Positions 1-52,378 of a stretch of 52,378 nt of DNA are shown one piece after another; position 1 is the stretch's first letter, and each line of letters starts with the position of its first letter. This DNA comes from a virus. The translations under genes were made by a program, and so were the position numbers. Location of the stretch: the IMG/VR virus record IMGVR_UViG_3300032087_002048, positions 1 through 52,378 of that record, one strand, 5' to 3'. The notes under the pieces were generated by a model. It saw nothing but the letters and a program-made list of their open reading frames with translations, made no database searches and was not told the origin of the DNA.

Positions 1-1
1 A

Positions 2-301
2 AACATCAAGGACACCGATGAACGCTTTGTGCTTAACAACCTAGCGTTTGCTTACAACCCTGCTTTCTTTAGAAGGTTCTGGTTCAAGTGGTTAGAGACT
101 ACAAGCATGTGGTCAAGCGGTTACGGTAGCTGTCCTGATGGTACGTTTGGTAAGAACAAGGTGGGTAAGGCATTGACAGAGATACTACCTCCACAAGAGC
201 AGGTAATATTCATGCCTGATGTATATCACAGGAAAGATATTGACCCAGTAGCTATAGCCAAGAAAGCTGTAGCAGAACAAATGCAAAAACAAGAAAGATG
301 A
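2..301 (+). CDS. Partial conserved phage protein of unknown function, cut by left edge
   Basis: The frame is open from base 2, so the N-terminus lies outside the window; a GTG at 29 is in frame but I see no reason to treat it as the true start. The visible 99 residues are rich in aromatic residues (FFRRFWFKWLE) and contain a GYGSC segment, then a charged C-terminal helix ending KKAVAEQMQKQER. No family is recognised. Its TGA overlaps the ATG of the next gene at 298, so the two are probably translated together as the first visible members of the rightward early operon. Confidence 0.6.
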   Translation, partial: NIKDTDERFVLNNLAFAYNPAFFRRFWFKWLETTSMWSSGYGSCPDGTFGKNKVGKALTEILPPQEQVIFMPDVYHRKDIDPVAIAKKAVAEQMQKQER

Positions 302-786
302 GACAAAAAGCAAGATTCTCAGTAGAGATTGAGTACGATACAGACGATAAAGGCATGGACACAGAGAATATAAAGATTATCGAATGTGATGCCGAAGGTG
401 ATTACAAAGGCTTAACCTTAGCCCTTACAACAGGGTTAGCGTTTGCAAGCGTAAAGGGTAGAAACCCTAAAGAAATCTTTGCAGAGAAGTTGAGACTATT
501 GCGCTCAACAGGCTCTGCTTTGATGAACATGATTCAAATCGTAAAACGACAAGGCGAATTGAATGGAGAACTAGAAGGTGACCTTGAAGAAGGATTGGCT
601 GCTGCTATTAAGCACACAATCAATCTAATCTCAATGGGTATAGGTAATATACTAGGGGTTACTAACGAATATGTTGAAGAACTCAACAAGGAATATACAG
701 ATGCAGTTAACGACAATAAAAAAGACAACGATGGGAAAGATGGACAAAAAGGAACTGGACAGTCTTCTTACGAAGATTTCCTCTAA
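298..786 (+). CDS. Hypothetical early protein, 162 aa
   Basis: Unrecognised. The first ~50 residues look like alternating beta strands (SVEIEYD, NIKIIE), the middle is helical with a hydrophobic stretch near residues 100-125, and the C-terminus is a highly charged, low-complexity tail rich in N, D, K and G. It overlaps the preceding gene by 4 bp and the following one by about 50 bp. The position upstream of recombination genes suggests an early host-takeover or replication accessory role, but that is inference only. Confidence 0.65.
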   Translation: MRQKARFSVEIEYDTDDKGMDTENIKIIECDAEGDYKGLTLALTTGLAFASVKGRNPKEIFAEKLRLLRSTGSALMNMIQIVKRQGELNGELEGDLEEGLAAAIKHTINLISMGIGNILGVTNEYVEELNKEYTDAVNDNKKDNDGKDGQKGTGQSSYEDFL

Positions 787-1093
787 GGCTCAACAAGAGC
801 AAGCAGGTTATGACTATGCAGGGTATGGTAAAATATCAGACCTTAAGCTAACACCAGAGCAGTTGAAATCTGCTGTGGATATTATGTGGGGCATCTGCAT
901 GGAAATGGACAAGGACACTAGAGATAGGGATTACCTATTCGGTGGTGGACTTATTAAGTCTAAGGATATATTCCTGTCTCAAAAGGAGAAAGACGTAAAG
1001 ATACCAAAGGACAAAGAGGAAAAGTTTCGTGAGAAATTAGAGAACATGAGACCTTTGGTAGAGTTTTTAATCAAGTTAAAAGAAATAATCTAA
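731..1093 (+). CDS. Hypothetical protein, 120 aa
   Basis: Unrecognised. I chose the ATG at 731 (MGKMDKKELD) rather than the longer reading from 671, because the earlier residues overlap the previous gene's coding sequence and look like noise; the ATG at 740 is an alternative. The protein is hydrophilic and helical with many K/E pairs in the second half (KEKDVKIPKDKEEKF). Its stop is shared with the start of the next gene in a TAATG overlap, implying translational coupling. Confidence 0.55.
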   Translation: MGKMDKKELDSLLTKISSKAQQEQAGYDYAGYGKISDLKLTPEQLKSAVDIMWGICMEMDKDTRDRDYLFGGGLIKSKDIFLSQKEKDVKIPKDKEEKFREKLENMRPLVEFLIKLKEII

Positions 1094-1587
1094 TGACTAA
1101 GACACAGGCAGAGGCACGAGCGGTATTTACTGATACCTTTATGCAACGTATATTAGACAAACAAACCACTCTCATGGATATTTGGATGGACGCTATGAAA
1201 ACGTCACCTGTAAGGGAGATAATGATTGTTAAGCAACGAAATACAGAAACTGATAGGACAGAGATTGTTGAAAAGTCTGTGCTTAGGCGTGGCTATAAGA
1301 TACAGTACACAGAAAAGACAGGTCTATATGAACTGTTCCGTACTAACACATCTGACTACTACAAGCATGCATCTAACGCAGAGATAGCTTTGTTTGAAAG
1401 GAAGGGATGGCTTGCAGCCGTTGACACACAACAGATAGCTAGAGACAAAATGCGTTTGGCTAAGTATAACAAGAAGATTGACAATGCAAACGAACAACGC
1501 AACGATTCTCTTATGACACATTGGCGTAGACGTAGGTTAGAGTTAATCGATAACATTTCCTCTATTGAGGAGAAATTAAATTCATAA
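1093..1587 (+). CDS. Hypothetical basic protein, 164 aa
   Basis: Unrecognised. It is helical and basic, with a central segment carrying aromatic residues (TGLYELFRTN, DYYKHAS) and an arginine-rich patch near the C-terminus (HWRRRRLE) that could bind nucleic acid. The start ATG overlaps the upstream stop (TAATG at 1091-1095). Tight packing with its neighbours supports it as a real gene; the function is unknown. Confidence 0.6.
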   Translation: MTKTQAEARAVFTDTFMQRILDKQTTLMDIWMDAMKTSPVREIMIVKQRNTETDRTEIVEKSVLRRGYKIQYTEKTGLYELFRTNTSDYYKHASNAEIALFERKGWLAAVDTQQIARDKMRLAKYNKKIDNANEQRNDSLMTHWRRRRLELIDNISSIEEKLNS

Positions 1588-1589
1588 TC

Positions 1590-1802
1590 ATGGAAAAATT
1601 ATATTTAGTATTTTGGGAAGGCGATGGCTGTAGTAGAGAATCAGCAAGCGCATATTACACGGAAGTAGTTGAAGCAACTTCAAAAGCAGAAGCAATAGGT
1701 AAGGTTCTACCTTATGTTGAGAAAGACTTTGAAAGCGAGGAACAATACAAAGAGGAACTGGCTGATTGGTCAGCAGAATTGGTTAGAAAAATAATTAGAT
1801 AA
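1590..1802 (+). CDS. Hypothetical small acidic protein, 70 aa
   Basis: A small protein beginning MEKLYLVFWEGDGC, two bases after the previous stop. The pattern of strand (KLYLVFWEG), loop, helix (SKAEAIGKVLPYVEKD) and a charged C-terminal helix resembles small alpha/beta phage proteins, but I recognise no family. It is the last gene before the promoter at 1820-1851, so it may end an operon segment; no terminator hairpin is visible after it. Confidence 0.55.
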   Translation: MEKLYLVFWEGDGCSRESASAYYTEVVEATSKAEAIGKVLPYVEKDFESEEQYKEELADWSAELVRKIIR

Positions 1803-1819
1803 TTAACGAATCCAAGCGA

Positions 1820-1851
1820 TTTGGAAATTAGAATAATAATCCGTACATTTG
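1820..1851 (+). promoter_or_regulatory. Bacteroidota-type promoter
   Basis: TTTG at 1820-1823 and TACATTTG at 1844-1851 are separated by 20 bp. This matches the -33 TTTG / -7 TAnnTTTG consensus of the Bacteroidota housekeeping sigma factor. It lies 18 bp before the ATG at 1870 and should drive the recombination module. Confidence 0.8.
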
Positions 1852-1869
1852 TACACTAAATCAAATATT

Positions 1870-2223
1870 ATGCAAATAAAAAAACTTCAAATACCAGATG
1901 ATATGGCTGAACACTTAGGTGTGGATAAAGCCAAGACTGATGCTAAACTAGCAGCAATCGTAGAATCTAAGAAAGGTCTAACTGTAGATGAAATCTTAGA
2001 CAGTAAGAAAATGTGTGATGACTACAAGGATTTTACACATGGTGAAATGGTAGCATTATTTATGGACTCTGCGTCAGAGGCAGGTTACCTTAGATATAAG
2101 ATGGAGAGACTCCTTGATTCTGGTATTGTAGACCCCGAAGAATTAATTGAATTTATGGAACAGGGTAATCCTGATACAGATTTACTAGGCGATATATTTG
2201 GTTCACCAAAAGATTTTCTTTAA
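1870..2223 (+). CDS. Hypothetical protein, 117 aa
   Basis: The first ATG after the promoter, at 1870 (MQIKKLQIPDD), is taken as the start; a longer reading from TTG 1849 would begin inside the -7 element. The protein is acidic and helical and ends GSPKDFL. No domain is recognised. It is the first gene of the unit containing the ERF protein and the RecE-like nuclease, so a link to recombination or replication is possible but unproven. Confidence 0.6.
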   Translation: MQIKKLQIPDDMAEHLGVDKAKTDAKLAAIVESKKGLTVDEILDSKKMCDDYKDFTHGEMVALFMDSASEAGYLRYKMERLLDSGIVDPEELIEFMEQGNPDTDLLGDIFGSPKDFL

Positions 2224-2239
2224 CCCTTAAAAATAACAA

Positions 2240-2869
2240 ATGGCAAACAAGTTAAACATTAGACAAAAACTGTCTAAAATCCAACAAGAAATTAAAGTAA
2301 ACAAAAGCCAATACAATGCTTTTGGTAAGTATTACTACCGTTCAGCAGAGGATATATTAGAAGCTATCAAGCCTTACGAACTTAAGTATGATGTACTGTT
2401 TACAGTAAATGATACTATGATTCCTATTGTTGAAGCAGTGGATACTCCATTGGTATATATACAATCATTGGCTACTATAATGGACTGCGAGACAGAGGAA
2501 AGTTTATCTGTAAGTGGTCAAGCATTAATTGACTTTCAAGCTAAGGGTATGCAAATGCCACAACGTACAGGGGCAGCGAGTAGCTATGCTAAGAAGTATG
2601 CATTAGGTAACCTGTTGCTATTGGATGACACCAAAGACCCTGATGGCACTAACACACATGGTAAGGACTTAGCAAAAGCACCTGCCAAGCCTGCAACTGC
2701 GAGACTTAAGGCTATGACACCAGAAGAAGCCAAAAAGTTTAATACGGCTATTGCAGAAGGTAAATTTGCACAGGTAGAGAAATACCTACCCAAGTATGCA
2801 GATAGTATGGTTAAAGAAGATGTTCTAAAGGCATTAGCTGACGCTAAATCAGGTATACTAAAAAAGTAA
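2240..2869 (+). CDS. erf: ERF-family single-strand annealing protein
   Basis: 209 residues. The N-terminal half reads as an ERF superfamily recombinase (RecT/Red-beta functional class): a helical start, then KYYYRSAEDILEAIKP, then a QRTGAASSYAKKYAL segment matching the family's conserved end where many ERF members read Q..GsA.TYArRYaL. The family anneals complementary single strands during phage recombination. The C-terminal ~65 residues are a K/A-rich linker and small helical tail. The next gene encodes a RecE-like exonuclease and an SSB-like gene lies 1.8 kb on, which completes the usual recombination trio. Confidence in the family is high from these motifs. Confidence 0.85.
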   Translation: MANKLNIRQKLSKIQQEIKVNKSQYNAFGKYYYRSAEDILEAIKPYELKYDVLFTVNDTMIPIVEAVDTPLVYIQSLATIMDCETEESLSVSGQALIDFQAKGMQMPQRTGAASSYAKKYALGNLLLLDDTKDPDGTNTHGKDLAKAPAKPATARLKAMTPEEAKKFNTAIAEGKFAQVEKYLPKYADSMVKEDVLKALADAKSGILKK

Positions 2870-2874
2870 TAGAT

Positions 2875-3645
2875 ATGGAAGAACATGATGAGATTATAGA
2901 ACTCCTACGTGATGATGCTAACTATTTCGGTGAACTAGGGAGTAGGTTCATATCTAATTCAGACATTAATGTGCTATGTAATAACCCAGACCTATATGGT
3001 AAGATACAGTATGATGACAATGCTGATTACCTTAAGGGTAAATGGCTACACCTTAGAGTTCTTGAACCTGATAATGTAGACAGTATGATTGTTGTTGATG
3101 CAACTACCAGAAACACAACAGCTTATAAGGAAATTGTAGAAAAGCATACTATTGATGGCTTTCCAAAACCTATGTTTCTCTTGAAGAAAGAGATTGTAGA
3201 GTTGGAAGGTCTTGCACGTAAGGTGGAACTTAACCCTGACTTTCGTGAGGGTCTTCAAGACCATAGGAAACCGTTTGAGGTAGAAGAACCAATGATAGGC
3301 GAACTGTTTGGTTACCAATTTAAAGGTAAGGCTGACAGGATTAATAACACTCTTGGGTTTGTGGCTGATTTTAAAACAACTAGGTCACTCTCACAATTCA
3401 AGAAGAACTTTAAACAATATGGTTATCACACACAGGCTTACATATATCAAGAACTGTTTGGGATGCCTGTAAGGTTCTATGTTATTGACAAATCTAATGG
3501 AAGACTAGGCATATATGATGTAAGCCCTGAGACCCTGCAACAGGCTGAGGAGCGTGTTAAGTGGGGCTTAGAGAAGTTAGAAATGTACTACGGTCAAACC
3601 CCTACAGAAAATGTAGAACAATATTACGAATATTTAGAACTTTAA
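2875..3645 (+). CDS. PD-(D/E)XK exonuclease, RecE/exonuclease VIII-like
   Basis: 256 residues. The C-terminal half has the RecE/Cas4/AddB-type nuclease core: KGKADRIN near residues 150-157 (metal-binding Asp), then VADFKTT near 162-168 giving the D-x-K pair, then a helix with YGYHTQAYIYQ (Q-x3-Y motif). This arrangement fits the DUF3799/exodeoxyribonuclease VIII-like group, which resects double-stranded DNA 5' to 3' for an annealing protein. It follows the ERF gene by 5 bp, so the pair should form a two-component recombination system. Active-site residues appear intact. Confidence 0.8.
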   Translation: MEEHDEIIELLRDDANYFGELGSRFISNSDINVLCNNPDLYGKIQYDDNADYLKGKWLHLRVLEPDNVDSMIVVDATTRNTTAYKEIVEKHTIDGFPKPMFLLKKEIVELEGLARKVELNPDFREGLQDHRKPFEVEEPMIGELFGYQFKGKADRINNTLGFVADFKTTRSLSQFKKNFKQYGYHTQAYIYQELFGMPVRFYVIDKSNGRLGIYDVSPETLQQAEERVKWGLEKLEMYYGQTPTENVEQYYEYLEL

Positions 3646-3669
3646 TATTAATTTAATCCAAATTCAATT

Positions 3670-4164
3670 ATGAGAAATTTAATGATGGCAGTAGCTTTAC
3701 TGTTTGCCACAGTGACATTTGCACAAACATGGGAAACTGTAACCTACAAAGATGATTTTGGAGACCCTACAGGAGAAAAAGCATTACGTTTAATAACTAC
3801 AGGGCTATTCTCAAATAGCGCAACTAGTAATTCTAAAACGGCTGCTAAGGTTGTAGTTGATTTTGACTATGAAAATATCGAAACAAACCTTAAAGGAAGT
3901 TTAGATGTATATGACTATGCCACACCACCTGCTGCAACACTAACATACACAAGCGCACATGGAACTATCAAAGTTAAAAGAGAAGATGGAACTGTTGAGC
4001 ATTATAAAGTGTTTGCAAGTGAAAATGGAGGGATGTACTTCTATCAAGATTTCTTAGACTTACTAATGCAAGGTCATCGTGAGAAAATCCAAGTTGTTAT
4101 TAGCGAAAGGAATTTTTCAAAGTATGGGAGTTCAATTTATGTATTCCCTTTATACACAAGATAA
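3670..4164 (+). CDS. Secreted or periplasmic protein with signal peptide, unknown function
   Basis: 164 residues. The start MRNLMMAVALLFATVTFAQ is a clear Sec signal peptide ending in the FAQ cleavage site common in Flavobacteriia. The mature part is beta-rich (KVVVDFDYEN, GTIKVKRED, KIQVVISERN) and soluble-looking, with no cysteine pair or lipobox. No family is recognised. It sits between the recombination genes and a secreted lysozyme-like gene on the early arm, so it probably acts in the host periplasm or outer membrane early in infection. Superinfection exclusion or envelope modification are possible roles, by inference only. Confidence 0.65.
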   Translation: MRNLMMAVALLFATVTFAQTWETVTYKDDFGDPTGEKALRLITTGLFSNSATSNSKTAAKVVVDFDYENIETNLKGSLDVYDYATPPAATLTYTSAHGTIKVKREDGTVEHYKVFASENGGMYFYQDFLDLLMQGHREKIQVVISERNFSKYGSSIYVFPLYTR

Positions 4165-4213
4165 GCTGCCGTAATGGTAGGGGCTATGCCCAAGTGATAA
4201 CCAAATCTATTTT

Positions 4214-4630
4214 ATGAGAAAGTGTTTAATTGTTTGCATGTTATTAGCAATGAAAGCTAATGCAAATGAGTACAAGGAAATTATTGAAGTGCTTAAGCAC
4301 GTAGAAACCAACAACCAACCCGAACTAATCGGGGATAATGGAGATAGCTACGGAGTATTGCAAATTCAATGGCGAGCGGTACAAGATGTAAACAGGTACT
4401 TTGGTACTAACTACACACATGACCAGATGTTTAGAGTCGAGTGTGCAGAGGAAGTAACAAGCCTGTACATGCAGATGGGAGCAGAATTGTACGAGAAACG
4501 TACAGGAAAGCAACCTACAGAGGAAATCCTTGTTAGAAATCACAACGGTGGTATCTACAGAGGTTACAAAGTTAAAGCAACACTTAATTATTATCAAAAG
4601 TACCTACGGTACAAATCTAAATTAAATTAA
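4214..4630 (+). CDS. Secreted lysozyme-like / SLT transglycosylase-like protein
   Basis: 138 residues. A short signal peptide (MRKCLIVCMLLAMKANA) precedes the mature start NEYKEIIEVLKHVET. E31 falls where the catalytic Glu of lysozyme-fold transglycosylases sits (…VE(S/T)NN…), and GDNGDSYGVLQIQ after it matches the GD..SyGllQI signature. A later RNHNGG..GY segment matches the family's NGG region. The enzyme class cleaves the MurNAc-GlcNAc bond. It is on the early arm, apart from the holin and amidase, so it may be used for envelope modification rather than final lysis; a lysis role remains possible. Confidence 0.7.
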   Translation: MRKCLIVCMLLAMKANANEYKEIIEVLKHVETNNQPELIGDNGDSYGVLQIQWRAVQDVNRYFGTNYTHDQMFRVECAEEVTSLYMQMGAELYEKRTGKQPTEEILVRNHNGGIYRGYKVKATLNYYQKYLRYKSKLN

Positions 4631-4633
4631 CGA

Positions 4634-4665
4634 TTTGCATATTACGAATTAGTGTCGTATATTTG
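4634..4665 (+). promoter_or_regulatory. Bacteroidota-type promoter for the SSB-like gene
   Basis: TTTG at 4634-4637 and TATATTTG at 4658-4665, separated by 20 bp, match the consensus on both elements. The ATG of the SSB-like gene is at 4690. Together with the hairpin at 5052-5079 it makes this gene a separately controlled single-gene unit. Confidence 0.85.
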
Positions 4666-4689
4666 CAGTCTAAAACAAATTTAAAAGTT

Positions 4690-5028
4690 ATGAGTGATTT
4701 AAAAGTGACTGGCACAATAACCAGAATTATGGACATCGTAACAGGAGAATCCGCAAACGGTGCATGGTCGAAAGTAGTTTTCGCCATTGAAACAGATGGT
4801 GAATATCCTAAGACGGTAGCGTTCACAATCTTTGGTGCTGATAAGGTAGACAAATTCCTTAAGTACAACAAAGTAGGAAAAAAGGTAGAGGTTTCCTTCG
4901 ATGTGAAAAGTCGTGAGTACGACGACAAATTCTTTACTGACTTAAATGCTTGGAAAGTGTGGGGTCTTGAAGGTCAAGAGGCTGCAGTACCTGCAGGTGA
5001 AGACGAAGAAGATGACCTGCCTTTCTAG
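4690..5028 (+). CDS. DUF3127-type single-stranded DNA-binding protein
   Basis: 112 residues from ATG 4690 (MSDLKVTGTITRIMD). A TTG at 4663 is in frame but overlaps the promoter -7 element. The pattern KVTGTI..I, WSKVVFAIETDGEYPKTVAF, VGKKVEVSFDVKSREY and FFTDLNAWKVW matches DUF3127, an OB-fold family typical of Bacteroidota. The C-terminus EDEEDDLPF copies the acidic, Phe-ended tail by which bacterial SSBs recruit partner proteins. Its own promoter and terminator suggest high expression. It should coat single-stranded DNA during replication and work with the ERF and RecE-like proteins. Confidence 0.8.
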   Translation: MSDLKVTGTITRIMDIVTGESANGAWSKVVFAIETDGEYPKTVAFTIFGADKVDKFLKYNKVGKKVEVSFDVKSREYDDKFFTDLNAWKVWGLEGQEAAVPAGEDEEDDLPF

Positions 5029-5051
5029 GGTAATTCGTATCTTAATTAATG

Positions 5052-5079
5052 ACCCTCACTACTACGGTGGGGGTTTTTT
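5052..5079 (+). terminator. Rho-independent terminator after the SSB-like gene
   Basis: An 8-bp stem (ACCCTCAC with GTGGGGGT, one G-T pair) with a 7-nt loop is followed by a T run. It lies 24 bp after the SSB-like stop. No clear promoter is seen before the next gene at 5101, so some read-through is likely. Confidence 0.8.
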
Positions 5080-5100
5080 AACCTCTAAATTCAACTTAAT

Positions 5101-5268
5101 ATGTTCAAAGTAAAACTAAAAGACGGCAGGTCTTATTCAGTAACAGAGGCACTTGCCGATTCAATGAGAGAAAACATTGAAAACAAAACAGACAAAGTGG
5201 TGTACCATGATAAACTTAATGGTTCATTTATGATTAAAACGTCTGACATACAATCAATAGAGTTATGA
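5101..5268 (+). CDS. Hypothetical small protein, 55 aa
   Basis: A small ORF reading MFKVKLKDGRSYSVTEALAD at its start and ending DIQSIEL. The strand pattern (FKVKLKDGRSY, FMIKTSDIQSIEL) resembles a small Sm-like or SH3-like barrel, though no family is recognised. Its TGA overlaps the ATG of the next gene (ATGA at 5265), and it fills an otherwise empty gap, which supports it as genuine and co-translated with the replisome-organiser-like gene. Confidence 0.6.
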   Translation: MFKVKLKDGRSYSVTEALADSMRENIENKTDKVVYHDKLNGSFMIKTSDIQSIEL

Positions 5269-5885
5269 AATGTAAGATTTGTAAGAGCGAAACGGACGTT
5301 GTACACTTAATCAACAGAGTTGAAGTACATGTATGCGACCATTGCTCTAAGATAATCTTCTATAACGTAGCCAAGTCTGTAGCGTTCAATAAAACTATCT
5401 TCGACATAGGTGCTAAGAAAGAACGCAAGCCAGTTGAACAGCATCCTGAGATTGCTGCCGATGTACTAACGTACCTCTACACCGAACTACTTAAGCAAAG
5501 GGATGCGTTTACTCCTGATAAAGTTCCACAAGGTTATTTGGAATTGATATCTGCCAGAGTAAACTACGGACACACAGTTGAAGAACTGAAAGCTGTTGCT
5601 TATTTAAAGTACAAGGAATGGGTAAACGGTGAGAATGAGAAGTATCTAAGAGCAGATACTCTTTATAGACCTACGAACTTTAAGCGTTATCTGGCTGAGG
5701 TTGAGGTTAAGAAACCTAATTGGAAAGTTGTAAGTACAGCAGACCAAAAGAAAATAATCAAAGAACTGAACTCTTACGGTATAAGTGGAGCGACAGACGA
5801 AACAGATAAACTAGCCAAGAAGTTAATGGCTACAGGCTATACCAGAAAAGAATTTCTTAATAACTACTTAAAAGAAAAGATATGA
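5265..5885 (+). CDS. Replisome-organiser-like protein: N-terminal zinc ribbon plus conserved phage C-terminal domain
   Basis: 206 residues. Cys3, Cys6, Cys24 and Cys27 form two CxxC pairs of a small zinc ribbon. Residues ~65-145 resemble the Phg_2220_C domain found at the C-terminus of phage replisome organisers and DnaD/DnaT-like initiators: VLTYLYTELLKQ, then ISARVNYGHTVEELKAV, then KEWVNG…YLRADTLYRPTNFKRYL. In relatives this domain ends initiation proteins that load the helicase. It sits two genes before the primase-helicase and overlaps both neighbours by 4 bp. Role inferred: origin or fork recognition. The domain here is followed by about 60 further residues, which is unusual. Confidence 0.65.
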   Translation: MKCKICKSETDVVHLINRVEVHVCDHCSKIIFYNVAKSVAFNKTIFDIGAKKERKPVEQHPEIAADVLTYLYTELLKQRDAFTPDKVPQGYLELISARVNYGHTVEELKAVAYLKYKEWVNGENEKYLRADTLYRPTNFKRYLAEVEVKKPNWKVVSTADQKKIIKELNSYGISGATDETDKLAKKLMATGYTRKEFLNNYLKEKI

Positions 5886-6355
5886 GTTACGATGACAACC
5901 CTTGTAGATTAGCTAACATTATTGTTAGAAAAGCATTCGCAGGTAAGACCGATAAAGCAGGTGTGCCTTACATTAATCACCTTGTAACAGTTGCACAAGG
6001 TGCAAGAGGATATATTTCTTATGGACATCAAGTTGATGACAAGGACATAGAATGCACAGCACTATTACATGACTTGCTTGAAGACTGCCCAGAATGGACA
6101 GAAGGTGCGCTTAGAACGCTGTTCAGCGAGACTGTGGTTGATGCTGTAGTAGCATTGACAAAGAAACCACAGAGCGAATCTTATAGAGAATACATACTAC
6201 GTGTAGCAGTCAATCCTTTAGCAAAGATTGTTAAGTTGGCTGACCTAAAACACAACATGGATATAACTCGTCAAAGGTCATTCAATGACGTAGACATTGA
6301 AAAACTACAGAAGTATCACCAAGCATATATAACCCTTAAAAATATCAATTCATAA
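5882..6355 (+). CDS. HD-domain phosphohydrolase, RelA/SpoT/MESH1-like
   Basis: 157 residues, an HD domain throughout. His33 (YINHL), the HDLLED motif at residues 63-68 and KLADLKHNMD near 117-126 match the metal-binding and substrate-binding motifs of the (p)ppGpp hydrolase branch of HD proteins (SpoT hydrolase domain, MESH1). No synthetase domain is present; the length fits a small alarmone hydrolase. Known members remove the 3' pyrophosphate of (p)ppGpp, and MESH1 also acts on NADPH. In a phage it may blunt the stringent response or alarmone-type defence; that is inference. It overlaps the genes on both sides. Confidence 0.75.
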   Translation: MSYDDNPCRLANIIVRKAFAGKTDKAGVPYINHLVTVAQGARGYISYGHQVDDKDIECTALLHDLLEDCPEWTEGALRTLFSETVVDAVVALTKKPQSESYREYILRVAVNPLAKIVKLADLKHNMDITRQRSFNDVDIEKLQKYHQAYITLKNINS

Positions 6356-8310
6356 TGAACGTAAGCGTATTCCCAGACATTAAGAAAGTAACAAGACCTC
6401 CTGCTAAAGTTAATGTAGATAAGGTGCTTGAACGAATCCGTACTGGCGAGAATGGCTTGAAGGAACTAATAGAAAGAATTAGGGTTGGTGATGGTAATCG
6501 TGAAGCACTTAAAAAAGAGTTAGGTGCGATTATCTTTGCAGGTTATTGTGGTAATGGGATAGAGAAAGTTAACAGGGCAACTGGTAATAAGTATCTATCC
6601 TATCGTGATGACCCCTCCCTTACAGAGCATAGTGGATTGTGTGTAATTGACTTAGACCATCTAACAGAGTTAGATAAGTGGAAGAAACACTTTATGACCG
6701 ATGAACACGTTTACTCTGTATTCGTTTCACCTAGTGGTGATGGTCTTAAAGTTATCTATCGCATACCTGCAGACATAGATATGCATAGAGCCTATTATCG
6801 AGCAATCCTTGATGATTTGCAAGGATTAGGACTTAAAGTAGACAGCACCAGTGTTAATGAATCTCGTGTATGTTTTATAAGCTATGACGCTAATATTCAC
6901 ATAAATAAGCAAGCAACTCCCTATGAGAAATTCATGGTGGAGAATGAGAGTGATGCCGATGATGGTGCTATTAAGAAAGGCACAGGCTTAACTGATTTTG
7001 AAAAGATGTCCATCGCTGCAAAGATGATTGATGGTGCAAGGGATGGTCATAAACACCGTACCTTAATTAAGGCATCCTATTTAATGGGTGGCTATATTGC
7101 ATCCAAGTTTGTTAGAGAGGATGACGCACGTAAGATGTTGCGTGATAGGATTAAAGCTAAAAGTCCATCTGATTTGGAAATGGCTTACAATACTATTGAG
7201 GATGGCTTACAGGAAGGTAAGCACAAACCTATCTATGAGATTGAGCAGATAGAGAAGGAATTTAAAGTTCAGCTATTACGTGATAAGTACGAGAGCGAGG
7301 ACAGAGGGTTTACATTCTTGATTGACCGTAACGAGACTGACCGCAAGATGATGGATATTATCGTTAATGGTGTGCAGCAGGGTCTACCTATAGGTATTCC
7401 AGAACTAGATAAGCACTTTAGGTTGAAGGAGAATAACTTTTCTGTGTTTCTTGGACATGACAACGTTGGTAAATCTACCCTTGTATGGTGGTTATCTGCT
7501 GTTGCTAGTGCCAAGCATGGTTGGAAATGGCTTATCTATTCACCAGAAAACAAGATAGAAAAGATTAAGATAAATCTTATGGACTATGTTCTTGGCAAGA
7601 GCGTTAAAGAATGTAGCCAAGCCCAGTTACAACTGGCTCGTAAGTTTATTGATGAACATTTTTACTTTATTCGTAAGGATAAGATGTACAGTATATATGA
7701 CGTATTAGAATTTGGTAGGGTAATGATTGATAAAGACCCTGCTATTAAAGGATTTATGATTGACCCTTACAACTCGTTGATGATGGACTATAAAGAATAT
7801 GGTCAAGGGCTGTCAGGTTATGAGTATCACATGAAAGCAATATCTGCTATTCGTATTTTCTCTGAAACCCATTGTAGTGTGTATGTTAATGCTCACTCGG
7901 TTACAGAATCAAGACGTATGAAGATAGACGATAACGGTGATATTCCACGTCCATTCAAAGCACACATTGATGGTGGTGCTATGTGGGGTAACCGATGTGA
8001 TGACTTTTTTGTTATCCATAGACAGGTTAAGAACCCTGAGACATGGATGATTACGCAGTTGCATGTTGATAAAGTTAAAGACACCGATGAAGGTGGCGAA
8101 GTAACGAGAGGTGAAGACGAGGCTGTTGAATTGCAATTTTGGCATAAGGCAGACTTTGTTGACCCTGAGACTAGGAAAAGCCCACTTGCGGAATGGAGGC
8201 TTAAATTCTTCAAAGTGGGAACACAAAAAACAATGGTACTTGATGACCTTCCATCAGGTGACACTATGACTGGTGACCTTCCATTAGGTGACCCTAACAC
8301 AGCATTTTAA
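6355..8310 (+). CDS. Primase-helicase (VirE_N/BT4734-like primase plus DnaB-like RecA helicase)
   Basis: 651 residues. The N-terminal ~200 resemble the BT4734/VirE_N domain of Bacteroidota: CVIDLDH near residues 97-102 carries the acidic D-x-D pair and SPSGDGLKVIYRIP near 126-139 is the second conserved loop. The C-terminal half is a RecA-type ATPase: Walker A GHDNVGKST near 367-375 and Walker B-like FMIDPYNSLMMD near 467-478, followed by an AHSVTESRR segment. The fused design combines primer synthesis with strand unwinding, as in T7 gp4 but with a different primase fold. It starts on a TAATG overlap with the HD gene. The C-terminus has two copies of a DDLP/DLPLGD acidic motif that could bind SSB or polymerase. 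Confidence 0.8.
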   Translation: MNVSVFPDIKKVTRPPAKVNVDKVLERIRTGENGLKELIERIRVGDGNREALKKELGAIIFAGYCGNGIEKVNRATGNKYLSYRDDPSLTEHSGLCVIDLDHLTELDKWKKHFMTDEHVYSVFVSPSGDGLKVIYRIPADIDMHRAYYRAILDDLQGLGLKVDSTSVNESRVCFISYDANIHINKQATPYEKFMVENESDADDGAIKKGTGLTDFEKMSIAAKMIDGARDGHKHRTLIKASYLMGGYIASKFVREDDARKMLRDRIKAKSPSDLEMAYNTIEDGLQEGKHKPIYEIEQIEKEFKVQLLRDKYESEDRGFTFLIDRNETDRKMMDIIVNGVQQGLPIGIPELDKHFRLKENNFSVFLGHDNVGKSTLVWWLSAVASAKHGWKWLIYSPENKIEKIKINLMDYVLGKSVKECSQAQLQLARKFIDEHFYFIRKDKMYSIYDVLEFGRVMIDKDPAIKGFMIDPYNSLMMDYKEYGQGLSGYEYHMKAISAIRIFSETHCSVYVNAHSVTESRRMKIDDNGDIPRPFKAHIDGGAMWGNRCDDFFVIHRQVKNPETWMITQLHVDKVKDTDEGGEVTRGEDEAVELQFWHKADFVDPETRKSPLAEWRLKFFKVGTQKTMVLDDLPSGDTMTGDLPLGDPNTAF

Positions 8311-8317
8311 AAGTAAG

Positions 8318-8355
8318 AGATATGAAAGACCACGAAAAGTATGCGGAGGAAGTAA
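8318..8355 (+). repeat. 5' cassette repeat, copy 1
   Basis: A 38-bp direct repeat covering 'agat' plus the first 34 bases of the gene at 8322. It is identical to 8643-8680. Confidence 0.85.
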
Positions 8356-8528
8356 AGAATGACATTAAAAATATCCCTTTGTGTGGGGTAGATGACTTAG
8401 CAATCTATGTAATTCAAAAGCAGATAGATTTAGTGGATGAAATATCAGTACAATCAATGGCAGAGGTTGTGGTTAGAAAACATAAGCTACTTACAAAAGC
8501 AATAGAACACCTAAAACAGAAGATATGA
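8322..8528 (+). CDS. Small protein of the MKDHEKYAEEV / EHLKxKI mosaic set, 68 aa
   Basis: Starts MKDHEKYAEEVKNDIKN and ends KAIEHLKQKI. The middle is helical (IQKQIDLVDEI). The first 34 bases are identical to the start of the gene at 8647 and the last 26 are nearly identical to the ends of the two following ORFs, so the gene belongs to a locally duplicated family. Its stop overlaps the next start (ATGA at 8525). Function unknown. Confidence 0.6.
   Translation: MKDHEKYAEEVKNDIKNIPLCGVDDLAIYVIQKQIDLVDEISVQSMAEVVVRKHKLLTKAIEHLKQKI
8503..8528 (+). repeat. 3' cassette repeat, copy 1
   Basis: A 26-bp element encoding EHLKQKI and the stop. It differs at a few bases from copies 2 and 3 (8625-8650 and 8903-8928). 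Confidence 0.8.
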
Positions 8529-8650
8529 ATGCAGAAGATATTATTTGTCCACATTGCGGTTATTACTGCTTAGGAAATGGAGGAATATTTTGTATAGACA
8601 AACCATTTTTTGTACAACAAGAACTAGAACACCTAAAGACAAAGATATGA
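8525..8650 (+). CDS. Tiny cysteine-containing protein of the mosaic set, 41 aa
   Basis: Reads MNAEDIICPHCGYYCLGNGG at its start and ends LEHLKTKI. The CPHCGYYC segment looks like a zinc knuckle. The C-terminal tail is shared with the two flanking proteins while the rest is unrelated, so this is a chimera within the cassette. The start overlaps the upstream stop and its own stop overlaps the next start. Confidence 0.5.
   Translation: MNAEDIICPHCGYYCLGNGGIFCIDKPFFVQQELEHLKTKI
8625..8650 (+). repeat. 3' cassette repeat, copy 2
   Basis: A 26-bp element encoding EHLKTKI and the stop, identical to copy 3 at 8903-8928. Confidence 0.85.
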
Positions 8651-8680
8651 AAGACCACGAAAAGTATGCGGAGGAAGTAA
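8643..8680 (+). repeat. 5' cassette repeat, copy 2
   Basis: Identical over 38 bp to 8318-8355. It overlaps the end of 3' repeat copy 2, so the two repeat types are joined here. Confidence 0.85.
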
Positions 8681-8928
8681 GGGAGTTGTTTAAGGATGAT
8701 ATTTGCGAATGCGATTGTGAGGATAAAGAACATCAACACGATTCATTGAGTGGGTTTTGTGCAATTCATGCAGAAAAAAGAAAATCAAAATTAGCCATCA
8801 TCCACATACAAGGGCAGATAGATGAAATAAAAGAAGGAGTAAGATGGATTCATGGAGTATCAGAATACGCAGAAGGTAGGGTAGTATTTCTACAAAAAGC
8901 AATAGAACACCTAAAGACAAAGATATGA
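8647..8928 (+). CDS. Small protein of the MKDHEKYAEEV / EHLKxKI mosaic set, 93 aa
   Basis: The start is set at ATG 8647, where the repeat shared with 8322 begins; a longer frame from 8545 would overlap the 41-aa gene. The protein has the common N-terminus, then a Cys/His-rich segment (CECDCEDKEHQHD…GFCAIH) that may bind metal, then helices ending QKAIEHLKTKI. It is a longer paralogue of the 8322 product with an inserted middle. Function unknown. Confidence 0.6.
   Translation: MKDHEKYAEEVRELFKDDICECDCEDKEHQHDSLSGFCAIHAEKRKSKLAIIHIQGQIDEIKEGVRWIHGVSEYAEGRVVFLQKAIEHLKTKI
8903..8928 (+). repeat. 3' cassette repeat, copy 3
   Basis: A 26-bp element identical to 8625-8650. Together with copy 1 it shows that three consecutive small genes end with the same coded tail. 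Confidence 0.85.
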
Positions 8929-9059
8929 TGGAAAAACAAGATTTTATTAACAAAGAGAATTGCAGTCATCAGCTTAAACAAGGCTACCATGCAGAGGATT
9001 TTTGCGTGTACTGTGTAAAATGTGATTTAACCCTTAACGGAATAATATTAAAGACATAA
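8925..9059 (+). CDS. Tiny cysteine-rich protein, 44 aa
   Basis: Reads MMEKQDFINKENCSHQLKQG at its start, then HAEDFCVYCVKCDLTL. The spaced C-H and CxxCxxC residues suggest a small zinc-binding module. It overlaps the preceding stop by ATGA and lacks the EHLKTKI tail. The next ORF starts after the same AAGATATGAAA context seen in the cassettes. Function unknown. Confidence 0.45.
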   Translation: MMEKQDFINKENCSHQLKQGYHAEDFCVYCVKCDLTLNGIILKT

Positions 9060-9072
9060 AGGAAATAAAGAT

Positions 9073-9159
9073 ATGAAAAACATGAAATTACAAGCAAAAA
9101 TTGAATTAGTACTAATTGCCATTCTGTTTATTTGGCTGTTTATATTTTTTACCATTTAA
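9073..9159 (+). CDS. Tiny single-pass membrane protein, 28 aa
   Basis: MKNMKLQAKIEL followed by an almost purely hydrophobic stretch (VLIAILFIWLFIFFTI) that would span the membrane once. It lies between the mosaic set and the exported protein at 9172. Its small size makes the call uncertain, but the composition is typical of phage membrane microproteins. Confidence 0.45.
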   Translation: MKNMKLQAKIELVLIAILFIWLFIFFTI

Positions 9160-9171
9160 AGAAGAAGAATT

Positions 9172-9681
9172 ATGAAAAAACTATTGACAATCGCAATGTT
9201 ATTTGCAACGTGTGCAATTTTTGCACAAACCAGTTTCGCTATTGGAGCAGGTGTATTTGAACAGTCTGGAATTATAGGCGTAAGTCTAGGAATGCAGACA
9301 GAAGTAAACCATGAGTTTACTAGAAACTTTGGGGTGACAGGAGATTTCACCTATGCTAAGTTACAAGATGGTGATGGTAGAGAAGTCTATCTTATGGGTG
9401 GGTTAATAGACACGCCTGATGGTTCTACCTTTAATCAAGCATCTATGCTTGTAACGTATAAGATATTCACCTATGACGAGAGAATGGCAATTCGTATAGG
9501 AGCAGGTGGTGCGTATCAGAACTGGGAAGACATTTACCCAACAGCGCAGTTAGACCTTATTGCTTTTGCGGATGCAAACTTTTACCCTTATCTTTCATGG
9601 CAACCAGTATTTAGAGGTGGCTTTGGTGAAGGTGATGGATGGTCACATACAGTAACAATAAACCTAGCAATTAAGTTATGA
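9172..9681 (+). CDS. Exported outer-membrane beta-barrel-like protein, 169 aa
   Basis: The start MKKLLTIAMLFATCAIFAQ is a strong Sec signal peptide. The mature chain alternates short amphipathic strands with glycine turns (SFAIGAGVFEQ, GVTGDFTYAKLQ, MAIRIGAGGAYQNW, HTVTINLAIKL), which looks like a small outer-membrane barrel of about eight strands; the final strand ends in hydrophobic residues. No specific family is claimed. As an early-arm exported protein it could alter the host surface, for example by masking the receptor. The stop overlaps the next gene start. Confidence 0.6.
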   Translation: MKKLLTIAMLFATCAIFAQTSFAIGAGVFEQSGIIGVSLGMQTEVNHEFTRNFGVTGDFTYAKLQDGDGREVYLMGGLIDTPDGSTFNQASMLVTYKIFTYDERMAIRIGAGGAYQNWEDIYPTAQLDLIAFADANFYPYLSWQPVFRGGFGEGDGWSHTVTINLAIKL

Positions 9682-9953
9682 AAGTAAAACTCTTAAAGAA
9701 ACTGAAAAAGAAATTCCCTATCAAATACTACAAACTTAGGGATGAAGTAAAAGATTTTCAAACTGGTGAGTTAATCAAAGGAAGGTTTGTTGTTGTTAGA
9801 CCTTATTATCTTTCAGAAAGTGGTAGGAAAAATGTACACATATACTGTTCAACCAAGAAGGATGCTCTAAGAAACCGAAGGGAGATTATCTTTGATGAAT
9901 TGAACTACCAAAGAAAAAGAAAGGAACGCCAATATAAAACTATTACAATATGA
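9678..9953 (+). CDS. Hypothetical basic protein, 91 aa
   Basis: Very basic (KVKLLKKLKKKFPIKYYKLRDE…RRKR-type composition) with beta strands in the middle (GRFVVVRPYYL) and a lysine/arginine-rich C-terminus. It may bind nucleic acid. It overlaps both neighbours by 4 bp (ATGA), so it is part of the same translational chain as the dNMP kinase. No family recognised. Confidence 0.55.
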   Translation: MKVKLLKKLKKKFPIKYYKLRDEVKDFQTGELIKGRFVVVRPYYLSESGRKNVHIYCSTKKDALRNRREIIFDELNYQRKRKERQYKTITI

Positions 9954-10450
9954 AGTTATTAATTATAGGTCATGCAAGACATGGCAAGGACACAGTAGCG
10001 GAAATAATTGGTCAGCACTTTGGATTAACATATAAAGCATCCTCTCAGGCAGCAGCCGATATATTCATATATGATGAACTTAAAGAGAAGTATGGTTATG
10101 AAACACCAGAAGAATGCTTTAAGGACAGAATGAATCACAGGGCTGAATGGCACGATATGATTTGTGAGTACAACAAAGATGACAAGGCTAGATTAGCTAA
10201 AGGTATTTTAGAACATGCTGACATCTACGTAGGAATGCGTTCTAGCGCAGAGATAAAGGAATCTATAAGACAGAGCCTATTTGACTACGTTATATCTGTT
10301 TACGACCCTAGAAAACCATTAGAAGGTAAAGACAGCTTTGACATAGACATCTGGGTGGATGCAGACATTGTTATCCCTAACGCAGGTAGCCTGTGGGATT
10401 TAAGAGTGAAGGTTCATAAAATAATCAAAGGACTTAGTTATGGTAGATAA
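9950..10450 (+). CDS. Deoxynucleoside monophosphate kinase
   Basis: 166 residues. The P-loop GHARHGKDT at residues 7-15 after a beta strand (MKLLII) is the signature of phage deoxynucleotide monophosphate kinases of the T4 gp1 type. ADIFIYDEL and GMRSSAEI follow where substrate and LID contacts lie. The enzyme converts dNMPs to dNDPs with ATP. It is shorter than T4 gp1 but carries the core. It stands with ThyX and ribonucleotide reductase, forming a dNTP supply set. The 3' end overlaps the next gene by 11 bp. Confidence 0.75.
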   Translation: MKLLIIGHARHGKDTVAEIIGQHFGLTYKASSQAAADIFIYDELKEKYGYETPEECFKDRMNHRAEWHDMICEYNKDDKARLAKGILEHADIYVGMRSSAEIKESIRQSLFDYVISVYDPRKPLEGKDSFDIDIWVDADIVIPNAGSLWDLRVKVHKIIKGLSYGR

Positions 10451-10904
10451 CTTAGGTAAGAAGATAATAAACGACCTTAAGGAAGGTAAGAAGTATGAGG
10501 AACTTTTCATGCAGAAGTTACGTGAGAGTGGTGTCGAGTGTAAGCGTTCAAGCAAAATGCAAGACATATACGACCACATAGACGTTATAGACGAGAAAGG
10601 AATCACATACGATGTCAAAGGATATAAGGGGTTTCATTTTGTCTGGTTAGAGTTTATGAATGTCAGAGGCAATAAAGGTTGGATGAAGGGCAGAGCAGAT
10701 AGAATTGCTTTCTGGCTTAACGACAAGTTTTATGTTGTCAATAGACAAACGCTGTACGATTGGTGCAAGGAGCATTTACCTAACGTACCTCCACAATACG
10801 ACAAGAGTATGTTCTATACACCTTACAGACGTAAGGGCAGAAAGGATATACTTATCAAAGTAAAAGTAGAAGATGTAACTAAACACGCAATATTAATATT
10901 ATGA
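10440..10904 (+). CDS. PD-(D/E)XK nuclease-like protein, 154 aa
   Basis: The segment around residues 44-60 (YDHIDVIDEKGITYDVKG) has the spacing of a nuclease core: Asp48 in HID, Asp58 and Lys60 in YDVKG, with Glu20/21 upstream. It is followed by FVWLEFMNVRGNKGW and a helix, as in Holliday-junction-resolvase-like folds. A specific family is not recognised. The basic C-terminus (YRRKGRKD) could contact DNA. It is placed within the nucleotide metabolism genes and may recycle host DNA; that is inference. Confidence 0.55.
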   Translation: MVDNLGKKIINDLKEGKKYEELFMQKLRESGVECKRSSKMQDIYDHIDVIDEKGITYDVKGYKGFHFVWLEFMNVRGNKGWMKGRADRIAFWLNDKFYVVNRQTLYDWCKEHLPNVPPQYDKSMFYTPYRRKGRKDILIKVKVEDVTKHAILIL

Positions 10905-11557
10905 CAAAAGTAGAATTAGTAACTAAGACAGAGGGTGTTGAGAGATATATGTCTCTAACGTCAGATGAAATTGTAGAGGCTGTTGCTAGACATGGTGAAA
11001 TTAAAGATGCAGGTAAACTAATCAAGTATCTTATCAAGCACAAACATTGGTCACCACTAGAGCATGTACACTTTACGTTTCGCATAGAGACAGCTAGGGA
11101 TGTATCAGCACAGATGATGCGACACAGAAGTTTCCATTGGCAAGAGTTATCACAACGTTATGATGTGATACAGGAGTTCATGCCTATAGAATTACGTAAG
11201 CAAGGCACAACTAATAGACAGGTTGGTGATGAAGTATTTGACCCCGAATATGCTCGTCATGGGGTTTCATGTAGTCAAGCTATTGAATTACATATTAAAA
11301 AGACCCAAGAGATGTATGATAATCTAATTAGAGAAGGTGTTGCCAGAGAATGCGCTAGACGTATATTACCAATGTGTGCAAAGACAGTTGTACACATGAC
11401 TGGTAACCTTAGAGATTTCTTAGGGTATCTTAATGTACGCTGTGAAGCAGGTACTCAAAAAGAACATAGAGAAGTTGCTATGGCTATAGGTAAAGCCTTA
11501 GAGAAAGAGTTTCCACCTCTTGCTGAATTAGACTGGAAGGAAGGAGGATTTATGTAA
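10901..11557 (+). CDS. thyX: Flavin-dependent thymidylate synthase ThyX
   Basis: 218 residues, the normal length. The ThyX motif RHR-x7-S appears as RHRSFHWQELS at residues 74-84, followed by QRY. HKHWSPLEHVHFTFRIE before it matches the N-terminal FAD-binding region and LRDFLGYLNVRCEAGTQKEHRE matches the C-terminal conserved block. ThyX makes dTMP from dUMP using FAD, NADPH and methylene-tetrahydrofolate. It overlaps the upstream gene (ATGA) and shares a TAATG with the next. Confidence is high. Confidence 0.95.
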   Translation: MTKVELVTKTEGVERYMSLTSDEIVEAVARHGEIKDAGKLIKYLIKHKHWSPLEHVHFTFRIETARDVSAQMMRHRSFHWQELSQRYDVIQEFMPIELRKQGTTNRQVGDEVFDPEYARHGVSCSQAIELHIKKTQEMYDNLIREGVARECARRILPMCAKTVVHMTGNLRDFLGYLNVRCEAGTQKEHREVAMAIGKALEKEFPPLAELDWKEGGFM

Positions 11558-11703
11558 TGTTAAATCAAGAACGATATTTAGCAAAAGGTCACATAGAAGC
11601 ATATCTGTCTGACTGTAGAGAAAAGAACATTAACCCCTTGTGTATGAGATGCTTAAGGGAATATTTAGACAAACATTATGGAACAGATAGAGGAACACAT
11701 TAA
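11557..11703 (+). CDS. Hypothetical tiny protein, 48 aa
   Basis: Starts MLNQERYLAKGHIEAYLSDC and ends YGTDRGTH, with an NPLCMRCL segment giving a CxxC. It begins on a TAATG overlap with thyX and overlaps the next gene start at 11678 by 26 bp. The tight coupling supports a real gene; function unknown. Confidence 0.5.
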   Translation: MLNQERYLAKGHIEAYLSDCREKNINPLCMRCLREYLDKHYGTDRGTH

Positions 11704-11950
11704 ACTAATTAAACAATACTTTGGTGATGAACCACAATGCTACCTTGTAGCACTATTCTTAGCTACAGAGTTTAAGGGTGAGATATGGTACGATAATCAC
11801 CATTGTTTAACAAGAATAAAAGATAAGTTTTATGACAAGCATGGTCTATACGAAGGTAGTTTAAAGGACTTTTGTCCTCTTAAGAGATATGGTTTTAACC
11901 ATGATGCAGGACTTATGCAAGCACTAATAGAAAAACATTCATATGAATAG
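11678..11950 (+). CDS. Hypothetical protein, 90 aa
   Basis: Compact, mixed alpha/beta, aromatic-rich (EIWYDNHHCLTRIKDKFYDK). HH and Cys residues might bind metal, but no motif is secure. It overlaps the next gene by 8 bp. Placed within the nucleotide metabolism set; no family recognised. Confidence 0.55.
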   Translation: MEQIEEHIKLIKQYFGDEPQCYLVALFLATEFKGEIWYDNHHCLTRIKDKFYDKHGLYEGSLKDFCPLKRYGFNHDAGLMQALIEKHSYE

Positions 11951-12143
11951 AATAGAACAGTTAATTGAAGATTACCTTAAAAGAATTGAAACCACTGAAG
12001 AACTGATTGAGGAGAATGAATATTTAATCAAGGTAACTGTGTTTGCAAACTGTCGCCCTTTCTTTGATAAAAGAGCCAGATTAGAGACTAAACTAGAATG
12101 CTATAAATCCTTTATCGCTGAGTTACAGCGCATTGTAAATTGA
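11943..12143 (+). CDS. Hypothetical coiled-coil protein, 66 aa
   Basis: Mostly one long charged helix (IEQLIEDYLKRIETTEELIEEN…) with heptad-like leucine and isoleucine spacing, suggesting a small coiled coil. The stop at 12143 lies just before the promoter core at 12155-12162, and the -33 region overlaps the end of this gene. Function unknown. Confidence 0.5.
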   Translation: MNRIEQLIEDYLKRIETTEELIEENEYLIKVTVFANCRPFFDKRARLETKLECYKSFIAELQRIVN

Positions 12144-12162
12144 AGACTTTTCCGTATCTTTG
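12132..12162 (+). promoter_or_regulatory. Bacteroidota-type promoter for the RNR gene
   Basis: TATCTTTG at 12155-12162 is a perfect -7 core. ATTG at 12132-12135, 19 bp upstream, is a one-mismatch -33 element. The RNR start codon is 37 bp downstream of the core. Confidence 0.75.
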
Positions 12163-12198
12163 TAACCCCTTTTATTAACTAAACAAACACATAAATTA

Positions 12199-14097
12199 AT
12201 GATTAAACAACGAGAGGTTGCCTTTGGTGACTTGGGCTTAATAACCTATCTACGAACATATTCAAGAAAGAAAAAAGATGGCACAAAAGAATCCTTTTCT
12301 GATACGGTGGAAAGAGAACTACAAGGTGCTAAGAAACAATTAAAAGTAGACTTTACCCCAGAAGAAGAAGAATACTACAGATACATGCGACATGAAATGC
12401 TTGGCTCTGTAGCAGGTAGATTTATGTGGCAGTTGGGTACTAAGACAGTTGATAAGTTGGGGCTACCTAGCTTACAGAACTGTGCATTTACAGTAATTGA
12501 TACACCAATAAGACCATTTACGTGGGCTATGGACATGCTTATGCTTGGTTCTGGTGTTGGTTATTCAATTAAGAGAGAACACGTCTACAAGCTACCTAAG
12601 ATTCAGCGTAGGAAGGTTAAGATAGAGAACGTTAACCTAGCAAGTGCTGACTATATTGTTCCCGATACAAGGGAAGGATGGGTTAAGCTGTTGGGTAAAG
12701 TTCTTAAGTCTTATTTCTACTCTGGTGTAGGGTTTACTTATAGCACACAACTGGTGCGTGGTAAAGGAGAACCCATTGAAGGATTTGGTGGTACAGCATC
12801 AGGAGCAGCTATTCTTGTAGAGGGTATGCAACTTATATGTGGTGTACTGGATGCCAGACGTGGGCAGCAGATAAGACCTATCGATTGCTTGGACGTTATG
12901 AACATCATAGGCATGATAGTGGTTGCAGGGAATGTTAGACGTTCAGCGCAGATAGCTATTGGTGATTACGATGATTTAGATTTCCTTAAGGCTAAACGAT
13001 GGGATTTAGGTGGTGTTCCTAATTGGAGGGCAATGAGTAATAACTCTGTTGATATTATTGACTTTGATTCATTACCGCTAGAGTTCTGGGAGACTTATAA
13101 TCAAGGAGAGCCTTACGGTATGATTAACCTTGACCTTTCAAGGAAGGTAGGACGTTTAGGTGAAACACAATATCCTGACCCTGACGTAGAAGGTTATAAC
13201 CCTTGTGCAGAACAATCGCTTAATCCCTATGAAACATGCTGTCTAGCAGAAATGTATCTACCAAATATCAAGTCATACAAGGAGTTCAAAAAAGTAATGA
13301 CATTGTTATACAGAATTAACAAGCACTCGTTGGCATTAAAGTGTCACAACAAAGAGACAGAGGCTATTGTTAATAAGAATATGAGGATGGGCATTGGTAT
13401 TACAGGCGTTATGCAAGCTACAGAAGAACAGCTTAGTTGGTTGAAACCTGCTTATGAATACCTTAGAGCATACGATAAAGAATACTCAAAACACATGGGC
13501 TTTCCAGAATCTATTAAATTAACTACTGTTAAGCCATCAGGTACGCTGTCGTTGTTAGCAGGTTGTACGTCTGGTGTTCACGCTGCTACAGCAGGTAGGT
13601 TCTTCATCAGAAGAATAACAATAGCATCGGATTCTCCTCTTATTGAGGTAGTTAAGTCGCATGGTTACCATGTTGAGTATAAGAAAAACCTTGATGGTTC
13701 TAACGATTACTCTAGTATGATTGCGGAGTTTCCTTGCAAGTACCCAGAAGGTACTATAAGTGCAGAAGATATAGACATCATCGACCAATTAGAAATGGTT
13801 AAGTTCATGCAAACCAACTGGTCAGATAACTCTGTATCAGTAACAGCATACTACAAGAAAGAAGATATTCCAAGATTAAAGAAATACTTATCAGAAAACT
13901 GGCACGATAGTTTTAAAACGTTAAGTTTCTTACTATATACAGGTCATGGGTTTGTGCAAGCACCCTTTGAGCCAATTAGTGAAGAACAATATGAGTTCCT
14001 AGCAGCCAAAGTTAAACCTATTCTCTCAGCAGACATTAATGAGGAGGATATGGATGAACTAGGAGCGTGTGGCATCGGAGGATGCCCAATAAAATAG
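12199..14097 (+). CDS. nrdJ: Adenosylcobalamin-dependent (class II) ribonucleoside-triphosphate reductase
   Basis: 632 residues. Hallmarks of the monomeric class II enzyme: QNCAFTVIDTP with Cys95, GSGVGYSIKREHV, NPCAEQ with Cys336 and Glu338 (radical Cys and catalytic Glu), TCCLAE with Cys347/348 completing the redox pair with Cys95, and a C-terminal ACGIGGCPIK with Cys624 and Cys629 that re-reduces the active site. It is somewhat shorter than the ~740-residue Lactobacillus enzyme. It reduces NTPs to dNTPs and needs B12 from the host, but not oxygen. It has its own promoter and lies between thyX and the DNA polymerase. Confidence 0.9.
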   Translation: MIKQREVAFGDLGLITYLRTYSRKKKDGTKESFSDTVERELQGAKKQLKVDFTPEEEEYYRYMRHEMLGSVAGRFMWQLGTKTVDKLGLPSLQNCAFTVIDTPIRPFTWAMDMLMLGSGVGYSIKREHVYKLPKIQRRKVKIENVNLASADYIVPDTREGWVKLLGKVLKSYFYSGVGFTYSTQLVRGKGEPIEGFGGTASGAAILVEGMQLICGVLDARRGQQIRPIDCLDVMNIIGMIVVAGNVRRSAQIAIGDYDDLDFLKAKRWDLGGVPNWRAMSNNSVDIIDFDSLPLEFWETYNQGEPYGMINLDLSRKVGRLGETQYPDPDVEGYNPCAEQSLNPYETCCLAEMYLPNIKSYKEFKKVMTLLYRINKHSLALKCHNKETEAIVNKNMRMGIGITGVMQATEEQLSWLKPAYEYLRAYDKEYSKHMGFPESIKLTTVKPSGTLSLLAGCTSGVHAATAGRFFIRRITIASDSPLIEVVKSHGYHVEYKKNLDGSNDYSSMIAEFPCKYPEGTISAEDIDIIDQLEMVKFMQTNWSDNSVSVTAYYKKEDIPRLKKYLSENWHDSFKTLSFLLYTGHGFVQAPFEPISEEQYEFLAAKVKPILSADINEEDMDELGACGIGGCPIK

Positions 14098-14110
14098 GCT
14101 GTGGTAAGTC

Positions 14111-14139
14111 GGGGTAGTTGGTCTTTTGGTCGCTACCCC
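14111..14139 (+). terminator. Hairpin after the RNR gene, overlapping the next promoter
   Basis: GGGGTAG (14111-14117) pairs with CTACCCC (14133-14139) across a 15-nt loop, 14 bp after the RNR stop. The tract after it is A/T-rich but without a long T run (taattttg). The loop contains the -33 TTTG of the next promoter, so it may act as a weak terminator or attenuator. Confidence 0.5.
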
Positions 14140-14156
14140 ATAATTTTGTAACTTTG
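14125..14156 (+). promoter_or_regulatory. Bacteroidota-type promoter for the polymerase unit
   Basis: TTTG at 14125-14128 and TAACTTTG at 14149-14156, separated by 20 bp. It is followed 16 bp later by the ATG of the 52-aa ORF and then the DNA polymerase gene. Confidence 0.75.
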
Positions 14157-14171
14157 TAAAAATCAAATAAA

Positions 14172-14330
14172 ATGGAAAAAAGAATTGAAGACTTAGAAAA
14201 AGCTGTTGGTCTTATGACTGTAATACTAGAACAGCACTCACTCCAAATACGACACCTATTGGGTCACATAGATTCATTGGTAAAGTTATATGGTGATGAA
14301 AAACAGAATGATAACGAAAAATTCCTATAA
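14172..14330 (+). CDS. Small coiled-coil protein ahead of the DNA polymerase, 52 aa
   Basis: Reads MEKRIEDLEKAVGLMTVILE at the start and ends NDNEKFL; the heptad-like leucine pattern suggests a short coiled coil. It starts 16 bp after the promoter core and its TAA overlaps the polymerase ATG (TAATG), so the two are coupled. It may be a polymerase accessory or a translational leader; the function is unknown. Confidence 0.55.
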   Translation: MEKRIEDLEKAVGLMTVILEQHSLQIRHLLGHIDSLVKLYGDEKQNDNEKFL

Positions 14331-16393
14331 TGGACTACGTATACGACATTGAATTTTACCAGAATTTCTTTTGCGTTAACTTTAGAAGTTTCCCAGATGG
14401 GGAAGAAAAGATAACGTTTGAGATTTCTCAAAGAAAAGACCAACGTACAGAACTGTTGGCATTCTTAAAAACAGATGGGCTTAGGCTTATTGGGTTTAAC
14501 AATGTCGGTTACGATTATCCTGTACTACACATGCTTATAGAATCACCTGAGATTTCTCTACTTATATGGTGGAAGAAGATTCAGCGTTCTATCTTTAGCG
14601 GTAAGGAAAAAAGATTTATGGTTTGGGAATCACAAAGACATGTTTTCCAAATAGATTTATTCAAAATTAATCACTACGACAATTTGGCTCGTAGTACCTC
14701 CCTTAAATGGTTGGAGTTTACTAAGCGATGGTCTAAGGTACAGGATTTACCTATTAAGCCTGACAAGGTTCTACAGGAGCATGAAATGACAGATATTATC
14801 AGGTACTGTTGGAATGATGTTGACTTTACTTTTGAACTGGCAGAGGATTGTTGGAACGCTGTTAAGTTTCGTGAGAACATGAGCGAAGTACTTGGTCGTA
14901 ACGTTATGGATTATTCTGACGTTAAGCTAGGGGAATACCTTAATCAAAAGAAATACGAAGAACTTTCTGGTAGAAACTGGAAAGAGTTTAGGGAAGAACG
15001 TACATTCCGTAAGAATTACAGGATGAAAGATATTATTCCTGATGTCATTGAGTTTAAGACACCTGTGATGCAGAAATGGTTGGCTGAACTTAAGGAGAGG
15101 AGTTTTATAGATGATAAGCGAGATAAGTTTCGCTATGATATAATTATAGGGGAGGATGGTTTTGAAGAAGTACGTAGGAGAGATTACCCTATTACAGATT
15201 CTCAGATAGACAAAGACTTAAAACCATCGTTACTAGCACTTAAAACTATTGTTACTTTTGCTAAAGGCGGTCTTCACACAGTTGAACTACCTAGAGTAGT
15301 TACTAAGAAGGAAGGATGGCAGTTTATGGAAAAGGATGTTGCCAGTATGTACCCTCGTGGTATTGTGGTTGATGGTATTTATCCTAAACACTTAGGTAAG
15401 AACTGGAACGAAGGGATTGCCAACGCATACGATTACAGAAACAATGTGTTGAAACCCAAGATGAAAGAACTTGAATATGGTTCTAAGGAATATCGGAAGG
15501 TTGATGACGAACAGGCTGTGTACAAGTTAGCAATGAACGGTGGTGGATTTGGTAAGCTAGGGAGCGCATACTCATGGCAGTTTGACCCATTAGCTAAGTA
15601 TCAGGTTACTATGGGCTGTGAACTTAAGCTGTTGATGTTAATCGAACAGTTTGTTATACATGGTATTAAGATTGTATCTGTCAATACCGATGGTGTTGTT
15701 ATTCATTATCCTAAGAGCAAAGAGAGTACTGTTCTTGGTATTTGTAAATGGTGGGAAGAACTAACACAATTTGTATTAGAGGACACACATTACAGTAAGA
15801 TTGTATTCTCGTCTGTTAACCATTATATAGCTGTTATCTGTGACCCTGTTACAGGAGAAAAGATTAAGGTCAAATATAAGGGAGACTATGAGATAGATAA
15901 AGAACCCCATAAAAACAACAGCCAACGTATTGTTACTATTGCTCTTAGCGAATACTTTGTTAATGATATTCCTATTAAAGATATCATTGGTAAACTTGGA
16001 TATAGGTTCGACAACAACGGTAAAGAGGAGCAAGTTAGCATATATGATTACTGTATTGGTAAGAAGAAAACAAGTAGCTGTGAGTATTGGCTTGTAAACA
16101 AAGGTAAGGCTAAGTTACTTAAAGATAAAGTTATTCGATACTACGTATCAAAAATACCAAATCAATTACTTAAGAAGTATACCAAAGGAAAGCAAGAGGG
16201 TAGTTTTGAGAAAGTTAACGCAGGTTTTGATATAACCTTATTTATGGATTTCTTTACCCCAGAATCTGTAGGAGGGGTATATAAAATAGACAATAACTAC
16301 TACATTGGTGAATGCAAGAAAATCATCGACCCTATTCTTTCTGGTACAAGAATGACCGAAGGTGGTGCGCACGTCCAAACTAAATTGTTTTAA
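14330..16393 (+). CDS. DNA polymerase, family B-like, with 3'-5' exonuclease domain
   Basis: 687 residues. Exonuclease motifs: Asp6/Glu8 (YDIE), GFNNVGYDYP near 54-63, and YCWNDVDFT near 158-166. Polymerase motifs: A as DVASMYP starting at Asp336, B as KLAMNGGGFGK near 400, and C as VNTDG with Asp454. The motif order and the SxYP form indicate family B. In motif C the usual DTD reads NTD, so Asn452 replaces the first Asp while the second is kept; in motif B the usual NSxYG reads NGGGFG. It should be the replicative polymerase. Family A is the alternative, but its motif A form is absent. Confidence 0.8.
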   Translation: MDYVYDIEFYQNFFCVNFRSFPDGEEKITFEISQRKDQRTELLAFLKTDGLRLIGFNNVGYDYPVLHMLIESPEISLLIWWKKIQRSIFSGKEKRFMVWESQRHVFQIDLFKINHYDNLARSTSLKWLEFTKRWSKVQDLPIKPDKVLQEHEMTDIIRYCWNDVDFTFELAEDCWNAVKFRENMSEVLGRNVMDYSDVKLGEYLNQKKYEELSGRNWKEFREERTFRKNYRMKDIIPDVIEFKTPVMQKWLAELKERSFIDDKRDKFRYDIIIGEDGFEEVRRRDYPITDSQIDKDLKPSLLALKTIVTFAKGGLHTVELPRVVTKKEGWQFMEKDVASMYPRGIVVDGIYPKHLGKNWNEGIANAYDYRNNVLKPKMKELEYGSKEYRKVDDEQAVYKLAMNGGGFGKLGSAYSWQFDPLAKYQVTMGCELKLLMLIEQFVIHGIKIVSVNTDGVVIHYPKSKESTVLGICKWWEELTQFVLEDTHYSKIVFSSVNHYIAVICDPVTGEKIKVKYKGDYEIDKEPHKNNSQRIVTIALSEYFVNDIPIKDIIGKLGYRFDNNGKEEQVSIYDYCIGKKKTSSCEYWLVNKGKAKLLKDKVIRYYVSKIPNQLLKKYTKGKQEGSFEKVNAGFDITLFMDFFTPESVGGVYKIDNNYYIGECKKIIDPILSGTRMTEGGAHVQTKLF

Positions 16394-16402
16394 ATATAAC
16401 AA

Positions 16403-16434
16403 TTTGTAATATCCACAACTAATACGTATCTTTG
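16403..16434 (+). promoter_or_regulatory. Bacteroidota-type promoter for the endonuclease unit
   Basis: TTTG at 16403-16406 and TATCTTTG at 16427-16434 with a 20-bp spacer, a full match on both elements. The nuclease ATG is at 16449, only 14 bp downstream, so the leader is very short. Confidence 0.85.
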
Positions 16435-16448
16435 TGTAAAGATATTTA

Positions 16449-16931
16449 ATGATGGCGTATAAACGAAAGAAAGGGAAAAATATCGTAACAAGAGGCAAGA
16501 AGAAAGACTTTAGCTTTAAAGGTATTAAGTATAAAAGTGGATTAGAAAAGAATATGGCTATCCTGTTGGATTCAGCAGGTATAGATTTTTCATACGAGTC
16601 TAAAACATTTGAAGTTGTTGAAGGTTTTAACTTTGACTTCGATTGTTACGAGAGACAAGCAAACGGTAAAGGAGATATGATTAATAGAGGAAGAAAGAAA
16701 ATACTTCCTATCAAGTATACTCCTGATTTTATAGGGGAAGGTTTTATTATCGAGACAAAAGGTTACGCTAATGAGACTTTCCCTTTACGTTGGAAGCTGT
16801 TCAAGAAAATGCTTGCGGATGCAGGTAGTATTATGCCCTTAGTTGTTTACAAGCCTCAGAAAGTATCTGAATGTGAGGAAGTAATTAAACTAATTAAAAA
16901 ACAAAATGAGCAGAAAACAAGTGGAAAGTAG
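16449..16931 (+). CDS. T7 endonuclease I-like PD-(D/E)XK nuclease
   Basis: 160 residues. A basic N-terminus (KRKKGKN…RGKKKD) precedes the nuclease core. Glu33 in SGLEKN, Asp93 in YTPDF, and Glu102/Lys104 in IIETKG match the Glu-Asp-Glu-Lys set of T7 endonuclease I and related Holliday junction resolvases. Between Glu33 and Asp93 the spacing is longer than in T7 because of a lysine/arginine-rich insert. Likely role: resolving branched DNA before packaging. ATG 16449 is followed at once by a second ATG at 16452; either could be used. Confidence 0.75.
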   Translation: MMAYKRKKGKNIVTRGKKKDFSFKGIKYKSGLEKNMAILLDSAGIDFSYESKTFEVVEGFNFDFDCYERQANGKGDMINRGRKKILPIKYTPDFIGEGFIIETKGYANETFPLRWKLFKKMLADAGSIMPLVVYKPQKVSECEEVIKLIKKQNEQKTSGK

Positions 16932-17085
16932 AAGGGCGTATTCAATATTAAACTTCTGTGAAGAACTACATGACGATATAGATGAACTATATGAACTTAT
17001 GTTGGAGGGAACAGATGCACAAGAGAAGAAGCACATCGATTTAATTATCAAAAAACTTAATGAATTAAACCTAGACAGAGTATGA
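16906..17085 (+). CDS. Hypothetical small acidic helical protein, 59 aa
   Basis: Starts MSRKQVESRRAYSILNFCEE and ends LNELNLDRV, with long acidic helices (ELHDDIDELYELMLEG). The ATG lies within the last 26 bp of the nuclease gene and its TGA overlaps the start of the exonuclease gene (ATGA at 17082), which supports translation. Function unknown. Confidence 0.5.
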   Translation: MSRKQVESRRAYSILNFCEELHDDIDELYELMLEGTDAQEKKHIDLIIKKLNELNLDRV

Positions 17086-18029
17086 AATTTAAAGACTTAA
17101 CTACAAGAGACATCGAGCATATCCGTTCTTTGTACAGAACAGGATTATCCAGAGCAGATGTTCAACAAGAATTATCAGAGCATTATGCTGTGCATACGAG
17201 GACGATAAGGAAATGGACTAAGCGTTTGGAGATTGGGGTAATGGCACAGAATGTCACAAACCCTGCTAGGATTCTTATCTATGATATAGAAACCCCTAGA
17301 CTTAGAGCAGAACTCTGGTGGTCAGGTCAACAGTATGTTAATGGTAATGACTTTGTAGACGAACCTAAGATTATAAGTATATCTTGGAAATGGTTCGGAG
17401 AAGACGAGGTATATGCAGCCCATTGGGATTTAAAGACACAATGTGATAAGAAAATGATGGAAGAATTTCTTATTCATTATAATGAGGCTGATGTTATAGT
17501 AGGTATTAACAACGATAAGTTTGATAATAGGTTTATCAACATGAGAGCAGCAAAGCACAGGTTGCACGTTAATACATTTGTAAGGTCTATAGATATACAG
17601 AAACAAGCTAAGAGGCTGTTTAGGTTACCCTCCTACAGCTTAAAATACTTAGGACAGTTCTTTGATATCCCTATGCAAAAGCAGAACCATGAAGGTATTA
17701 TTATGTGGAGAGAGATTCAATGGGGTAAGATGAAGAAACGTATTGAGTATATGAAAAAGATGATTGAATATAACGTTGGTGATATAATGGCTACAGAAGG
17801 ATTGTTATTAAGACTAATGCCACAACTTAACCTTCACTCTCATCTTGCTGTCATTCATGGTGGTGAAAAGTTTAGCTGTCCTTTGTGTGGCAGTACCGAA
17901 GACCTTGAATTAGTTAAGACCACAGCTACCTTAGCAGGTACTGTACAACACATTATGAGGTGTACTAAGGATGGTGTTATCTTTAAATTAAATAATAGTC
18001 AATATCTTAATTGGTTAAATGGAAAATAA
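17082..18029 (+). CDS. DnaQ-like 3'-5' exonuclease with N-terminal HTH and C-terminal zinc ribbon
   Basis: 315 residues in three parts. Residues ~8-50 look like a helix-turn-helix (TRDIEHIRSLYRTGLSRADV…RTIRKWTKRL). Residues ~62-245 are an RNase H-like exonuclease: Asp68/Glu70 (YDIE), Asp148 in NNDKFDNRF, and Asp234 in YNVGDIMAT, fitting the DEDD set. Cys266 and Cys269 (CPLC) and Cys294 (MRC) suggest a zinc ribbon; a clear fourth Cys is missing. As the polymerase has its own exonuclease, this one may trim recombination intermediates or degrade host DNA at sites chosen by the HTH; that is inference. Confidence 0.7.
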   Translation: MKFKDLTTRDIEHIRSLYRTGLSRADVQQELSEHYAVHTRTIRKWTKRLEIGVMAQNVTNPARILIYDIETPRLRAELWWSGQQYVNGNDFVDEPKIISISWKWFGEDEVYAAHWDLKTQCDKKMMEEFLIHYNEADVIVGINNDKFDNRFINMRAAKHRLHVNTFVRSIDIQKQAKRLFRLPSYSLKYLGQFFDIPMQKQNHEGIIMWREIQWGKMKKRIEYMKKMIEYNVGDIMATEGLLLRLMPQLNLHSHLAVIHGGEKFSCPLCGSTEDLELVKTTATLAGTVQHIMRCTKDGVIFKLNNSQYLNWLNGK

Positions 18030-18041
18030 GTTGTATCTTTG
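18010..18041 (+). promoter_or_regulatory. Bacteroidota-type promoter near the end of the exonuclease gene
   Basis: TATCTTTG at 18034-18041 is a perfect core. ATTG at 18010-18013 (20 bp upstream) is the nearest -33 match. The next ORF begins at 18048, so a transcript from here would have almost no leader. Confidence 0.7.
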
Positions 18042-18047
18042 CACGCT

Positions 18048-18161
18048 ATGATGGTAAACAACACACAAGTCAGAAACAGGTTTAATACCAAACGAAGTAA
18101 AAGTAAATTTGGTCAAACCGCAGGAACTCAATGGAAATCTAAACTACGGTTGACAGTTTAA
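18048..18161 (+). CDS. Tiny basic protein, 37 aa
   Basis: Starts MMVNNTQVRNRFNTKRSKSK and ends SKLRLTV. Highly basic and glycine/serine-containing, probably disordered and possibly nucleic-acid binding. It begins 6 bp after a perfect promoter core. A second ATG at 18051 is possible. No family recognised. Confidence 0.4.
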   Translation: MMVNNTQVRNRFNTKRSKSKFGQTAGTQWKSKLRLTV

Positions 18162-18180
18162 ATAAATTGTTGTATCTTTA
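18149..18180 (+). promoter_or_regulatory. Promoter-like element for small membrane ORFs
   Basis: TATCTTTA at 18173-18180 has one mismatch to TAnnTTTG, with GTTG at 18149-18152, 20 bp upstream. It precedes the ORF at 18205. Confidence 0.55.
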
Positions 18181-18204
18181 TAACTAAACAAAAACACAGA
18201 AAGT

Positions 18205-18372
18205 ATGGACGGAGTAATTATTGGCGTAGCAGTTGGGATAGTAGTTGCCTTTATGGTGTACAAAGCTATTGAAATACGCAAAAGAAAGGAAAATTCATCT
18301 AGTACGGATGGTCAAAGAGGTGGGGCAGACCCTAGTCTTCCAAACCAACCAGAAGAAGAAAATCACAAGTAA
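18205..18372 (+). CDS. Small single-pass membrane protein, 55 aa
   Basis: MDGVIIGVAVGIVVAFMVY forms one transmembrane segment, followed by a basic stop-transfer patch (EIRKRKE) and a polar tail rich in S, G, P and E. The topology is likely N-out, C-in. Function unknown; the position beside another small membrane ORF resembles the clusters of host-interaction microproteins in phage early regions. Confidence 0.5.
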   Translation: MDGVIIGVAVGIVVAFMVYKAIEIRKRKENSSSTDGQRGGADPSLPNQPEEENHK

Positions 18373-18375
18373 GCT

Positions 18376-18513
18376 ATGGGAAATATAATCTTAGGAGCAG
18401 TATTAGGGGCAATAGCACTATTCTTAGTATTAGACAACAACCCCAAGTTAGCAGCAAAGCTAAAGACAGTTAAGAACATTATAAAAGATAAAATCGAGGA
18501 GAGCAAGAAGTAA
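18376..18513 (+). CDS. Small single-pass membrane protein, 45 aa
   Basis: MGNIILGAVLGAIALFLVL gives one transmembrane helix, then a lysine-rich amphipathic helix (KLAAKLKTVKNIIKDKIEESKK). It follows the 18205 gene by 3 bp and ends just before a strong terminator. A small-holin or membrane-effector role is possible but unsupported. Confidence 0.5.
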   Translation: MGNIILGAVLGAIALFLVLDNNPKLAAKLKTVKNIIKDKIEESKK

Positions 18514-18541
18514 CTCTAAGTCTTTTACAATACAAACTAAG

Positions 18542-18567
18542 CCCTCCCCACAACGGAGGGTTTTTTT
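18542..18567 (+). terminator. Rho-independent terminator
   Basis: CCCTCC (18542-18547) pairs with GGAGGG (18555-18560) across a 7-nt loop, followed by seven Ts. It ends the small membrane ORF unit in the rightward direction. Confidence 0.85.
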
Positions 18568-18583
18568 ATGGTGTACTAAATAA

Positions 18584-18709
18584 ATGAATATGGATAATTA
18601 TATAATCCCTGCTCGATTCTTCAATGGAGAACATGGACAGCTTAGAGAAAAAGACCTAGAGGCATGGCGTAGTCTGGTGGCGCAGCACGCTGACATCGTG
18701 AAAGACTAA
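18584..18709 (+). CDS. Hypothetical small protein, 41 aa
   Basis: Starts MNMDNYIIPARFFNGEHGQL and ends AQHADIVKD. It lies between a terminator and the next promoter; no promoter of its own is obvious. The second Met at 18590 may be the start. Codon use is plausible but the small size keeps confidence low. Confidence 0.35.
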   Translation: MNMDNYIIPARFFNGEHGQLREKDLEAWRSLVAQHADIVKD

Positions 18710-18728
18710 AAGCGAGCAAAGCATGCTT

Positions 18729-18759
18729 TTTGTTCTTTGACATATAAATCGTATCTTTG
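18729..18759 (+). promoter_or_regulatory. Bacteroidota-type promoter for the membrane protein gene
   Basis: TTTG at 18729-18732 and TATCTTTG at 18752-18759 are separated by 19 bp. A second TTTG at 18736-18739 lies inside the spacer. The gene starts at 18788. Confidence 0.85.
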
Positions 18760-18787
18760 TGTATAACCTTAAATTTATAGAGATACG

Positions 18788-19264
18788 ATGAAGATTTTTA
18801 GAACGATTGTCCTTATATCTGTGTTGGTGTTCGCAGGTATATTATGGATAACGAAGGAGATGCCTATGATTTCACAAAGTGCGTTTGCTTTATCACCAAA
18901 CAATCATTGGTACGTATTAATGCATTTGTCAATAATTCTGACATTTGTTTTAGATGCGATATTTGGTAGGCGTGCGTGGGGATGGGCTGTTGTGGTAGCA
19001 TCAGCAGGTACGTTAGCATTTAATATGTACGACTTTCCTTTAGTACACAACTTATTTACTGCCAGTATAATGGCTACAGCAGTATTTAACTTGATATATT
19101 ACGCAACACCAAAGACAAGAAAATTTGCCATTGTAAATTCTGTTGTGGGTACAGTAGTATTTTTAATAGGATTGAATACAGATTTACATATCTTTACTGC
19201 AGAAGTTATTGCAGAGACGTGCATAGGTATTGGGATGGCACGAAGGATTTGGATAGTAAGATAA
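18788..19264 (+). CDS. Multi-pass membrane protein, 158 aa
   Basis: Four hydrophobic stretches are visible: IVLISVLVFAGILWI near the N-terminus, WYVLMHLSIILTFVLDAIF near 40-60, WGWAVVVASAGTLAFNMY near 65-85, and segments around VFNLIYY and VVGTVVFLIGL. It has its own strong promoter and is the last protein gene on the rightward arm before the tRNA. No family is recognised. Possible roles include membrane takeover or superinfection exclusion; that is inference. Confidence 0.6.
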   Translation: MKIFRTIVLISVLVFAGILWITKEMPMISQSAFALSPNNHWYVLMHLSIILTFVLDAIFGRRAWGWAVVVASAGTLAFNMYDFPLVHNLFTASIMATAVFNLIYYATPKTRKFAIVNSVVGTVVFLIGLNTDLHIFTAEVIAETCIGIGMARRIWIVR

Positions 19265-19268
19265 TAAT

Positions 19269-19340
19269 GCCTTTTTAGTATAACGGTTATTACGTCTGGT
19301 TTGTACCTAGATGATGTGGGTTCGATTCCTACAAAAGGCT
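19269..19340 (+). tRNA. tRNA-Thr (anticodon TGT)
   Basis: A complete 72-nt cloverleaf. The acceptor GCCTTTT pairs perfectly with AAAAGGC. The D arm has a GTA/TAC stem, the anticodon stem TCTGG/CTAGA encloses the loop TTTGTAC with anticodon TGT, and the T arm GTGGG/CCTAC encloses TTCGATT. The variable loop is short and CCA is not encoded. The anticodon reads ACA threonine codons. It ends directly against the stop codon of the opposing giant gene. Confidence 0.9.
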
Positions 19341-22300
19341 CTACTTTTTAGGACGAACTATTTTCTCGTAATAACTTAGTACTTCCTTGTCAAGAACTCC
19401 TGCATCTTTAAGTTGTAACGCTATTTTCTTCTCACGAGGGCTTAGTTTGTTTATCTCTGTTTCAAACAAGGCATCACCAAATACCTTAGCAAGAATAATA
19501 GCACGTACTTCCTTGTTATTCGTAAACCTCATTTCATTTATGATAGGAATGAATTGTTTCTTTTCTAACTCAGTCTTAGCCCACTTGACAGCATTTTTAG
19601 CCAAGTCTGGTTGCTCTACAAGAATCTTCTCTAAGATTTGCTCTAATGGTTCTTCTGATTCCTTTCTCTTTGACTGAATAACAGCCTGCTTAACAGCATC
19701 TTTAGTATCAAGGTGTCTTTTCCAAGCCTCAACTGTTGCAGGCTCAATGTTTGATAATAACTTAGCTGTACGGTTATACTCTGATGTACTTTTCTTAACA
19801 CGCTTTAGAGCAGCATTTTTAAAGTTCTTCATAATAGCAGTCTTCTCGTCAGCAGCAATAAGTTCACCTGCAGCATATCCAAGCCCTACATAAGGGTTTG
19901 TGCTAGGAGTTGTGATAAATGATTCCACAGCAGACTTCATTCTAATTGGTGAATAACCAACTTGGTCTCCAATTTCTTTATAAAACTGCTCTACATTCTT
20001 ATTGTATCTTCCTTCTAGTTCTTCTGGAATTTCACCTCTTGACCAATCAAGAACATTCCCAGTATAGCCATCAATACCTAAAGTTGCTACAAGAGCATCC
20101 ACAGCAGGTATACGTCCAAAAGTATTTAAAGGATTAACAGACACAGGTAATAGATTCTCATCTATTGTGTTTACTGTTTTCTTTATCCAATCTTCTTGCT
20201 CGTAATTAATCCCTGCAGCCTCAGCTATTTGTTGACGTATTACATGCTCTGTAATCCCAAAAAACGGAGTTAAGGCTTGTGCTTTAGCTATACGATAGTA
20301 TTCCAAGTTACCGTTAGCATCCTTTACTCCCATTGGATAGATAGCATAGTTTTTAAGGTCATACGGAGAAACACCTTTAAGGGTTTCAAAGTATAATTCC
20401 TCATCTGTCATATTTTTAATTTCTGGGTCTTCTTCCTCCTCATCTCTAAAAAATCCAACTAGAGCAACAGCACCATATGTTAAACCTGATGCAGCAATAG
20501 CTGTCATTTGAAAAACTCTCCAAAATGTTTCAGCAGGTCGTGATTGAAAAGCCTGCGTGGCAGAACGTGTACCCTGTGTGGCTGCATTAAGGTAAGGAAC
20601 GCCTGCGTCAAAGGCTTTTGTTAGTGTACCACCCTGATTAAAGTCAGTAATTTCTCTTGCAGCACGCACAGCTTTAGTATAAAGGTCTTCCTGTTGTTGT
20701 GGGTCTAATTGTTCAATAGATTCTACCCCTAGTTTCCTAGTTTCTTTTTTAATGGTTCTTTCAAATATAGCTAGACGTGTAGCAACCTCAGAGGCTGTGT
20801 TAAATCTATCCATAGCATTCAGAAAACCATTAATAGCCTTAGCAGGTAAAGTATTCTTTAAATCAAAGAAAGCATCTGTTAATTCTCTGTTTACCATTTT
20901 ACCGAATACACCGCTGTCTCCATATCTACCTTGTAATGTAAGGAAATCCATACCACCTCCATATTCAAAGTACTTATCATATATTTCGTTTCTAGCAATA
21001 CTAGAATAATATCCTTTAAGGAAATCCTTACCTAACTTTAATCCTTGAACAACAATGTTATTCTGTAGGATATTTAAACTATTTGTACCATACGCTTCTG
21101 AGAAACTTAGTGCGAAAGCTAAATCTCGTGGTACGTTTGTTATAAAGAACAATGGGTTACTACCTGTCGCTAGTTTTTTAACAATACGAGTACCTGTTAT
21201 AACAGACAGCCCTTCCCTTGCAGCAGCGTTAATTATCTGATTACCAGTATCAGTAAACTTAGCGTAGAAGTCTTCACGCATTAACATTCTATTTCTTATA
21301 CCGCCTACATAGTAATATAGAGACCTATATCCATCTGCTTTTCCCTCATACTTATATTTAGGATTACCAGATTCTGTCATACCAACTATAGGGTCATCTT
21401 TAACAACTCTATCTAATTCTAAAAGATATGGCTTACGCTTTACTTCTTCTTTAGTTAGTGGTTCTCCTTGCGCTTCTTTGTTTTGAATAACTTGTAAAGC
21501 AACCATAGCATCCTTAAATTCAAGAGCAAATGCTCTGTTAAGTCTGTTAGCAAATACAGATTTAGTACGACCTAGTATACTCCTCTGTATCAGACCTTTA
21601 GAGTCCATAACCTGAGATTCAGTACTACCTGTCGTAGATGATTGAATAGGGGCATCAGCAAGACTAGACGATTCAAATTGGTCTAGTTGTTCTGGCATAA
21701 ACTGACCTTCCATGTCAGCCATAAACTTAATTATCTTTCTTGGTTGGTAATCTACCTCTGCAAACTCCTCATAAGTCTGTTGGTCTATAATCTCCTCTCT
21801 CCTCATTGTTTCAAGCAATCCCTTATAATGACCGAAGAAAGAGTTTGCTCTTTTCTGTAAGTCTTTAAATGTTTTCTCTCCAAGTTCCTGTTTGTAACCC
21901 TCTAGTGCAAGTTTAGCAGATTCTGTAGTCTGCCCCCCTTGATGCTCTAACAGTTCATATCCCCTATCGGCTCTGTTCTTATCTAAAGATAGAATACGCA
22001 TTTGCTGTATCACTTCCTCTAGGTTACGTGTATTTTCTTGACTTAATCCATCAAACACCTCAGCCTCAACCTTTTGGTTAATTCTATTAGCTTGTGCATT
22101 AGCACCTAGCTTATGTACAATTAAGTTTTCTATCCTACGTGATATCCCTGCCTTACGGATTATCCTTTTGACAGATGCTTGTCTGTCTGTAAACTTATCC
22201 ATTGCTGCCTGTAATGCTTTTTCTGCAGGGTCAATAAACTTTTCTTCGCTCTTAGCTTGTTCTTCTCTTGCTTTTTCAGCTAATTCTTTAGAACGTCTTC

Positions 22301-24059
22301 GTGCTTCTTCTGGCGTAAGCTCGGCTAAATCCTTTTCATTCTTTAATTGAATCTCTGCTGTTCTCTTTACACCTGCATCTTCAATACCCTCAACTATCTG
22401 AGCATCAGTCTGTCCACTCTCACGTCCTTTGGTTATTATGTTTGATGCCTTTTGAATAGGTGTACGCTTCGCTTCAATTTGCGCTTCGGCATTTACTTCT
22501 TCTTGGAATGCAGTAGCAGCCTTAAGAGTATTTGCAACGTGTACTATCTTATTAGACTTTTTAATTACCCACTTTCCTTTGTTTTTACCTACGGTTGGTT
22601 TAGTTATGCTATTACCACTAACCTCGTCAGAGTATCGCCCTCCTTTGGTTTTGTTCATAATAATTGTAGGTTCAGTAATTTCTGGCTGAACAAGAGGGTC
22701 ACCTACTCGCTGTCCTTCTACTGGTGCTTCTACGGCAGGGATATCTAAATCAACTGTCTGTCCTTCTGCTAGTGGCTGTCCTTGTTGTTGTATTCTAGGA
22801 GTTACGATACCAGAAGGTGCTGCTGAGAAACCACCTATAAGACCAGAATCTAGGAAGTTATAAAACACTTGCCCCCAGTTAATATCTTCCATCTTTCCAT
22901 AGGCAAAGATATCTGTAAGTTCCTCTTGCACAGATTGTAATCCTTCCTCTAAGAACTCTCGTTTGAAATTCTTAGCTATTCTTTCTACTATGTTTTTTGA
23001 TATTTTGGCTGCTGCTTCTGGTGCTAGTTTACCCACTACAGGGGCAAACATGCCTTGCATAATCTTACCACCAACAGCTTCTGCTGTTCCACGAGCAAGA
23101 CCTACACCTACTTGTGTCATATCAACGTTACCGCCTTTACGCTCTATCTCATCCATCTTACCAGATGCTGTGGCTGCTCCCATTAACCCAAGACCTGCAC
23201 CACCACCAAATATAGTAAGTAACATGATGGGAAGTGATTCTGTGACACCTAGTGCTATTCTCTTAGATGCAAGACCTAAATCTCCCCTACCTATATCCTC
23301 TACAATGTTACCTTCGTACTTGACACGAGCCTCGTCCATCTTTTCTTTGTCATCCATGATAACACGCTGTGCTTTTGCAGATGCTTCATTAAATGGAGTC
23401 ATATCAATTCCAAACATCATCTTAGCAGGTGATGTCTCTGATTGTAACTTTAAGATAAGTGCTGTTCTTTCTTCCTCTGGAAGTGCTTGTAGTTTGGCAT
23501 CAAATTCTTCAAACTTCTCTTTGTCTTCGCCACGTAGTAATAAGCGCATGGCTGCGTTCTTAACAGCGAAGTCCATCTTAGCAAAGTTTTCTGGAAGACC
23601 TGCAACCTGACCTGCTAATAATGAAATACCAGAACCAAGAGCCTTAGCGAACTCCCCTCCTTCTTCGTATTGTTTATCCTGTCCTGTTTCTTCTTCCTCT
23701 GTTTGAGGTACTGGAATACCAAAACCTTCTAAGTACTCGGCTGTAACTTTCTTCCCTGCAAAGTCATAAAGTCTATTACCTTCTTCATCAAAGGTTCTAA
23801 TATCGGGTGAATCCGAAGTGCCATCTTCCAATTCTGAATCCGTATCGGTCTCGACTTGGTTTTTTTTTTCACCCATCATGTTCACTTCCCAAGCATCTCT
23901 GTCGGTGTCTGTAAGCTGATTCTCCATTAAATAGGAGTGTACGTTATCCCTAACAGCAGTATCGTTAGAGAAATTGTTTTTCCAAGTCTCGTAATCGCTG
24001 TCAGTTAACTGGTTGGAAGTTAAGTGATTATGTATATTTTGTAATAATTCTTCGTTCAT
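19341..24059 (-). CDS. Giant virion protein, 1572 aa, probable ejection / large polyvalent-type protein
   Basis: The first ~60 residues hold two copies of a helical repeat (NHLTSNQLTDSDYETW and SYLMENQLTDTDRDAW). A hydrophobic, glycine-rich patch (PIMLLTIFGGGAGLGLMGA) lies near residues 275-295, and another (AASGLTYGAVALVGFF) near 1185. The rest is long charged helices. Such multi-domain giants at the end of podovirus structural operons act as internal or ejected virion proteins, and the C-terminal third resembles large polyvalent protein-associated domains. No protease or transglycosylase motif was found. It overlaps the upstream gene by one base. A tape-measure role is an alternative. Confidence 0.6.
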   Translation of the reverse strand: MNEELLQNIHNHLTSNQLTDSDYETWKNNFSNDTAVRDNVHSYLMENQLTDTDRDAWEVNMMGEKKNQVETDTDSELEDGTSDSPDIRTFDEEGNRLYDFAGKKVTAEYLEGFGIPVPQTEEEETGQDKQYEEGGEFAKALGSGISLLAGQVAGLPENFAKMDFAVKNAAMRLLLRGEDKEKFEEFDAKLQALPEEERTALILKLQSETSPAKMMFGIDMTPFNEASAKAQRVIMDDKEKMDEARVKYEGNIVEDIGRGDLGLASKRIALGVTESLPIMLLTIFGGGAGLGLMGAATASGKMDEIERKGGNVDMTQVGVGLARGTAEAVGGKIMQGMFAPVVGKLAPEAAAKISKNIVERIAKNFKREFLEEGLQSVQEELTDIFAYGKMEDINWGQVFYNFLDSGLIGGFSAAPSGIVTPRIQQQGQPLAEGQTVDLDIPAVEAPVEGQRVGDPLVQPEITEPTIIMNKTKGGRYSDEVSGNSITKPTVGKNKGKWVIKKSNKIVHVANTLKAATAFQEEVNAEAQIEAKRTPIQKASNIITKGRESGQTDAQIVEGIEDAGVKRTAEIQLKNEKDLAELTPEEARRRSKELAEKAREEQAKSEEKFIDPAEKALQAAMDKFTDRQASVKRIIRKAGISRRIENLIVHKLGANAQANRINQKVEAEVFDGLSQENTRNLEEVIQQMRILSLDKNRADRGYELLEHQGGQTTESAKLALEGYKQELGEKTFKDLQKRANSFFGHYKGLLETMRREEIIDQQTYEEFAEVDYQPRKIIKFMADMEGQFMPEQLDQFESSSLADAPIQSSTTGSTESQVMDSKGLIQRSILGRTKSVFANRLNRAFALEFKDAMVALQVIQNKEAQGEPLTKEEVKRKPYLLELDRVVKDDPIVGMTESGNPKYKYEGKADGYRSLYYYVGGIRNRMLMREDFYAKFTDTGNQIINAAAREGLSVITGTRIVKKLATGSNPLFFITNVPRDLAFALSFSEAYGTNSLNILQNNIVVQGLKLGKDFLKGYYSSIARNEIYDKYFEYGGGMDFLTLQGRYGDSGVFGKMVNRELTDAFFDLKNTLPAKAINGFLNAMDRFNTASEVATRLAIFERTIKKETRKLGVESIEQLDPQQQEDLYTKAVRAAREITDFNQGGTLTKAFDAGVPYLNAATQGTRSATQAFQSRPAETFWRVFQMTAIAASGLTYGAVALVGFFRDEEEEDPEIKNMTDEELYFETLKGVSPYDLKNYAIYPMGVKDANGNLEYYRIAKAQALTPFFGITEHVIRQQIAEAAGINYEQEDWIKKTVNTIDENLLPVSVNPLNTFGRIPAVDALVATLGIDGYTGNVLDWSRGEIPEELEGRYNKNVEQFYKEIGDQVGYSPIRMKSAVESFITTPSTNPYVGLGYAAGELIAADEKTAIMKNFKNAALKRVKKSTSEYNRTAKLLSNIEPATVEAWKRHLDTKDAVKQAVIQSKRKESEEPLEQILEKILVEQPDLAKNAVKWAKTELEKKQFIPIINEMRFTNNKEVRAIILAKVFGDALFETEINKLSPREKKIALQLKDAGVLDKEVLSYYEKIVRPKK

Positions 24060-25528
24060 TATCCAAAGGGTTTATCTTTCTTAGCACCTGCTGCGGTTGA
24101 ATCCTGTCTCTGCTTTCTAAATTGAGCAGCATCTTCTGGGTTGTCAAACCCTGAGTTGAACTTATTGATAAGGATTTGTTTTAAATTGGCAGCATTGCCC
24201 ATTTCATTATAATTTGCAAAAGTGTTAATCTCCTTCATACCTGTTGCGGTAGAGGATGATATTTCAACGTTTTCTATCATATAGTATTGAACCTTACCGT
24301 CTTCTCCCATTATTTCTTCAAATAACGTCTTTGGTTTTTTCTTTTTGATATCTTCCATTTCCTGTACACCTTTCAGCTTTATTCTATTCTGTGCTTCAAG
24401 AACAATAGAATCGTTATCTGGATTATACCTGATTCTATTTACAGCCCTATCTGATTTGGTTGCATCGATTGCCGATGGTTTACCTAGTGTAAAAGTCAGA
24501 CCACCATCAGAATCCACGATTGGAGCGTTACCTGATGTAGCAACTTGTATTAAGTCAGCACCACGTCTGGCATCTTTAGTAGGTGTTGTTGCAGCCCTTT
24601 CTCTCGCAAGAGCAAGTGGGTCTGCCTGTCTTTCAACACTTTGAGTTACTTTACCTTCGACTTTATTAATAAGCCATTGCTTAACGTTTTGTCTTTCTTC
24701 TTCTGTAAAGTTCTCTTTCTTCTTAATTGTACCGTTGGATGCTTGGTAAAGAAGGTCTGCCATTACATCATTTGTTTGTAAAGATGCTTCGTCAGTTCCT
24801 AATTGCCCATCTATCCAGTCACTTACTGTATTTTTTTGTCTGTCTCCAAATATATTTCTCTTAACAAGATAACCCCCCTCTGATTTGGTTTCTATATCTT
24901 GCCCTAGTGTTTTAACGACAGCATCAACTTGGTCATCTACATCTACTCTTTTAGTAAGGCTTGAACCTAATAAACTCTTGTAAGGCATAACATCCCCTAT
25001 AGCACCTTCTTTATCATAGAATAATATTTGCATATTATCGTTCTCGTCATAGGTAACAGCTAGTCTTCCCTCATCTGCTGCCTCTAGCTTCTCTCTCCAA
25101 TCTTCTTCATCTACTCCGCTAATTTCATCATTCTCAATCTTTGCAAGATAGTCTTCACCAAGAGCCATGAATTTCTGATGTGTTGAACCAAGTTGTGTAA
25201 CTGTGTTTTTTATTTTCCCCAGTCTTTTTTTAAGGTCAATGTTAGTTGGGTCTTGTTGCAACGCCTTGTATACGTCATAATATCTATCTCTAGCCTGTGA
25301 CAAAGCCTCCGTAGTAACATCGTTAACTGTACGGAACTCAGTATCAGCCAGTTGAAACTTTTCTTCTGGTATACCATATCTATCTTCAAACTCTAGGAGT
25401 TTCTTTTGCCTAGCTTCTTCTTTAAGCCTTGCGTTCTCCTGAGCCTGTTGTACCATACCAATACCTTGCTGAACTATGCCACCAAAATCTTCTTGTATCG
25501 GTTGTGTTGCTTGCGCTAATATTGCCAT
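24059..25528 (-). CDS. Probable internal virion protein, 489 aa
   Basis: A glutamine-rich N-terminus (AQATQPIQEDFGGIVQQGIGMVQQAQENARLKEE in part) leads to long charged coiled-coil helices, then a mixed region ending TAAGAKKDKPFG. No enzyme motif is seen. It lies between an ejection-like glycine/alanine-rich protein and the giant 1572-aa protein, mirroring the three internal virion proteins of T7-like phages (gp14, gp15, gp16). That comparison is by position and composition only. Confidence 0.5.
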   Translation of the reverse strand: MAILAQATQPIQEDFGGIVQQGIGMVQQAQENARLKEEARQKKLLEFEDRYGIPEEKFQLADTEFRTVNDVTTEALSQARDRYYDVYKALQQDPTNIDLKKRLGKIKNTVTQLGSTHQKFMALGEDYLAKIENDEISGVDEEDWREKLEAADEGRLAVTYDENDNMQILFYDKEGAIGDVMPYKSLLGSSLTKRVDVDDQVDAVVKTLGQDIETKSEGGYLVKRNIFGDRQKNTVSDWIDGQLGTDEASLQTNDVMADLLYQASNGTIKKKENFTEEERQNVKQWLINKVEGKVTQSVERQADPLALARERAATTPTKDARRGADLIQVATSGNAPIVDSDGGLTFTLGKPSAIDATKSDRAVNRIRYNPDNDSIVLEAQNRIKLKGVQEMEDIKKKKPKTLFEEIMGEDGKVQYYMIENVEISSSTATGMKEINTFANYNEMGNAANLKQILINKFNSGFDNPEDAAQFRKQRQDSTAAGAKKDKPFG

Positions 25529-25534
25529 TATATA

Positions 25535-26269
25535 TTAATAAGGTTGTCCTGTTAAAGGGTCTATTGCCCCATATGTTGAAGGGTTATTCACGTACTGTCC
25601 TGAGAAAGAACCTGCAGGTTGTCCGAAAGCAGGGATTGCTTTAGTATAATCCTGTCCTATTCGACCTGCTTGAAAAGCTACGTCAAATGCGTTTGGCTGT
25701 CCTACTGTTTGCTTGGCTACTTGTCCTACACCGCCTGCAGCTTTACCTGCGCCTGCACCTGCTACCATACTCGCTGCTCCAAAACCTGCTTGCGCTATAT
25801 CTCCTAGCCCACTTGCTTGATTTTGTTGACCTGCATTAAGTTGAGCATACATTTGGTTAAGTTCTTGATTTTGTCTTTGCTCTGTCATTTGCCTAATTCT
25901 GCCTTTATCTGCTGCAAAATCTCTATCTAGTGCTACTTCTTGTTGCTCTATACCTGCTCCAACTTGTTGAGCCACTTTATTACTTTGTTCTTGAACAGCA
26001 CCCACACCGCCAACTACACCACGAATACCACCAGAGGCTAGCGTTTCCATAGCTGTTGCAGCTTGTCTTGCATTTGCTTCCAATGCAGCTTCTGCCCCTC
26101 TTGTAGCGATTCCTCTACCTTCGTTTATATTTTTAAGTTCTTGTCTTTTGAATTGCCTTATTGCACGCTTGGCTGCTCGCTTTTGTTTACCCCCACCAAT
26201 CATTTTGGAGATACCGCCTGCTGCGCCTATTGCTGCACTACCTATTGCTAATCCTGTCATTAATCCCAT
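25535..26269 (-). CDS. Internal virion / ejection protein, gp14-like, 244 aa
   Basis: A hydrophobic Gly/Ala N-terminus (MGLMTGLAIGSAAIGAAGGI) is followed by a long Q/A/R-rich coiled coil and a second Gly/Ala-rich stretch (GFGAASMVAGAGAGKAAGG). This composition is typical of small podovirus ejection proteins that insert in the host envelope during DNA entry (T7 gp14, P22 gp7 type). It starts 4 bp after the GNAT-like gene. Assignment rests on composition and gene order. Confidence 0.6.
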   Translation of the reverse strand: MGLMTGLAIGSAAIGAAGGISKMIGGGKQKRAAKRAIRQFKRQELKNINEGRGIATRGAEAALEANARQAATAMETLASGGIRGVVGGVGAVQEQSNKVAQQVGAGIEQQEVALDRDFAADKGRIRQMTEQRQNQELNQMYAQLNAGQQNQASGLGDIAQAGFGAASMVAGAGAGKAAGGVGQVAKQTVGQPNAFDVAFQAGRIGQDYTKAIPAFGQPAGSFSGQYVNNPSTYGAIDPLTGQPY

Positions 26270-26273
26270 ATCT

Positions 26274-26693
26274 CTATAATACTTTTATAAGTTCAGTTGT
26301 GTTATCAGTTCCCAAGAGGAAACCGCATTCCAAATACCTTTCCTTAAGACTAGGATGCTTGATAGATGCAAAGATGTATTTATTTCCCCAGTCATCGGCT
26401 AAATCAGTTAAGTAGGTTATTAGTAATTTTAACGCTTCCTTGCGTTCTTCTTTATCTTTGATGTCAGGGTTAGCTACTATATATTCTATCCAACACAGTT
26501 GGCTATTAGTCTCATACAAAAAACCTGCACAATATTCGTTACCTTCGGTGTCATACAGCATCATACCGCATGTACCTTCGTCTGGTAACATATTTTTAGG
26601 AGGAGGGGGAAAACCGTAATATTTCCACCACTTCACTAACTTGTCGTAATCCTGTGGTTCTAGTTGCCTAGCCCCAAACTCAATGATTTTCAT
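26274..26693 (-). CDS. GNAT-like acetyltransferase, 139 aa
   Basis: The start is at ATG 26693 (MKIIEFGARQL), because the longer reading from 26720 would start inside the promoter core. The layout fits a GNAT fold: strand-rich CGMMLYDTEGNEYCAGFLYE, then IEYIVANPDIKDKEERKEALKLLITYL (strand then the acetyl-CoA-binding helix), then YIFASIKHPSLKERYLECGF (the late strand and 'Y..cGF' common at the end). The Q/RxxGxG/A loop is not canonical. Substrate unknown; such genes occur among structural genes of several phages and may modify a virion or host protein. Confidence 0.6.
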   Translation of the reverse strand: MKIIEFGARQLEPQDYDKLVKWWKYYGFPPPPKNMLPDEGTCGMMLYDTEGNEYCAGFLYETNSQLCWIEYIVANPDIKDKEERKEALKLLITYLTDLADDWGNKYIFASIKHPSLKERYLECGFLLGTDNTTELIKVL

Positions 26694-26709
26694 TATATTA
26701 TATTTGTAA

Positions 26710-26717
26710 CAAAGATA
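26710..26717 (-). promoter_or_regulatory. Promoter core for the GNAT/ejection gene unit
   Basis: The top strand reads CAAAGATA, giving TATCTTTG on the minus strand, 17 bp before ATG 26693. No good TTTG is found 19-20 bp upstream. The core sits in the short gap between the nozzle-like gene and the GNAT-like gene. Confidence 0.6.
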
Positions 26718-26723
26718 CAAAAT

Positions 26724-29700
26724 TTAATCAGAACTTCTTGAAGCCTCTACCTTTACAGCAAAGAGTTCTTGGTCTGTTGTTGAATCGTTGGTCATATTAA
26801 GCTGTAAGTAGTAACCTTTCATTGCCCCACCCTCTATTCTTTCAACTTTTTCAAACATTATAAAGTTACTTACAGATAATCCTGCAACGCTATCTAGTGT
26901 TATTGTCTTAGCTGTTCTATTAACTGCTGTTACTGTACCTATAATTGTAATAGTATCGTCACCATCGTCTTTCCAAATACTGTCACCAATGGCTAAAGCA
27001 CGAGGAAGTTCTGTTACATCTAATGTAACCACCAATGACGCTATAACTGAAACCTCACCTATACCTCCAATAGAACCACCAAAGCCCTGTGCATCGATAC
27101 CGCTTTGCTCGTTCTGGCGAACATAAGCGTAGTATTCTTCTTCTTCCTCTGAAAACTCCTCTGCTGTAAGGCTAGTAAAGCCGAAGTTAGTCTGCATAAA
27201 TGGTATATCCCATGCATTACTGCTCTCGGTGTTAACAGACCTAAAGTGTTTAACGTCTTGTGGTTGGTCGTTAAAGACAGTATTAATACTTGCATCACGT
27301 TGTACACCATAAAAGTTCTTACGTGTTGCATTGTCATCATGTAACCAGATATCACCATCTTTAATAGAATATAATCTGTTGTTTATACCTATAAGTCTTT
27401 CTGGTTCAAACTCATAGAAAGATGTAAAACCTACCTGCTCTTGGAAAGCTAGGGTTAAAGGACTTGCATCTGGTACTACGTTAATTAAATATTCATCATT
27501 GTATGGGTCATATCCACCAACGTAAGTTGTTTGCGATGTTAAGGTGCGGAAGTAATCTCTCATACCGTTTTGTGATACCTCTGTATATCCATCAGCAGAC
27601 AGTCTCATGAGCGCACCCCTGTCTTTATCAAGGTGATATATGCGATTTCCGAAAGTTCCAAACGATTCGGGGTTGTTACAGATACCATATTCGCCTGTAA
27701 AAGCCACCTCCTGTCCTAAGACGTTAGAACTCTGTGTTAGGTTGCCTGTACCATCAGAATTAAATAAAACGCTCTTAGAGAACAGTACACGATGTGTTTT
27801 ATCGTGTTGAAACACAAATAGGTCGGTATCACGACTGTGTAGTTTCGCAATAGCACCATATTTAATATCCATGTCCTTGTAGTTAATCTCTGCTAGATTA
27901 AACTCATTAAGTGCGTTAAATTGTGTTGTTGCCTCGTATGTATCGCTATATGTTAAGGATGATATACGTCTAATTGATTGATAGTTCTCGATTGGTATTA
28001 ATGGTTTAGTATCAAGGAGCATTACCTTTTCGTTAAAAGTATCACCAATCTTAATAGATTCAAATCCATTATACCATCCAAATGAGTTAAAGTAATCTAA
28101 TGTAACCACAGCATCGGTTACCCCGAATACTTGATTAGTATCTCCTTGATGATTACCAGAAGTAATATCGTATGTATAAGGTAGTTCGTAGAATATGTCT
28201 GACGTTGTATCAACTGGAACAGTTTCAAATATAATACTGTTATCAAATTCTGTGATTATCAATGAATTATCAATCCTGATATTATCAGAACTAGAACCAG
28301 TATAGTTAGGAACAGACAAGAATGCCATATAAACCCTATGACGAATAGGGTCAAGAAAGTATTGACTAACAGTCATTTCTTCACCATTGGTCTTATCTAA
28401 ACTACCACGTCTAAACAGGACATTATTAATATCATCATTCCACACCAAGCCTGTTATACTTGACATAATATTATCCCCATAGAACCATTCTTCTAGGTTA
28501 GGATAATCCTTAGAGGAGGTAAGACTGTAGCTTACAAATCCTATAGCACCATCAACATTACCTGTATCAGAGCCTGAGTCATCATAAGTTATAGTAATAT
28601 TTGCTCCTGCTTTTATTCCTTCGTCATTAAGAAGTGCAGTTTTTCCTTGTAATAATACAATAGCATGTCTACCTGCAGATGAAACTGTACCGCCTTTATC
28701 CCAATCATCTTCACGACCTGCTGATTTACAAGAAATAAACCATTTGTCACCTATTGTATGCCCTGTAGTTGAACCAAATGTAATAGTAATACCGTTAGAT
28801 AACGTTTGAGCAGCACCTGTAATAGAAACAAGGGAGGTGTACGCCCCTGCAGCATCATCAAGGGTTACATCCCAAGACCTCCATTTGAATGTGTTTGGTG
28901 CGCCTGTACCATCAATTTCTATCTCAAATCTAATATCAGAATTACCTGTAAGAGTACCTCCTTGTGTAAGGTCGTTAAGGTCTGAACCAGTATAGTAAGG
29001 GTCTTCTACATAAGTAACAGCACCATCTATATTGTTTGCTGTTCCATCTGAACGAAACGAATAACCTATCCATTCATACGTTGTAACTGCTGCTGCAGAT
29101 AAAGCGTAATCCTGTACTTGCAGACGCATATAAGTACCTGCTTGTTGTAGCTGCTCGTAAGGGTCTGGTACGGTGGTTTCAAGGAAGTTTTCATCCTGTG
29201 TAGTTATTTCAAGAACCTTAGTCCTAATACTAGTTGCTTTTAATCCAGAGGTGTCAGATTTAACATAAAGGAAATCTCCTTCATTTACTTTTAACACATC
29301 GTTACCCTCTAATTTAACCCACGCATATACACCGTCACGATAAAAAGTAATTGGTGCAATAACATCGTAATTGTTTTTAGATTGCTTAACAAAGAATCTA
29401 TATTGTGTTGCCCAGTCTGGTGGACGTTGTGATTTATCTATAGTAGCTACTAGCTGTACTTTTTGATTAGCTACAGAGAAGGGAACAAATGTTGTGTTGT
29501 TTGGTGCTACTAATGGTGTAGTCATACGACCTTTCCCATCTGTATATGCTATTGCTAATTCGTAATCACGATTTGTTTTAACTTGTGTGTGTGCAACGCC
29601 TGCAGTTCCTGCTGCGCTTGTATAACTTGTTGTAAAGTCTACATTAATATCAGTACCAGAATATGTAAGGTCATAACCATCTGTATAATTCCCGAATACA

Positions 29701-30689
29701 AGTCTATTCCCAATTACTTCAAGAGTACCTGCTGATGTTGGAACGTTATCGTAAACACGACTTAACTGATTGGCATCCAATGCTTTATAGATACGAGAGT
29801 TATCAAATGTAACAGTCTCTGATGCACTAGGAGTAGTCCATACTTCTTTAGCTTTGTTATAAGTATCTACAATAAAAGCTGTGTTGCTACCTGACTCTTT
29901 TAAAATGAGTTGTACATCTGTAACGTTAGCTGTGCCTACATTTAAAGCAATATCAACCTTAGAGAAATCATTAAACATCGCATCATTTGTACCTTCTTTA
30001 TAATTATATTCAAAGGCATCTGGCATAAATGCAAACTCAGAGAAAGGAGATAATGCACTCCATTCACCATTTTGGTATTTATATCTATAAGCAAATGACA
30101 AGAATTTACTTTCGATATTGTTTTCTAATCCTGTTGCAGTAACCCCTAGTGTTAGTACTGGTGCTACAAGAGGTGCTGTTTTAATGAGGGAAACATCTTC
30201 TAATATATAAGCATCTACCGTTATAGCTTGGACAGTATCAATCTCAAAGAACTTAGGTTCGTTTGTATTGTCTGTAAGGACAAGGTAGTTCTGTCCATTG
30301 TCGTTATCGTTTATCACTCTCATCTCTACATACATGTCTGTAGTAAATAAGAATACACCACCAGAGTTAATATCATCAACAATAGTTCTTATGGTGTTTG
30401 CTCCTACATTATATTCCATTATATAAGAGTGTGTACTAGTAGCAACAGCAAAGTAAATAAGATTTCTAAAAGTATCTACACAGCTACCGATACAAGTTGC
30501 CCCAGTACCTTCATAGGTAACGGAAGCCATTGCTGTATTACCCAATGCGAATTTAACAGAGCGTGAGTTCTGTCCGTCAGGAGATATTATCCTAATGTTC
30601 TTAGCATCAAGATAGAACCCTTTTTGCAGTAGGCGAACTTCTGTATCTTTGTCCATTGCCCCTGCAGTAAATGTATTGTATAGCTTCAT
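26724..30689 (-). CDS. Large tail hub/nozzle-like structural protein, 1321 aa
   Basis: Begins MKLYNTFTAGAMDKDTEVRL, a start typical of large structural proteins in crAss-like and related Bacteroidota podoviruses: 'kgxMdkDtde rll..G.Y.dA.NIri'. A beta-propeller-like N-terminal part (repeated strands such as NLIYFAVATSTHSYIMEYN) fits a nozzle protein of the T7 gp12 / P22 gp10 class, followed by beta-sandwich-like inserts. It follows the 301-aa connector-like gene by one base. Likely role: distal tail tube through which DNA leaves. Family assignment is by pattern and gene order. Confidence 0.6.
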   Translation of the reverse strand: MKLYNTFTAGAMDKDTEVRLLQKGFYLDAKNIRIISPDGQNSRSVKFALGNTAMASVTYEGTGATCIGSCVDTFRNLIYFAVATSTHSYIMEYNVGANTIRTIVDDINSGGVFLFTTDMYVEMRVINDNDNGQNYLVLTDNTNEPKFFEIDTVQAITVDAYILEDVSLIKTAPLVAPVLTLGVTATGLENNIESKFLSFAYRYKYQNGEWSALSPFSEFAFMPDAFEYNYKEGTNDAMFNDFSKVDIALNVGTANVTDVQLILKESGSNTAFIVDTYNKAKEVWTTPSASETVTFDNSRIYKALDANQLSRVYDNVPTSAGTLEVIGNRLVFGNYTDGYDLTYSGTDINVDFTTSYTSAAGTAGVAHTQVKTNRDYELAIAYTDGKGRMTTPLVAPNNTTFVPFSVANQKVQLVATIDKSQRPPDWATQYRFFVKQSKNNYDVIAPITFYRDGVYAWVKLEGNDVLKVNEGDFLYVKSDTSGLKATSIRTKVLEITTQDENFLETTVPDPYEQLQQAGTYMRLQVQDYALSAAAVTTYEWIGYSFRSDGTANNIDGAVTYVEDPYYTGSDLNDLTQGGTLTGNSDIRFEIEIDGTGAPNTFKWRSWDVTLDDAAGAYTSLVSITGAAQTLSNGITITFGSTTGHTIGDKWFISCKSAGREDDWDKGGTVSSAGRHAIVLLQGKTALLNDEGIKAGANITITYDDSGSDTGNVDGAIGFVSYSLTSSKDYPNLEEWFYGDNIMSSITGLVWNDDINNVLFRRGSLDKTNGEEMTVSQYFLDPIRHRVYMAFLSVPNYTGSSSDNIRIDNSLIITEFDNSIIFETVPVDTTSDIFYELPYTYDITSGNHQGDTNQVFGVTDAVVTLDYFNSFGWYNGFESIKIGDTFNEKVMLLDTKPLIPIENYQSIRRISSLTYSDTYEATTQFNALNEFNLAEINYKDMDIKYGAIAKLHSRDTDLFVFQHDKTHRVLFSKSVLFNSDGTGNLTQSSNVLGQEVAFTGEYGICNNPESFGTFGNRIYHLDKDRGALMRLSADGYTEVSQNGMRDYFRTLTSQTTYVGGYDPYNDEYLINVVPDASPLTLAFQEQVGFTSFYEFEPERLIGINNRLYSIKDGDIWLHDDNATRKNFYGVQRDASINTVFNDQPQDVKHFRSVNTESSNAWDIPFMQTNFGFTSLTAEEFSEEEEEYYAYVRQNEQSGIDAQGFGGSIGGIGEVSVIASLVVTLDVTELPRALAIGDSIWKDDGDDTITIIGTVTAVNRTAKTITLDSVAGLSVSNFIMFEKVERIEGGAMKGYYLQLNMTNDSTTDQELFAVKVEASRSSD

Positions 30690-30690
30690 T

Positions 30691-31596
30691 CTACTTTATC
30701 CTTTTATCTCTACCTCTTAGTACTTGGAATAAATCATCATAAGTAAGACCGTTTAATCTAGTCTTAGCTTTCATCTTCTCGATGTGTGCTTTCTTAGCTT
30801 TCCTGTTTACAACATACTCTTGTATGTCTGAAAGCCTAGAAACGATTGCATATTCCATGTGAGCGTAAAGTGCTTCCTCAGCAAATTTATGTACTCTGAT
30901 ATCTGCAAGTGTAGAACTTTCTAAACCATCAGATATATATTCGAGTACTATTGTCTTAGACCCAATGTTAGAGGAAAACTTCATAACACCTGTATCTTTA
31001 TCCATAGTAAACCAACCGTTAAAGTTAGCTTTACTAGTCTCTAAACCAAACCTAGAATTACCTAAGTTGATGTCTACTTCATGAGGATTCCCTGCAGTAT
31101 CTGATTGAAAGAAAAGATACGAGCTGTAGCTGTCATCTATAAGGGTTTGGTCATAGCTGTTCTGGCTAGCTTTAAGTACGTTACCAGAGACATCGAATAG
31201 AATAGCATAATCGTTATCTTGTAGATAAGCCTCTGCTATCTTGGTGTCATCGTTTGTAATCATAGGGTGAAAAAACCCTGCTGAATCCACCCATGATACC
31301 CTTACATAATTGATAAAGTCCTCTGGTAGAGTAATTTGTAATGTGTCTGGGTTAAGGTCAATCTCAATAGCTTTAATTTGTTTTAAGGCATCGTAGTTTA
31401 ATTCTTGCAACCCTCTCTTAGCGTGAAATATAATTATATCACGATTCATTGTAGTAGGGATTTGCATGTTATCCCCCATAAACATAAGTTGGAAATTAGT
31501 TATAATGTCTGCCAATGATGTGAATTGATACCCTCCCCATAACGAACTGTCACCATAAAAATCCTCTTGTGTTACTCCTGTTCCTAATGCTCCCAT
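30691..31596 (-). CDS. Head-tail connector / tail-tube-like protein, 301 aa
   Basis: Contains IIIFHAKRGLQELNYDALKQIKAIEI then a strand-rich part (LQITLPEDFINYVRVSWV, SNIGSKTIVLEYISDGLE) and a helical end (FAEEALYAHMEYAIVSRL). This helix-then-beta plan is seen in gp11-type tail-tubular and ring proteins of podoviruses. Its start is one base overlapping with the stop of the basic 115-aa gene. Likely sits between connector and nozzle. Moderate confidence. Confidence 0.55.
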   Translation of the reverse strand: MGALGTGVTQEDFYGDSSLWGGYQFTSLADIITNFQLMFMGDNMQIPTTMNRDIIIFHAKRGLQELNYDALKQIKAIEIDLNPDTLQITLPEDFINYVRVSWVDSAGFFHPMITNDDTKIAEAYLQDNDYAILFDVSGNVLKASQNSYDQTLIDDSYSSYLFFQSDTAGNPHEVDINLGNSRFGLETSKANFNGWFTMDKDTGVMKFSSNIGSKTIVLEYISDGLESSTLADIRVHKFAEEALYAHMEYAIVSRLSDIQEYVVNRKAKKAHIEKMKAKTRLNGLTYDDLFQVLRGRDKRIK

Positions 31597-31943
31597 TATG
31601 CTCTAGTTTTGTTTCTTCTATATTTTCTCATTGCCTCTGTCTTGTCTTTACCTTTCTTCCAAGACCCTGCTGCCAGTTTTTTAGCCTTTCTTCTACTCTT
31701 AACCTCAACAGTCTCTCCTTTTGCTTTAGCCTTGTCGTAATCCTGTTCTTCCCAATCTTCTGATTTATGAGAAGTTTCTTTACCCTTTTTAGGTGATATA
31801 GTAGGAAATACTGCAAATCTACCTCTTTTCTTACTAGGGTCACCTGCCCACGCCATCTTGTGAGTAGATACTGTTCCGTCTGGGTTTTGTCTATGCTGCC
31901 CCTCCTTCCTCATTCTCCTTATTCGTCTTTTCTTGTTAGGCAT
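31596..31943 (-). CDS. Highly basic small protein, 115 aa
   Basis: Extremely Lys/Arg-rich at both ends (MPNKKRRIRRMRKEGQHR; EAMRKYRRNKTRA) with a central segment HKMAWAGDPSKKRGRFAVFPTI. It overlaps its neighbours by single bases, so it is co-translated with two connector-type genes. It may be a DNA-binding capsid or connector component. Its KMAWAGDPSKKRGRFAVFP segment looks conserved-type but no family is claimed. Confidence 0.55.
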   Translation of the reverse strand: MPNKKRRIRRMRKEGQHRQNPDGTVSTHKMAWAGDPSKKRGRFAVFPTISPKKGKETSHKSEDWEEQDYDKAKAKGETVEVKSRRKAKKLAAGSWKKGKDKTEAMRKYRRNKTRA

Positions 31944-32635
31944 TATGCTCTAGTTTCTGTTTGCTTCTTTTGTATTTGTTTAGCCTCTGCGTATTGAACC
32001 ACATCTTGCTCTCGTATGCTTACACCTGCATATCCTAATATCTTTACTACTAACCTGTGTTCATCAGAAGGGTGTATCTCAAAATCCTGATAGTCTACTG
32101 CGGAGGCATTGAATACTGGATTACTTGCCACAGTATTGTAAGTCCATTTTGGAGTTTCTGGTGTTCTTATATAGCTACAAGTTACACCTGTGATAATTGT
32201 TGCAGGGTAAACAAGATAGTCATCTTCTAGTCTTATATATACTGGATAGTCTGTACTAGGTGCTGTTGAGTTTGACTTAGTGAGTAAAGCCAATCTCCTT
32301 TGACTTACTTCGTCTATAAATTCCCCTGCATAGAATAAATCCAATATTCTATAATTGTCGGCAGGTACTGTGAACCTATCAGTAGAATAGGTCATTGTTC
32401 CGTTCTTTTGGAAAATATCTAATTTCTCCCTAATGTTTCTAGGTATATTGGCGTATTCGCTCCCTGACTGGCGTTTAGTCTGTAGCGATATCCATCTGGC
32501 ATAATCATAGAAATATGATTCAAATATTTCCAGTTGTGCTAGATAGGCATAATTGTTAAACCTTTCTGGTTTGAGCCACCCACGATTGTTTTTCTCTAGG
32601 AAGTCATGTACGGTCTCTCTTACTGCGTTAATCAT
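31943..32635 (-). CDS. Head-tail adaptor / connector-like protein, 230 aa
   Basis: Helical start (VRETVHDFLEKNNRGWLKPERFNNYAYLAQLEIFESYFYDYARW), strands carrying a cell of RFTVPADNYRILDLFYAG and LVYPATIITGVTCSYIRTPETPKW, then a C-terminal helix ending EAKQIQKKQTETRA. The pattern resembles gp6/gp11-type adaptors that attach to the portal. It is the first gene after a terminator and a promoter core. Role inferred from order and fold pattern. Confidence 0.55.
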   Translation of the reverse strand: MINAVRETVHDFLEKNNRGWLKPERFNNYAYLAQLEIFESYFYDYARWISLQTKRQSGSEYANIPRNIREKLDIFQKNGTMTYSTDRFTVPADNYRILDLFYAGEFIDEVSQRRLALLTKSNSTAPSTDYPVYIRLEDDYLVYPATIITGVTCSYIRTPETPKWTYNTVASNPVFNASAVDYQDFEIHPSDEHRLVVKILGYAGVSIREQDVVQYAEAKQIQKKQTETRA

Positions 32636-32655
32636 AGTTATCGTTTATTACCATA

Positions 32656-32663
32656 CAAAGATA
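32656..32663 (-). promoter_or_regulatory. Promoter core for connector/nozzle genes
   Basis: Top-strand CAAAGATA gives TATCTTTG on the minus strand, 20 bp before ATG 32635. A GTTG lies upstream at the non-standard spacing of 12 bp. It sits directly downstream of the terminator that closes the previous unit. Confidence 0.6.
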
Positions 32664-32695
32664 ACAAAAAAAGAGCAACCGTTGCTGATTGCTCT
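32664..32695 (-). terminator. Rho-independent terminator (leftward)
   Basis: AGAGCAA (32672-32678) pairs with TTGCTCT (32689-32695) around a 10-nt loop. On the minus strand the hairpin is followed by a long T run (top strand aacaaaaaaa). It ends the unit that includes the 267-aa gene. Confidence 0.85.
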
Positions 32696-32723
32696 CCATT
32701 AGTCATGTTATTGACTTTTACTA

Positions 32724-33527
32724 TTATCCCATTTTAGCTGCTAGTGCTTCTACTAGTTGTAGACCTTCATCTGTTTTCATCCAAACAGCTAATGTTTCTT
32801 TGGGTTCTGATGAGAATGGAAGTTTAACAATTTCTTTACCGTTTACTTTCCATTTAACAGTAACTCCATCATCTGCAATCTTAATCAAGCCTAAGCTAAT
32901 AGCTTTACTTGCTAAGTTCATCATTTGGATATTGCTGTTGTTTGCTACCTTTTGAAACTCTTTAGGCTTCTTCTTAGCGAAGAATATTACATCTCGCTTG
33001 ATTTCGCCAGAAGACATTGAATCTACTTGTGCAGGGAACAATACTCTAGCTACTGCCTCTAGGTCTTCAATACCCATTTCAAGGGCTTGTGCCACAGCTT
33101 CAAAACCTGCCATCTCTTTATCTAGTTCCTCTCTAGCTACTTTGTCTTTATCATGTTCGTGAAATACATTACCTTTATTACCCTTATTATCTGGGTGTAG
33201 TGCTAAAAACTGCTGTAGTGTAGTGTTTGTTGCAGGTACTGTTAATATACCATCAATAAACACAATAGAACCTAATTTAAGGTTATCTTCATTCTGCTCG
33301 TCTGTGAAGATTGCTGATTGATTTGTTACATAACGTAACGCCCTAGAATAACCATAATCAGCATCAAACCATTGTAGACCTCTGTAGTCTGTATGTCTTG
33401 ACCTAAGTTGAAAAGATATTGGGGTTGTGTTTCGTGATAAGACGTAAGTTCTATCTTTCACTTCCCAGTCTGGGAAAATCTTTTTTAGTGTTGCTGCACC
33501 AATAGGTGCTTTCTTTGTAGTTGCCAT
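32724..33527 (-). CDS. Virion-associated protein downstream of capsid gene, 267 aa
   Basis: N-terminal strands (TYVLSRNTTPISFQLRSRHT) are followed by GLQWFDADYGYSRALRYVTNQSAIF and IVFIDGILTVPATNTTLQQFLALHPDN. A charged helical C-terminus includes EIKRDVIFFAKKKPKEFQ. It lies just after the capsid gene and before a terminator, a place often used for head-decoration or head-completion proteins. No family recognised; a capsid-associated role is inferred from position. Confidence 0.5.
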   Translation of the reverse strand: MATTKKAPIGAATLKKIFPDWEVKDRTYVLSRNTTPISFQLRSRHTDYRGLQWFDADYGYSRALRYVTNQSAIFTDEQNEDNLKLGSIVFIDGILTVPATNTTLQQFLALHPDNKGNKGNVFHEHDKDKVAREELDKEMAGFEAVAQALEMGIEDLEAVARVLFPAQVDSMSSGEIKRDVIFFAKKKPKEFQKVANNSNIQMMNLASKAISLGLIKIADDGVTVKWKVNGKEIVKLPFSSEPKETLAVWMKTDEGLQLVEALAAKMG

Positions 33528-33551
33528 TTTATTATATGTTAAATTAAATTA

Positions 33552-33582
33552 GTAAAAATAAGGGAGGCGGTTAAACCTCCCT
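33552..33582 (-). terminator. Hairpin after the capsid gene
   Basis: AGGGAGG (33561-33567) pairs perfectly with CCTCCCT (33576-33582) across an 8-nt loop. On the minus strand TTATTTTTAC follows, a reasonable T-rich tail. It lies between capsid stop 33598 and the next start 33527, so it may partly end transcription and lower expression of later genes. Confidence 0.7.
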
Positions 33583-33597
33583 ATATGCAATCTTTTA

Positions 33598-34947
33598 TTA
33601 GTCTTGTACTAATACGAAGTTATTCGCTCCGATACAAACTAACGCTCTTTCAGATAGGAAGTGTACTTCCATAGCATCAAGGTCGCTTGTGTTTGCTCCA
33701 CCTGCTGAACCTGTAATCCAAGTCTTATACTTTCTGTCCTCTGTAGCTGACTTTCTGTATTTAACGTGAAGGAAAGGCTGACGGATTTTCTTACCAAGAA
33801 CTTGGTCGTAAACAGTCTTAGTTCCAGAAGGAACGATTACCGCACGTACTTTACCAGTTCCTTCGATAGCACCACGAGTGGTAGCATCGTTAAGGTATTT
33901 CCAGTCAGTTTTGTAGAACTCGTAAGAACCTCTATGGAAACCATAGAATCCTAAGTTCAACGCCATTTTCTCAGAGTTGTTAAACGCTCCGTAAGATGTT
34001 CCACCTGCACCCATTGAATTTTGAGTAGCAAGAAAGTCATCGATAGCTAAGTTTTGGTCTCTATCAGCGAAGAACATGTTCTCCAAGATTGAACCTTGCT
34101 TATCTAATCTTTTCAATACAGAATCGAAATCAGCCTTAGCTGACATAACACCGTTAAAGACGTTACCTCTTGATTCTACAGCAGAGAAAAGACCCTCTGT
34201 ACCTTTATATCCTAAAACATCTGCACCAGAAGAACCTGCTGCTGCTTCACCTTCAACCATACTCATTTCTAAGTAATCGTCATATCTCAAACGAGTTTCG
34301 TGTTGAGACTTTAAGTACCATAAGTACCCTGTTCCACCACCTTCGGTAGATACTTCAACCCATCCAATTTGAGTCATATCAGAACCAGTAACTAAATACT
34401 TGTCTTTTATGATGATAGGAGAAGTTTCTCTGAATGTAGCTTCTGCTTCTAAAGCACCAACCATTCCGTTAGTTCCTTTTTTAAATTCAGAACCGTATAC
34501 GTAACATGTAATTCCTGTTGTTGCTAAACCACTAAGGTCTGCTGAACCGTAAGGCTCTACAAAGAATGTAGTCGCTGCAGGTGTACCAATGATGATACCT
34601 TTAATTACTTGCGTACCATCAGAAAGAACTACTGTTTGGTTTTCTCTAAAGTTATGACCACCTGATACTGTAATAGTATTAGTCTGGTCGTTTGTTGCTG
34701 TTGTGTAAACAGTATGAAGTCTACCTTCTTCTGTCCACTTGATAAGGTCAGAACTACAAGGTAATTCTGCACTTGATGCCCTTAAAAAGCTAGCGATAGT
34801 TCTATTACCATATATTTCAAAGTTCTCGTTGTAAGTATCTGGAAGATACTGGTCAGAGAAATCGAAACTTGTAATATAACTAGCTGCTGTTGGTTGCTTT
34901 GACGGTGTTGGGGTCAAGGCAAATGTTGGGCTTGCTGCTAATGCCAT
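33598..34947 (-). CDS. Major capsid protein (probable)
   Basis: 449 residues, right size and right place after the acidic scaffold-like gene. The chain is beta-rich with helical stretches (DYLEMSMVEGEAAAG, KADFDSVLKRLDKQGSILENMFF) and ends ERALVCIGANNFVLVQD. GNVFNGVMSAKADFD and FYGFHRGSYEFYKTDWKYLND look like capsid P-domain segments. HK97 fold is expected but was not shown. It has a tidy leader and a hairpin after the stop, consistent with a highly expressed single protein. The N-terminal ~30 residues are Ala/Pro/Thr-rich and may be processed or flexible. Confidence 0.7.
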   Translation of the reverse strand: MALAASPTFALTPTPSKQPTAASYITSFDFSDQYLPDTYNENFEIYGNRTIASFLRASSAELPCSSDLIKWTEEGRLHTVYTTATNDQTNTITVSGGHNFRENQTVVLSDGTQVIKGIIIGTPAATTFFVEPYGSADLSGLATTGITCYVYGSEFKKGTNGMVGALEAEATFRETSPIIIKDKYLVTGSDMTQIGWVEVSTEGGGTGYLWYLKSQHETRLRYDDYLEMSMVEGEAAAGSSGADVLGYKGTEGLFSAVESRGNVFNGVMSAKADFDSVLKRLDKQGSILENMFFADRDQNLAIDDFLATQNSMGAGGTSYGAFNNSEKMALNLGFYGFHRGSYEFYKTDWKYLNDATTRGAIEGTGKVRAVIVPSGTKTVYDQVLGKKIRQPFLHVKYRKSATEDRKYKTWITGSAGGANTSDLDAMEVHFLSERALVCIGANNFVLVQD

Positions 34948-34987
34948 AATTTAAAAGTTTTAAAGAGTATATTATTTTTAACTCTTG

Positions 34988-36163
34988 TTAATAATGTCTA
35001 AGTTTTATTTTTCCTGTTTGCTGAGGTGCTTCTTCATCTAAGAATCTAAACTTCGGTGCTTTAGGGTCTTTCCTCTTAGGTTGTACCCCTCTTGTATTCT
35101 TACCTACATTCGTATTCCTCGAATCTGCTGCTTCTTCCTCTGCTAATGCTGCTTTACCTAACTCGAAAAAGTGTTGCGCATACCCCTCTGGGTCAGATGC
35201 TACAGCTAATGCTCTGTGATATCCTGAGACATCACTAACGCTCCCATCTTTGTTAAGGAATTTCCCTAACAGGTTGTTCACGTCTAAATTCTGCTCTTTT
35301 AACTTGTTGACATTTTCTGGCTTATAAAGGATGGTTTCATCACCAACTTTAACCTCAAAACCTTTGAAGTTCTTATTAAACACTTTATTTGTCTCTTTTA
35401 CAAAAGAACTACGTGCTTGCTCTAATTGTTTAGAACTTGCACCTTGTTGAGTCTCGTAGTTTTTCTTAAACTCTAATGCCTCCTTAGCTTCTGCAGGTAA
35501 AACTGACCCTGACACAAGGTCTGCTTTGTATTTCTCGCTTCCACTTTGAAGTTCTTTTAGGGCTGTACCGTAAAACTTCTTCTTCTCAACTGTTTTTCTA
35601 CGGATGTCTGCTTCTGAATCTTCGTCTTCGTTGATTCCAAACAGCCTAGTCATTTCGTAATCTATATCTTCACCATCCAACGAAGGATATAGTTTTGATA
35701 AATGTTGCCTTATGACTTCATCCTGTGATAGTTTATTAAAATCTTGGTTAACTCTAAAAAAGTCTTCCAAGCTACCACCTGTATCTTCCATGAAATCCAG
35801 AGCCTTTTGTATTGCATCTGGAAGTTCATCGTAATCAATTACATCTTGTGCTTCATCATGTGCTGCATCTTGTGCTTCATCATGTGCTTCTTCCTCGTCT
35901 TCTTCCTCGTCTTCTTCCTCGTCTACACCATCGTCTTGGCTGTCTCCTTCGTCTTCACTTCCTGATTCGGCTTCTCCTTCGGCATCCTCACTTGATTCTT
36001 CACTCTCATCTTCTGATTCTTGACCTTCGTCTTCATTAGATGTTGTATTTTCCTGACTCTCATCGTCTTGACCTTCTTCTTGACCTTCTTCTTTACTTTC
36101 ATCTACGATAGGATTACCATCGTCATCAAGAAAAGTAAATGTCATTTTTTCTTCTTCTGCCAT
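34988..36163 (-). CDS. Scaffold-like acidic protein, 391 aa
   Basis: The first ~110 residues are an extremely acidic low-complexity region (runs of E, D, S, Q with AHDEAQD and EEDEEE repeats). The rest is helical and charged (KYKADLVSGSVLPAEAKEALEFKKNYETQQG…), ending in a basic tail (KIKLRHY). This layout and location between the portal and capsid genes are typical of capsid scaffolds. The acidic part contains tandem DNA repeats that could change in length. It starts 30 bp after a promoter core. No protease motif is seen. Confidence 0.65.
   Translation of the reverse strand: MAEEEKMTFTFLDDDGNPIVDESKEEGQEEGQDDESQENTTSNEDEGQESEDESEESSEDAEGEAESGSEDEGDSQDDGVDEEEDEEEDEEEAHDEAQDAAHDEAQDVIDYDELPDAIQKALDFMEDTGGSLEDFFRVNQDFNKLSQDEVIRQHLSKLYPSLDGEDIDYEMTRLFGINEDEDSEADIRRKTVEKKKFYGTALKELQSGSEKYKADLVSGSVLPAEAKEALEFKKNYETQQGASSKQLEQARSSFVKETNKVFNKNFKGFEVKVGDETILYKPENVNKLKEQNLDVNNLLGKFLNKDGSVSDVSGYHRALAVASDPEGYAQHFFELGKAALAEEEAADSRNTNVGKNTRGVQPKRKDPKAPKFRFLDEEAPQQTGKIKLRHY
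35842..35922 (-). repeat. Tandem minisatellite within the scaffold-like gene
   Basis: A 24-bp unit occurs twice in near-identical form (35842-35865, 35866-35889), followed by three near-perfect 12-bp units (35887-35922). These encode AHDEAQDA-like and EEDEEE repeats on the minus strand. All units are multiples of three, so copy changes keep the frame. Confidence 0.8.
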
Positions 36164-36193
36164 TTTAATAGATTTTAATTATAATTAGTACTG

Positions 36194-36201
36194 CAAAGAT
36201 A
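36194..36201 (-). promoter_or_regulatory. Promoter core for the scaffold/capsid unit
   Basis: Top-strand CAAAGATA gives TATCTTTG on the minus strand, about 31 bp before ATG 36163. The expected -33 region is a C-rich tract (36225-36232) instead of TTTG, so the element is incomplete. Confidence 0.55.
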
Positions 36202-36234
36202 AGAATTATATATATTTAATATCACCCCCCCCTT

Positions 36235-38700
36235 TTACTTAGGTTCAAATTGTCCTAAGTCTGTTGGGTTTAGATTGTCGTTTTGACTTTCAAATTCTAC
36301 TGGGGCATTGCTTCCAGTCTCTGCTTTCTGGGCTTCTATAGCCGATTGTTGTGTTGCATTTGCTGCTTGTTGTGCCAATGCAGCTTCTGTTTTACGCTTA
36401 CCTTCACGCTCTGCTAATACATCCTTAGCATTAACTAACAGACCTTCAAGTTCAGCCTTAAAGTCAAATTCAAGACCCATAAGGTATTCTTTCCTTTCAA
36501 TAGAACGTTCTTCGTTTCTATCTACTAAATCCATCATGTTAGTATCAACTTTAATCTTAGCCATAGCCTTAGCTTCTTCAAGTTTTGCTTTAGCTTCTGC
36601 TTCTACTTGAACAGTCTTAGATTGTTCTTCTGATTGCGTTTTAAGTAGCTGTTGTTTACCTTCTTGCTCTGACTTAACCTTAGCTTCTCTACGAATCTTC
36701 ATTACTTGATTGGCTAGCTTAACATTGTTAATCTCTCTAATCTCCGCAGCATCATCTAAGTAGATAAGACCTTGTGCAAGTGCTTGTTGTATATTAGCTT
36801 CTAAGTATTCTTTTTGTTGTGCATCTGGTGCAACTTGAATAAAGATACCGAACTTATGTGATGGTAAGTTAGATATTTCGTCCAAGATAGCTACGTTAGC
36901 TGAACCGATAGCTTCTATCAATTCATCTGCACTATCCGAATACTTAAGAATGTCTGCTATTCTATATGATACACACTCTGCCATTTTACCAGTAGCCCAT
37001 ACACCTGCCTCTAAGATATGCTTAGTAGCGGTGTTAGAATTAAGTGCTGCTAGTTTCTGTACACCCACAAGTGTCTGAGAATCAGGTGTTGACGCATCTC
37101 TAGCCTCGTTTAGACCTGATACGTCTCTAATCATTTGTAAGTAATAGTTGTATAATTCTATAAGTGCTTGTATCTTAGAACGACCAGAGCTGTGTTGTAT
37201 TTCTTGTATTGGAATCTTACCATGATTGAACTCACCTAGCCCAGTCTGTGAACGTCCAATAACAGAACCAGTTTGAAAGAATAACTGCAAGGCTCGCTTT
37301 GGGTCGTACTTTTGTCCATCACCTAAATCAATTTCGTTTAGACCATCTGCATCGATATATACACCATCTGGTACAACTCTAGCTGCTACCTGTTGTAGTT
37401 TCAATGAAGTAATCTGAATTTGGTCGGCAAAAGGTATCATACGAGACAACAGCGATTCTGTGCGCTCGTCATATACTCTCGGTGCTACTACTACATAATT
37501 AGGTAGTGCATAGTTACTTGATGCCTCTCTAATCATATTTTCTTCAAGTTCCCACTTAAGTAATATGTTAGTACCAAGTATCATTATACCACGATACCAA
37601 ACTTCTTCAAACTTAGAAATCTTCTCGTAGCCTCTTTCTGCCATATCTTCATCAGATGGATTCCAACCTTCTTCTTTACGAATAAGTCTTACTTTACCAC
37701 CTGCTGTTGTTTTCTTTTTATATACTTTCTCACGAGTAGCTTTATAGTTGAAATACAGTATATTAGCAATGTGTCCATCAAACTCGCTTCTAATTTCATT
37801 AGAAATCCTGTGATATAAATCCCAGTCTGATGTGGCTGCTGCTGCTTTAGCTAAATCCTCGTCTGTAAGGTCTGGATTGATTTTACGCAACTGTGATACA
37901 GCTACTTTCTTAACTTCACCGAAATAGTAGCAATCCTGTCTGTATGGGTCTTCCGAATAAGAATGAACTAAGTTAGAAGGGTCTACATATTCTACTTTAA
38001 CACCGTCTGATGAGTTATAGCTGTGCTTCATTGCACCTACACCAAGTACGGTTACATCGTAATCAAATCTTTTCTTAACCTCTAAGTAATCATTTTTAGC
38101 AAATACATAGTTAATAGCTTCTTCCTCTGCAATCTCAATAGATTGTTTGTAGTTAAGCTGCATGTGTATTTGTAGTTCCTCTGATGTTTCTGGTAAGTTA
38201 GCAGGGTCATTAGCGAATGCATCAACTCCAAGTTCTTGTTGTGCTTGCATAAGCATCTCCTTAGCTATCATGTCTTTTTCCATCTCAACGATGAATTGAC
38301 TCTTTTTATCTGTAGCTACTTTATCAATAGCATCTGCCTTAACAGCAAACAGTCTGTTAGATATACCGTTAACTACGATATCAACAAACTTAGGTAGAAT
38401 TGGAATTGGTGTCCAGTCAAGGTTTAAGTAAGATAGGTCACCATCCACAGCCATTTCATTCTTGTATTTGGCTATCGGTTGTTCACCACGAGCATATAAT
38501 CTAAGCCTATGGTACTTATATTGGTTATCGTAATAGCGACTATTACTGTTCTTGTGTTTTTTAAACCACTCATTTTCAACAGCTTTACCTACCTGTAAGC
38601 CAAAATCTTTACTGCCTTTATTGACATCAAGTGGGTCAGGAAAGCCTTTTGATGAAAATATTTCTTTGGCTAGTTCTTGTCTACTTTTACTTTGAATCAT
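36235..38700 (-). CDS. Portal protein (probable)
   Basis: 821 residues, directly after TerL in the classic TerL-portal-scaffold-capsid order. A helical stem-like centre (SRMIPFADQIQITSLKLQQVA…), NGISNRLFAVKAD, and MIRDVSGLNEARDASTPDSQTLVGVQKLA near 525-555 fit portal crown/stem segments. The C-terminal ~180 residues form a long charged coiled coil (VKSEQEGKQQLLKTQSEEQ) likely facing into the head. The size is larger than the P22 portal but similar to those of crAss-like phages. It overlaps TerL's stop by one base. Confidence 0.7.
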   Translation of the reverse strand: MIQSKSRQELAKEIFSSKGFPDPLDVNKGSKDFGLQVGKAVENEWFKKHKNSNSRYYDNQYKYHRLRLYARGEQPIAKYKNEMAVDGDLSYLNLDWTPIPILPKFVDIVVNGISNRLFAVKADAIDKVATDKKSQFIVEMEKDMIAKEMLMQAQQELGVDAFANDPANLPETSEELQIHMQLNYKQSIEIAEEEAINYVFAKNDYLEVKKRFDYDVTVLGVGAMKHSYNSSDGVKVEYVDPSNLVHSYSEDPYRQDCYYFGEVKKVAVSQLRKINPDLTDEDLAKAAAATSDWDLYHRISNEIRSEFDGHIANILYFNYKATREKVYKKKTTAGGKVRLIRKEEGWNPSDEDMAERGYEKISKFEEVWYRGIMILGTNILLKWELEENMIREASSNYALPNYVVVAPRVYDERTESLLSRMIPFADQIQITSLKLQQVAARVVPDGVYIDADGLNEIDLGDGQKYDPKRALQLFFQTGSVIGRSQTGLGEFNHGKIPIQEIQHSSGRSKIQALIELYNYYLQMIRDVSGLNEARDASTPDSQTLVGVQKLAALNSNTATKHILEAGVWATGKMAECVSYRIADILKYSDSADELIEAIGSANVAILDEISNLPSHKFGIFIQVAPDAQQKEYLEANIQQALAQGLIYLDDAAEIREINNVKLANQVMKIRREAKVKSEQEGKQQLLKTQSEEQSKTVQVEAEAKAKLEEAKAMAKIKVDTNMMDLVDRNEERSIERKEYLMGLEFDFKAELEGLLVNAKDVLAEREGKRKTEAALAQQAANATQQSAIEAQKAETGSNAPVEFESQNDNLNPTDLGQFEPK

Positions 38701-41336
38701 TATTCTTTTGAGTTTAATGTGCTATGATGCCCTTTATTGTCAAACGTGTTAAAGCCCATGTTTATAGGCTTAATCTCTGGTACTGGCATTAATGTTGCCC
38801 TATGAAGACCCATTAAAGCATAACCAGAACTTACAGTTGCATCGTGTTTTTCTCTGTTCTTTATGTCGAAACTGAGCCAATCCTTTAATAGTTCCATGAA
38901 ATAGACATTTCCCATGTCTCCAAATTCACGTACTCTTTTCTTCTCATCTTCTTCATTATAAACTCCTACAAAGTTAACAATAAAATTTTCAATGAAGGAG
39001 GCATGGGTAGTTATCACATCTGCTGATGCTGAGGGGATTCCACCAATTTCACGTTCTGTAACTGATAATTTATTAGCAGGCTTATCTGGTCTGTTCAATG
39101 AGAACCCTCTATAACCCCTATGTTTAAAGTGATATAGTAGTCTAGGCTTGTTATTTTCACAAAGTATTGGCATTCCGTAGAATACGCAAGCCATAAGAAC
39201 ATCTTCAAAGAAAGTTTCTGCAATAGCTGTTCTGTTTATATATTCTAAGAAAAAAGTGTTACTTGGTGCATTTTCCATAGTAAATCCTGTAACACCATGT
39301 AGAGAACCCTTAGAGCCTTTACCAGATACTGTACCAGAAATATCGTATGTATCACCACCGAAACAACCTATGTGTCCGTTTACTGGATGCCATATACCGT
39401 TCTTCTTAGTCTTTTTGTTCCTCATTTCCTCTGGTGGTAACCATGATATCTTAAATCTACCATTTGGTGTAGGATAAAAAACAACTTCTGAATCTTTCTT
39501 ACCACCTTTCCACATAAAGTTACCTACTGTAATATGTCTGTCAAGGATAATCTGGGTTTCATTGTATTGAATCTGTTCTGTCAGCTTTTCAATGGAAAAT
39601 ATATTACTCTTAGCTTCATCACGCAATGCTTCCAATACAGTCATTGGATAGGCACGTAGTTCTTCATTATAAGATATCTCGCTCTCTTTCTTCTTAGCTT
39701 TACGTCTGGCTTCTAAGAATCCTATACTACCACCTTTAATTTCCCTACCATGTATGTTTAATGTTTTCTTTTCTGGTTTTTCTTCCCAACATACACCATA
39801 TTTATCAGTAAACTTGGTCATGTTCTTATGTGCAGGTAAGAAATAGCTATACAGCCCAGAAGGTGTACGTTCTGTAATAGGGTCTCGTTTAGTTATAATA
39901 GACTGGTGATAAATACCTTTAAATTCTTCACCACCTTGTCTCATAGGGTTTACTGTAGAACCAATAAAGGCTTTACCTACAATAACACCACCTTCATCGA
40001 AGGTTGGTGAGATACGACCCCAATGATTTTCGTAGTTAGCAGGTTTCTTCCATTTTGATGCCTCGTCACCTAAGTATATAAACATCTTCTGTCCATCATA
40101 AGAGCCATCCTTTGTAGCTTGGTAATCAACAATAGTATTAAGGTAGTCCTTACCCTTGTTCTTACGTGCTAGCTTACTAGCCTTAGATTTATCAGAAGGG
40201 AGCGCAAATTCAAGTTTCTTGTCAGAATCGAGCGCACCTCTAACAACTGGTCTAAAGTAGAAAGGTAAGTTTCTAAACATATACGAGAACTTCATAAATG
40301 CTTTCTTAGCATCGTCATCATTCTGGGATGTTAGACCAATGTTAACATTTTGTGTGGATGTTGCGTAATACAACATGATTGCAAGGATTATATAGGTAAA
40401 CCCTGTACGCCTAGACTTTATAAACAACTGTCCTAAGCATCTAGGGTCTAACAGACAAGCCTTAGCAAAATAGAACATATTAAGCTGTGCATATCTGAAA
40501 TCCATATATCCCCCATCGTCACGCATCTTACAGTTCTGCAATGCAAACCATGCTTCTCCTGTAAGGTACACAGCCTTTCCATTGTTCATAAACCATATAC
40601 CTTCACGTCTAATTCTATATTGTTCGTAAATATACTCGGAGAACGCTTCTTCGCTGTCTGGGTTTAATCCATCAGGTTCTTCTTGCCTACGCCAGTATTG
40701 TTCTGCTTTGGGTAGGTCTGAGAATAATATCTCTGATTTCTTTGGTTTCTTTGGTAATTGTATTTTAAGACCATCAAGTTCTACGATTTCACCCTTAGTT
40801 CCTTTAGGGCATAACATGACAGCATCCTTGTCTTCATTATGCCATTGAATATGATACTTTTTTAATGGATAAAAATCACCTTTAGCGAATCTTTCTGGAA
40901 AGCCTAACTTAAATTCCCTGTCTGCCAGAGAGAAGTTATCAGCCTCCATCTGGACACGCAACTCCATAAGATTGCTTTCAAGAGAATTAATGTACTGTAG
41001 AATTGTTGATTTGGCAGCGATAGCCATTGCATACTTGGATGAATCCAATTCTTCATAATCAATCTTCTTTCTTAGAGCCTTTCTAAGCGTATCTAACGAA
41101 TTATCTCCTGCTTCAACTAGTCTTACTATATATTCTCGTAAAGTATCGTCAGAGGGAGCGTTAGGGCTATTCACCCACTTGTCAAGCAGTTCTTTAGAGT
41201 ACTTAAATGAATCCACCTTTGAATCCATGACTTTCTTTATCTTGTCATCTTCGATATCATCGATTATGATTTCAAGTTCAAGTCCATCAAGAATGGTCTT
41301 TACAGCTAATTCTATGTCACCACTTAATCCTATCAT
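38700..41336 (-). CDS. terL: Terminase large subunit
   Basis: 878 residues, long for TerL owing to ~220 extra N-terminal residues. The ATPase motif is a deviant Walker A, KSRRTGFTY near residues 304-312, resembling lambda gpA's KSARVGYSK where the usual GKT lysine is displaced. Walker B is MFIYLGDEASKW near 417-428, with the acidic DE pair. The nuclease part has GGDTYDIS near 660 (first catalytic Asp) and later ENNK. It packages DNA with the portal and cuts concatemers. No small subunit is evident; the N-terminal extension may supply part of its function, by inference. Confidence 0.85.
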   Translation of the reverse strand: MIGLSGDIELAVKTILDGLELEIIIDDIEDDKIKKVMDSKVDSFKYSKELLDKWVNSPNAPSDDTLREYIVRLVEAGDNSLDTLRKALRKKIDYEELDSSKYAMAIAAKSTILQYINSLESNLMELRVQMEADNFSLADREFKLGFPERFAKGDFYPLKKYHIQWHNEDKDAVMLCPKGTKGEIVELDGLKIQLPKKPKKSEILFSDLPKAEQYWRRQEEPDGLNPDSEEAFSEYIYEQYRIRREGIWFMNNGKAVYLTGEAWFALQNCKMRDDGGYMDFRYAQLNMFYFAKACLLDPRCLGQLFIKSRRTGFTYIILAIMLYYATSTQNVNIGLTSQNDDDAKKAFMKFSYMFRNLPFYFRPVVRGALDSDKKLEFALPSDKSKASKLARKNKGKDYLNTIVDYQATKDGSYDGQKMFIYLGDEASKWKKPANYENHWGRISPTFDEGGVIVGKAFIGSTVNPMRQGGEEFKGIYHQSIITKRDPITERTPSGLYSYFLPAHKNMTKFTDKYGVCWEEKPEKKTLNIHGREIKGGSIGFLEARRKAKKKESEISYNEELRAYPMTVLEALRDEAKSNIFSIEKLTEQIQYNETQIILDRHITVGNFMWKGGKKDSEVVFYPTPNGRFKISWLPPEEMRNKKTKKNGIWHPVNGHIGCFGGDTYDISGTVSGKGSKGSLHGVTGFTMENAPSNTFFLEYINRTAIAETFFEDVLMACVFYGMPILCENNKPRLLYHFKHRGYRGFSLNRPDKPANKLSVTEREIGGIPSASADVITTHASFIENFIVNFVGVYNEEDEKKRVREFGDMGNVYFMELLKDWLSFDIKNREKHDATVSSGYALMGLHRATLMPVPEIKPINMGFNTFDNKGHHSTLNSKE

Positions 41337-41894
41337 TTATCCTGTCATTTCAAATCTTTCATATACACATACATCCACATTACGCATGCGGTAGTACATC
41401 TTACCATCCACCCATATTTCATACTCAGATTCTGGTGTGAAACCAATCTCCATTCCTTTTGGGTGTACATTTGATGCAAATACTATACCTGTGTGTGGTA
41501 GCTGTTGCCCTTCTAATATTGATATATTGTCTTCGGTAACTGGCTCTATAAAGCAAGAATCGTCACTAGCTTTCCACTCGTCACCCTTCTTGTATAGAAA
41601 TACTTCTTCTGGGATAGCATGATATTTATCATCGTACAAATAAGCACGAGAATATCTCATGTTACCTCTTTGGTCAAAGTACATTCTAAAGATATTGTGG
41701 TGTATTATGACTTCATCACCAACCTCTATTTCCCCTGTGTAGTTTAGGGGTACTGCTACGACTATAGCCTCCTTCGATACGTCTTTGGCATCCTCAATGG
41801 AAGTAACTGTCTCAAAGTTGACATTTCCCATTTTCTTACCTGACTTGTACCGCTTATTCTTAGGAGTTACTATAAAACTCTGCGGTGCTTGCAT
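41337..41894 (-). CDS. Possible doubled GroES/gp31-like co-chaperonin fold, 185 aa
   Basis: Two segments resemble GroES-type barrels: residues ~33-105 with AIVVAVPLNYTGEIEVGDEVIIHHN then YHAIPEEVFLY, and residues ~125-183 with TGIVFASN, GMEIGFTPESEYEIWVDGKMYYRMRNVDV. In GroES the corresponding parts are 'G.V..vG…vGD.V.f…' and the final 'y.i..e.dila'. This would be two barrels in one chain, as a phage co-chaperonin might have. The likeness is from reading only; it could instead be a head or packaging protein. It ends one base before TerL starts and overlaps the 71-aa gene upstream. Confidence 0.4.
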   Translation of the reverse strand: MQAPQSFIVTPKNKRYKSGKKMGNVNFETVTSIEDAKDVSKEAIVVAVPLNYTGEIEVGDEVIIHHNIFRMYFDQRGNMRYSRAYLYDDKYHAIPEEVFLYKKGDEWKASDDSCFIEPVTEDNISILEGQQLPHTGIVFASNVHPKGMEIGFTPESEYEIWVDGKMYYRMRNVDVCVYERFEMTG

Positions 41895-42109
41895 TATCCA
41901 AACGCTTTTTGGTCGTTCTCAATAACCAACGGCATATTAATGATTGTTTTCCATACGGAAAGTTCATTATCGCTGTTCTTTACCCAGATTTCGTAATAGT
42001 TTGGATTTACTTGAAGTATTGTGTCAATAGTCATGTTTCCAAAACTCTGACCGACTGTATAGTGCATTGCATCTTTATAATCAATGCCTATTGATATTTT
42101 TCTAATCAT
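41894..42109 (-). CDS. Hypothetical small beta-rich protein, 71 aa
   Basis: Reads MIRKISIGIDYKDAMHYTVG at the start with further strands (MTIDTILQVNPNYYEIWVKN) and a short C-terminal helix. It begins 31 bp after a promoter core, overlaps the next gene by one base, and is the first member of the packaging unit. No family is assigned with certainty. Confidence 0.55.
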   Translation of the reverse strand: MIRKISIGIDYKDAMHYTVGQSFGNMTIDTILQVNPNYYEIWVKNSDNELSVWKTIINMPLVIENDQKAFG

Positions 42110-42139
42110 TACAATAGATTTTAGTTATTTATACTATTG

Positions 42140-42147
42140 CAAAGATA
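42140..42147 (-). promoter_or_regulatory. Promoter core for the packaging gene unit
   Basis: Top-strand CAAAGATA gives TATCTTTG on the minus strand, about 31 bp before ATG 42109. No clear TTTG appears at the expected upstream distance. Confidence 0.55.
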
Positions 42148-42162
42148 AGGATTATTTATTTC

Positions 42163-42756
42163 TTAAAGTCCGATGTACACTCTCACACCTACTGTAGTTG
42201 CTTTTTCTGGTGGGAGTAACCCTGTGAAGTCTTGTCTTACCTCAACACCAACTCCCCATTTCTGTCTCCTGTTATACATAAGACCTAGTGATGCAGCTTG
42301 GGGCAATCCCTTGTTAAAAAGTGCGCCCTCTACCCCACCTGTTATAAACAGTCGGGATTTGCTTGGAAGTGTTTTGGTAATAGTTGTTACGGTATTGATT
42401 ACCGTATCGTTTGTAGTTAATGTAAATTTAGTAGCACGTAGGCTGTCAGCGTAGATTTCATAATCTATAGTACCATTATCCAATACTTCTTTCCCTACAT
42501 ACTTTGTAGTTGCTACAGAAATACTGTCTGTAGGTTCTATTGTAGTTCCATCTGGTACATTGATTATAATTGGCTCTGCCTTATGCCATCTATCCACAAA
42601 CTTGATTGGAGATTCTTTAATTTGTGTGTTTATAATAGTATCAGTTTTGGTAACTGTAACTATCTCTGGTTCTGGCTTGAACAGTTTTGATGAAGCAATA
42701 GCCCCCACAGCTAATGCAATGAGGGCAATTATTACATATGTTCCAAGCCTTTTCAC
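42163..42756 (-). CDS. Membrane-anchored periplasmic protein, spanin candidate, 197 aa
   Basis: One N-terminal transmembrane segment (YVIIALIALAVGAIASSKLF) is followed by a polar Thr/Ile/Val-rich periplasmic part (VTVTKTDTIINTQIKES…). The last ~60 residues are short beta strands with glycines (LFITGGVEGALFNKG, WGVGVEVRQDF, VGVRVYIGL), like outer-membrane barrel strands. An inner-membrane anchor plus an outer-membrane-seeking tail fits a protein that links the two membranes, i.e. a spanin-like lysis protein. It overlaps the 90-aa gene by one base. Not a proven spanin. Confidence 0.45.
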   Translation of the reverse strand: MKRLGTYVIIALIALAVGAIASSKLFKPEPEIVTVTKTDTIINTQIKESPIKFVDRWHKAEPIIINVPDGTTIEPTDSISVATTKYVGKEVLDNGTIDYEIYADSLRATKFTLTTNDTVINTVTTITKTLPSKSRLFITGGVEGALFNKGLPQAASLGLMYNRRQKWGVGVEVRQDFTGLLPPEKATTVGVRVYIGL

Positions 42757-43028
42757 TATGCTTTTTCTAATGTAGGCTTCTTTTCGCTTGCTTCCTTAGT
42801 CTTAGCTTTCTTAGCCTCAGCCTCTTGTTGCTTCACAGCAGCTTCTTGAATCTCATTGATGATAGCATCAACGGTGTCAAGGTCGGTATTAGGATTAGCC
42901 TTTAAAGAGGCATCCAATTTATCAACCAAATTACGGACGTTCTCGTCCAGTAATACACTTAAGATTTGAGGTGTCAGGTTTAGACCTGCGTAACGAACTA
43001 CTTTTGAAAGTCTTTCTAAATGTTCCAT
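42756..43028 (-). CDS. Hypothetical helical protein, 90 aa
   Basis: N-terminal helices (MEHLERLSKVVRYAGLNLTPQILSVLLDENVRNLVDKLD) lead to a K/E/A-rich tail (QEAEAKKAKTKEASEKKPTLEKA). It begins 38 bp after a full promoter and is the first gene of a leftward unit that goes through the spanin candidate. No family is assigned; a small terminase-type or assembly role is possible but unproven. Confidence 0.5.
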   Translation of the reverse strand: MEHLERLSKVVRYAGLNLTPQILSVLLDENVRNLVDKLDASLKANPNTDLDTVDAIINEIQEAAVKQQEAEAKKAKTKEASEKKPTLEKA

Positions 43029-43066
43029 TTACAATTATATTTAAGATTAAACGTTTAAATTGATTA

Positions 43067-43098
43067 CAAAGATACAATAAATATTTTAATATGTCAAA
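43067..43098 (-). promoter_or_regulatory. Bacteroidota-type promoter (leftward), complete
   Basis: CAAA at 43095-43098 (TTTG on the minus strand) and CAAAGATA at 43067-43074 (TATCTTTG on the minus strand) with a 20-bp spacer. It is the best-formed leftward promoter in the window, lying between the first fibre gene and the 90-aa gene. Confidence 0.8.
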
Positions 43099-43106
43099 CT
43101 ACGTTC

Positions 43107-45071
43107 TTATGCTATAGGAAAATCTATTACTTCGTATCTTATTTGTATTCCCCAATCCCCTGTTGTTGTTTCTGATGTAGCTAAGTTTCTGTATAATCTA
43201 ACTGTGACAGATTGGTTTACAACAGATACTGGCTCATTTAGACCAAGAGATGCTGCTCCTATCCAATCCCCATTTGTGGCTTGTGGTGCTGTCATCCCTC
43301 TAAATCCATTAGTGCCTCCATATTCAAATGAAACATCAATGGGTTCTGTTGTACAAGTATAGTTTGACGCAGTAACAACAAACTCTTTCACCAGTATTAT
43401 TTTTCCTGCTCCTTGTGCTGCTACTAAAGTTATTTCTGGGTCTGCCCCTGTAAAACTAGGGTCTGTGAAAGTACCAGTTGCTACAGATAAGGTCTCCCCT
43501 ATTGATGCTTCTATTGTTACAATTTTATCCCTTATAGCGTTCTTACTAGCACCATCTGTGTTAGCATTCCATGTTGTAGCATCATAGGCAACATCACTTA
43601 TTGTTGGTATATCAGAAGTAAATGCTAAAGTACCATTTGCATTTTGAAAAGTATATGTTCTATCAATAGCTCCTGAGCTAACAAGACTGAAATCAAATAT
43701 CATTCCCCTGCCCTCAGCATCTTTATAAAAAATATACTGGTCAGTTGCTATGTATCCTAGACCTCCTACACCTGTAACTCCCCCTGCTTTAGTAGAAATA
43801 GGCATTCTTATAGTAGCATCAAATACACAAGAAGAAGTAAATGTTTTGGCTCCTCCTACACTTTGATTACCAGTAAGCTCTACAAAACTTCCTTCTAAAG
43901 CTACAGTACCAGCTGTGTCTGGAAATGTAAATATTCTATCTACTGTAAGACTATCAAAATCTAATATACCTGCAGCTTGTGCTACAGTTACATGGTCTTG
44001 ATGAAAGTAGTATTGACTAAGTCCAAGATACCCCATAGAGCCTCCTGATGCGTATCCAATAGTAGCTGTATCATCATTAAATATAATTCTACCTGCCTGT
44101 GCATGTATAGAAGAACTAAATGATTTAAGACCACCCACTGTTTCAGTTGATGTCTTATCTACATAATTTCCTAAATCAGATGTTAATGCAATAGTACCAT
44201 CGCTATCTGGTAATGCAAAAGTTCTAGCTACTGTTAAATTAGAAGGGTCTATTATTGTTGCTCCATTGCCTGTTATACTCTCCCACACTAATTCACCACC
44301 TGTACCTGCTTTAAGTTCTGTAGCTGCGCCACCGCTATCAGTACCAGTAGGCATTGTTGTTATTGGTAGAAAACTTATAATATTCAAATCATCATTTGAT
44401 GGATGATTTATTTGAACTATGTTTTTAAATATTGTAAAGCCTTCAAAGTTGTTTGTACCAGTCCAAGTATTTGTTGCCCCTAATTGACCATAGAAAGCAC
44501 TATAATCACCAACTTCGGCAGTTACTGCGCCAGTTCTCCCAAAAACAGAATCAACAGCACCTCCACCACCTTCACCTACAATACGAACCCCCATTACTTT
44601 ACCTGCAGTTAATGAACCAGATGAGGTTGTGACTGTTACAGTAATATTAATAGTATTTGCATCTACGTCTGCTGTGCTTACTACATTAAATAACCCTAAG
44701 TTATTTCTATTACCCATGTCGGCAAACATAATAGATAGGGTGTTTGTGCCTATGGTGTTTATTATATCATCAACAAGTTGTCCAAAAGCTGTCAGTTTAG
44801 AAACATATATATTAGTAACGCCAGACATAAGTATAGTGCCATCTGCGTAATTGTTGGTAGACACCTCTCCATCCCCAACAGCAGTACTTACTACATCATT
44901 GTAATTAAATAACAAGTCTGTTGAGTTTAGATTATATTGAGTACCTAGATAATCTAAGAATGTAAGAACCTTATAGTTCTTTGTTGCATTCAGAGAGTCA
45001 CCATCTGTACCGATTACATAATCGTTTACTGATACTGCTGTGTCAAAATTATATGTTTCTATTCTTGCCAT
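43107..45071 (-). CDS. Tail fibre / receptor-binding protein, 654 aa
   Basis: Starts MARIETYNFDTAVSVNDYVIG, nearly the same as the start of the 1791-aa fibre at 50870, so the first ~40 residues form a shared virion anchor. The middle has repeats built on 'GTVAL…' and 'TFPDTAGTVALEG' strands (DRIFTFPDTAGTVA, DRTYTFQNANGTLA), typical of beta-helical fibre shafts. The C-terminal ~130 residues are a separate beta domain (VVTASNYTCTTEPIDVSFEYGG…GIQIRYEVIDFP) that may bind the receptor. It lacks an S74 chaperone end. Confidence 0.7.
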   Translation of the reverse strand: MARIETYNFDTAVSVNDYVIGTDGDSLNATKNYKVLTFLDYLGTQYNLNSTDLLFNYNDVVSTAVGDGEVSTNNYADGTILMSGVTNIYVSKLTAFGQLVDDIINTIGTNTLSIMFADMGNRNNLGLFNVVSTADVDANTINITVTVTTSSGSLTAGKVMGVRIVGEGGGGAVDSVFGRTGAVTAEVGDYSAFYGQLGATNTWTGTNNFEGFTIFKNIVQINHPSNDDLNIISFLPITTMPTGTDSGGAATELKAGTGGELVWESITGNGATIIDPSNLTVARTFALPDSDGTIALTSDLGNYVDKTSTETVGGLKSFSSSIHAQAGRIIFNDDTATIGYASGGSMGYLGLSQYYFHQDHVTVAQAAGILDFDSLTVDRIFTFPDTAGTVALEGSFVELTGNQSVGGAKTFTSSCVFDATIRMPISTKAGGVTGVGGLGYIATDQYIFYKDAEGRGMIFDFSLVSSGAIDRTYTFQNANGTLAFTSDIPTISDVAYDATTWNANTDGASKNAIRDKIVTIEASIGETLSVATGTFTDPSFTGADPEITLVAAQGAGKIILVKEFVVTASNYTCTTEPIDVSFEYGGTNGFRGMTAPQATNGDWIGAASLGLNEPVSVVNQSVTVRLYRNLATSETTTGDWGIQIRYEVIDFPIA

Positions 45072-45091
45072 TTTAAAGTTTTAAGTTATTA

Positions 45092-45493
45092 TTAACATAA
45101 TCCTGATGATACCCAAGCAGCACCATTCCACTCTCTATATTTTGCACCATTAGAATAAAATCCTGCATCTGCGTGACTAGTACCTAGTTCATCATCCCAT
45201 ATATCAGTACTATCTAAAAATGTAGTACCCTCATTTGTCCAGTAAGTACTAGGCGTGGCTACACACGCATTCACAGAACTAATGCCATTAAATCCTAACT
45301 CCTGTGCAAATGGTACTGCAACACTATGGTCATAGTTTCTAAATGCCTGTAATTTAGTTGAGGTAGATGAGCCATAGAGAGGGTCAAACCCTGTAACCTT
45401 AGCATTAGCAAAGCAGTTTACTAAGCTACTCCCTGAGCCTATCTCAGTCACTACGTCTTGTAAGCTAAATGTAAATGTGTCTGGTACTGGCAT
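45092..45493 (-). CDS. Small tail-associated protein, 133 aa
   Basis: Beta-rich with MPVPDTFTFSLQDVVTEIG at the start and GAKYREWNGAAWVSSGLC at the end. It lies one base after the large fibre gene and 20 bp before the second fibre gene. Aromatic and glycine-rich turns at the C-terminus resemble small receptor-binding or fibre-tip proteins of Flavobacteriia phages. No enzyme motif; the family is unrecognised. Confidence 0.5.
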   Translation of the reverse strand: MPVPDTFTFSLQDVVTEIGSGSSLVNCFANAKVTGFDPLYGSSTSTKLQAFRNYDHSVAVPFAQELGFNGISSVNACVATPSTYWTNEGTTFLDSTDIWDDELGTSHADAGFYSNGAKYREWNGAAWVSSGLC

Positions 45494-45494
45494 A

Positions 45495-48400
45495 TTAATT
45501 TAATCCTATAGTTAATAATGTTTCTAATCTGTCCATTCTAGCTTCAAGTTCTTTAACTTTATTCTCTAACTGTATGTTCTTAGCTATTAATAGCTTGGTA
45601 TAGTTAACTGACTTATATCCGTCCTCAGCAGTCTTAACAAACTCAGGGTTTGTCTTCTCTAAGTCCTGTGCTATTACCCCTATATCATGCTTATCATTGT
45701 TAATCCAGTCGTACTCAACCCAGTTAGTTACTACCTTATAGTCCTCTAATGGTTTAATGTTCTTTTTCAGTCTCTCATCTGAAGACAGATTGAAATCCAC
45801 TGCGTACATATCCTCTGTAGCAGTTAACCTACCCAGAGATACATCAAATGTGAACCTAGTTGTAGTCACATCCCTGATAAGTAAATCTTTATCAGCGTCC
45901 ATATCCCAGTATGTGGTGGTGGTATTAGAGTATAAATCTCCTGCTCTGGTTGAAAGTCTCCCTGCTGTTGGATAATTGTCAGTTACGATATGGTCTTGTG
46001 TGCCAGTATATGATGCTTGGACGCTAACATTCCATCCTTGCTCCCAGTTAGATATGTTAGCTGTATATCCTGCAAATACATTGTAAATATAAGCCTGTGG
46101 ATATGCCCAGTTTTGAGTAGTTGTGCCTATCTCTACATAGTGATAAGAGCCATCAGAAGCAAATCTCACATTATAGTCTCTGTCATTCCTGCTTGTGTGT
46201 ACTGTAGCATTAGTATTTGCCCACCCAGATGCATGAGGATAGCCTATTATATCAACAGATACACTTTCACCACCACCATCTCCACCTGCATAGTCATTAA
46301 TCATGACACTAAATTGCACCATGTCATTTGTACTCCTTGCTGCAGTTGGTAGCCTTACCCTCATAGTACCTGTAACTGAAGACCCTGTTGAGTGTAAATT
46401 ACCACCACCTACTGAGAATAATTGAAAGGATGAGCCTATTGTATGCTCTGTACCTATGCCACCAAGTGACCCCTTTGTATATACTCCACCACCATAAAAT
46501 TCTGAGTCTCCATAACCCCTTATAATAGTATTAGTTAGGGCATCATCTGATAGAATTAAATACCCACCAGAGGCATTGGCTGCTAATTGTGCAAATTCAG
46601 TACTGGAATTATACACCTCTATTATGTCTGTGGCACTACTTGATGTCCATCTTAATATACCATTAGTTGTGTTATCTAATCTTCCTGTATTGTCTGAGGT
46701 ATCTCCATCTGTATTATGGAAATCAATATACCTACCTATCTCTATAACCCCACTTGTTTCATTTATTACGAAATTTCCCCACCTGTCTCCTGAAGCGGTA
46801 CGCCCAAAGTTATGAATCTTGTCTGCATCCAGACCACTGCCTATTCCATCATTTCCTTGATGCCATAGTTTGTTCCAGACCCATGTTGTGCCACTCTTAT
46901 GACCTGCATAAAGACCAGAGTTATTGTCTGAGTTGTTTCTCCAAAATGCAAAGTCTCTTGTCTCAGTTGCACCCCTTACATACATTCCTCCACCAAATGC
47001 AGAAGGATAGCCTGTTGAGCCTGTGGTATTTGAGGCTACTACAATAGAGTTTGCAGGTGCAGATACCCCAGAAAAGACAGTAGTTGCATCTGATACACTT
47101 GACCCTCTGTCTAATCCTATAAATGTTGTTCCAACTCCTGCATTGGCTGTAAGTAGTCCTGTTAAGACTGACGTACCTAAGACAGTCATTGCACCACTTG
47201 CTGTGACTTTGAAATTTGCACCACTACCTCCTACTTGAAATTCTCCATCTGTCCTAAGTATGCCAGAGCCACAGTAAATCCCATTTGTAAAGTCATTAGA
47301 AGGGTTAATCCTTAGCCATGCATCACTAAACTGGATTATGTTCTTATCGTCTCCTTTATAGTAGCTACCATCTGAGTTAACATTACCTGTGATATTAAGC
47401 CCTGCAGTTGTAGCGTCATAAGTTAATTGAGTACTTGAACCTAATGAGTCTCTCAGTATTAACATACCATCACCTGCTGTTGTGAACCATAGCCCTGAGT
47501 AGTTTACATTATTTGTATCTGCTATAAAAGCCCATTGATTGACTGCTGCATTAGGAATAGTTAACCGAGCATTAACAGTAAGGTCACCAGTCATTGTATC
47601 TCCTGCCTTTAGAACATAGTCAGAAGGTGTAAGGTTTCCCTCGTGATATATCTTATGTGCTAGGCTATTCTCTTGAAAAATTAAATCCCCATCTGCAATA
47701 CTCCTTATTCTAAGGTATGTATCTAATGTATTGACTGAATCTATACTACTACCACCTACTAAATAATTTCTAGCACTAGAGGAATTTCCTAAAAGGGTTC
47801 TCCATGTATTACCATCATTTTTAGCAGATACAAAACCATGCTCAACGATTAAATTCTCCTGAGTAGCCCCATTATCAATGATAAGGTCACCTGTCATAGT
47901 ATCTCCTGTGACAGCTACATAGTCAGTAAGTGTAAGGTTGCCAGTGTGATAGAACTCGTTCCAACTACCCCAGACACTTGCCTCTTCATGCCTAAAGAAT
48001 AGCCTATGATTTCTGCCACCTATCTGCTGACTGTACCCACTCCCTAAATCCTGAGAGAATATGTGGGAGTTTACGTCTATAGGTCTGTTTAGAGTTCCAC
48101 TAGTTGCATAGAACACACCTGTGCTGCTATTGTTGAGGTCACCTGATGTTGAGCCTGTGGTGATGCCTATAGCTTCAGATAGCTGCAGTCTAGCATCTAA
48201 TGCACTCTGTAGGTCTGTCTGTGATGATAGTGTACCTGTAATTGAACCCCATACTGCGCTTGTAGGTGGGGCTGTCCATTCAAGCCCTGTTGCTGTAACA
48301 GAGTTTGCTGTAAGGAGATAAGTGTTTGTTCCTACTGTAAGGTCTACCCAAGCAGACCCATTGTATACTAATATGTCTCCCTTAACTGCACCTGTGATTG

Positions 48401-50870
48401 TTGTATCTGTGAGACCGTCTAAGGTTGCTATTGAGGTTGCCCACTTAACTCCTGTGGATGTTGCGCTATCGGCTGTGAGTACGGTATCGTTTGCACCAAC
48501 GGTAAGGTCTACCCAAGAAGTACCATCAAACACAGCAACATCTCCTTTGGCAACTGCCGTAAAGTTAGTATCTGTAAGTGCATCGAATGTTTGAGCAACA
48601 CCTGCTGCTAATGGTGCTACTAAACCAAATCTATTGGCTGATAGAAATGTAGCATTATTTAAGTCTGTCTCTCCTTGTTGTACTACAAGATATCCCCTAA
48701 CTATAGCACTTCTAATACCTGCTAATGCTTCAAATTGCGCTCTAGGCACAGCATCTAGTGCATCCTCAAATCTTACATACTGGGCAGTACCATACTGTAC
48801 AAAAGTCTTATTAGAGTTTCCAAATAGTAATAATCTCTGTATTGTATATCTATTTGCGGTTACAGAGGCTAGTGTACCTGTACCAACATCATAACTATTT
48901 GGGTTTATTACTGTGGTTGCTGCATCAAAAGAACCGATACCGCTTCCATTATTATAAACATAATTGAATGTAAGACCAGTATCTATTGCTGTGGCAAATA
49001 CATGAGGAGCATCAACATTGGTCGTGAAGTTTCTTCCATAAGAAAATACACTACCTGCACTTTTGTTTAGGTTTAGGTTTACTCCATTAGGTGAATATAT
49101 ATTACCACTTATATTTAAGTCACCTATAGCCTTAGATAATTCTTTAAGTCCAGAACCAATAGCTTTAGTTGGTATTGTAATAGAGAATGCACCACCAATA
49201 TTTGTTTTATTTGAATGGTCTAATCCACCTAAGAATATAAGACTTCTTAATTCTTCGTTTGTAAAACTAGTCTGCTGTACTATAGCACCTGCAGCATTGA
49301 TAGCAATATCTGTTGCAAATTGAGTGGCTAGGTTAGTAACTGTTTGGGCTGTAAATGCTCCCCAAGATACACTTGTGGTAGTAGGAGGTGATGTACTGTG
49401 GTCTACAATTATACCAGTACCTGCTGATATGTCAAACTTAGTAGTATCTACATTAATACTTAATACTCCACCAGAATTAAGACCTGTTGATAGCATCTCT
49501 AGGGTGGGTACTATAGTTTCTATCTTATCATATAAAGCATTCTTTGTTGGTACTTCTAAGGATGCATTCCAACCTACTCCATAAACTTCGTCAGGTACAG
49601 TAACATCTAGGCTAAAGGTTATAGCCCCTAATACTGTTTGAGTACTCCCTAGATTCATTAACTCCGAACCTTTGTAAAACCATTTATCTGCACTAATTGA
49701 GTAAGTAATACCCTGTCCACCAAATAACCTAAGAGAGAAGTCATTAATGCTATCCCAATCAAAAGTCATTGTATCAGTACCTGCGTATACGGTATTCCTT
49801 ATATCAACTCTTGACGCTTGTTGTATTTCAAACCCATTCATGTTGATATTACCTGTCATTGTACCACCACCTATAGGTAGGTATAACCCATCATGGTCAC
49901 CCCATTGATAAGCTGCATCCCATGAGTTTATATCTGCTGTAGTAACACCAAATACGTCAGATGCAATAAATACAGGGTCTGTCTCTGCGGTCAGATACCC
50001 TGCCACAGCATGGTTACCCCATGTATATGCTAAATTCCATGTTCCAATTAATACGCTAGTAACTGCTGCTGCATCTGATGCAAGGAATACAGGGTCGCTT
50101 TCTGTAAAAGATGTTAGATACCCTGCACTTGCATGGTTTCCCCACCCAAACGCTGTATTCCAGTTAGTTGAGTTGTCTGTAAGATATGATATAGTGCCTG
50201 TAGTAGACTTAACTATACCAGTACCTGATAGCGCAGCTTGATACCCTGCTACAGAGTGGTCACCCCATCCATAGGCTGTTGTCCAGTTTGTTACGTCTGG
50301 TGCTGTTACAGCCCCTACAGGCGATGCTAAGAATACTGGGTCTGTCTCTGTATAGATTGATGGTACACCTGCAAGGTCAAATACCATACTATATGTAGTG
50401 GCATCAATTAAAGAGTTACCCCCTACAAAGTTGGTAACGTTTATTGTGAATGTGTCATCTAGGTTATCTACAATACTTGATATTGCAAAGTAAAATACCT
50501 GTCCTACGACAGATGCTTTAAATACTCTAAGTACAAAACTAGTTGGTTGGTCATCTATTACTTCCAGTAAAGATGTAATATCAATACCGTTACCATCGAA
50601 TTTGTTTAATGTAATAGAAGTAATGGCTGTTGCTGCGGTTTGATTACCATTGGTAACAAAATAGCCTGCATCAAATTCATCTAAGTCTGGGTCTGTAGCA
50701 TCTGAGAAAGTATACTCTATAGATGCTAGGTTAAGTCCAGTTTTGAATGTAGAGAAAATACTACCTAAAGGGTAGTTCCTTGTAACGTTTATGTTATCTG
50801 CATCTGAACCAATTACAAAGTCATCAAGACTTAGGTTGCTATCAAATGCGTATGTTTCAATTCTTGCCAT
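45495..50870 (-). CDS. Large tail fibre with C-terminal Peptidase_S74 intramolecular chaperone, 1791 aa
   Basis: N-terminal anchor (MARIETYAFDSNLSLDDFVIG) shared with the 654-aa fibre. Residues ~190-335 hold four copies of a ~50-residue repeat ending in a W..AY.WGDH..AGY motif; a later pair of repeats reads VAVFDGTSWVDLTVG / ILVYNGSAWVDLTVG. The C-terminal ~95 residues are an S74 chaperone with SDERLKKNI (Ser1697-Asp1698, the self-cleavage dyad), IGVIAQDLE and a terminal coiled coil. The chaperone should trimerise and fold the fibre and then cut itself off. This is probably the main host-range determinant. Confidence 0.85.
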   Translation of the reverse strand: MARIETYAFDSNLSLDDFVIGSDADNINVTRNYPLGSIFSTFKTGLNLASIEYTFSDATDPDLDEFDAGYFVTNGNQTAATAITSITLNKFDGNGIDITSLLEVIDDQPTSFVLRVFKASVVGQVFYFAISSIVDNLDDTFTINVTNFVGGNSLIDATTYSMVFDLAGVPSIYTETDPVFLASPVGAVTAPDVTNWTTAYGWGDHSVAGYQAALSGTGIVKSTTGTISYLTDNSTNWNTAFGWGNHASAGYLTSFTESDPVFLASDAAAVTSVLIGTWNLAYTWGNHAVAGYLTAETDPVFIASDVFGVTTADINSWDAAYQWGDHDGLYLPIGGGTMTGNINMNGFEIQQASRVDIRNTVYAGTDTMTFDWDSINDFSLRLFGGQGITYSISADKWFYKGSELMNLGSTQTVLGAITFSLDVTVPDEVYGVGWNASLEVPTKNALYDKIETIVPTLEMLSTGLNSGGVLSINVDTTKFDISAGTGIIVDHSTSPPTTTSVSWGAFTAQTVTNLATQFATDIAINAAGAIVQQTSFTNEELRSLIFLGGLDHSNKTNIGGAFSITIPTKAIGSGLKELSKAIGDLNISGNIYSPNGVNLNLNKSAGSVFSYGRNFTTNVDAPHVFATAIDTGLTFNYVYNNGSGIGSFDAATTVINPNSYDVGTGTLASVTANRYTIQRLLLFGNSNKTFVQYGTAQYVRFEDALDAVPRAQFEALAGIRSAIVRGYLVVQQGETDLNNATFLSANRFGLVAPLAAGVAQTFDALTDTNFTAVAKGDVAVFDGTSWVDLTVGANDTVLTADSATSTGVKWATSIATLDGLTDTTITGAVKGDILVYNGSAWVDLTVGTNTYLLTANSVTATGLEWTAPPTSAVWGSITGTLSSQTDLQSALDARLQLSEAIGITTGSTSGDLNNSSTGVFYATSGTLNRPIDVNSHIFSQDLGSGYSQQIGGRNHRLFFRHEEASVWGSWNEFYHTGNLTLTDYVAVTGDTMTGDLIIDNGATQENLIVEHGFVSAKNDGNTWRTLLGNSSSARNYLVGGSSIDSVNTLDTYLRIRSIADGDLIFQENSLAHKIYHEGNLTPSDYVLKAGDTMTGDLTVNARLTIPNAAVNQWAFIADTNNVNYSGLWFTTAGDGMLILRDSLGSSTQLTYDATTAGLNITGNVNSDGSYYKGDDKNIIQFSDAWLRINPSNDFTNGIYCGSGILRTDGEFQVGGSGANFKVTASGAMTVLGTSVLTGLLTANAGVGTTFIGLDRGSSVSDATTVFSGVSAPANSIVVASNTTGSTGYPSAFGGGMYVRGATETRDFAFWRNNSDNNSGLYAGHKSGTTWVWNKLWHQGNDGIGSGLDADKIHNFGRTASGDRWGNFVINETSGVIEIGRYIDFHNTDGDTSDNTGRLDNTTNGILRWTSSSATDIIEVYNSSTEFAQLAANASGGYLILSDDALTNTIIRGYGDSEFYGGGVYTKGSLGGIGTEHTIGSSFQLFSVGGGNLHSTGSSVTGTMRVRLPTAARSTNDMVQFSVMINDYAGGDGGGESVSVDIIGYPHASGWANTNATVHTSRNDRDYNVRFASDGSYHYVEIGTTTQNWAYPQAYIYNVFAGYTANISNWEQGWNVSVQASYTGTQDHIVTDNYPTAGRLSTRAGDLYSNTTTTYWDMDADKDLLIRDVTTTRFTFDVSLGRLTATEDMYAVDFNLSSDERLKKNIKPLEDYKVVTNWVEYDWINNDKHDIGVIAQDLEKTNPEFVKTAEDGYKSVNYTKLLIAKNIQLENKVKELEARMDRLETLLTIGLN

Positions 50871-51462
50871 TAATGTAGTTTATGATTCCAGTATATATCA
50901 TCGAACCTAAGTCTCCTTGAAAGCGAGGGTCTTTAAGTTTAACGAAATCAGGTTTGAAATCAAAAAAACCACACTCAATCAATATTGCTGTGCAATTTGT
51001 ATTACGTAGTACGAAGAAATTAGATTCTTTTAAACCCCTATCTCGCATTCCTGCTCGGTGTACAGCTAATCTAGCCATTGCTCTAACTTCTCCTGCAAGT
51101 TTATCACTTTCTGTTTCTCCTACGCTCGTAAATATCTCAAATCCACCTGCGTTATGAGATGGAGATGCGTTACAATGCACAGATACAAAGATAGTACTTT
51201 TTGGGTCAAGTTCGTTGGCTATCTCAACTCTTTTTTTCAATGAAAGGTCTGTAGACTCATCTACTCCGACAGTTAAGACAACATTAAGATTTGGATGTTC
51301 TTTAAGGCAATTATATATTTGCTCCCCTATTTGACGATTAAGCACACCCTCATGAGCGACTGTACCATCGTCATAGGTGTGCATCTTTTTAGGTGCTGTG
51401 GTGTAGTTTCCATCCTCGTCTATACCACCGTGTCCGAAGTCGAGGACTACGTTTTTAATCAC
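50857..51462 (-). CDS. N-acetylmuramoyl-L-alanine amidase endolysin (Amidase_3)
   Basis: 201 residues starting at a GTG (51462) that overlaps the upstream TAG. Zinc ligands are visible at His11 (GHGG), Glu38 (HEG) and His96 (SVHCN), and the catalytic Glu at 163 (LIECGF). The whole chain is the catalytic domain; no cell-wall-binding domain or signal peptide is seen, so release depends on the holin. It cuts the bond between MurNAc and the L-alanine of the peptide. It overlaps the large fibre gene by 14 bp. Confidence 0.9.
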   Translation of the reverse strand: MIKNVVLDFGHGGIDEDGNYTTAPKKMHTYDDGTVAHEGVLNRQIGEQIYNCLKEHPNLNVVLTVGVDESTDLSLKKRVEIANELDPKSTIFVSVHCNASPSHNAGGFEIFTSVGETESDKLAGEVRAMARLAVHRAGMRDRGLKESNFFVLRNTNCTAILIECGFFDFKPDFVKLKDPRFQGDLGSMIYTGIINYINGKN

Positions 51463-51824
51463 TAATCAGATAGGTTCACTCCTATTGAATAAGTAACTGC
51501 TGTACCGTTATTCTTGGTAGCTACAACTCTAAATGTATCTGGTAAGAAATCTGCTGCTGAGACATTAGCTGCTACAGGAGTGTAATCCCCAACAGTATAT
51601 GTAGTAAGAGCGTTTGCTGCTAAAGCTGCTGACGTTAGAATATTATACCAACTTCCACTTGCTGCATCATAACCATCTATTGTTATTGTAACTGTTGCTG
51701 CACCTGCGCCTGCTGTAATATTAACAATAAACTTACCATTTGATAAGTTATTATCATTAACTGTAAATGTTTCCGTAGCTGTTCTGGCTGCACTTTCAGC
51801 TATTCTGATGTTTGATTTAATCAT
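51462..51824 (-). CDS. Hypothetical beta-rich protein between holin and amidase, 120 aa
   Basis: Beta-sandwich-like with Ala/Thr/Asn-rich strands (TETFTVNDNNLSNGKFIVNITAG, TVTITIDGYDAASGSWYNIL, FRVVATKNNGTAVTYSIGVNL). No signal peptide. It overlaps the holin gene by 8 bp and the amidase by one base. It could be a minor virion or head-decoration protein rather than a lysis gene; composition fits phage structural proteins. Confidence 0.5.
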   Translation of the reverse strand: MIKSNIRIAESAARTATETFTVNDNNLSNGKFIVNITAGAGAATVTITIDGYDAASGSWYNILTSAALAANALTTYTVGDYTPVAANVSAADFLPDTFRVVATKNNGTAVTYSIGVNLSD

Positions 51825-52308
51825 TTCCTTTATCTTCTGGGTTAATTGTTTTAAAAAGTTTATCTATAATTGTACTCAGTCCATTTCTTACTGCATGTAA
51901 CAATCTGGTTATTATATCTTCGTTTTCTGTTTCTTTTCCTTCTTTAATACTAATAATATTATTTACTATAGAGAATGCCTCTGCCACAACAACTATATTC
52001 AGTATGGCTGTTACAAACCACGTAAAGTCAAAACTCAATGCTTTTGCTGTCAGGGCTAACACCATTGGTATAATCAATACCGATGTTTTTGTTACCAACC
52101 CCCACATTAATAATTTAAAACTAAGTTTATGTTTTAGCTTTATTGCTTTAATTATACCAAAAATGGTATCTATTGCCATTAATGCCCCTAGTATCTTAAC
52201 TGTATCTACATTTATGTCCAAGAAAACAAACACACCGTAGACGAACATTTTTACTGCTCCGAACCAATCTGTTACTTTGCTTGCTGCATTCATCATCCAA
52301 TCTCCCAT
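51817..52308 (-). CDS. Holin, phage_holin_4-like, 163 aa
   Basis: Four hydrophobic segments: AVKMFVYGVFVFLD, KILGALMAIDTIFGII, MWGLVTKTSVLIIPMVLALTA, and FVTAILNIVVVAEAFSIV. The LMAIDTIFGIIKAIK part matches the 'DxxtGi.kA' core of the toxin-secretion/phage-lysis holin family (phage_holin_4). The C-terminal ~40 residues are charged and cytoplasmic. It is the first gene of the leftward arm and is followed by the amidase. It should form the membrane lesions that free the amidase. Confidence 0.75.
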   Translation of the reverse strand: MGDWMMNAASKVTDWFGAVKMFVYGVFVFLDINVDTVKILGALMAIDTIFGIIKAIKLKHKLSFKLLMWGLVTKTSVLIIPMVLALTAKALSFDFTWFVTAILNIVVVAEAFSIVNNIISIKEGKETENEDIITRLLHAVRNGLSTIIDKLFKTINPEDKGND

Positions 52309-52345
52309 AGCTTTTAAAAAAGTCGCTTTCCTGTAAAGTAAAGTC

Positions 52346-52378
52346 TTTGTTTATAATTCTGTATCTTTGTACAAAGGT
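52346..52378 (+). promoter_or_regulatory. Divergent promoter region at right edge
   Basis: Rightward: TATCTTTG at 52362-52369 is a perfect -7 core; TTTG at 52346-52349 is 12 bp upstream, shorter than normal. Leftward: top-strand CAAAGGT at 52372-52378 would be the core TAnnTTTG on the minus strand if the base beyond the window is A. The two overlap in the palindrome CTTTGTACAAAG (52365-52376). The leftward core would serve the lysis and virion arm. Confidence 0.6.

Follow-up and report, generated by a model that had tools for sequence, protein, structure and literature searches.

The window analysed here is a stretch of viral DNA of 52,378 nucleotides (IMG/VR record IMGVR_UViG_3300032087_002048). 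Four very small open reading frames, ORF1 to ORF4, lie at 8322-9059, 3' of the primase-helicase gene (which ends at 8310), and are chained by three ATGA stop/start overlaps of 4 nt each, as an earlier note on this DNA had described. The genes concerned are the following.

2240..2869, + strand: ERF-type annealing protein (Pfam PF04404, E = 3.5e-31), a candidate recombinase
6355..8310, + strand: primase-helicase, the conserved left anchor of the site (PHROG 18375, E = 8.4e-61; Pfam PF08800, E = 3.5e-16; 66-83% amino acid identity in four relatives)
8322..8528, + strand: ORF1, 68 aa, probable paralogue of ORF3
8525..8650, + strand: ORF2, 41 aa, a Cys microdomain (approximately residues 3-32) fused to the tail
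8647..8928, + strand: ORF3, 93 aa, predicted helices at residues 3-14, 39-67 and 73-91, with a Cys/His-rich stretch between the first two
8925..9059, + strand: ORF4, 44 aa, containing Cys and His, without the shared head or tail
9950..10450, + strand: dNMK-like gene, the right anchor in several relatives (weak Pfam DNMK match, E = 0.018, below the cut-off)

In codon-usage scoring, the annotated frame ranked first of the six frames for all four ORFs. The same cassette arrangement was present in a sibling contig (IMGVR_UViG_3300031841_002893, L003), which showed 0 differences over 8201-10000 and patchy differences outside this interval. The identical cassette in the sibling makes an assembly artefact unlikely; being identical over 8201-10000, the sibling carries no information on constraint. 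When positions 1-15000 of the window were compared with the sibling, the differences were clustered at 1-1000, 5000-6500 and 14000-14500, with few or none in the long stretches between. This clustering suggests recent exchange between near-identical phages.

Similarity searches with the four ORFs gave little. All PHROG matches had E values of at least 0.04, and among the PADLOC models only ORF1 had a match at E <= 1 (PycTM, E = 0.025, 12.4 bits, 47 residues), which does not qualify the ORFs as anti-phage defence genes. By tblastn against phages, ORF1 and ORF3 were unmatched at E <= 1 and ORF4 was unmatched at E <= 10. A blastn search of phages with the whole cassette returned nine records with matches of 25-33 bases (E 0.2 to 0.8), which were dismissed. 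As a guess, the four products might be small accessory early factors.

The ends of these genes are repeated, in the following copies.

8318..8355, + strand: head repeat copy 1, 38 bp exact, beginning 4 nt 5' of the ORF1 start
8643..8680, + strand: head repeat copy 2, 38 bp exact
8487..8528, + strand: tail copy T1 (ORF1), 22/26 of the shared tail, with a 21-bp exact stretch in common with T3
8609..8650, + strand: tail copy T2 (ORF2), last 26 bp identical to T3
8887..8928, + strand: tail copy T3 (ORF3), last 26 bp identical to T2

The 38-bp head had been reported for two ORFs and was found exactly so; it is the longest exact direct repeat of the window. The longest repeat arising by chance in 2000 order-2 Markov versions of 8311-8928 was 16 bp. 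The 26-bp tail had been reported for three ORFs; it is exact in ORF2 (8625-8650) and ORF3 (8903-8928), but ORF1 matches it at only 22 of 26 positions and has another exact stretch of 21 bp in common with ORF3 (from 8495 and 8895). The three tail copies have a 13-bp core in common, and their differences were clustered on its left or its right. All three tails match up to the ATGA and the next 12 bases differ, an abrupt change at a gene boundary such as is expected of mosaicism. Among viral contigs, the head pattern matched one stretch, that of the sibling. The tail pattern matched seven, one of them the sibling, and the cassette was not seen in the other six (read in frame and over 400 nt downstream, with L007 cut by the contig end).

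The exactness of the repeats at the DNA level would suit DNA or RNA elements, such as recombination or replication sites or a regulatory RNA, to which the ORFs would be incidental. This is considered highly improbable: all four frames score as coding, Rfam gave no match up to E = 1 over 7900-9300, and the tail repeats stop at the stop/start joint.

The middles of the genes had been described as all different. This holds for the CPHCGYYC of ORF2 and the CECDC...H...H stretch of ORF3, but those of ORF1 and ORF3 are probably homologous. BLASTP of ORF1 against ORF3 over the full length, shared ends included, gave E = 9e-11. After removal of head and tail, LAIxxIQxQIDxxxE was the best local match, its score being reached by 51 of 5000 shuffles (approximately p = 0.01), and ORF3 has a Cys/His-rich stretch of approximately 22 aa that is extra relative to ORF1. 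ORF1 and ORF3 are thus probably paralogues whose middles have diverged. A model of ORF3 built from a two-sequence alignment (pLDDT 74.6, pTM 0.64) contains three helices, the first two separated by the Cys/His stretch, and a Foldseek search of the PDB with this model gave 175 matches at E <= 10 and none at E <= 0.001. When the ORF1/ORF3 alignment was used as the query, the sibling was the single viral locus matched, and genome_contigs gave no match. No similarity of ORF4 to ORF1, ORF2 or ORF3 was detected (671, 545 and 1755 of 2000 shuffles reached the respective scores).

Between ORF1 and ORF3, identical bases made up 59/63 of the ends (11 head and 10 tail codons) and 66/141 of the middle (Fisher p = 1.4e-11), and identical codons at identical degenerate residues were 18/19 in the ends and 7/15 in the middle (Fisher p = 0.004); the split between ends and middle was chosen post hoc, so these Fisher values overstate the case. 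This contrast points either to separate histories of ends and middles or to selection on the ends at the DNA level. The second possibility leads to an account by plain tandem duplication and divergence, in which the ends are held by stronger selection, exchange between phages plays no part and ORF2 is a third copy that has decayed. ORF1 and ORF3 can indeed be aligned over their full length, and the head, which overlaps a start, and the tail, which overlaps a stop/start joint, are plausible targets of selection. However, 10 of 10 degenerate codons are kept in the head, compared with 7 of 15 at identical residues in the middle, and the body of ORF2 has relatives of its own elsewhere and no similarity to the middle of ORF1 or ORF3 (693 and 1660 of 2000 shuffles reached the scores). 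Plain duplication is therefore regarded as unlikely, though it keeps an appreciable share of the probability.

Among the four ORFs, ORF2 is the one clear chimera. Its body is a Cys microdomain of the form CPxCGYYC…C, and residues 4-32 align with the N-terminal part of a 122-aa Vibrio phage PWH3a-P1 protein, with 18 of 29 positions identical. A search for CPxCGYYCxG with a DNA pattern matched 21 stretches of viral_contigs, the sibling among them (fewer than one chance match was expected, by a hand estimate with an assumed collection size), and a longer pattern for the module matched two bacterial MAG contigs. In some very short ORFs the module is close to the end; in longer ones it is internal or at the start, and it has varied contexts and other partners. 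Several of these loci look alike (L028/L030/L041/L046, L033/L036, L027/L038 and L040/L044), so there are fewer contexts than loci. Very small ORFs of L031, L040, L042 and L044 have a variant module, CPHCGYYC[TR]GK..xC, preceded by a short stretch of basic and aromatic character.

The module was aligned in 24 members (the window, the Vibrio record, 20 viral loci and two MAG loci, with the sibling left out). CPxCGYYCxG itself is fixed by the pattern used for selection and is not evidence of conservation. A fourth Cys (C23 of ORF2), outside both search patterns, was present in 24/24 members, and C[IV][DN]K could be read from the alignment in 19/24; conservation therefore extends beyond the residues of the search patterns. 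None of 23 module members, most of them given as pieces of approximately 30 residues, matched Pfam, PHROGs or NCBIfam at E <= 0.01. Residues 4-13 of ORF2 resemble the zinc ribbon Zn_ribbon_3 of Pfam (E = 0.015), but the score of 15.2 bits is below the curated cut-off of 27. The AlphaFold2 model of ORF2 was poor (pLDDT 62.1, pTM 0.29), and that the protein might bind zinc is a guess from its four Cys. No match to ORF2 was found in plasmids by tblastn at E <= 1. A phage search with two other module members found PWH3a-P1 (two records) alone at E <= 0.01. The strings CPVCGYYC, CPHCGYYC and CGYYCLG were not found in the literature searched, a limited sample, and they may be in print elsewhere.

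Two Aeromonas phages, 65 and avDM6, were considered as carriers of further module copies (98% and 91% coverage of the Vibrio protein) and rejected; their similarity is due to the downstream domain, and the two translated upstream genes have no CPxCGYYC. A Pelagibacter match (H54, E = 0.9) was antisense to an annotated gene and was dropped. In the Vibrio phage, an in-frame ATG follows AAGGAG just beyond the module, and the match to ZPAH1 begins at residue 33, so the module may be an N-terminal extension there.

The sequence of all three cassette overlaps is AGATATGA. Of its eight occurrences on the + strand of the window, six are at gene starts (ORF1 to ORF4, the gene at 9073 and the gene at 5882), and it forms a stop/start overlap at the starts of ORF2, ORF3 and ORF4 and of the gene at 5882. 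The joints of the cassette thus carry short conserved sequence, comprising AGATATGA at the starts of ORF1 to ORF4 and the exact repeats of 21, 26 and 38 bp. Where genes overlap by ATGA, the last residues of the upstream gene are read from the start context of the next gene, which gives endings such as LK[T/Q]KI and LKEKI; the latter, followed by the stop, closes the unrelated gene at 5265-5885 through the same kind of overlap. The very end of the tail (LK[T/Q]KI and the stop) is accordingly, in part, translated start region of the next gene. ORF4 does not overlap its downstream gene and has no tail. Because the match between T1 and T3 extends further upstream than any start region, the tail is more than a start signal, and its EHL part and upstream portion are attributed to common descent, a component of the overall explanation given below that shares its somewhat better than even standing.

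The earlier note had suggested that the constant tail could be a tag for localisation or partner binding, with modules swapped in front of it. EHLK[T/Q]KI does occur in three proteins, it closes the predicted C-terminal helix (73-91) of ORF3, and Lys-rich, helical-looking tails such as AIEAKLKEKN occur in other contigs. The coincidence of the tail with the start context of the next gene, the LKEKI ending of the gene at 5265-5885 and the lack of a tail in the non-overlapping ORF4 all speak against a tag, as does the tail pattern outside the sibling, where six viral stretches were matched without the cassette being seen. A tag is for these reasons quite unlikely, and the proposal did not hold as the main account of the tail.

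The only GenBank phage matching the primase-helicase with at least 80% coverage was a Maribacter phage, from which a Bacteroidota host is inferred. Flavobacterium johnsoniae mRNAs lack Shine-Dalgarno sequences, and A at -3 favours initiation, according to the passages on initiation in PMC6847099. Among the 17 overlapping joints of the window, two had a Shine-Dalgarno-like motif and seven had A at -3; the scarcity of the former fits F. johnsoniae and the latter does not clearly do so. The cassette joints have G at -3 and not the Kozak-like A.

Searches with the primase-helicase gave seven records besides the sibling, representing six distinct relatives, and in all of these the contents of the interval after this gene differ, as is expected of mosaicism. 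The dNMK-like gene was found by tblastn in L004, L015, L049, L050 and L051, and as a 22-codon remnant in Maribacter phage Panino (L012). Only 15 nt separate the helicase stop from the dNMK-like start in L004. In L049 and L050, which share 99.97% identity over 3,524 bp, the site contains a Cys ORF of 41 aa and another ORF of approximately 58 aa. L051 carries a 30-aa ORF together with three larger ones; an ORF of 320 aa is present in L015 and one of 123 aa in L014, which gave no dNMK match. Panino has a 41-aa Cys ORF, ORFs of 58 and 72 aa, and approximately 22 codons of the dNMK-like gene. The check proposed earlier, a comparison of this locus across related phages, did not bear out the exchange and yielded no cassette copies to count: ORF1 to ORF4 and the genes at 9172 and 9678 were unmatched by tblastn at E <= 0.05 in the seven relatives and in the distant L016 (several fragments, so that absence refers to the available stretch). 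No case in which these micro-ORFs had been swapped between these heads and tails was seen in the seven relatives, and no intermediates of ORF1 to ORF4 were found except in the sibling.

At 10476-10555 of Panino, the dNMK-like gene breaks off after approximately 22 codons and continues into a further copy of the 3'-terminal part of the Cys ORF (9932-10057). The two 3'-end copies agree at 24/29 nt, a value reached by 0 of 3000 shuffles, and at 31/48 over a longer stretch. This is read as a similar joint that would have formed independently at this site. The repeated EGYCSGTCFE tail was also considered as a second micro-ORF, which was rejected, as it follows the dNMK 5' remnant.

Some further features of these genomes were recorded. 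The 3' end of the primase-helicase gene in the window (8241-8296) contains a 26-nt direct repeat with a spacing of 30 nt (88%), giving DLPSGDTMTGDLPLGD, and the second copy is absent from the L004 and L014 proteins. A protein with a signal-peptide-like stretch is encoded between the primase-helicase and the dNMK-like gene both in the window (9172-9681) and in L051 (2504-3055), with no link between the two by tblastn at E <= 0.05. The ribonucleotide reductase ORF of L014 (10834-13656) has 940 aa, compared with 632 aa in the window, and the insert reads like a candidate intein.

Micro-ORF chains were also present in four mutually related contigs found through the Cys module (L028, L030, L041 and L046). 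Several micro-ORFs of these chains have the head MTITLTREEAQ.VL in common, and several end in tails of the AIEAKLKEKN type with the AAGGAG and ATG of the next ORF. L028 and L046 are 94.8% identical over 309 bp that begin close to the start of the ORF and take in the module; the remainder of the ORF gave no match at E <= 1e-3, and both ORFs end in KLKEKN-type tails that hold the AAGGAG...ATG of the next gene. A fixed front with an exchanged C-terminal part, the switch lying inside the ORF and past the module, was seen only in these other contigs. A Shine-Dalgarno-like motif was present in 34/47 of their overlapping joints (7/10, 17/21, 6/7 and 4/9 by contig), compared with 2/17 in the window, the underlying ORF lists being mechanical and including doubtful ORFs. 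The same joint design thus appears to be used in these contigs, mostly with Shine-Dalgarno-like joints.

Taken together, the locus is best explained, with confidence somewhat above even for the explanation as a whole, as a small operon of accessory micro-ORFs that overlap one another and occupy a variable site bounded by the primase-helicase and the dNMK-like gene. The cassette would have been built by recombination at short homologies at gene ends, a reading held a little more firmly than not, with those products surviving that kept the chain of starts. The helical micro-gene represented by ORF1 and ORF3 would have been duplicated or acquired twice, and the Cys-microdomain gene acquired and joined through short matching stretches at gene ends. 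Recombination of this kind, the best reading of the duplication and module swapping in the earlier note, is favoured by the codon contrast, the tail cores and the partners of the ORF2 module elsewhere; the three unrelated middles that went with the proposal were not upheld. ORF2, ORF3 and ORF4 each start inside the stop of the preceding gene (AGATATGA), the last bases of one gene serving as the start region of the next, so that a gene copied or swapped between two joints would keep its own start and supply that of its neighbour. Rearrangements with joints at these positions would therefore tend to survive. Translational coupling across the overlaps is presumed here, as is the recombination mechanism at the joints. 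ERF-type proteins anneal single strands, and the one in this phage, which the earlier note had correctly recognised, might have a role. The ends could instead be kept by selection on the peptide and the start region, and confidence in the explanation was lowered slightly because the cassette joints lack the Kozak-like A at -3 and because the division into ends and middle was post hoc.

Small genes in a row joined by stop/start overlaps are familiar from lambda. In the model of phage mosaicism, as it is put in the relevant passages of PMC3233612 and PMC3029335, exchange occurs at gene boundaries through short conserved sequences, and whether mosaicism arises by targeted boundary sequences or by random joining and selection is there called unclear. 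The present joints are similar in lying at gene boundaries with short shared sequences; they differ in that the shared sequence is a coding end with an overlapping stop and start, repeated inside one micro-operon. Modular shuffling mediated by PeSLs in T4-like phages (Arbiol 2010 and Comeau 2014, as cited in PMC4503421) likewise relies on a short repeated cassette between small genes as the shared shuffling sequence, but PeSLs, as portrayed there, are promoter/stem-loop cassettes, whereas the repeated unit here is a translation start joint with coding ends. Shuffling of protein fragments, with recent sharing of domains between otherwise different phage proteins, is the subject of PMC10684548, and a domain common to otherwise different phage proteins is the point of likeness; the terms 'small protein', 'short proteins', 'zinc' and 'boundary' were not found in its main text. 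Possibly new here are the Cys microdomain and a shared sequence that consists of an overlapping start joint plus coding ends and recurs along a single chain.

Micro-ORF chains with repeated ends allow such joints to be read base by base, and they predict that the shared tail should matter for translation of the next gene and not for the protein that bears it. The Cys microdomain is a recombining phage part that is unnamed in three annotation libraries. A broader view, put forward tentatively and thought more doubtful than probable, is that overlapping joints are a general exchange point for micro-genes in phages (with A-rich joints in a Bacteroidota-type phage and Shine-Dalgarno-like joints in other phages) and carry an undescribed mobile Cys microdomain. 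If this is true, the common tail peptides of many phage micro-ORFs would be by-products of the arrangement of the joints. A micro-gene dropped between two such joints would be translated at once.

Follow-up and report, generated by a model that had tools for sequence, protein, structure and literature searches.

Face-to-face -7 boxes between lysis and regulator genes of a flavobacterial phage, read as a probable compact bidirectional sigma-A promoter

The divergent gap and its surroundings

The window analysed here, the whole 52,378 nucleotides of the linear virus record IMGVR_UViG_3300032087_002048, ends on its right side just beyond the first gene of a leftward unit. This gene encodes a holin (51817-52308, minus strand; phrog_13191, E=2e-22; PF05105) and is followed on the same strand by a 120-aa ORF with no family match (51462-51824), an endolysin of the amidase type (50857-51462; phrog_435, E=2e-36), and a 1791-aa ORF (45495-50870), which probably encodes a tail fibre or another structural protein, since short stretches of its DNA match tail-fibre and structural genes of phages.

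The last bases of the window, TATCTTTGTACAAAGGT (52362-52378), are nearly self-complementary around a perfect 12-bp palindrome, CTTTGTACAAAG (52365-52376), as the sequence-only reading had described, and this centre takes in two opposed promoter cores and the 2-bp TA spacer between them. The rightward -7 core, TATCTTTG (52362-52369, plus strand), fits the flavobacterial sigma-A box, TAnnTTTG at -12 to -5 (PMC9723704), and its predicted start lies near 52374. The leftward core, TACCTTTG (52372-52378, minus strand), has a predicted start near 52367 and shows seven of its eight bases in the window, the eighth, an A on the plus strand, falling past the edge. It had been argued that the leftward core would be a product of chance unless the base after 52378 were A; this base is A in two relatives, G001 (locus L026) and L019, thus the leftward box is complete as TACCTTTG, and the opposed cores read TATCTTTG-TA-CAAAGGTA in both phages, with TAnnTTTG present in both directions. 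The exact 17-mer matches 22 IMG/VR contigs, most of them probably by chance given the size of the collection, and only L014/L026 and L019 were used as true relatives.

Perfect 12-bp palindromes occur in the window at chance frequency (20 seen, 16.9 expected) and the palindrome per se was ruled out as a signal. Strict face-to-face TAnnTTTG pairs, with boxes no more than 4 bp apart, were seen twice against 0.065 expected per 52 kb, namely at 52362-52378 and at 26699-26717. The second pair, TATATTTG-TAA-CAAAGATA, separates co-directional leftward genes, and the core directed rightward would be antisense to a 1321-aa gene.

The sister phage G001 (IMG/VR 3300031841_002893; loci L026 and L214-L216), a record of 48,533 bp, shares 97-99% identity with the window and overlaps it at both ends, window 1-14980 corresponding to G001 14980-1 and window 50242-52378 to G001 37748-35613; together they imply a genome of ~73 kb, of which ~20.6 kb is absent from the window. 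L019 is a more distant relative, with a holin 76% identical. In both phages the element is flanked by the holin on the left and an 87-aa gene on the right, a layout found across the family. The rightward island consists of this 87-aa basic protein (phrog_6437) and then a 169-aa MarR-like winged-helix protein (phrog_17028), and a Pfam search with the two proteins gave no usable match. The AlphaFold model of the 169-aa protein is a winged helix (mean pLDDT 86) whose best Foldseek matches are nearly all of the MarR family, with modest scores (best E 0.0036, TM ~0.45), and weak profile matches point to MarR/Rot and to phrog_12817, a 'transcriptional regulator'.

Beyond these two rightward genes, G001 returns to leftward genes, including those of GroEL and GroES, and therefore the element is a divergent gap inside the leftward arm. 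The earlier reading put it between the two arms of the genome, which is incorrect, the arm junction lying at ~24.9-26.4 kb in G001 and the element at 35.6 kb, so that the two are ~9-11 kb apart, with the junction further right in window orientation. The junction (locus L215) comprises ~1.5 kb without long ORFs, holds repeated ATCGATGAAA-like stretches, and is possibly an origin or an early promoter region. Elsewhere in the window, direct repeats of 42-46 bp at 8310-8928 (copies at 8310/8635 and at 8487/8609/8887) surround small ORFs downstream of the primase/helicase, with further copies in G001; Rfam gave no match to them. When L019 5728-5760 is compared with L026, the two are highly identical through the island as far as the palindrome's edge, beyond which identity falls towards the holin, as would be expected had the island been swapped as a cassette.

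Retention in related phages and occurrence in cellular genomes

An alignment of the 169-aa protein gave 46 loci which, together with Maribacter phage Panino, whose host is M. halichondriae, and MW202828, make 48 loci of the winged-helix family in 17 clusters at 70% identity. Upstream of the winged-helix gene, or of the island, 7/17 clusters have a strict pair (0.03 expected) and 11/17 a relaxed pair (0.18 expected), almost always within a short divergent gap, and in most distinct elements the flanking ORFs on both sides begin within a few tens of bases. The opposed -7 cores noticed 2 bp apart in the window are supported, and many related phages keep them in the gaps between divergent genes. 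Since the clusters are related by descent, these counts show retention under constraint and not independent origins. The rightward core TATCTTTG recurs in L019, L026, L029, L030, and Panino. The element reads TATCTTTG-TA-CAAAAGTA in L029, TATATTTG-TAGA-CAAAGATA in L053, and TAACTTTG-TA-CAAAATTA in L037, and takes the form of the perfect 16-bp palindrome TATCTTTGCAAAGATA in L030, L047, others, and Panino, where it occupies record positions 66225-66240; the letters of the -7 box stay constant across relatives, and the nn positions and the spacing between boxes (0, 2 or 4 bp) vary. Other clusters (the L039 group and L043) carry a back-to-back pair, CAAAGATA-N13-TATCTTTG, instead of the face-to-face one. 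Back-to-back divergent boxes upstream of the winged-helix gene were seen in L039, L040, L042, L043, L045, L046, and L076, the form in L043 reading TATCTTTA.

It could be argued that only one core works, most likely the leftward one, and that the core facing it arose incidentally from an A-rich leader. TACAAA or CAAA is common after the -7 boxes of these phages, and A-rich leaders after TTTG can supply half of the symmetry for free; several relatives combine a perfect left-pointing core, TATCTTTG, with a degenerate partner (TATATTTA, TATTTTTA), and the strict pair at 26699-26717 stands between co-directional genes. However, a full opposite TAnnTTTG in 7/17 clusters, when 0.03 would be expected, argues against a mere by-product, and this explanation is considered rather improbable. 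No other TAnnTTTG core was found for the rightward gene in the short gap.

A search of cellular genomes with the exact 16-mer TATCTTTGCAAAGATA gave at least 119 matches, and among the matches listed 94 of 119 belong to Bacteroidota and 50 of the 68 intergenic Bacteroidota sites lie at divergent junctions. For comparison, divergent junctions account for 38% of single TAnnTTTG sites and for 26% of intergenic points drawn at random; the palindrome's share does not clearly exceed that of single TATCTTTG sites (16/30, 53%; p=0.06). The 100 proteins flanking the cellular sites among the matches listed, which include ribose-phosphate pyrophosphokinase, dihydrouridine synthase, and acetate kinase, fall in 86 families, thus the element does not go with any single regulator. 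On the arms of the cellular palindromes, a -33 TTG on both sides, sought as an indication that both arms are active, gave only a weak signal, at N19, N20, and N23. In 148 Flavobacteriales genomes, exact strict pairs are face to face in 2 genomes, tandem in 5, and back to back in 11, and a general host device was rejected given the rarity of the face-to-face form (2/148). The same back-to-back element, CAAAGATAGTATCTTTG, occurs in eight Flavobacteriales genomes (G029, G043, G055, G064, G073, G096, G104, and G112), where it probably marks one conserved locus.

Autoregulated divergent operators of MarR-family proteins are a known class, and the palindrome could be the operator of the adjoining MarR-like protein, which as a dimer would sit on its own promoter and control one or both directions. 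As in such operators, the palindrome lies between divergent genes, over the MarR-like gene's promoter; a winged-helix regulator is encoded beside it, as indicated by the structural model, with its modest scores, and by gene order, and seven phage records each contain the exact palindrome a single time, at the promoter of the winged-helix gene. In contrast to MarR-family operators, the half-sites show no fixed dyad, their spacing being 0, 2 or 4 bp and their constant letters those of the -7 box. Moreover, the element is unchanged while the regulator diverges to ~40% identity, the back-to-back variant retains the promoters and loses the palindrome, and the same 16-mer stands between unrelated cellular gene pairs. 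The variable spacing and these unrelated pairs lower the standing of a regulator-specific operator, and the occurrence of the 16-mer between unrelated divergent genes favours a generic promoter pair. An operator as the explanation of the palindrome thus seems unlikely, and an operator role could possibly coexist with a promoter function.

The missing -33 TTG and the timing of the two units

In a survey of 33 promoters from the window, G001, Panino, and L019, a TTG lies exactly 20 bp upstream of TAnnTTTG in 19. Under a post hoc grouping, TTG at N19-21 accompanies 20/22 non-structural promoters against 2/9 structural-region promoters (p=0.0004), and the latter, mostly without TTG, possibly form a -33-less late class. 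The structural-region promoters are those at window 32656-32663, 36194-36201, 42140-42147 (minus strand), and 26710-26717 (minus strand), together with those of the Panino structural genes. Unlike the large majority of non-structural promoters, the element lacks a TTG at N19-21 on both sides in the window/G001 and in L019, as do 27/28 sides of the palindromic elements examined, and each core may therefore be weak alone. The TTTG at 52346-52349 (plus strand) sits 12 bp upstream of the rightward -7 box, off the spacing of 19-21 bp seen for TTG in most promoters.

In phi38:1 and the elemo phages, the homologues of the 87-aa and 169-aa genes share the orientation of structural genes, and phi38:1 gp080, one of these homologues, is annotated as a structural protein. 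Because of this co-directionality and of the cores without -33 TTG, both flanking units are probably late, which argues against the proposal that the element is a switch between early (rightward) and late (leftward) transcription of the two genome arms. The two cores indeed could not be occupied together. However, mutual exclusion alone does not make a switch, since competition in the E. coli bidirectional promoters that have been tested appears only under strong activation of one direction (PMC12825309). Furthermore, the element sits inside the leftward arm, the rightward unit comprises two genes and is not the replication arm, and both cores resemble the 7/9 structural-region promoters without TTG. 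The switch between arms was rejected on the gene order around the element in G001; it is unsupported by this order, by the structural homologues, and by the -33-less cores, and is considered very improbable indeed.

A switch of direction within the late programme may be imagined instead, in which the MarR-like protein, acting alone or as a co-activator for -33-less late promoters, would bind the symmetric element and set the direction in which polymerase is loaded. This possibility is regarded as doubtful; if true, it would trade the synthesis of a structural protein and a regulator against lysis and fibre expression.

A predicted two-way promoter of the Bacteroidota form

The explanation preferred here, to which a probability of about 0.65 is given, is that the element functions as a compact bidirectional sigma-A promoter, for which transcription either way is predicted. 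The two TAnnTTTG boxes, face to face and only 2 bp apart, would therefore share one melting region. Polymerase loaded in one orientation would start near 52374 and transcribe rightward into the genes of the basic, virion-like 87-aa protein and the MarR-like protein, and polymerase in the opposite orientation would start near 52367 and transcribe leftward into the holin, endolysin, and fibre genes. From the 2-bp spacing, opposed polymerases would be expected to exclude each other; the start sites and the two-way activity are likewise predictions from the core sequences.

In E. coli, bidirectional promoters arising from -10 symmetry are established, with starts commonly 18, 10 or 23 bp apart (PMC12825309). 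As in the symmetric -10 promoters of Warman et al. 2021 (cited in PMC12825309), the phage element combines opposed cores, a common melting region, and divergent genes; the two predicted starts are separated by a few bp, and a polymerase bound in one orientation would keep out a second. Unlike those promoters, it consists of two full TAnnTTTG boxes, 0-4 bp apart, in a phage, and has a predicted start distance of ~7-9 bp compared with 18. Both phage cores fit the -7 consensus, as do flavobacterial sigma-A promoters (PMC9723704). Thus, the element is best read as a two-way promoter of the E. coli kind in its Bacteroidota form.

Well-studied bidirectional promoters use only -10 boxes of the TATAAT type. 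The element considered here is short and conserved, is built from the quite different -7 box of Bacteroidota, and lies in phages between lysis and regulator genes. It would show the reach of promoter symmetry in compact divergent control, and would allow the competition between polymerases to be tested in Bacteroidota.
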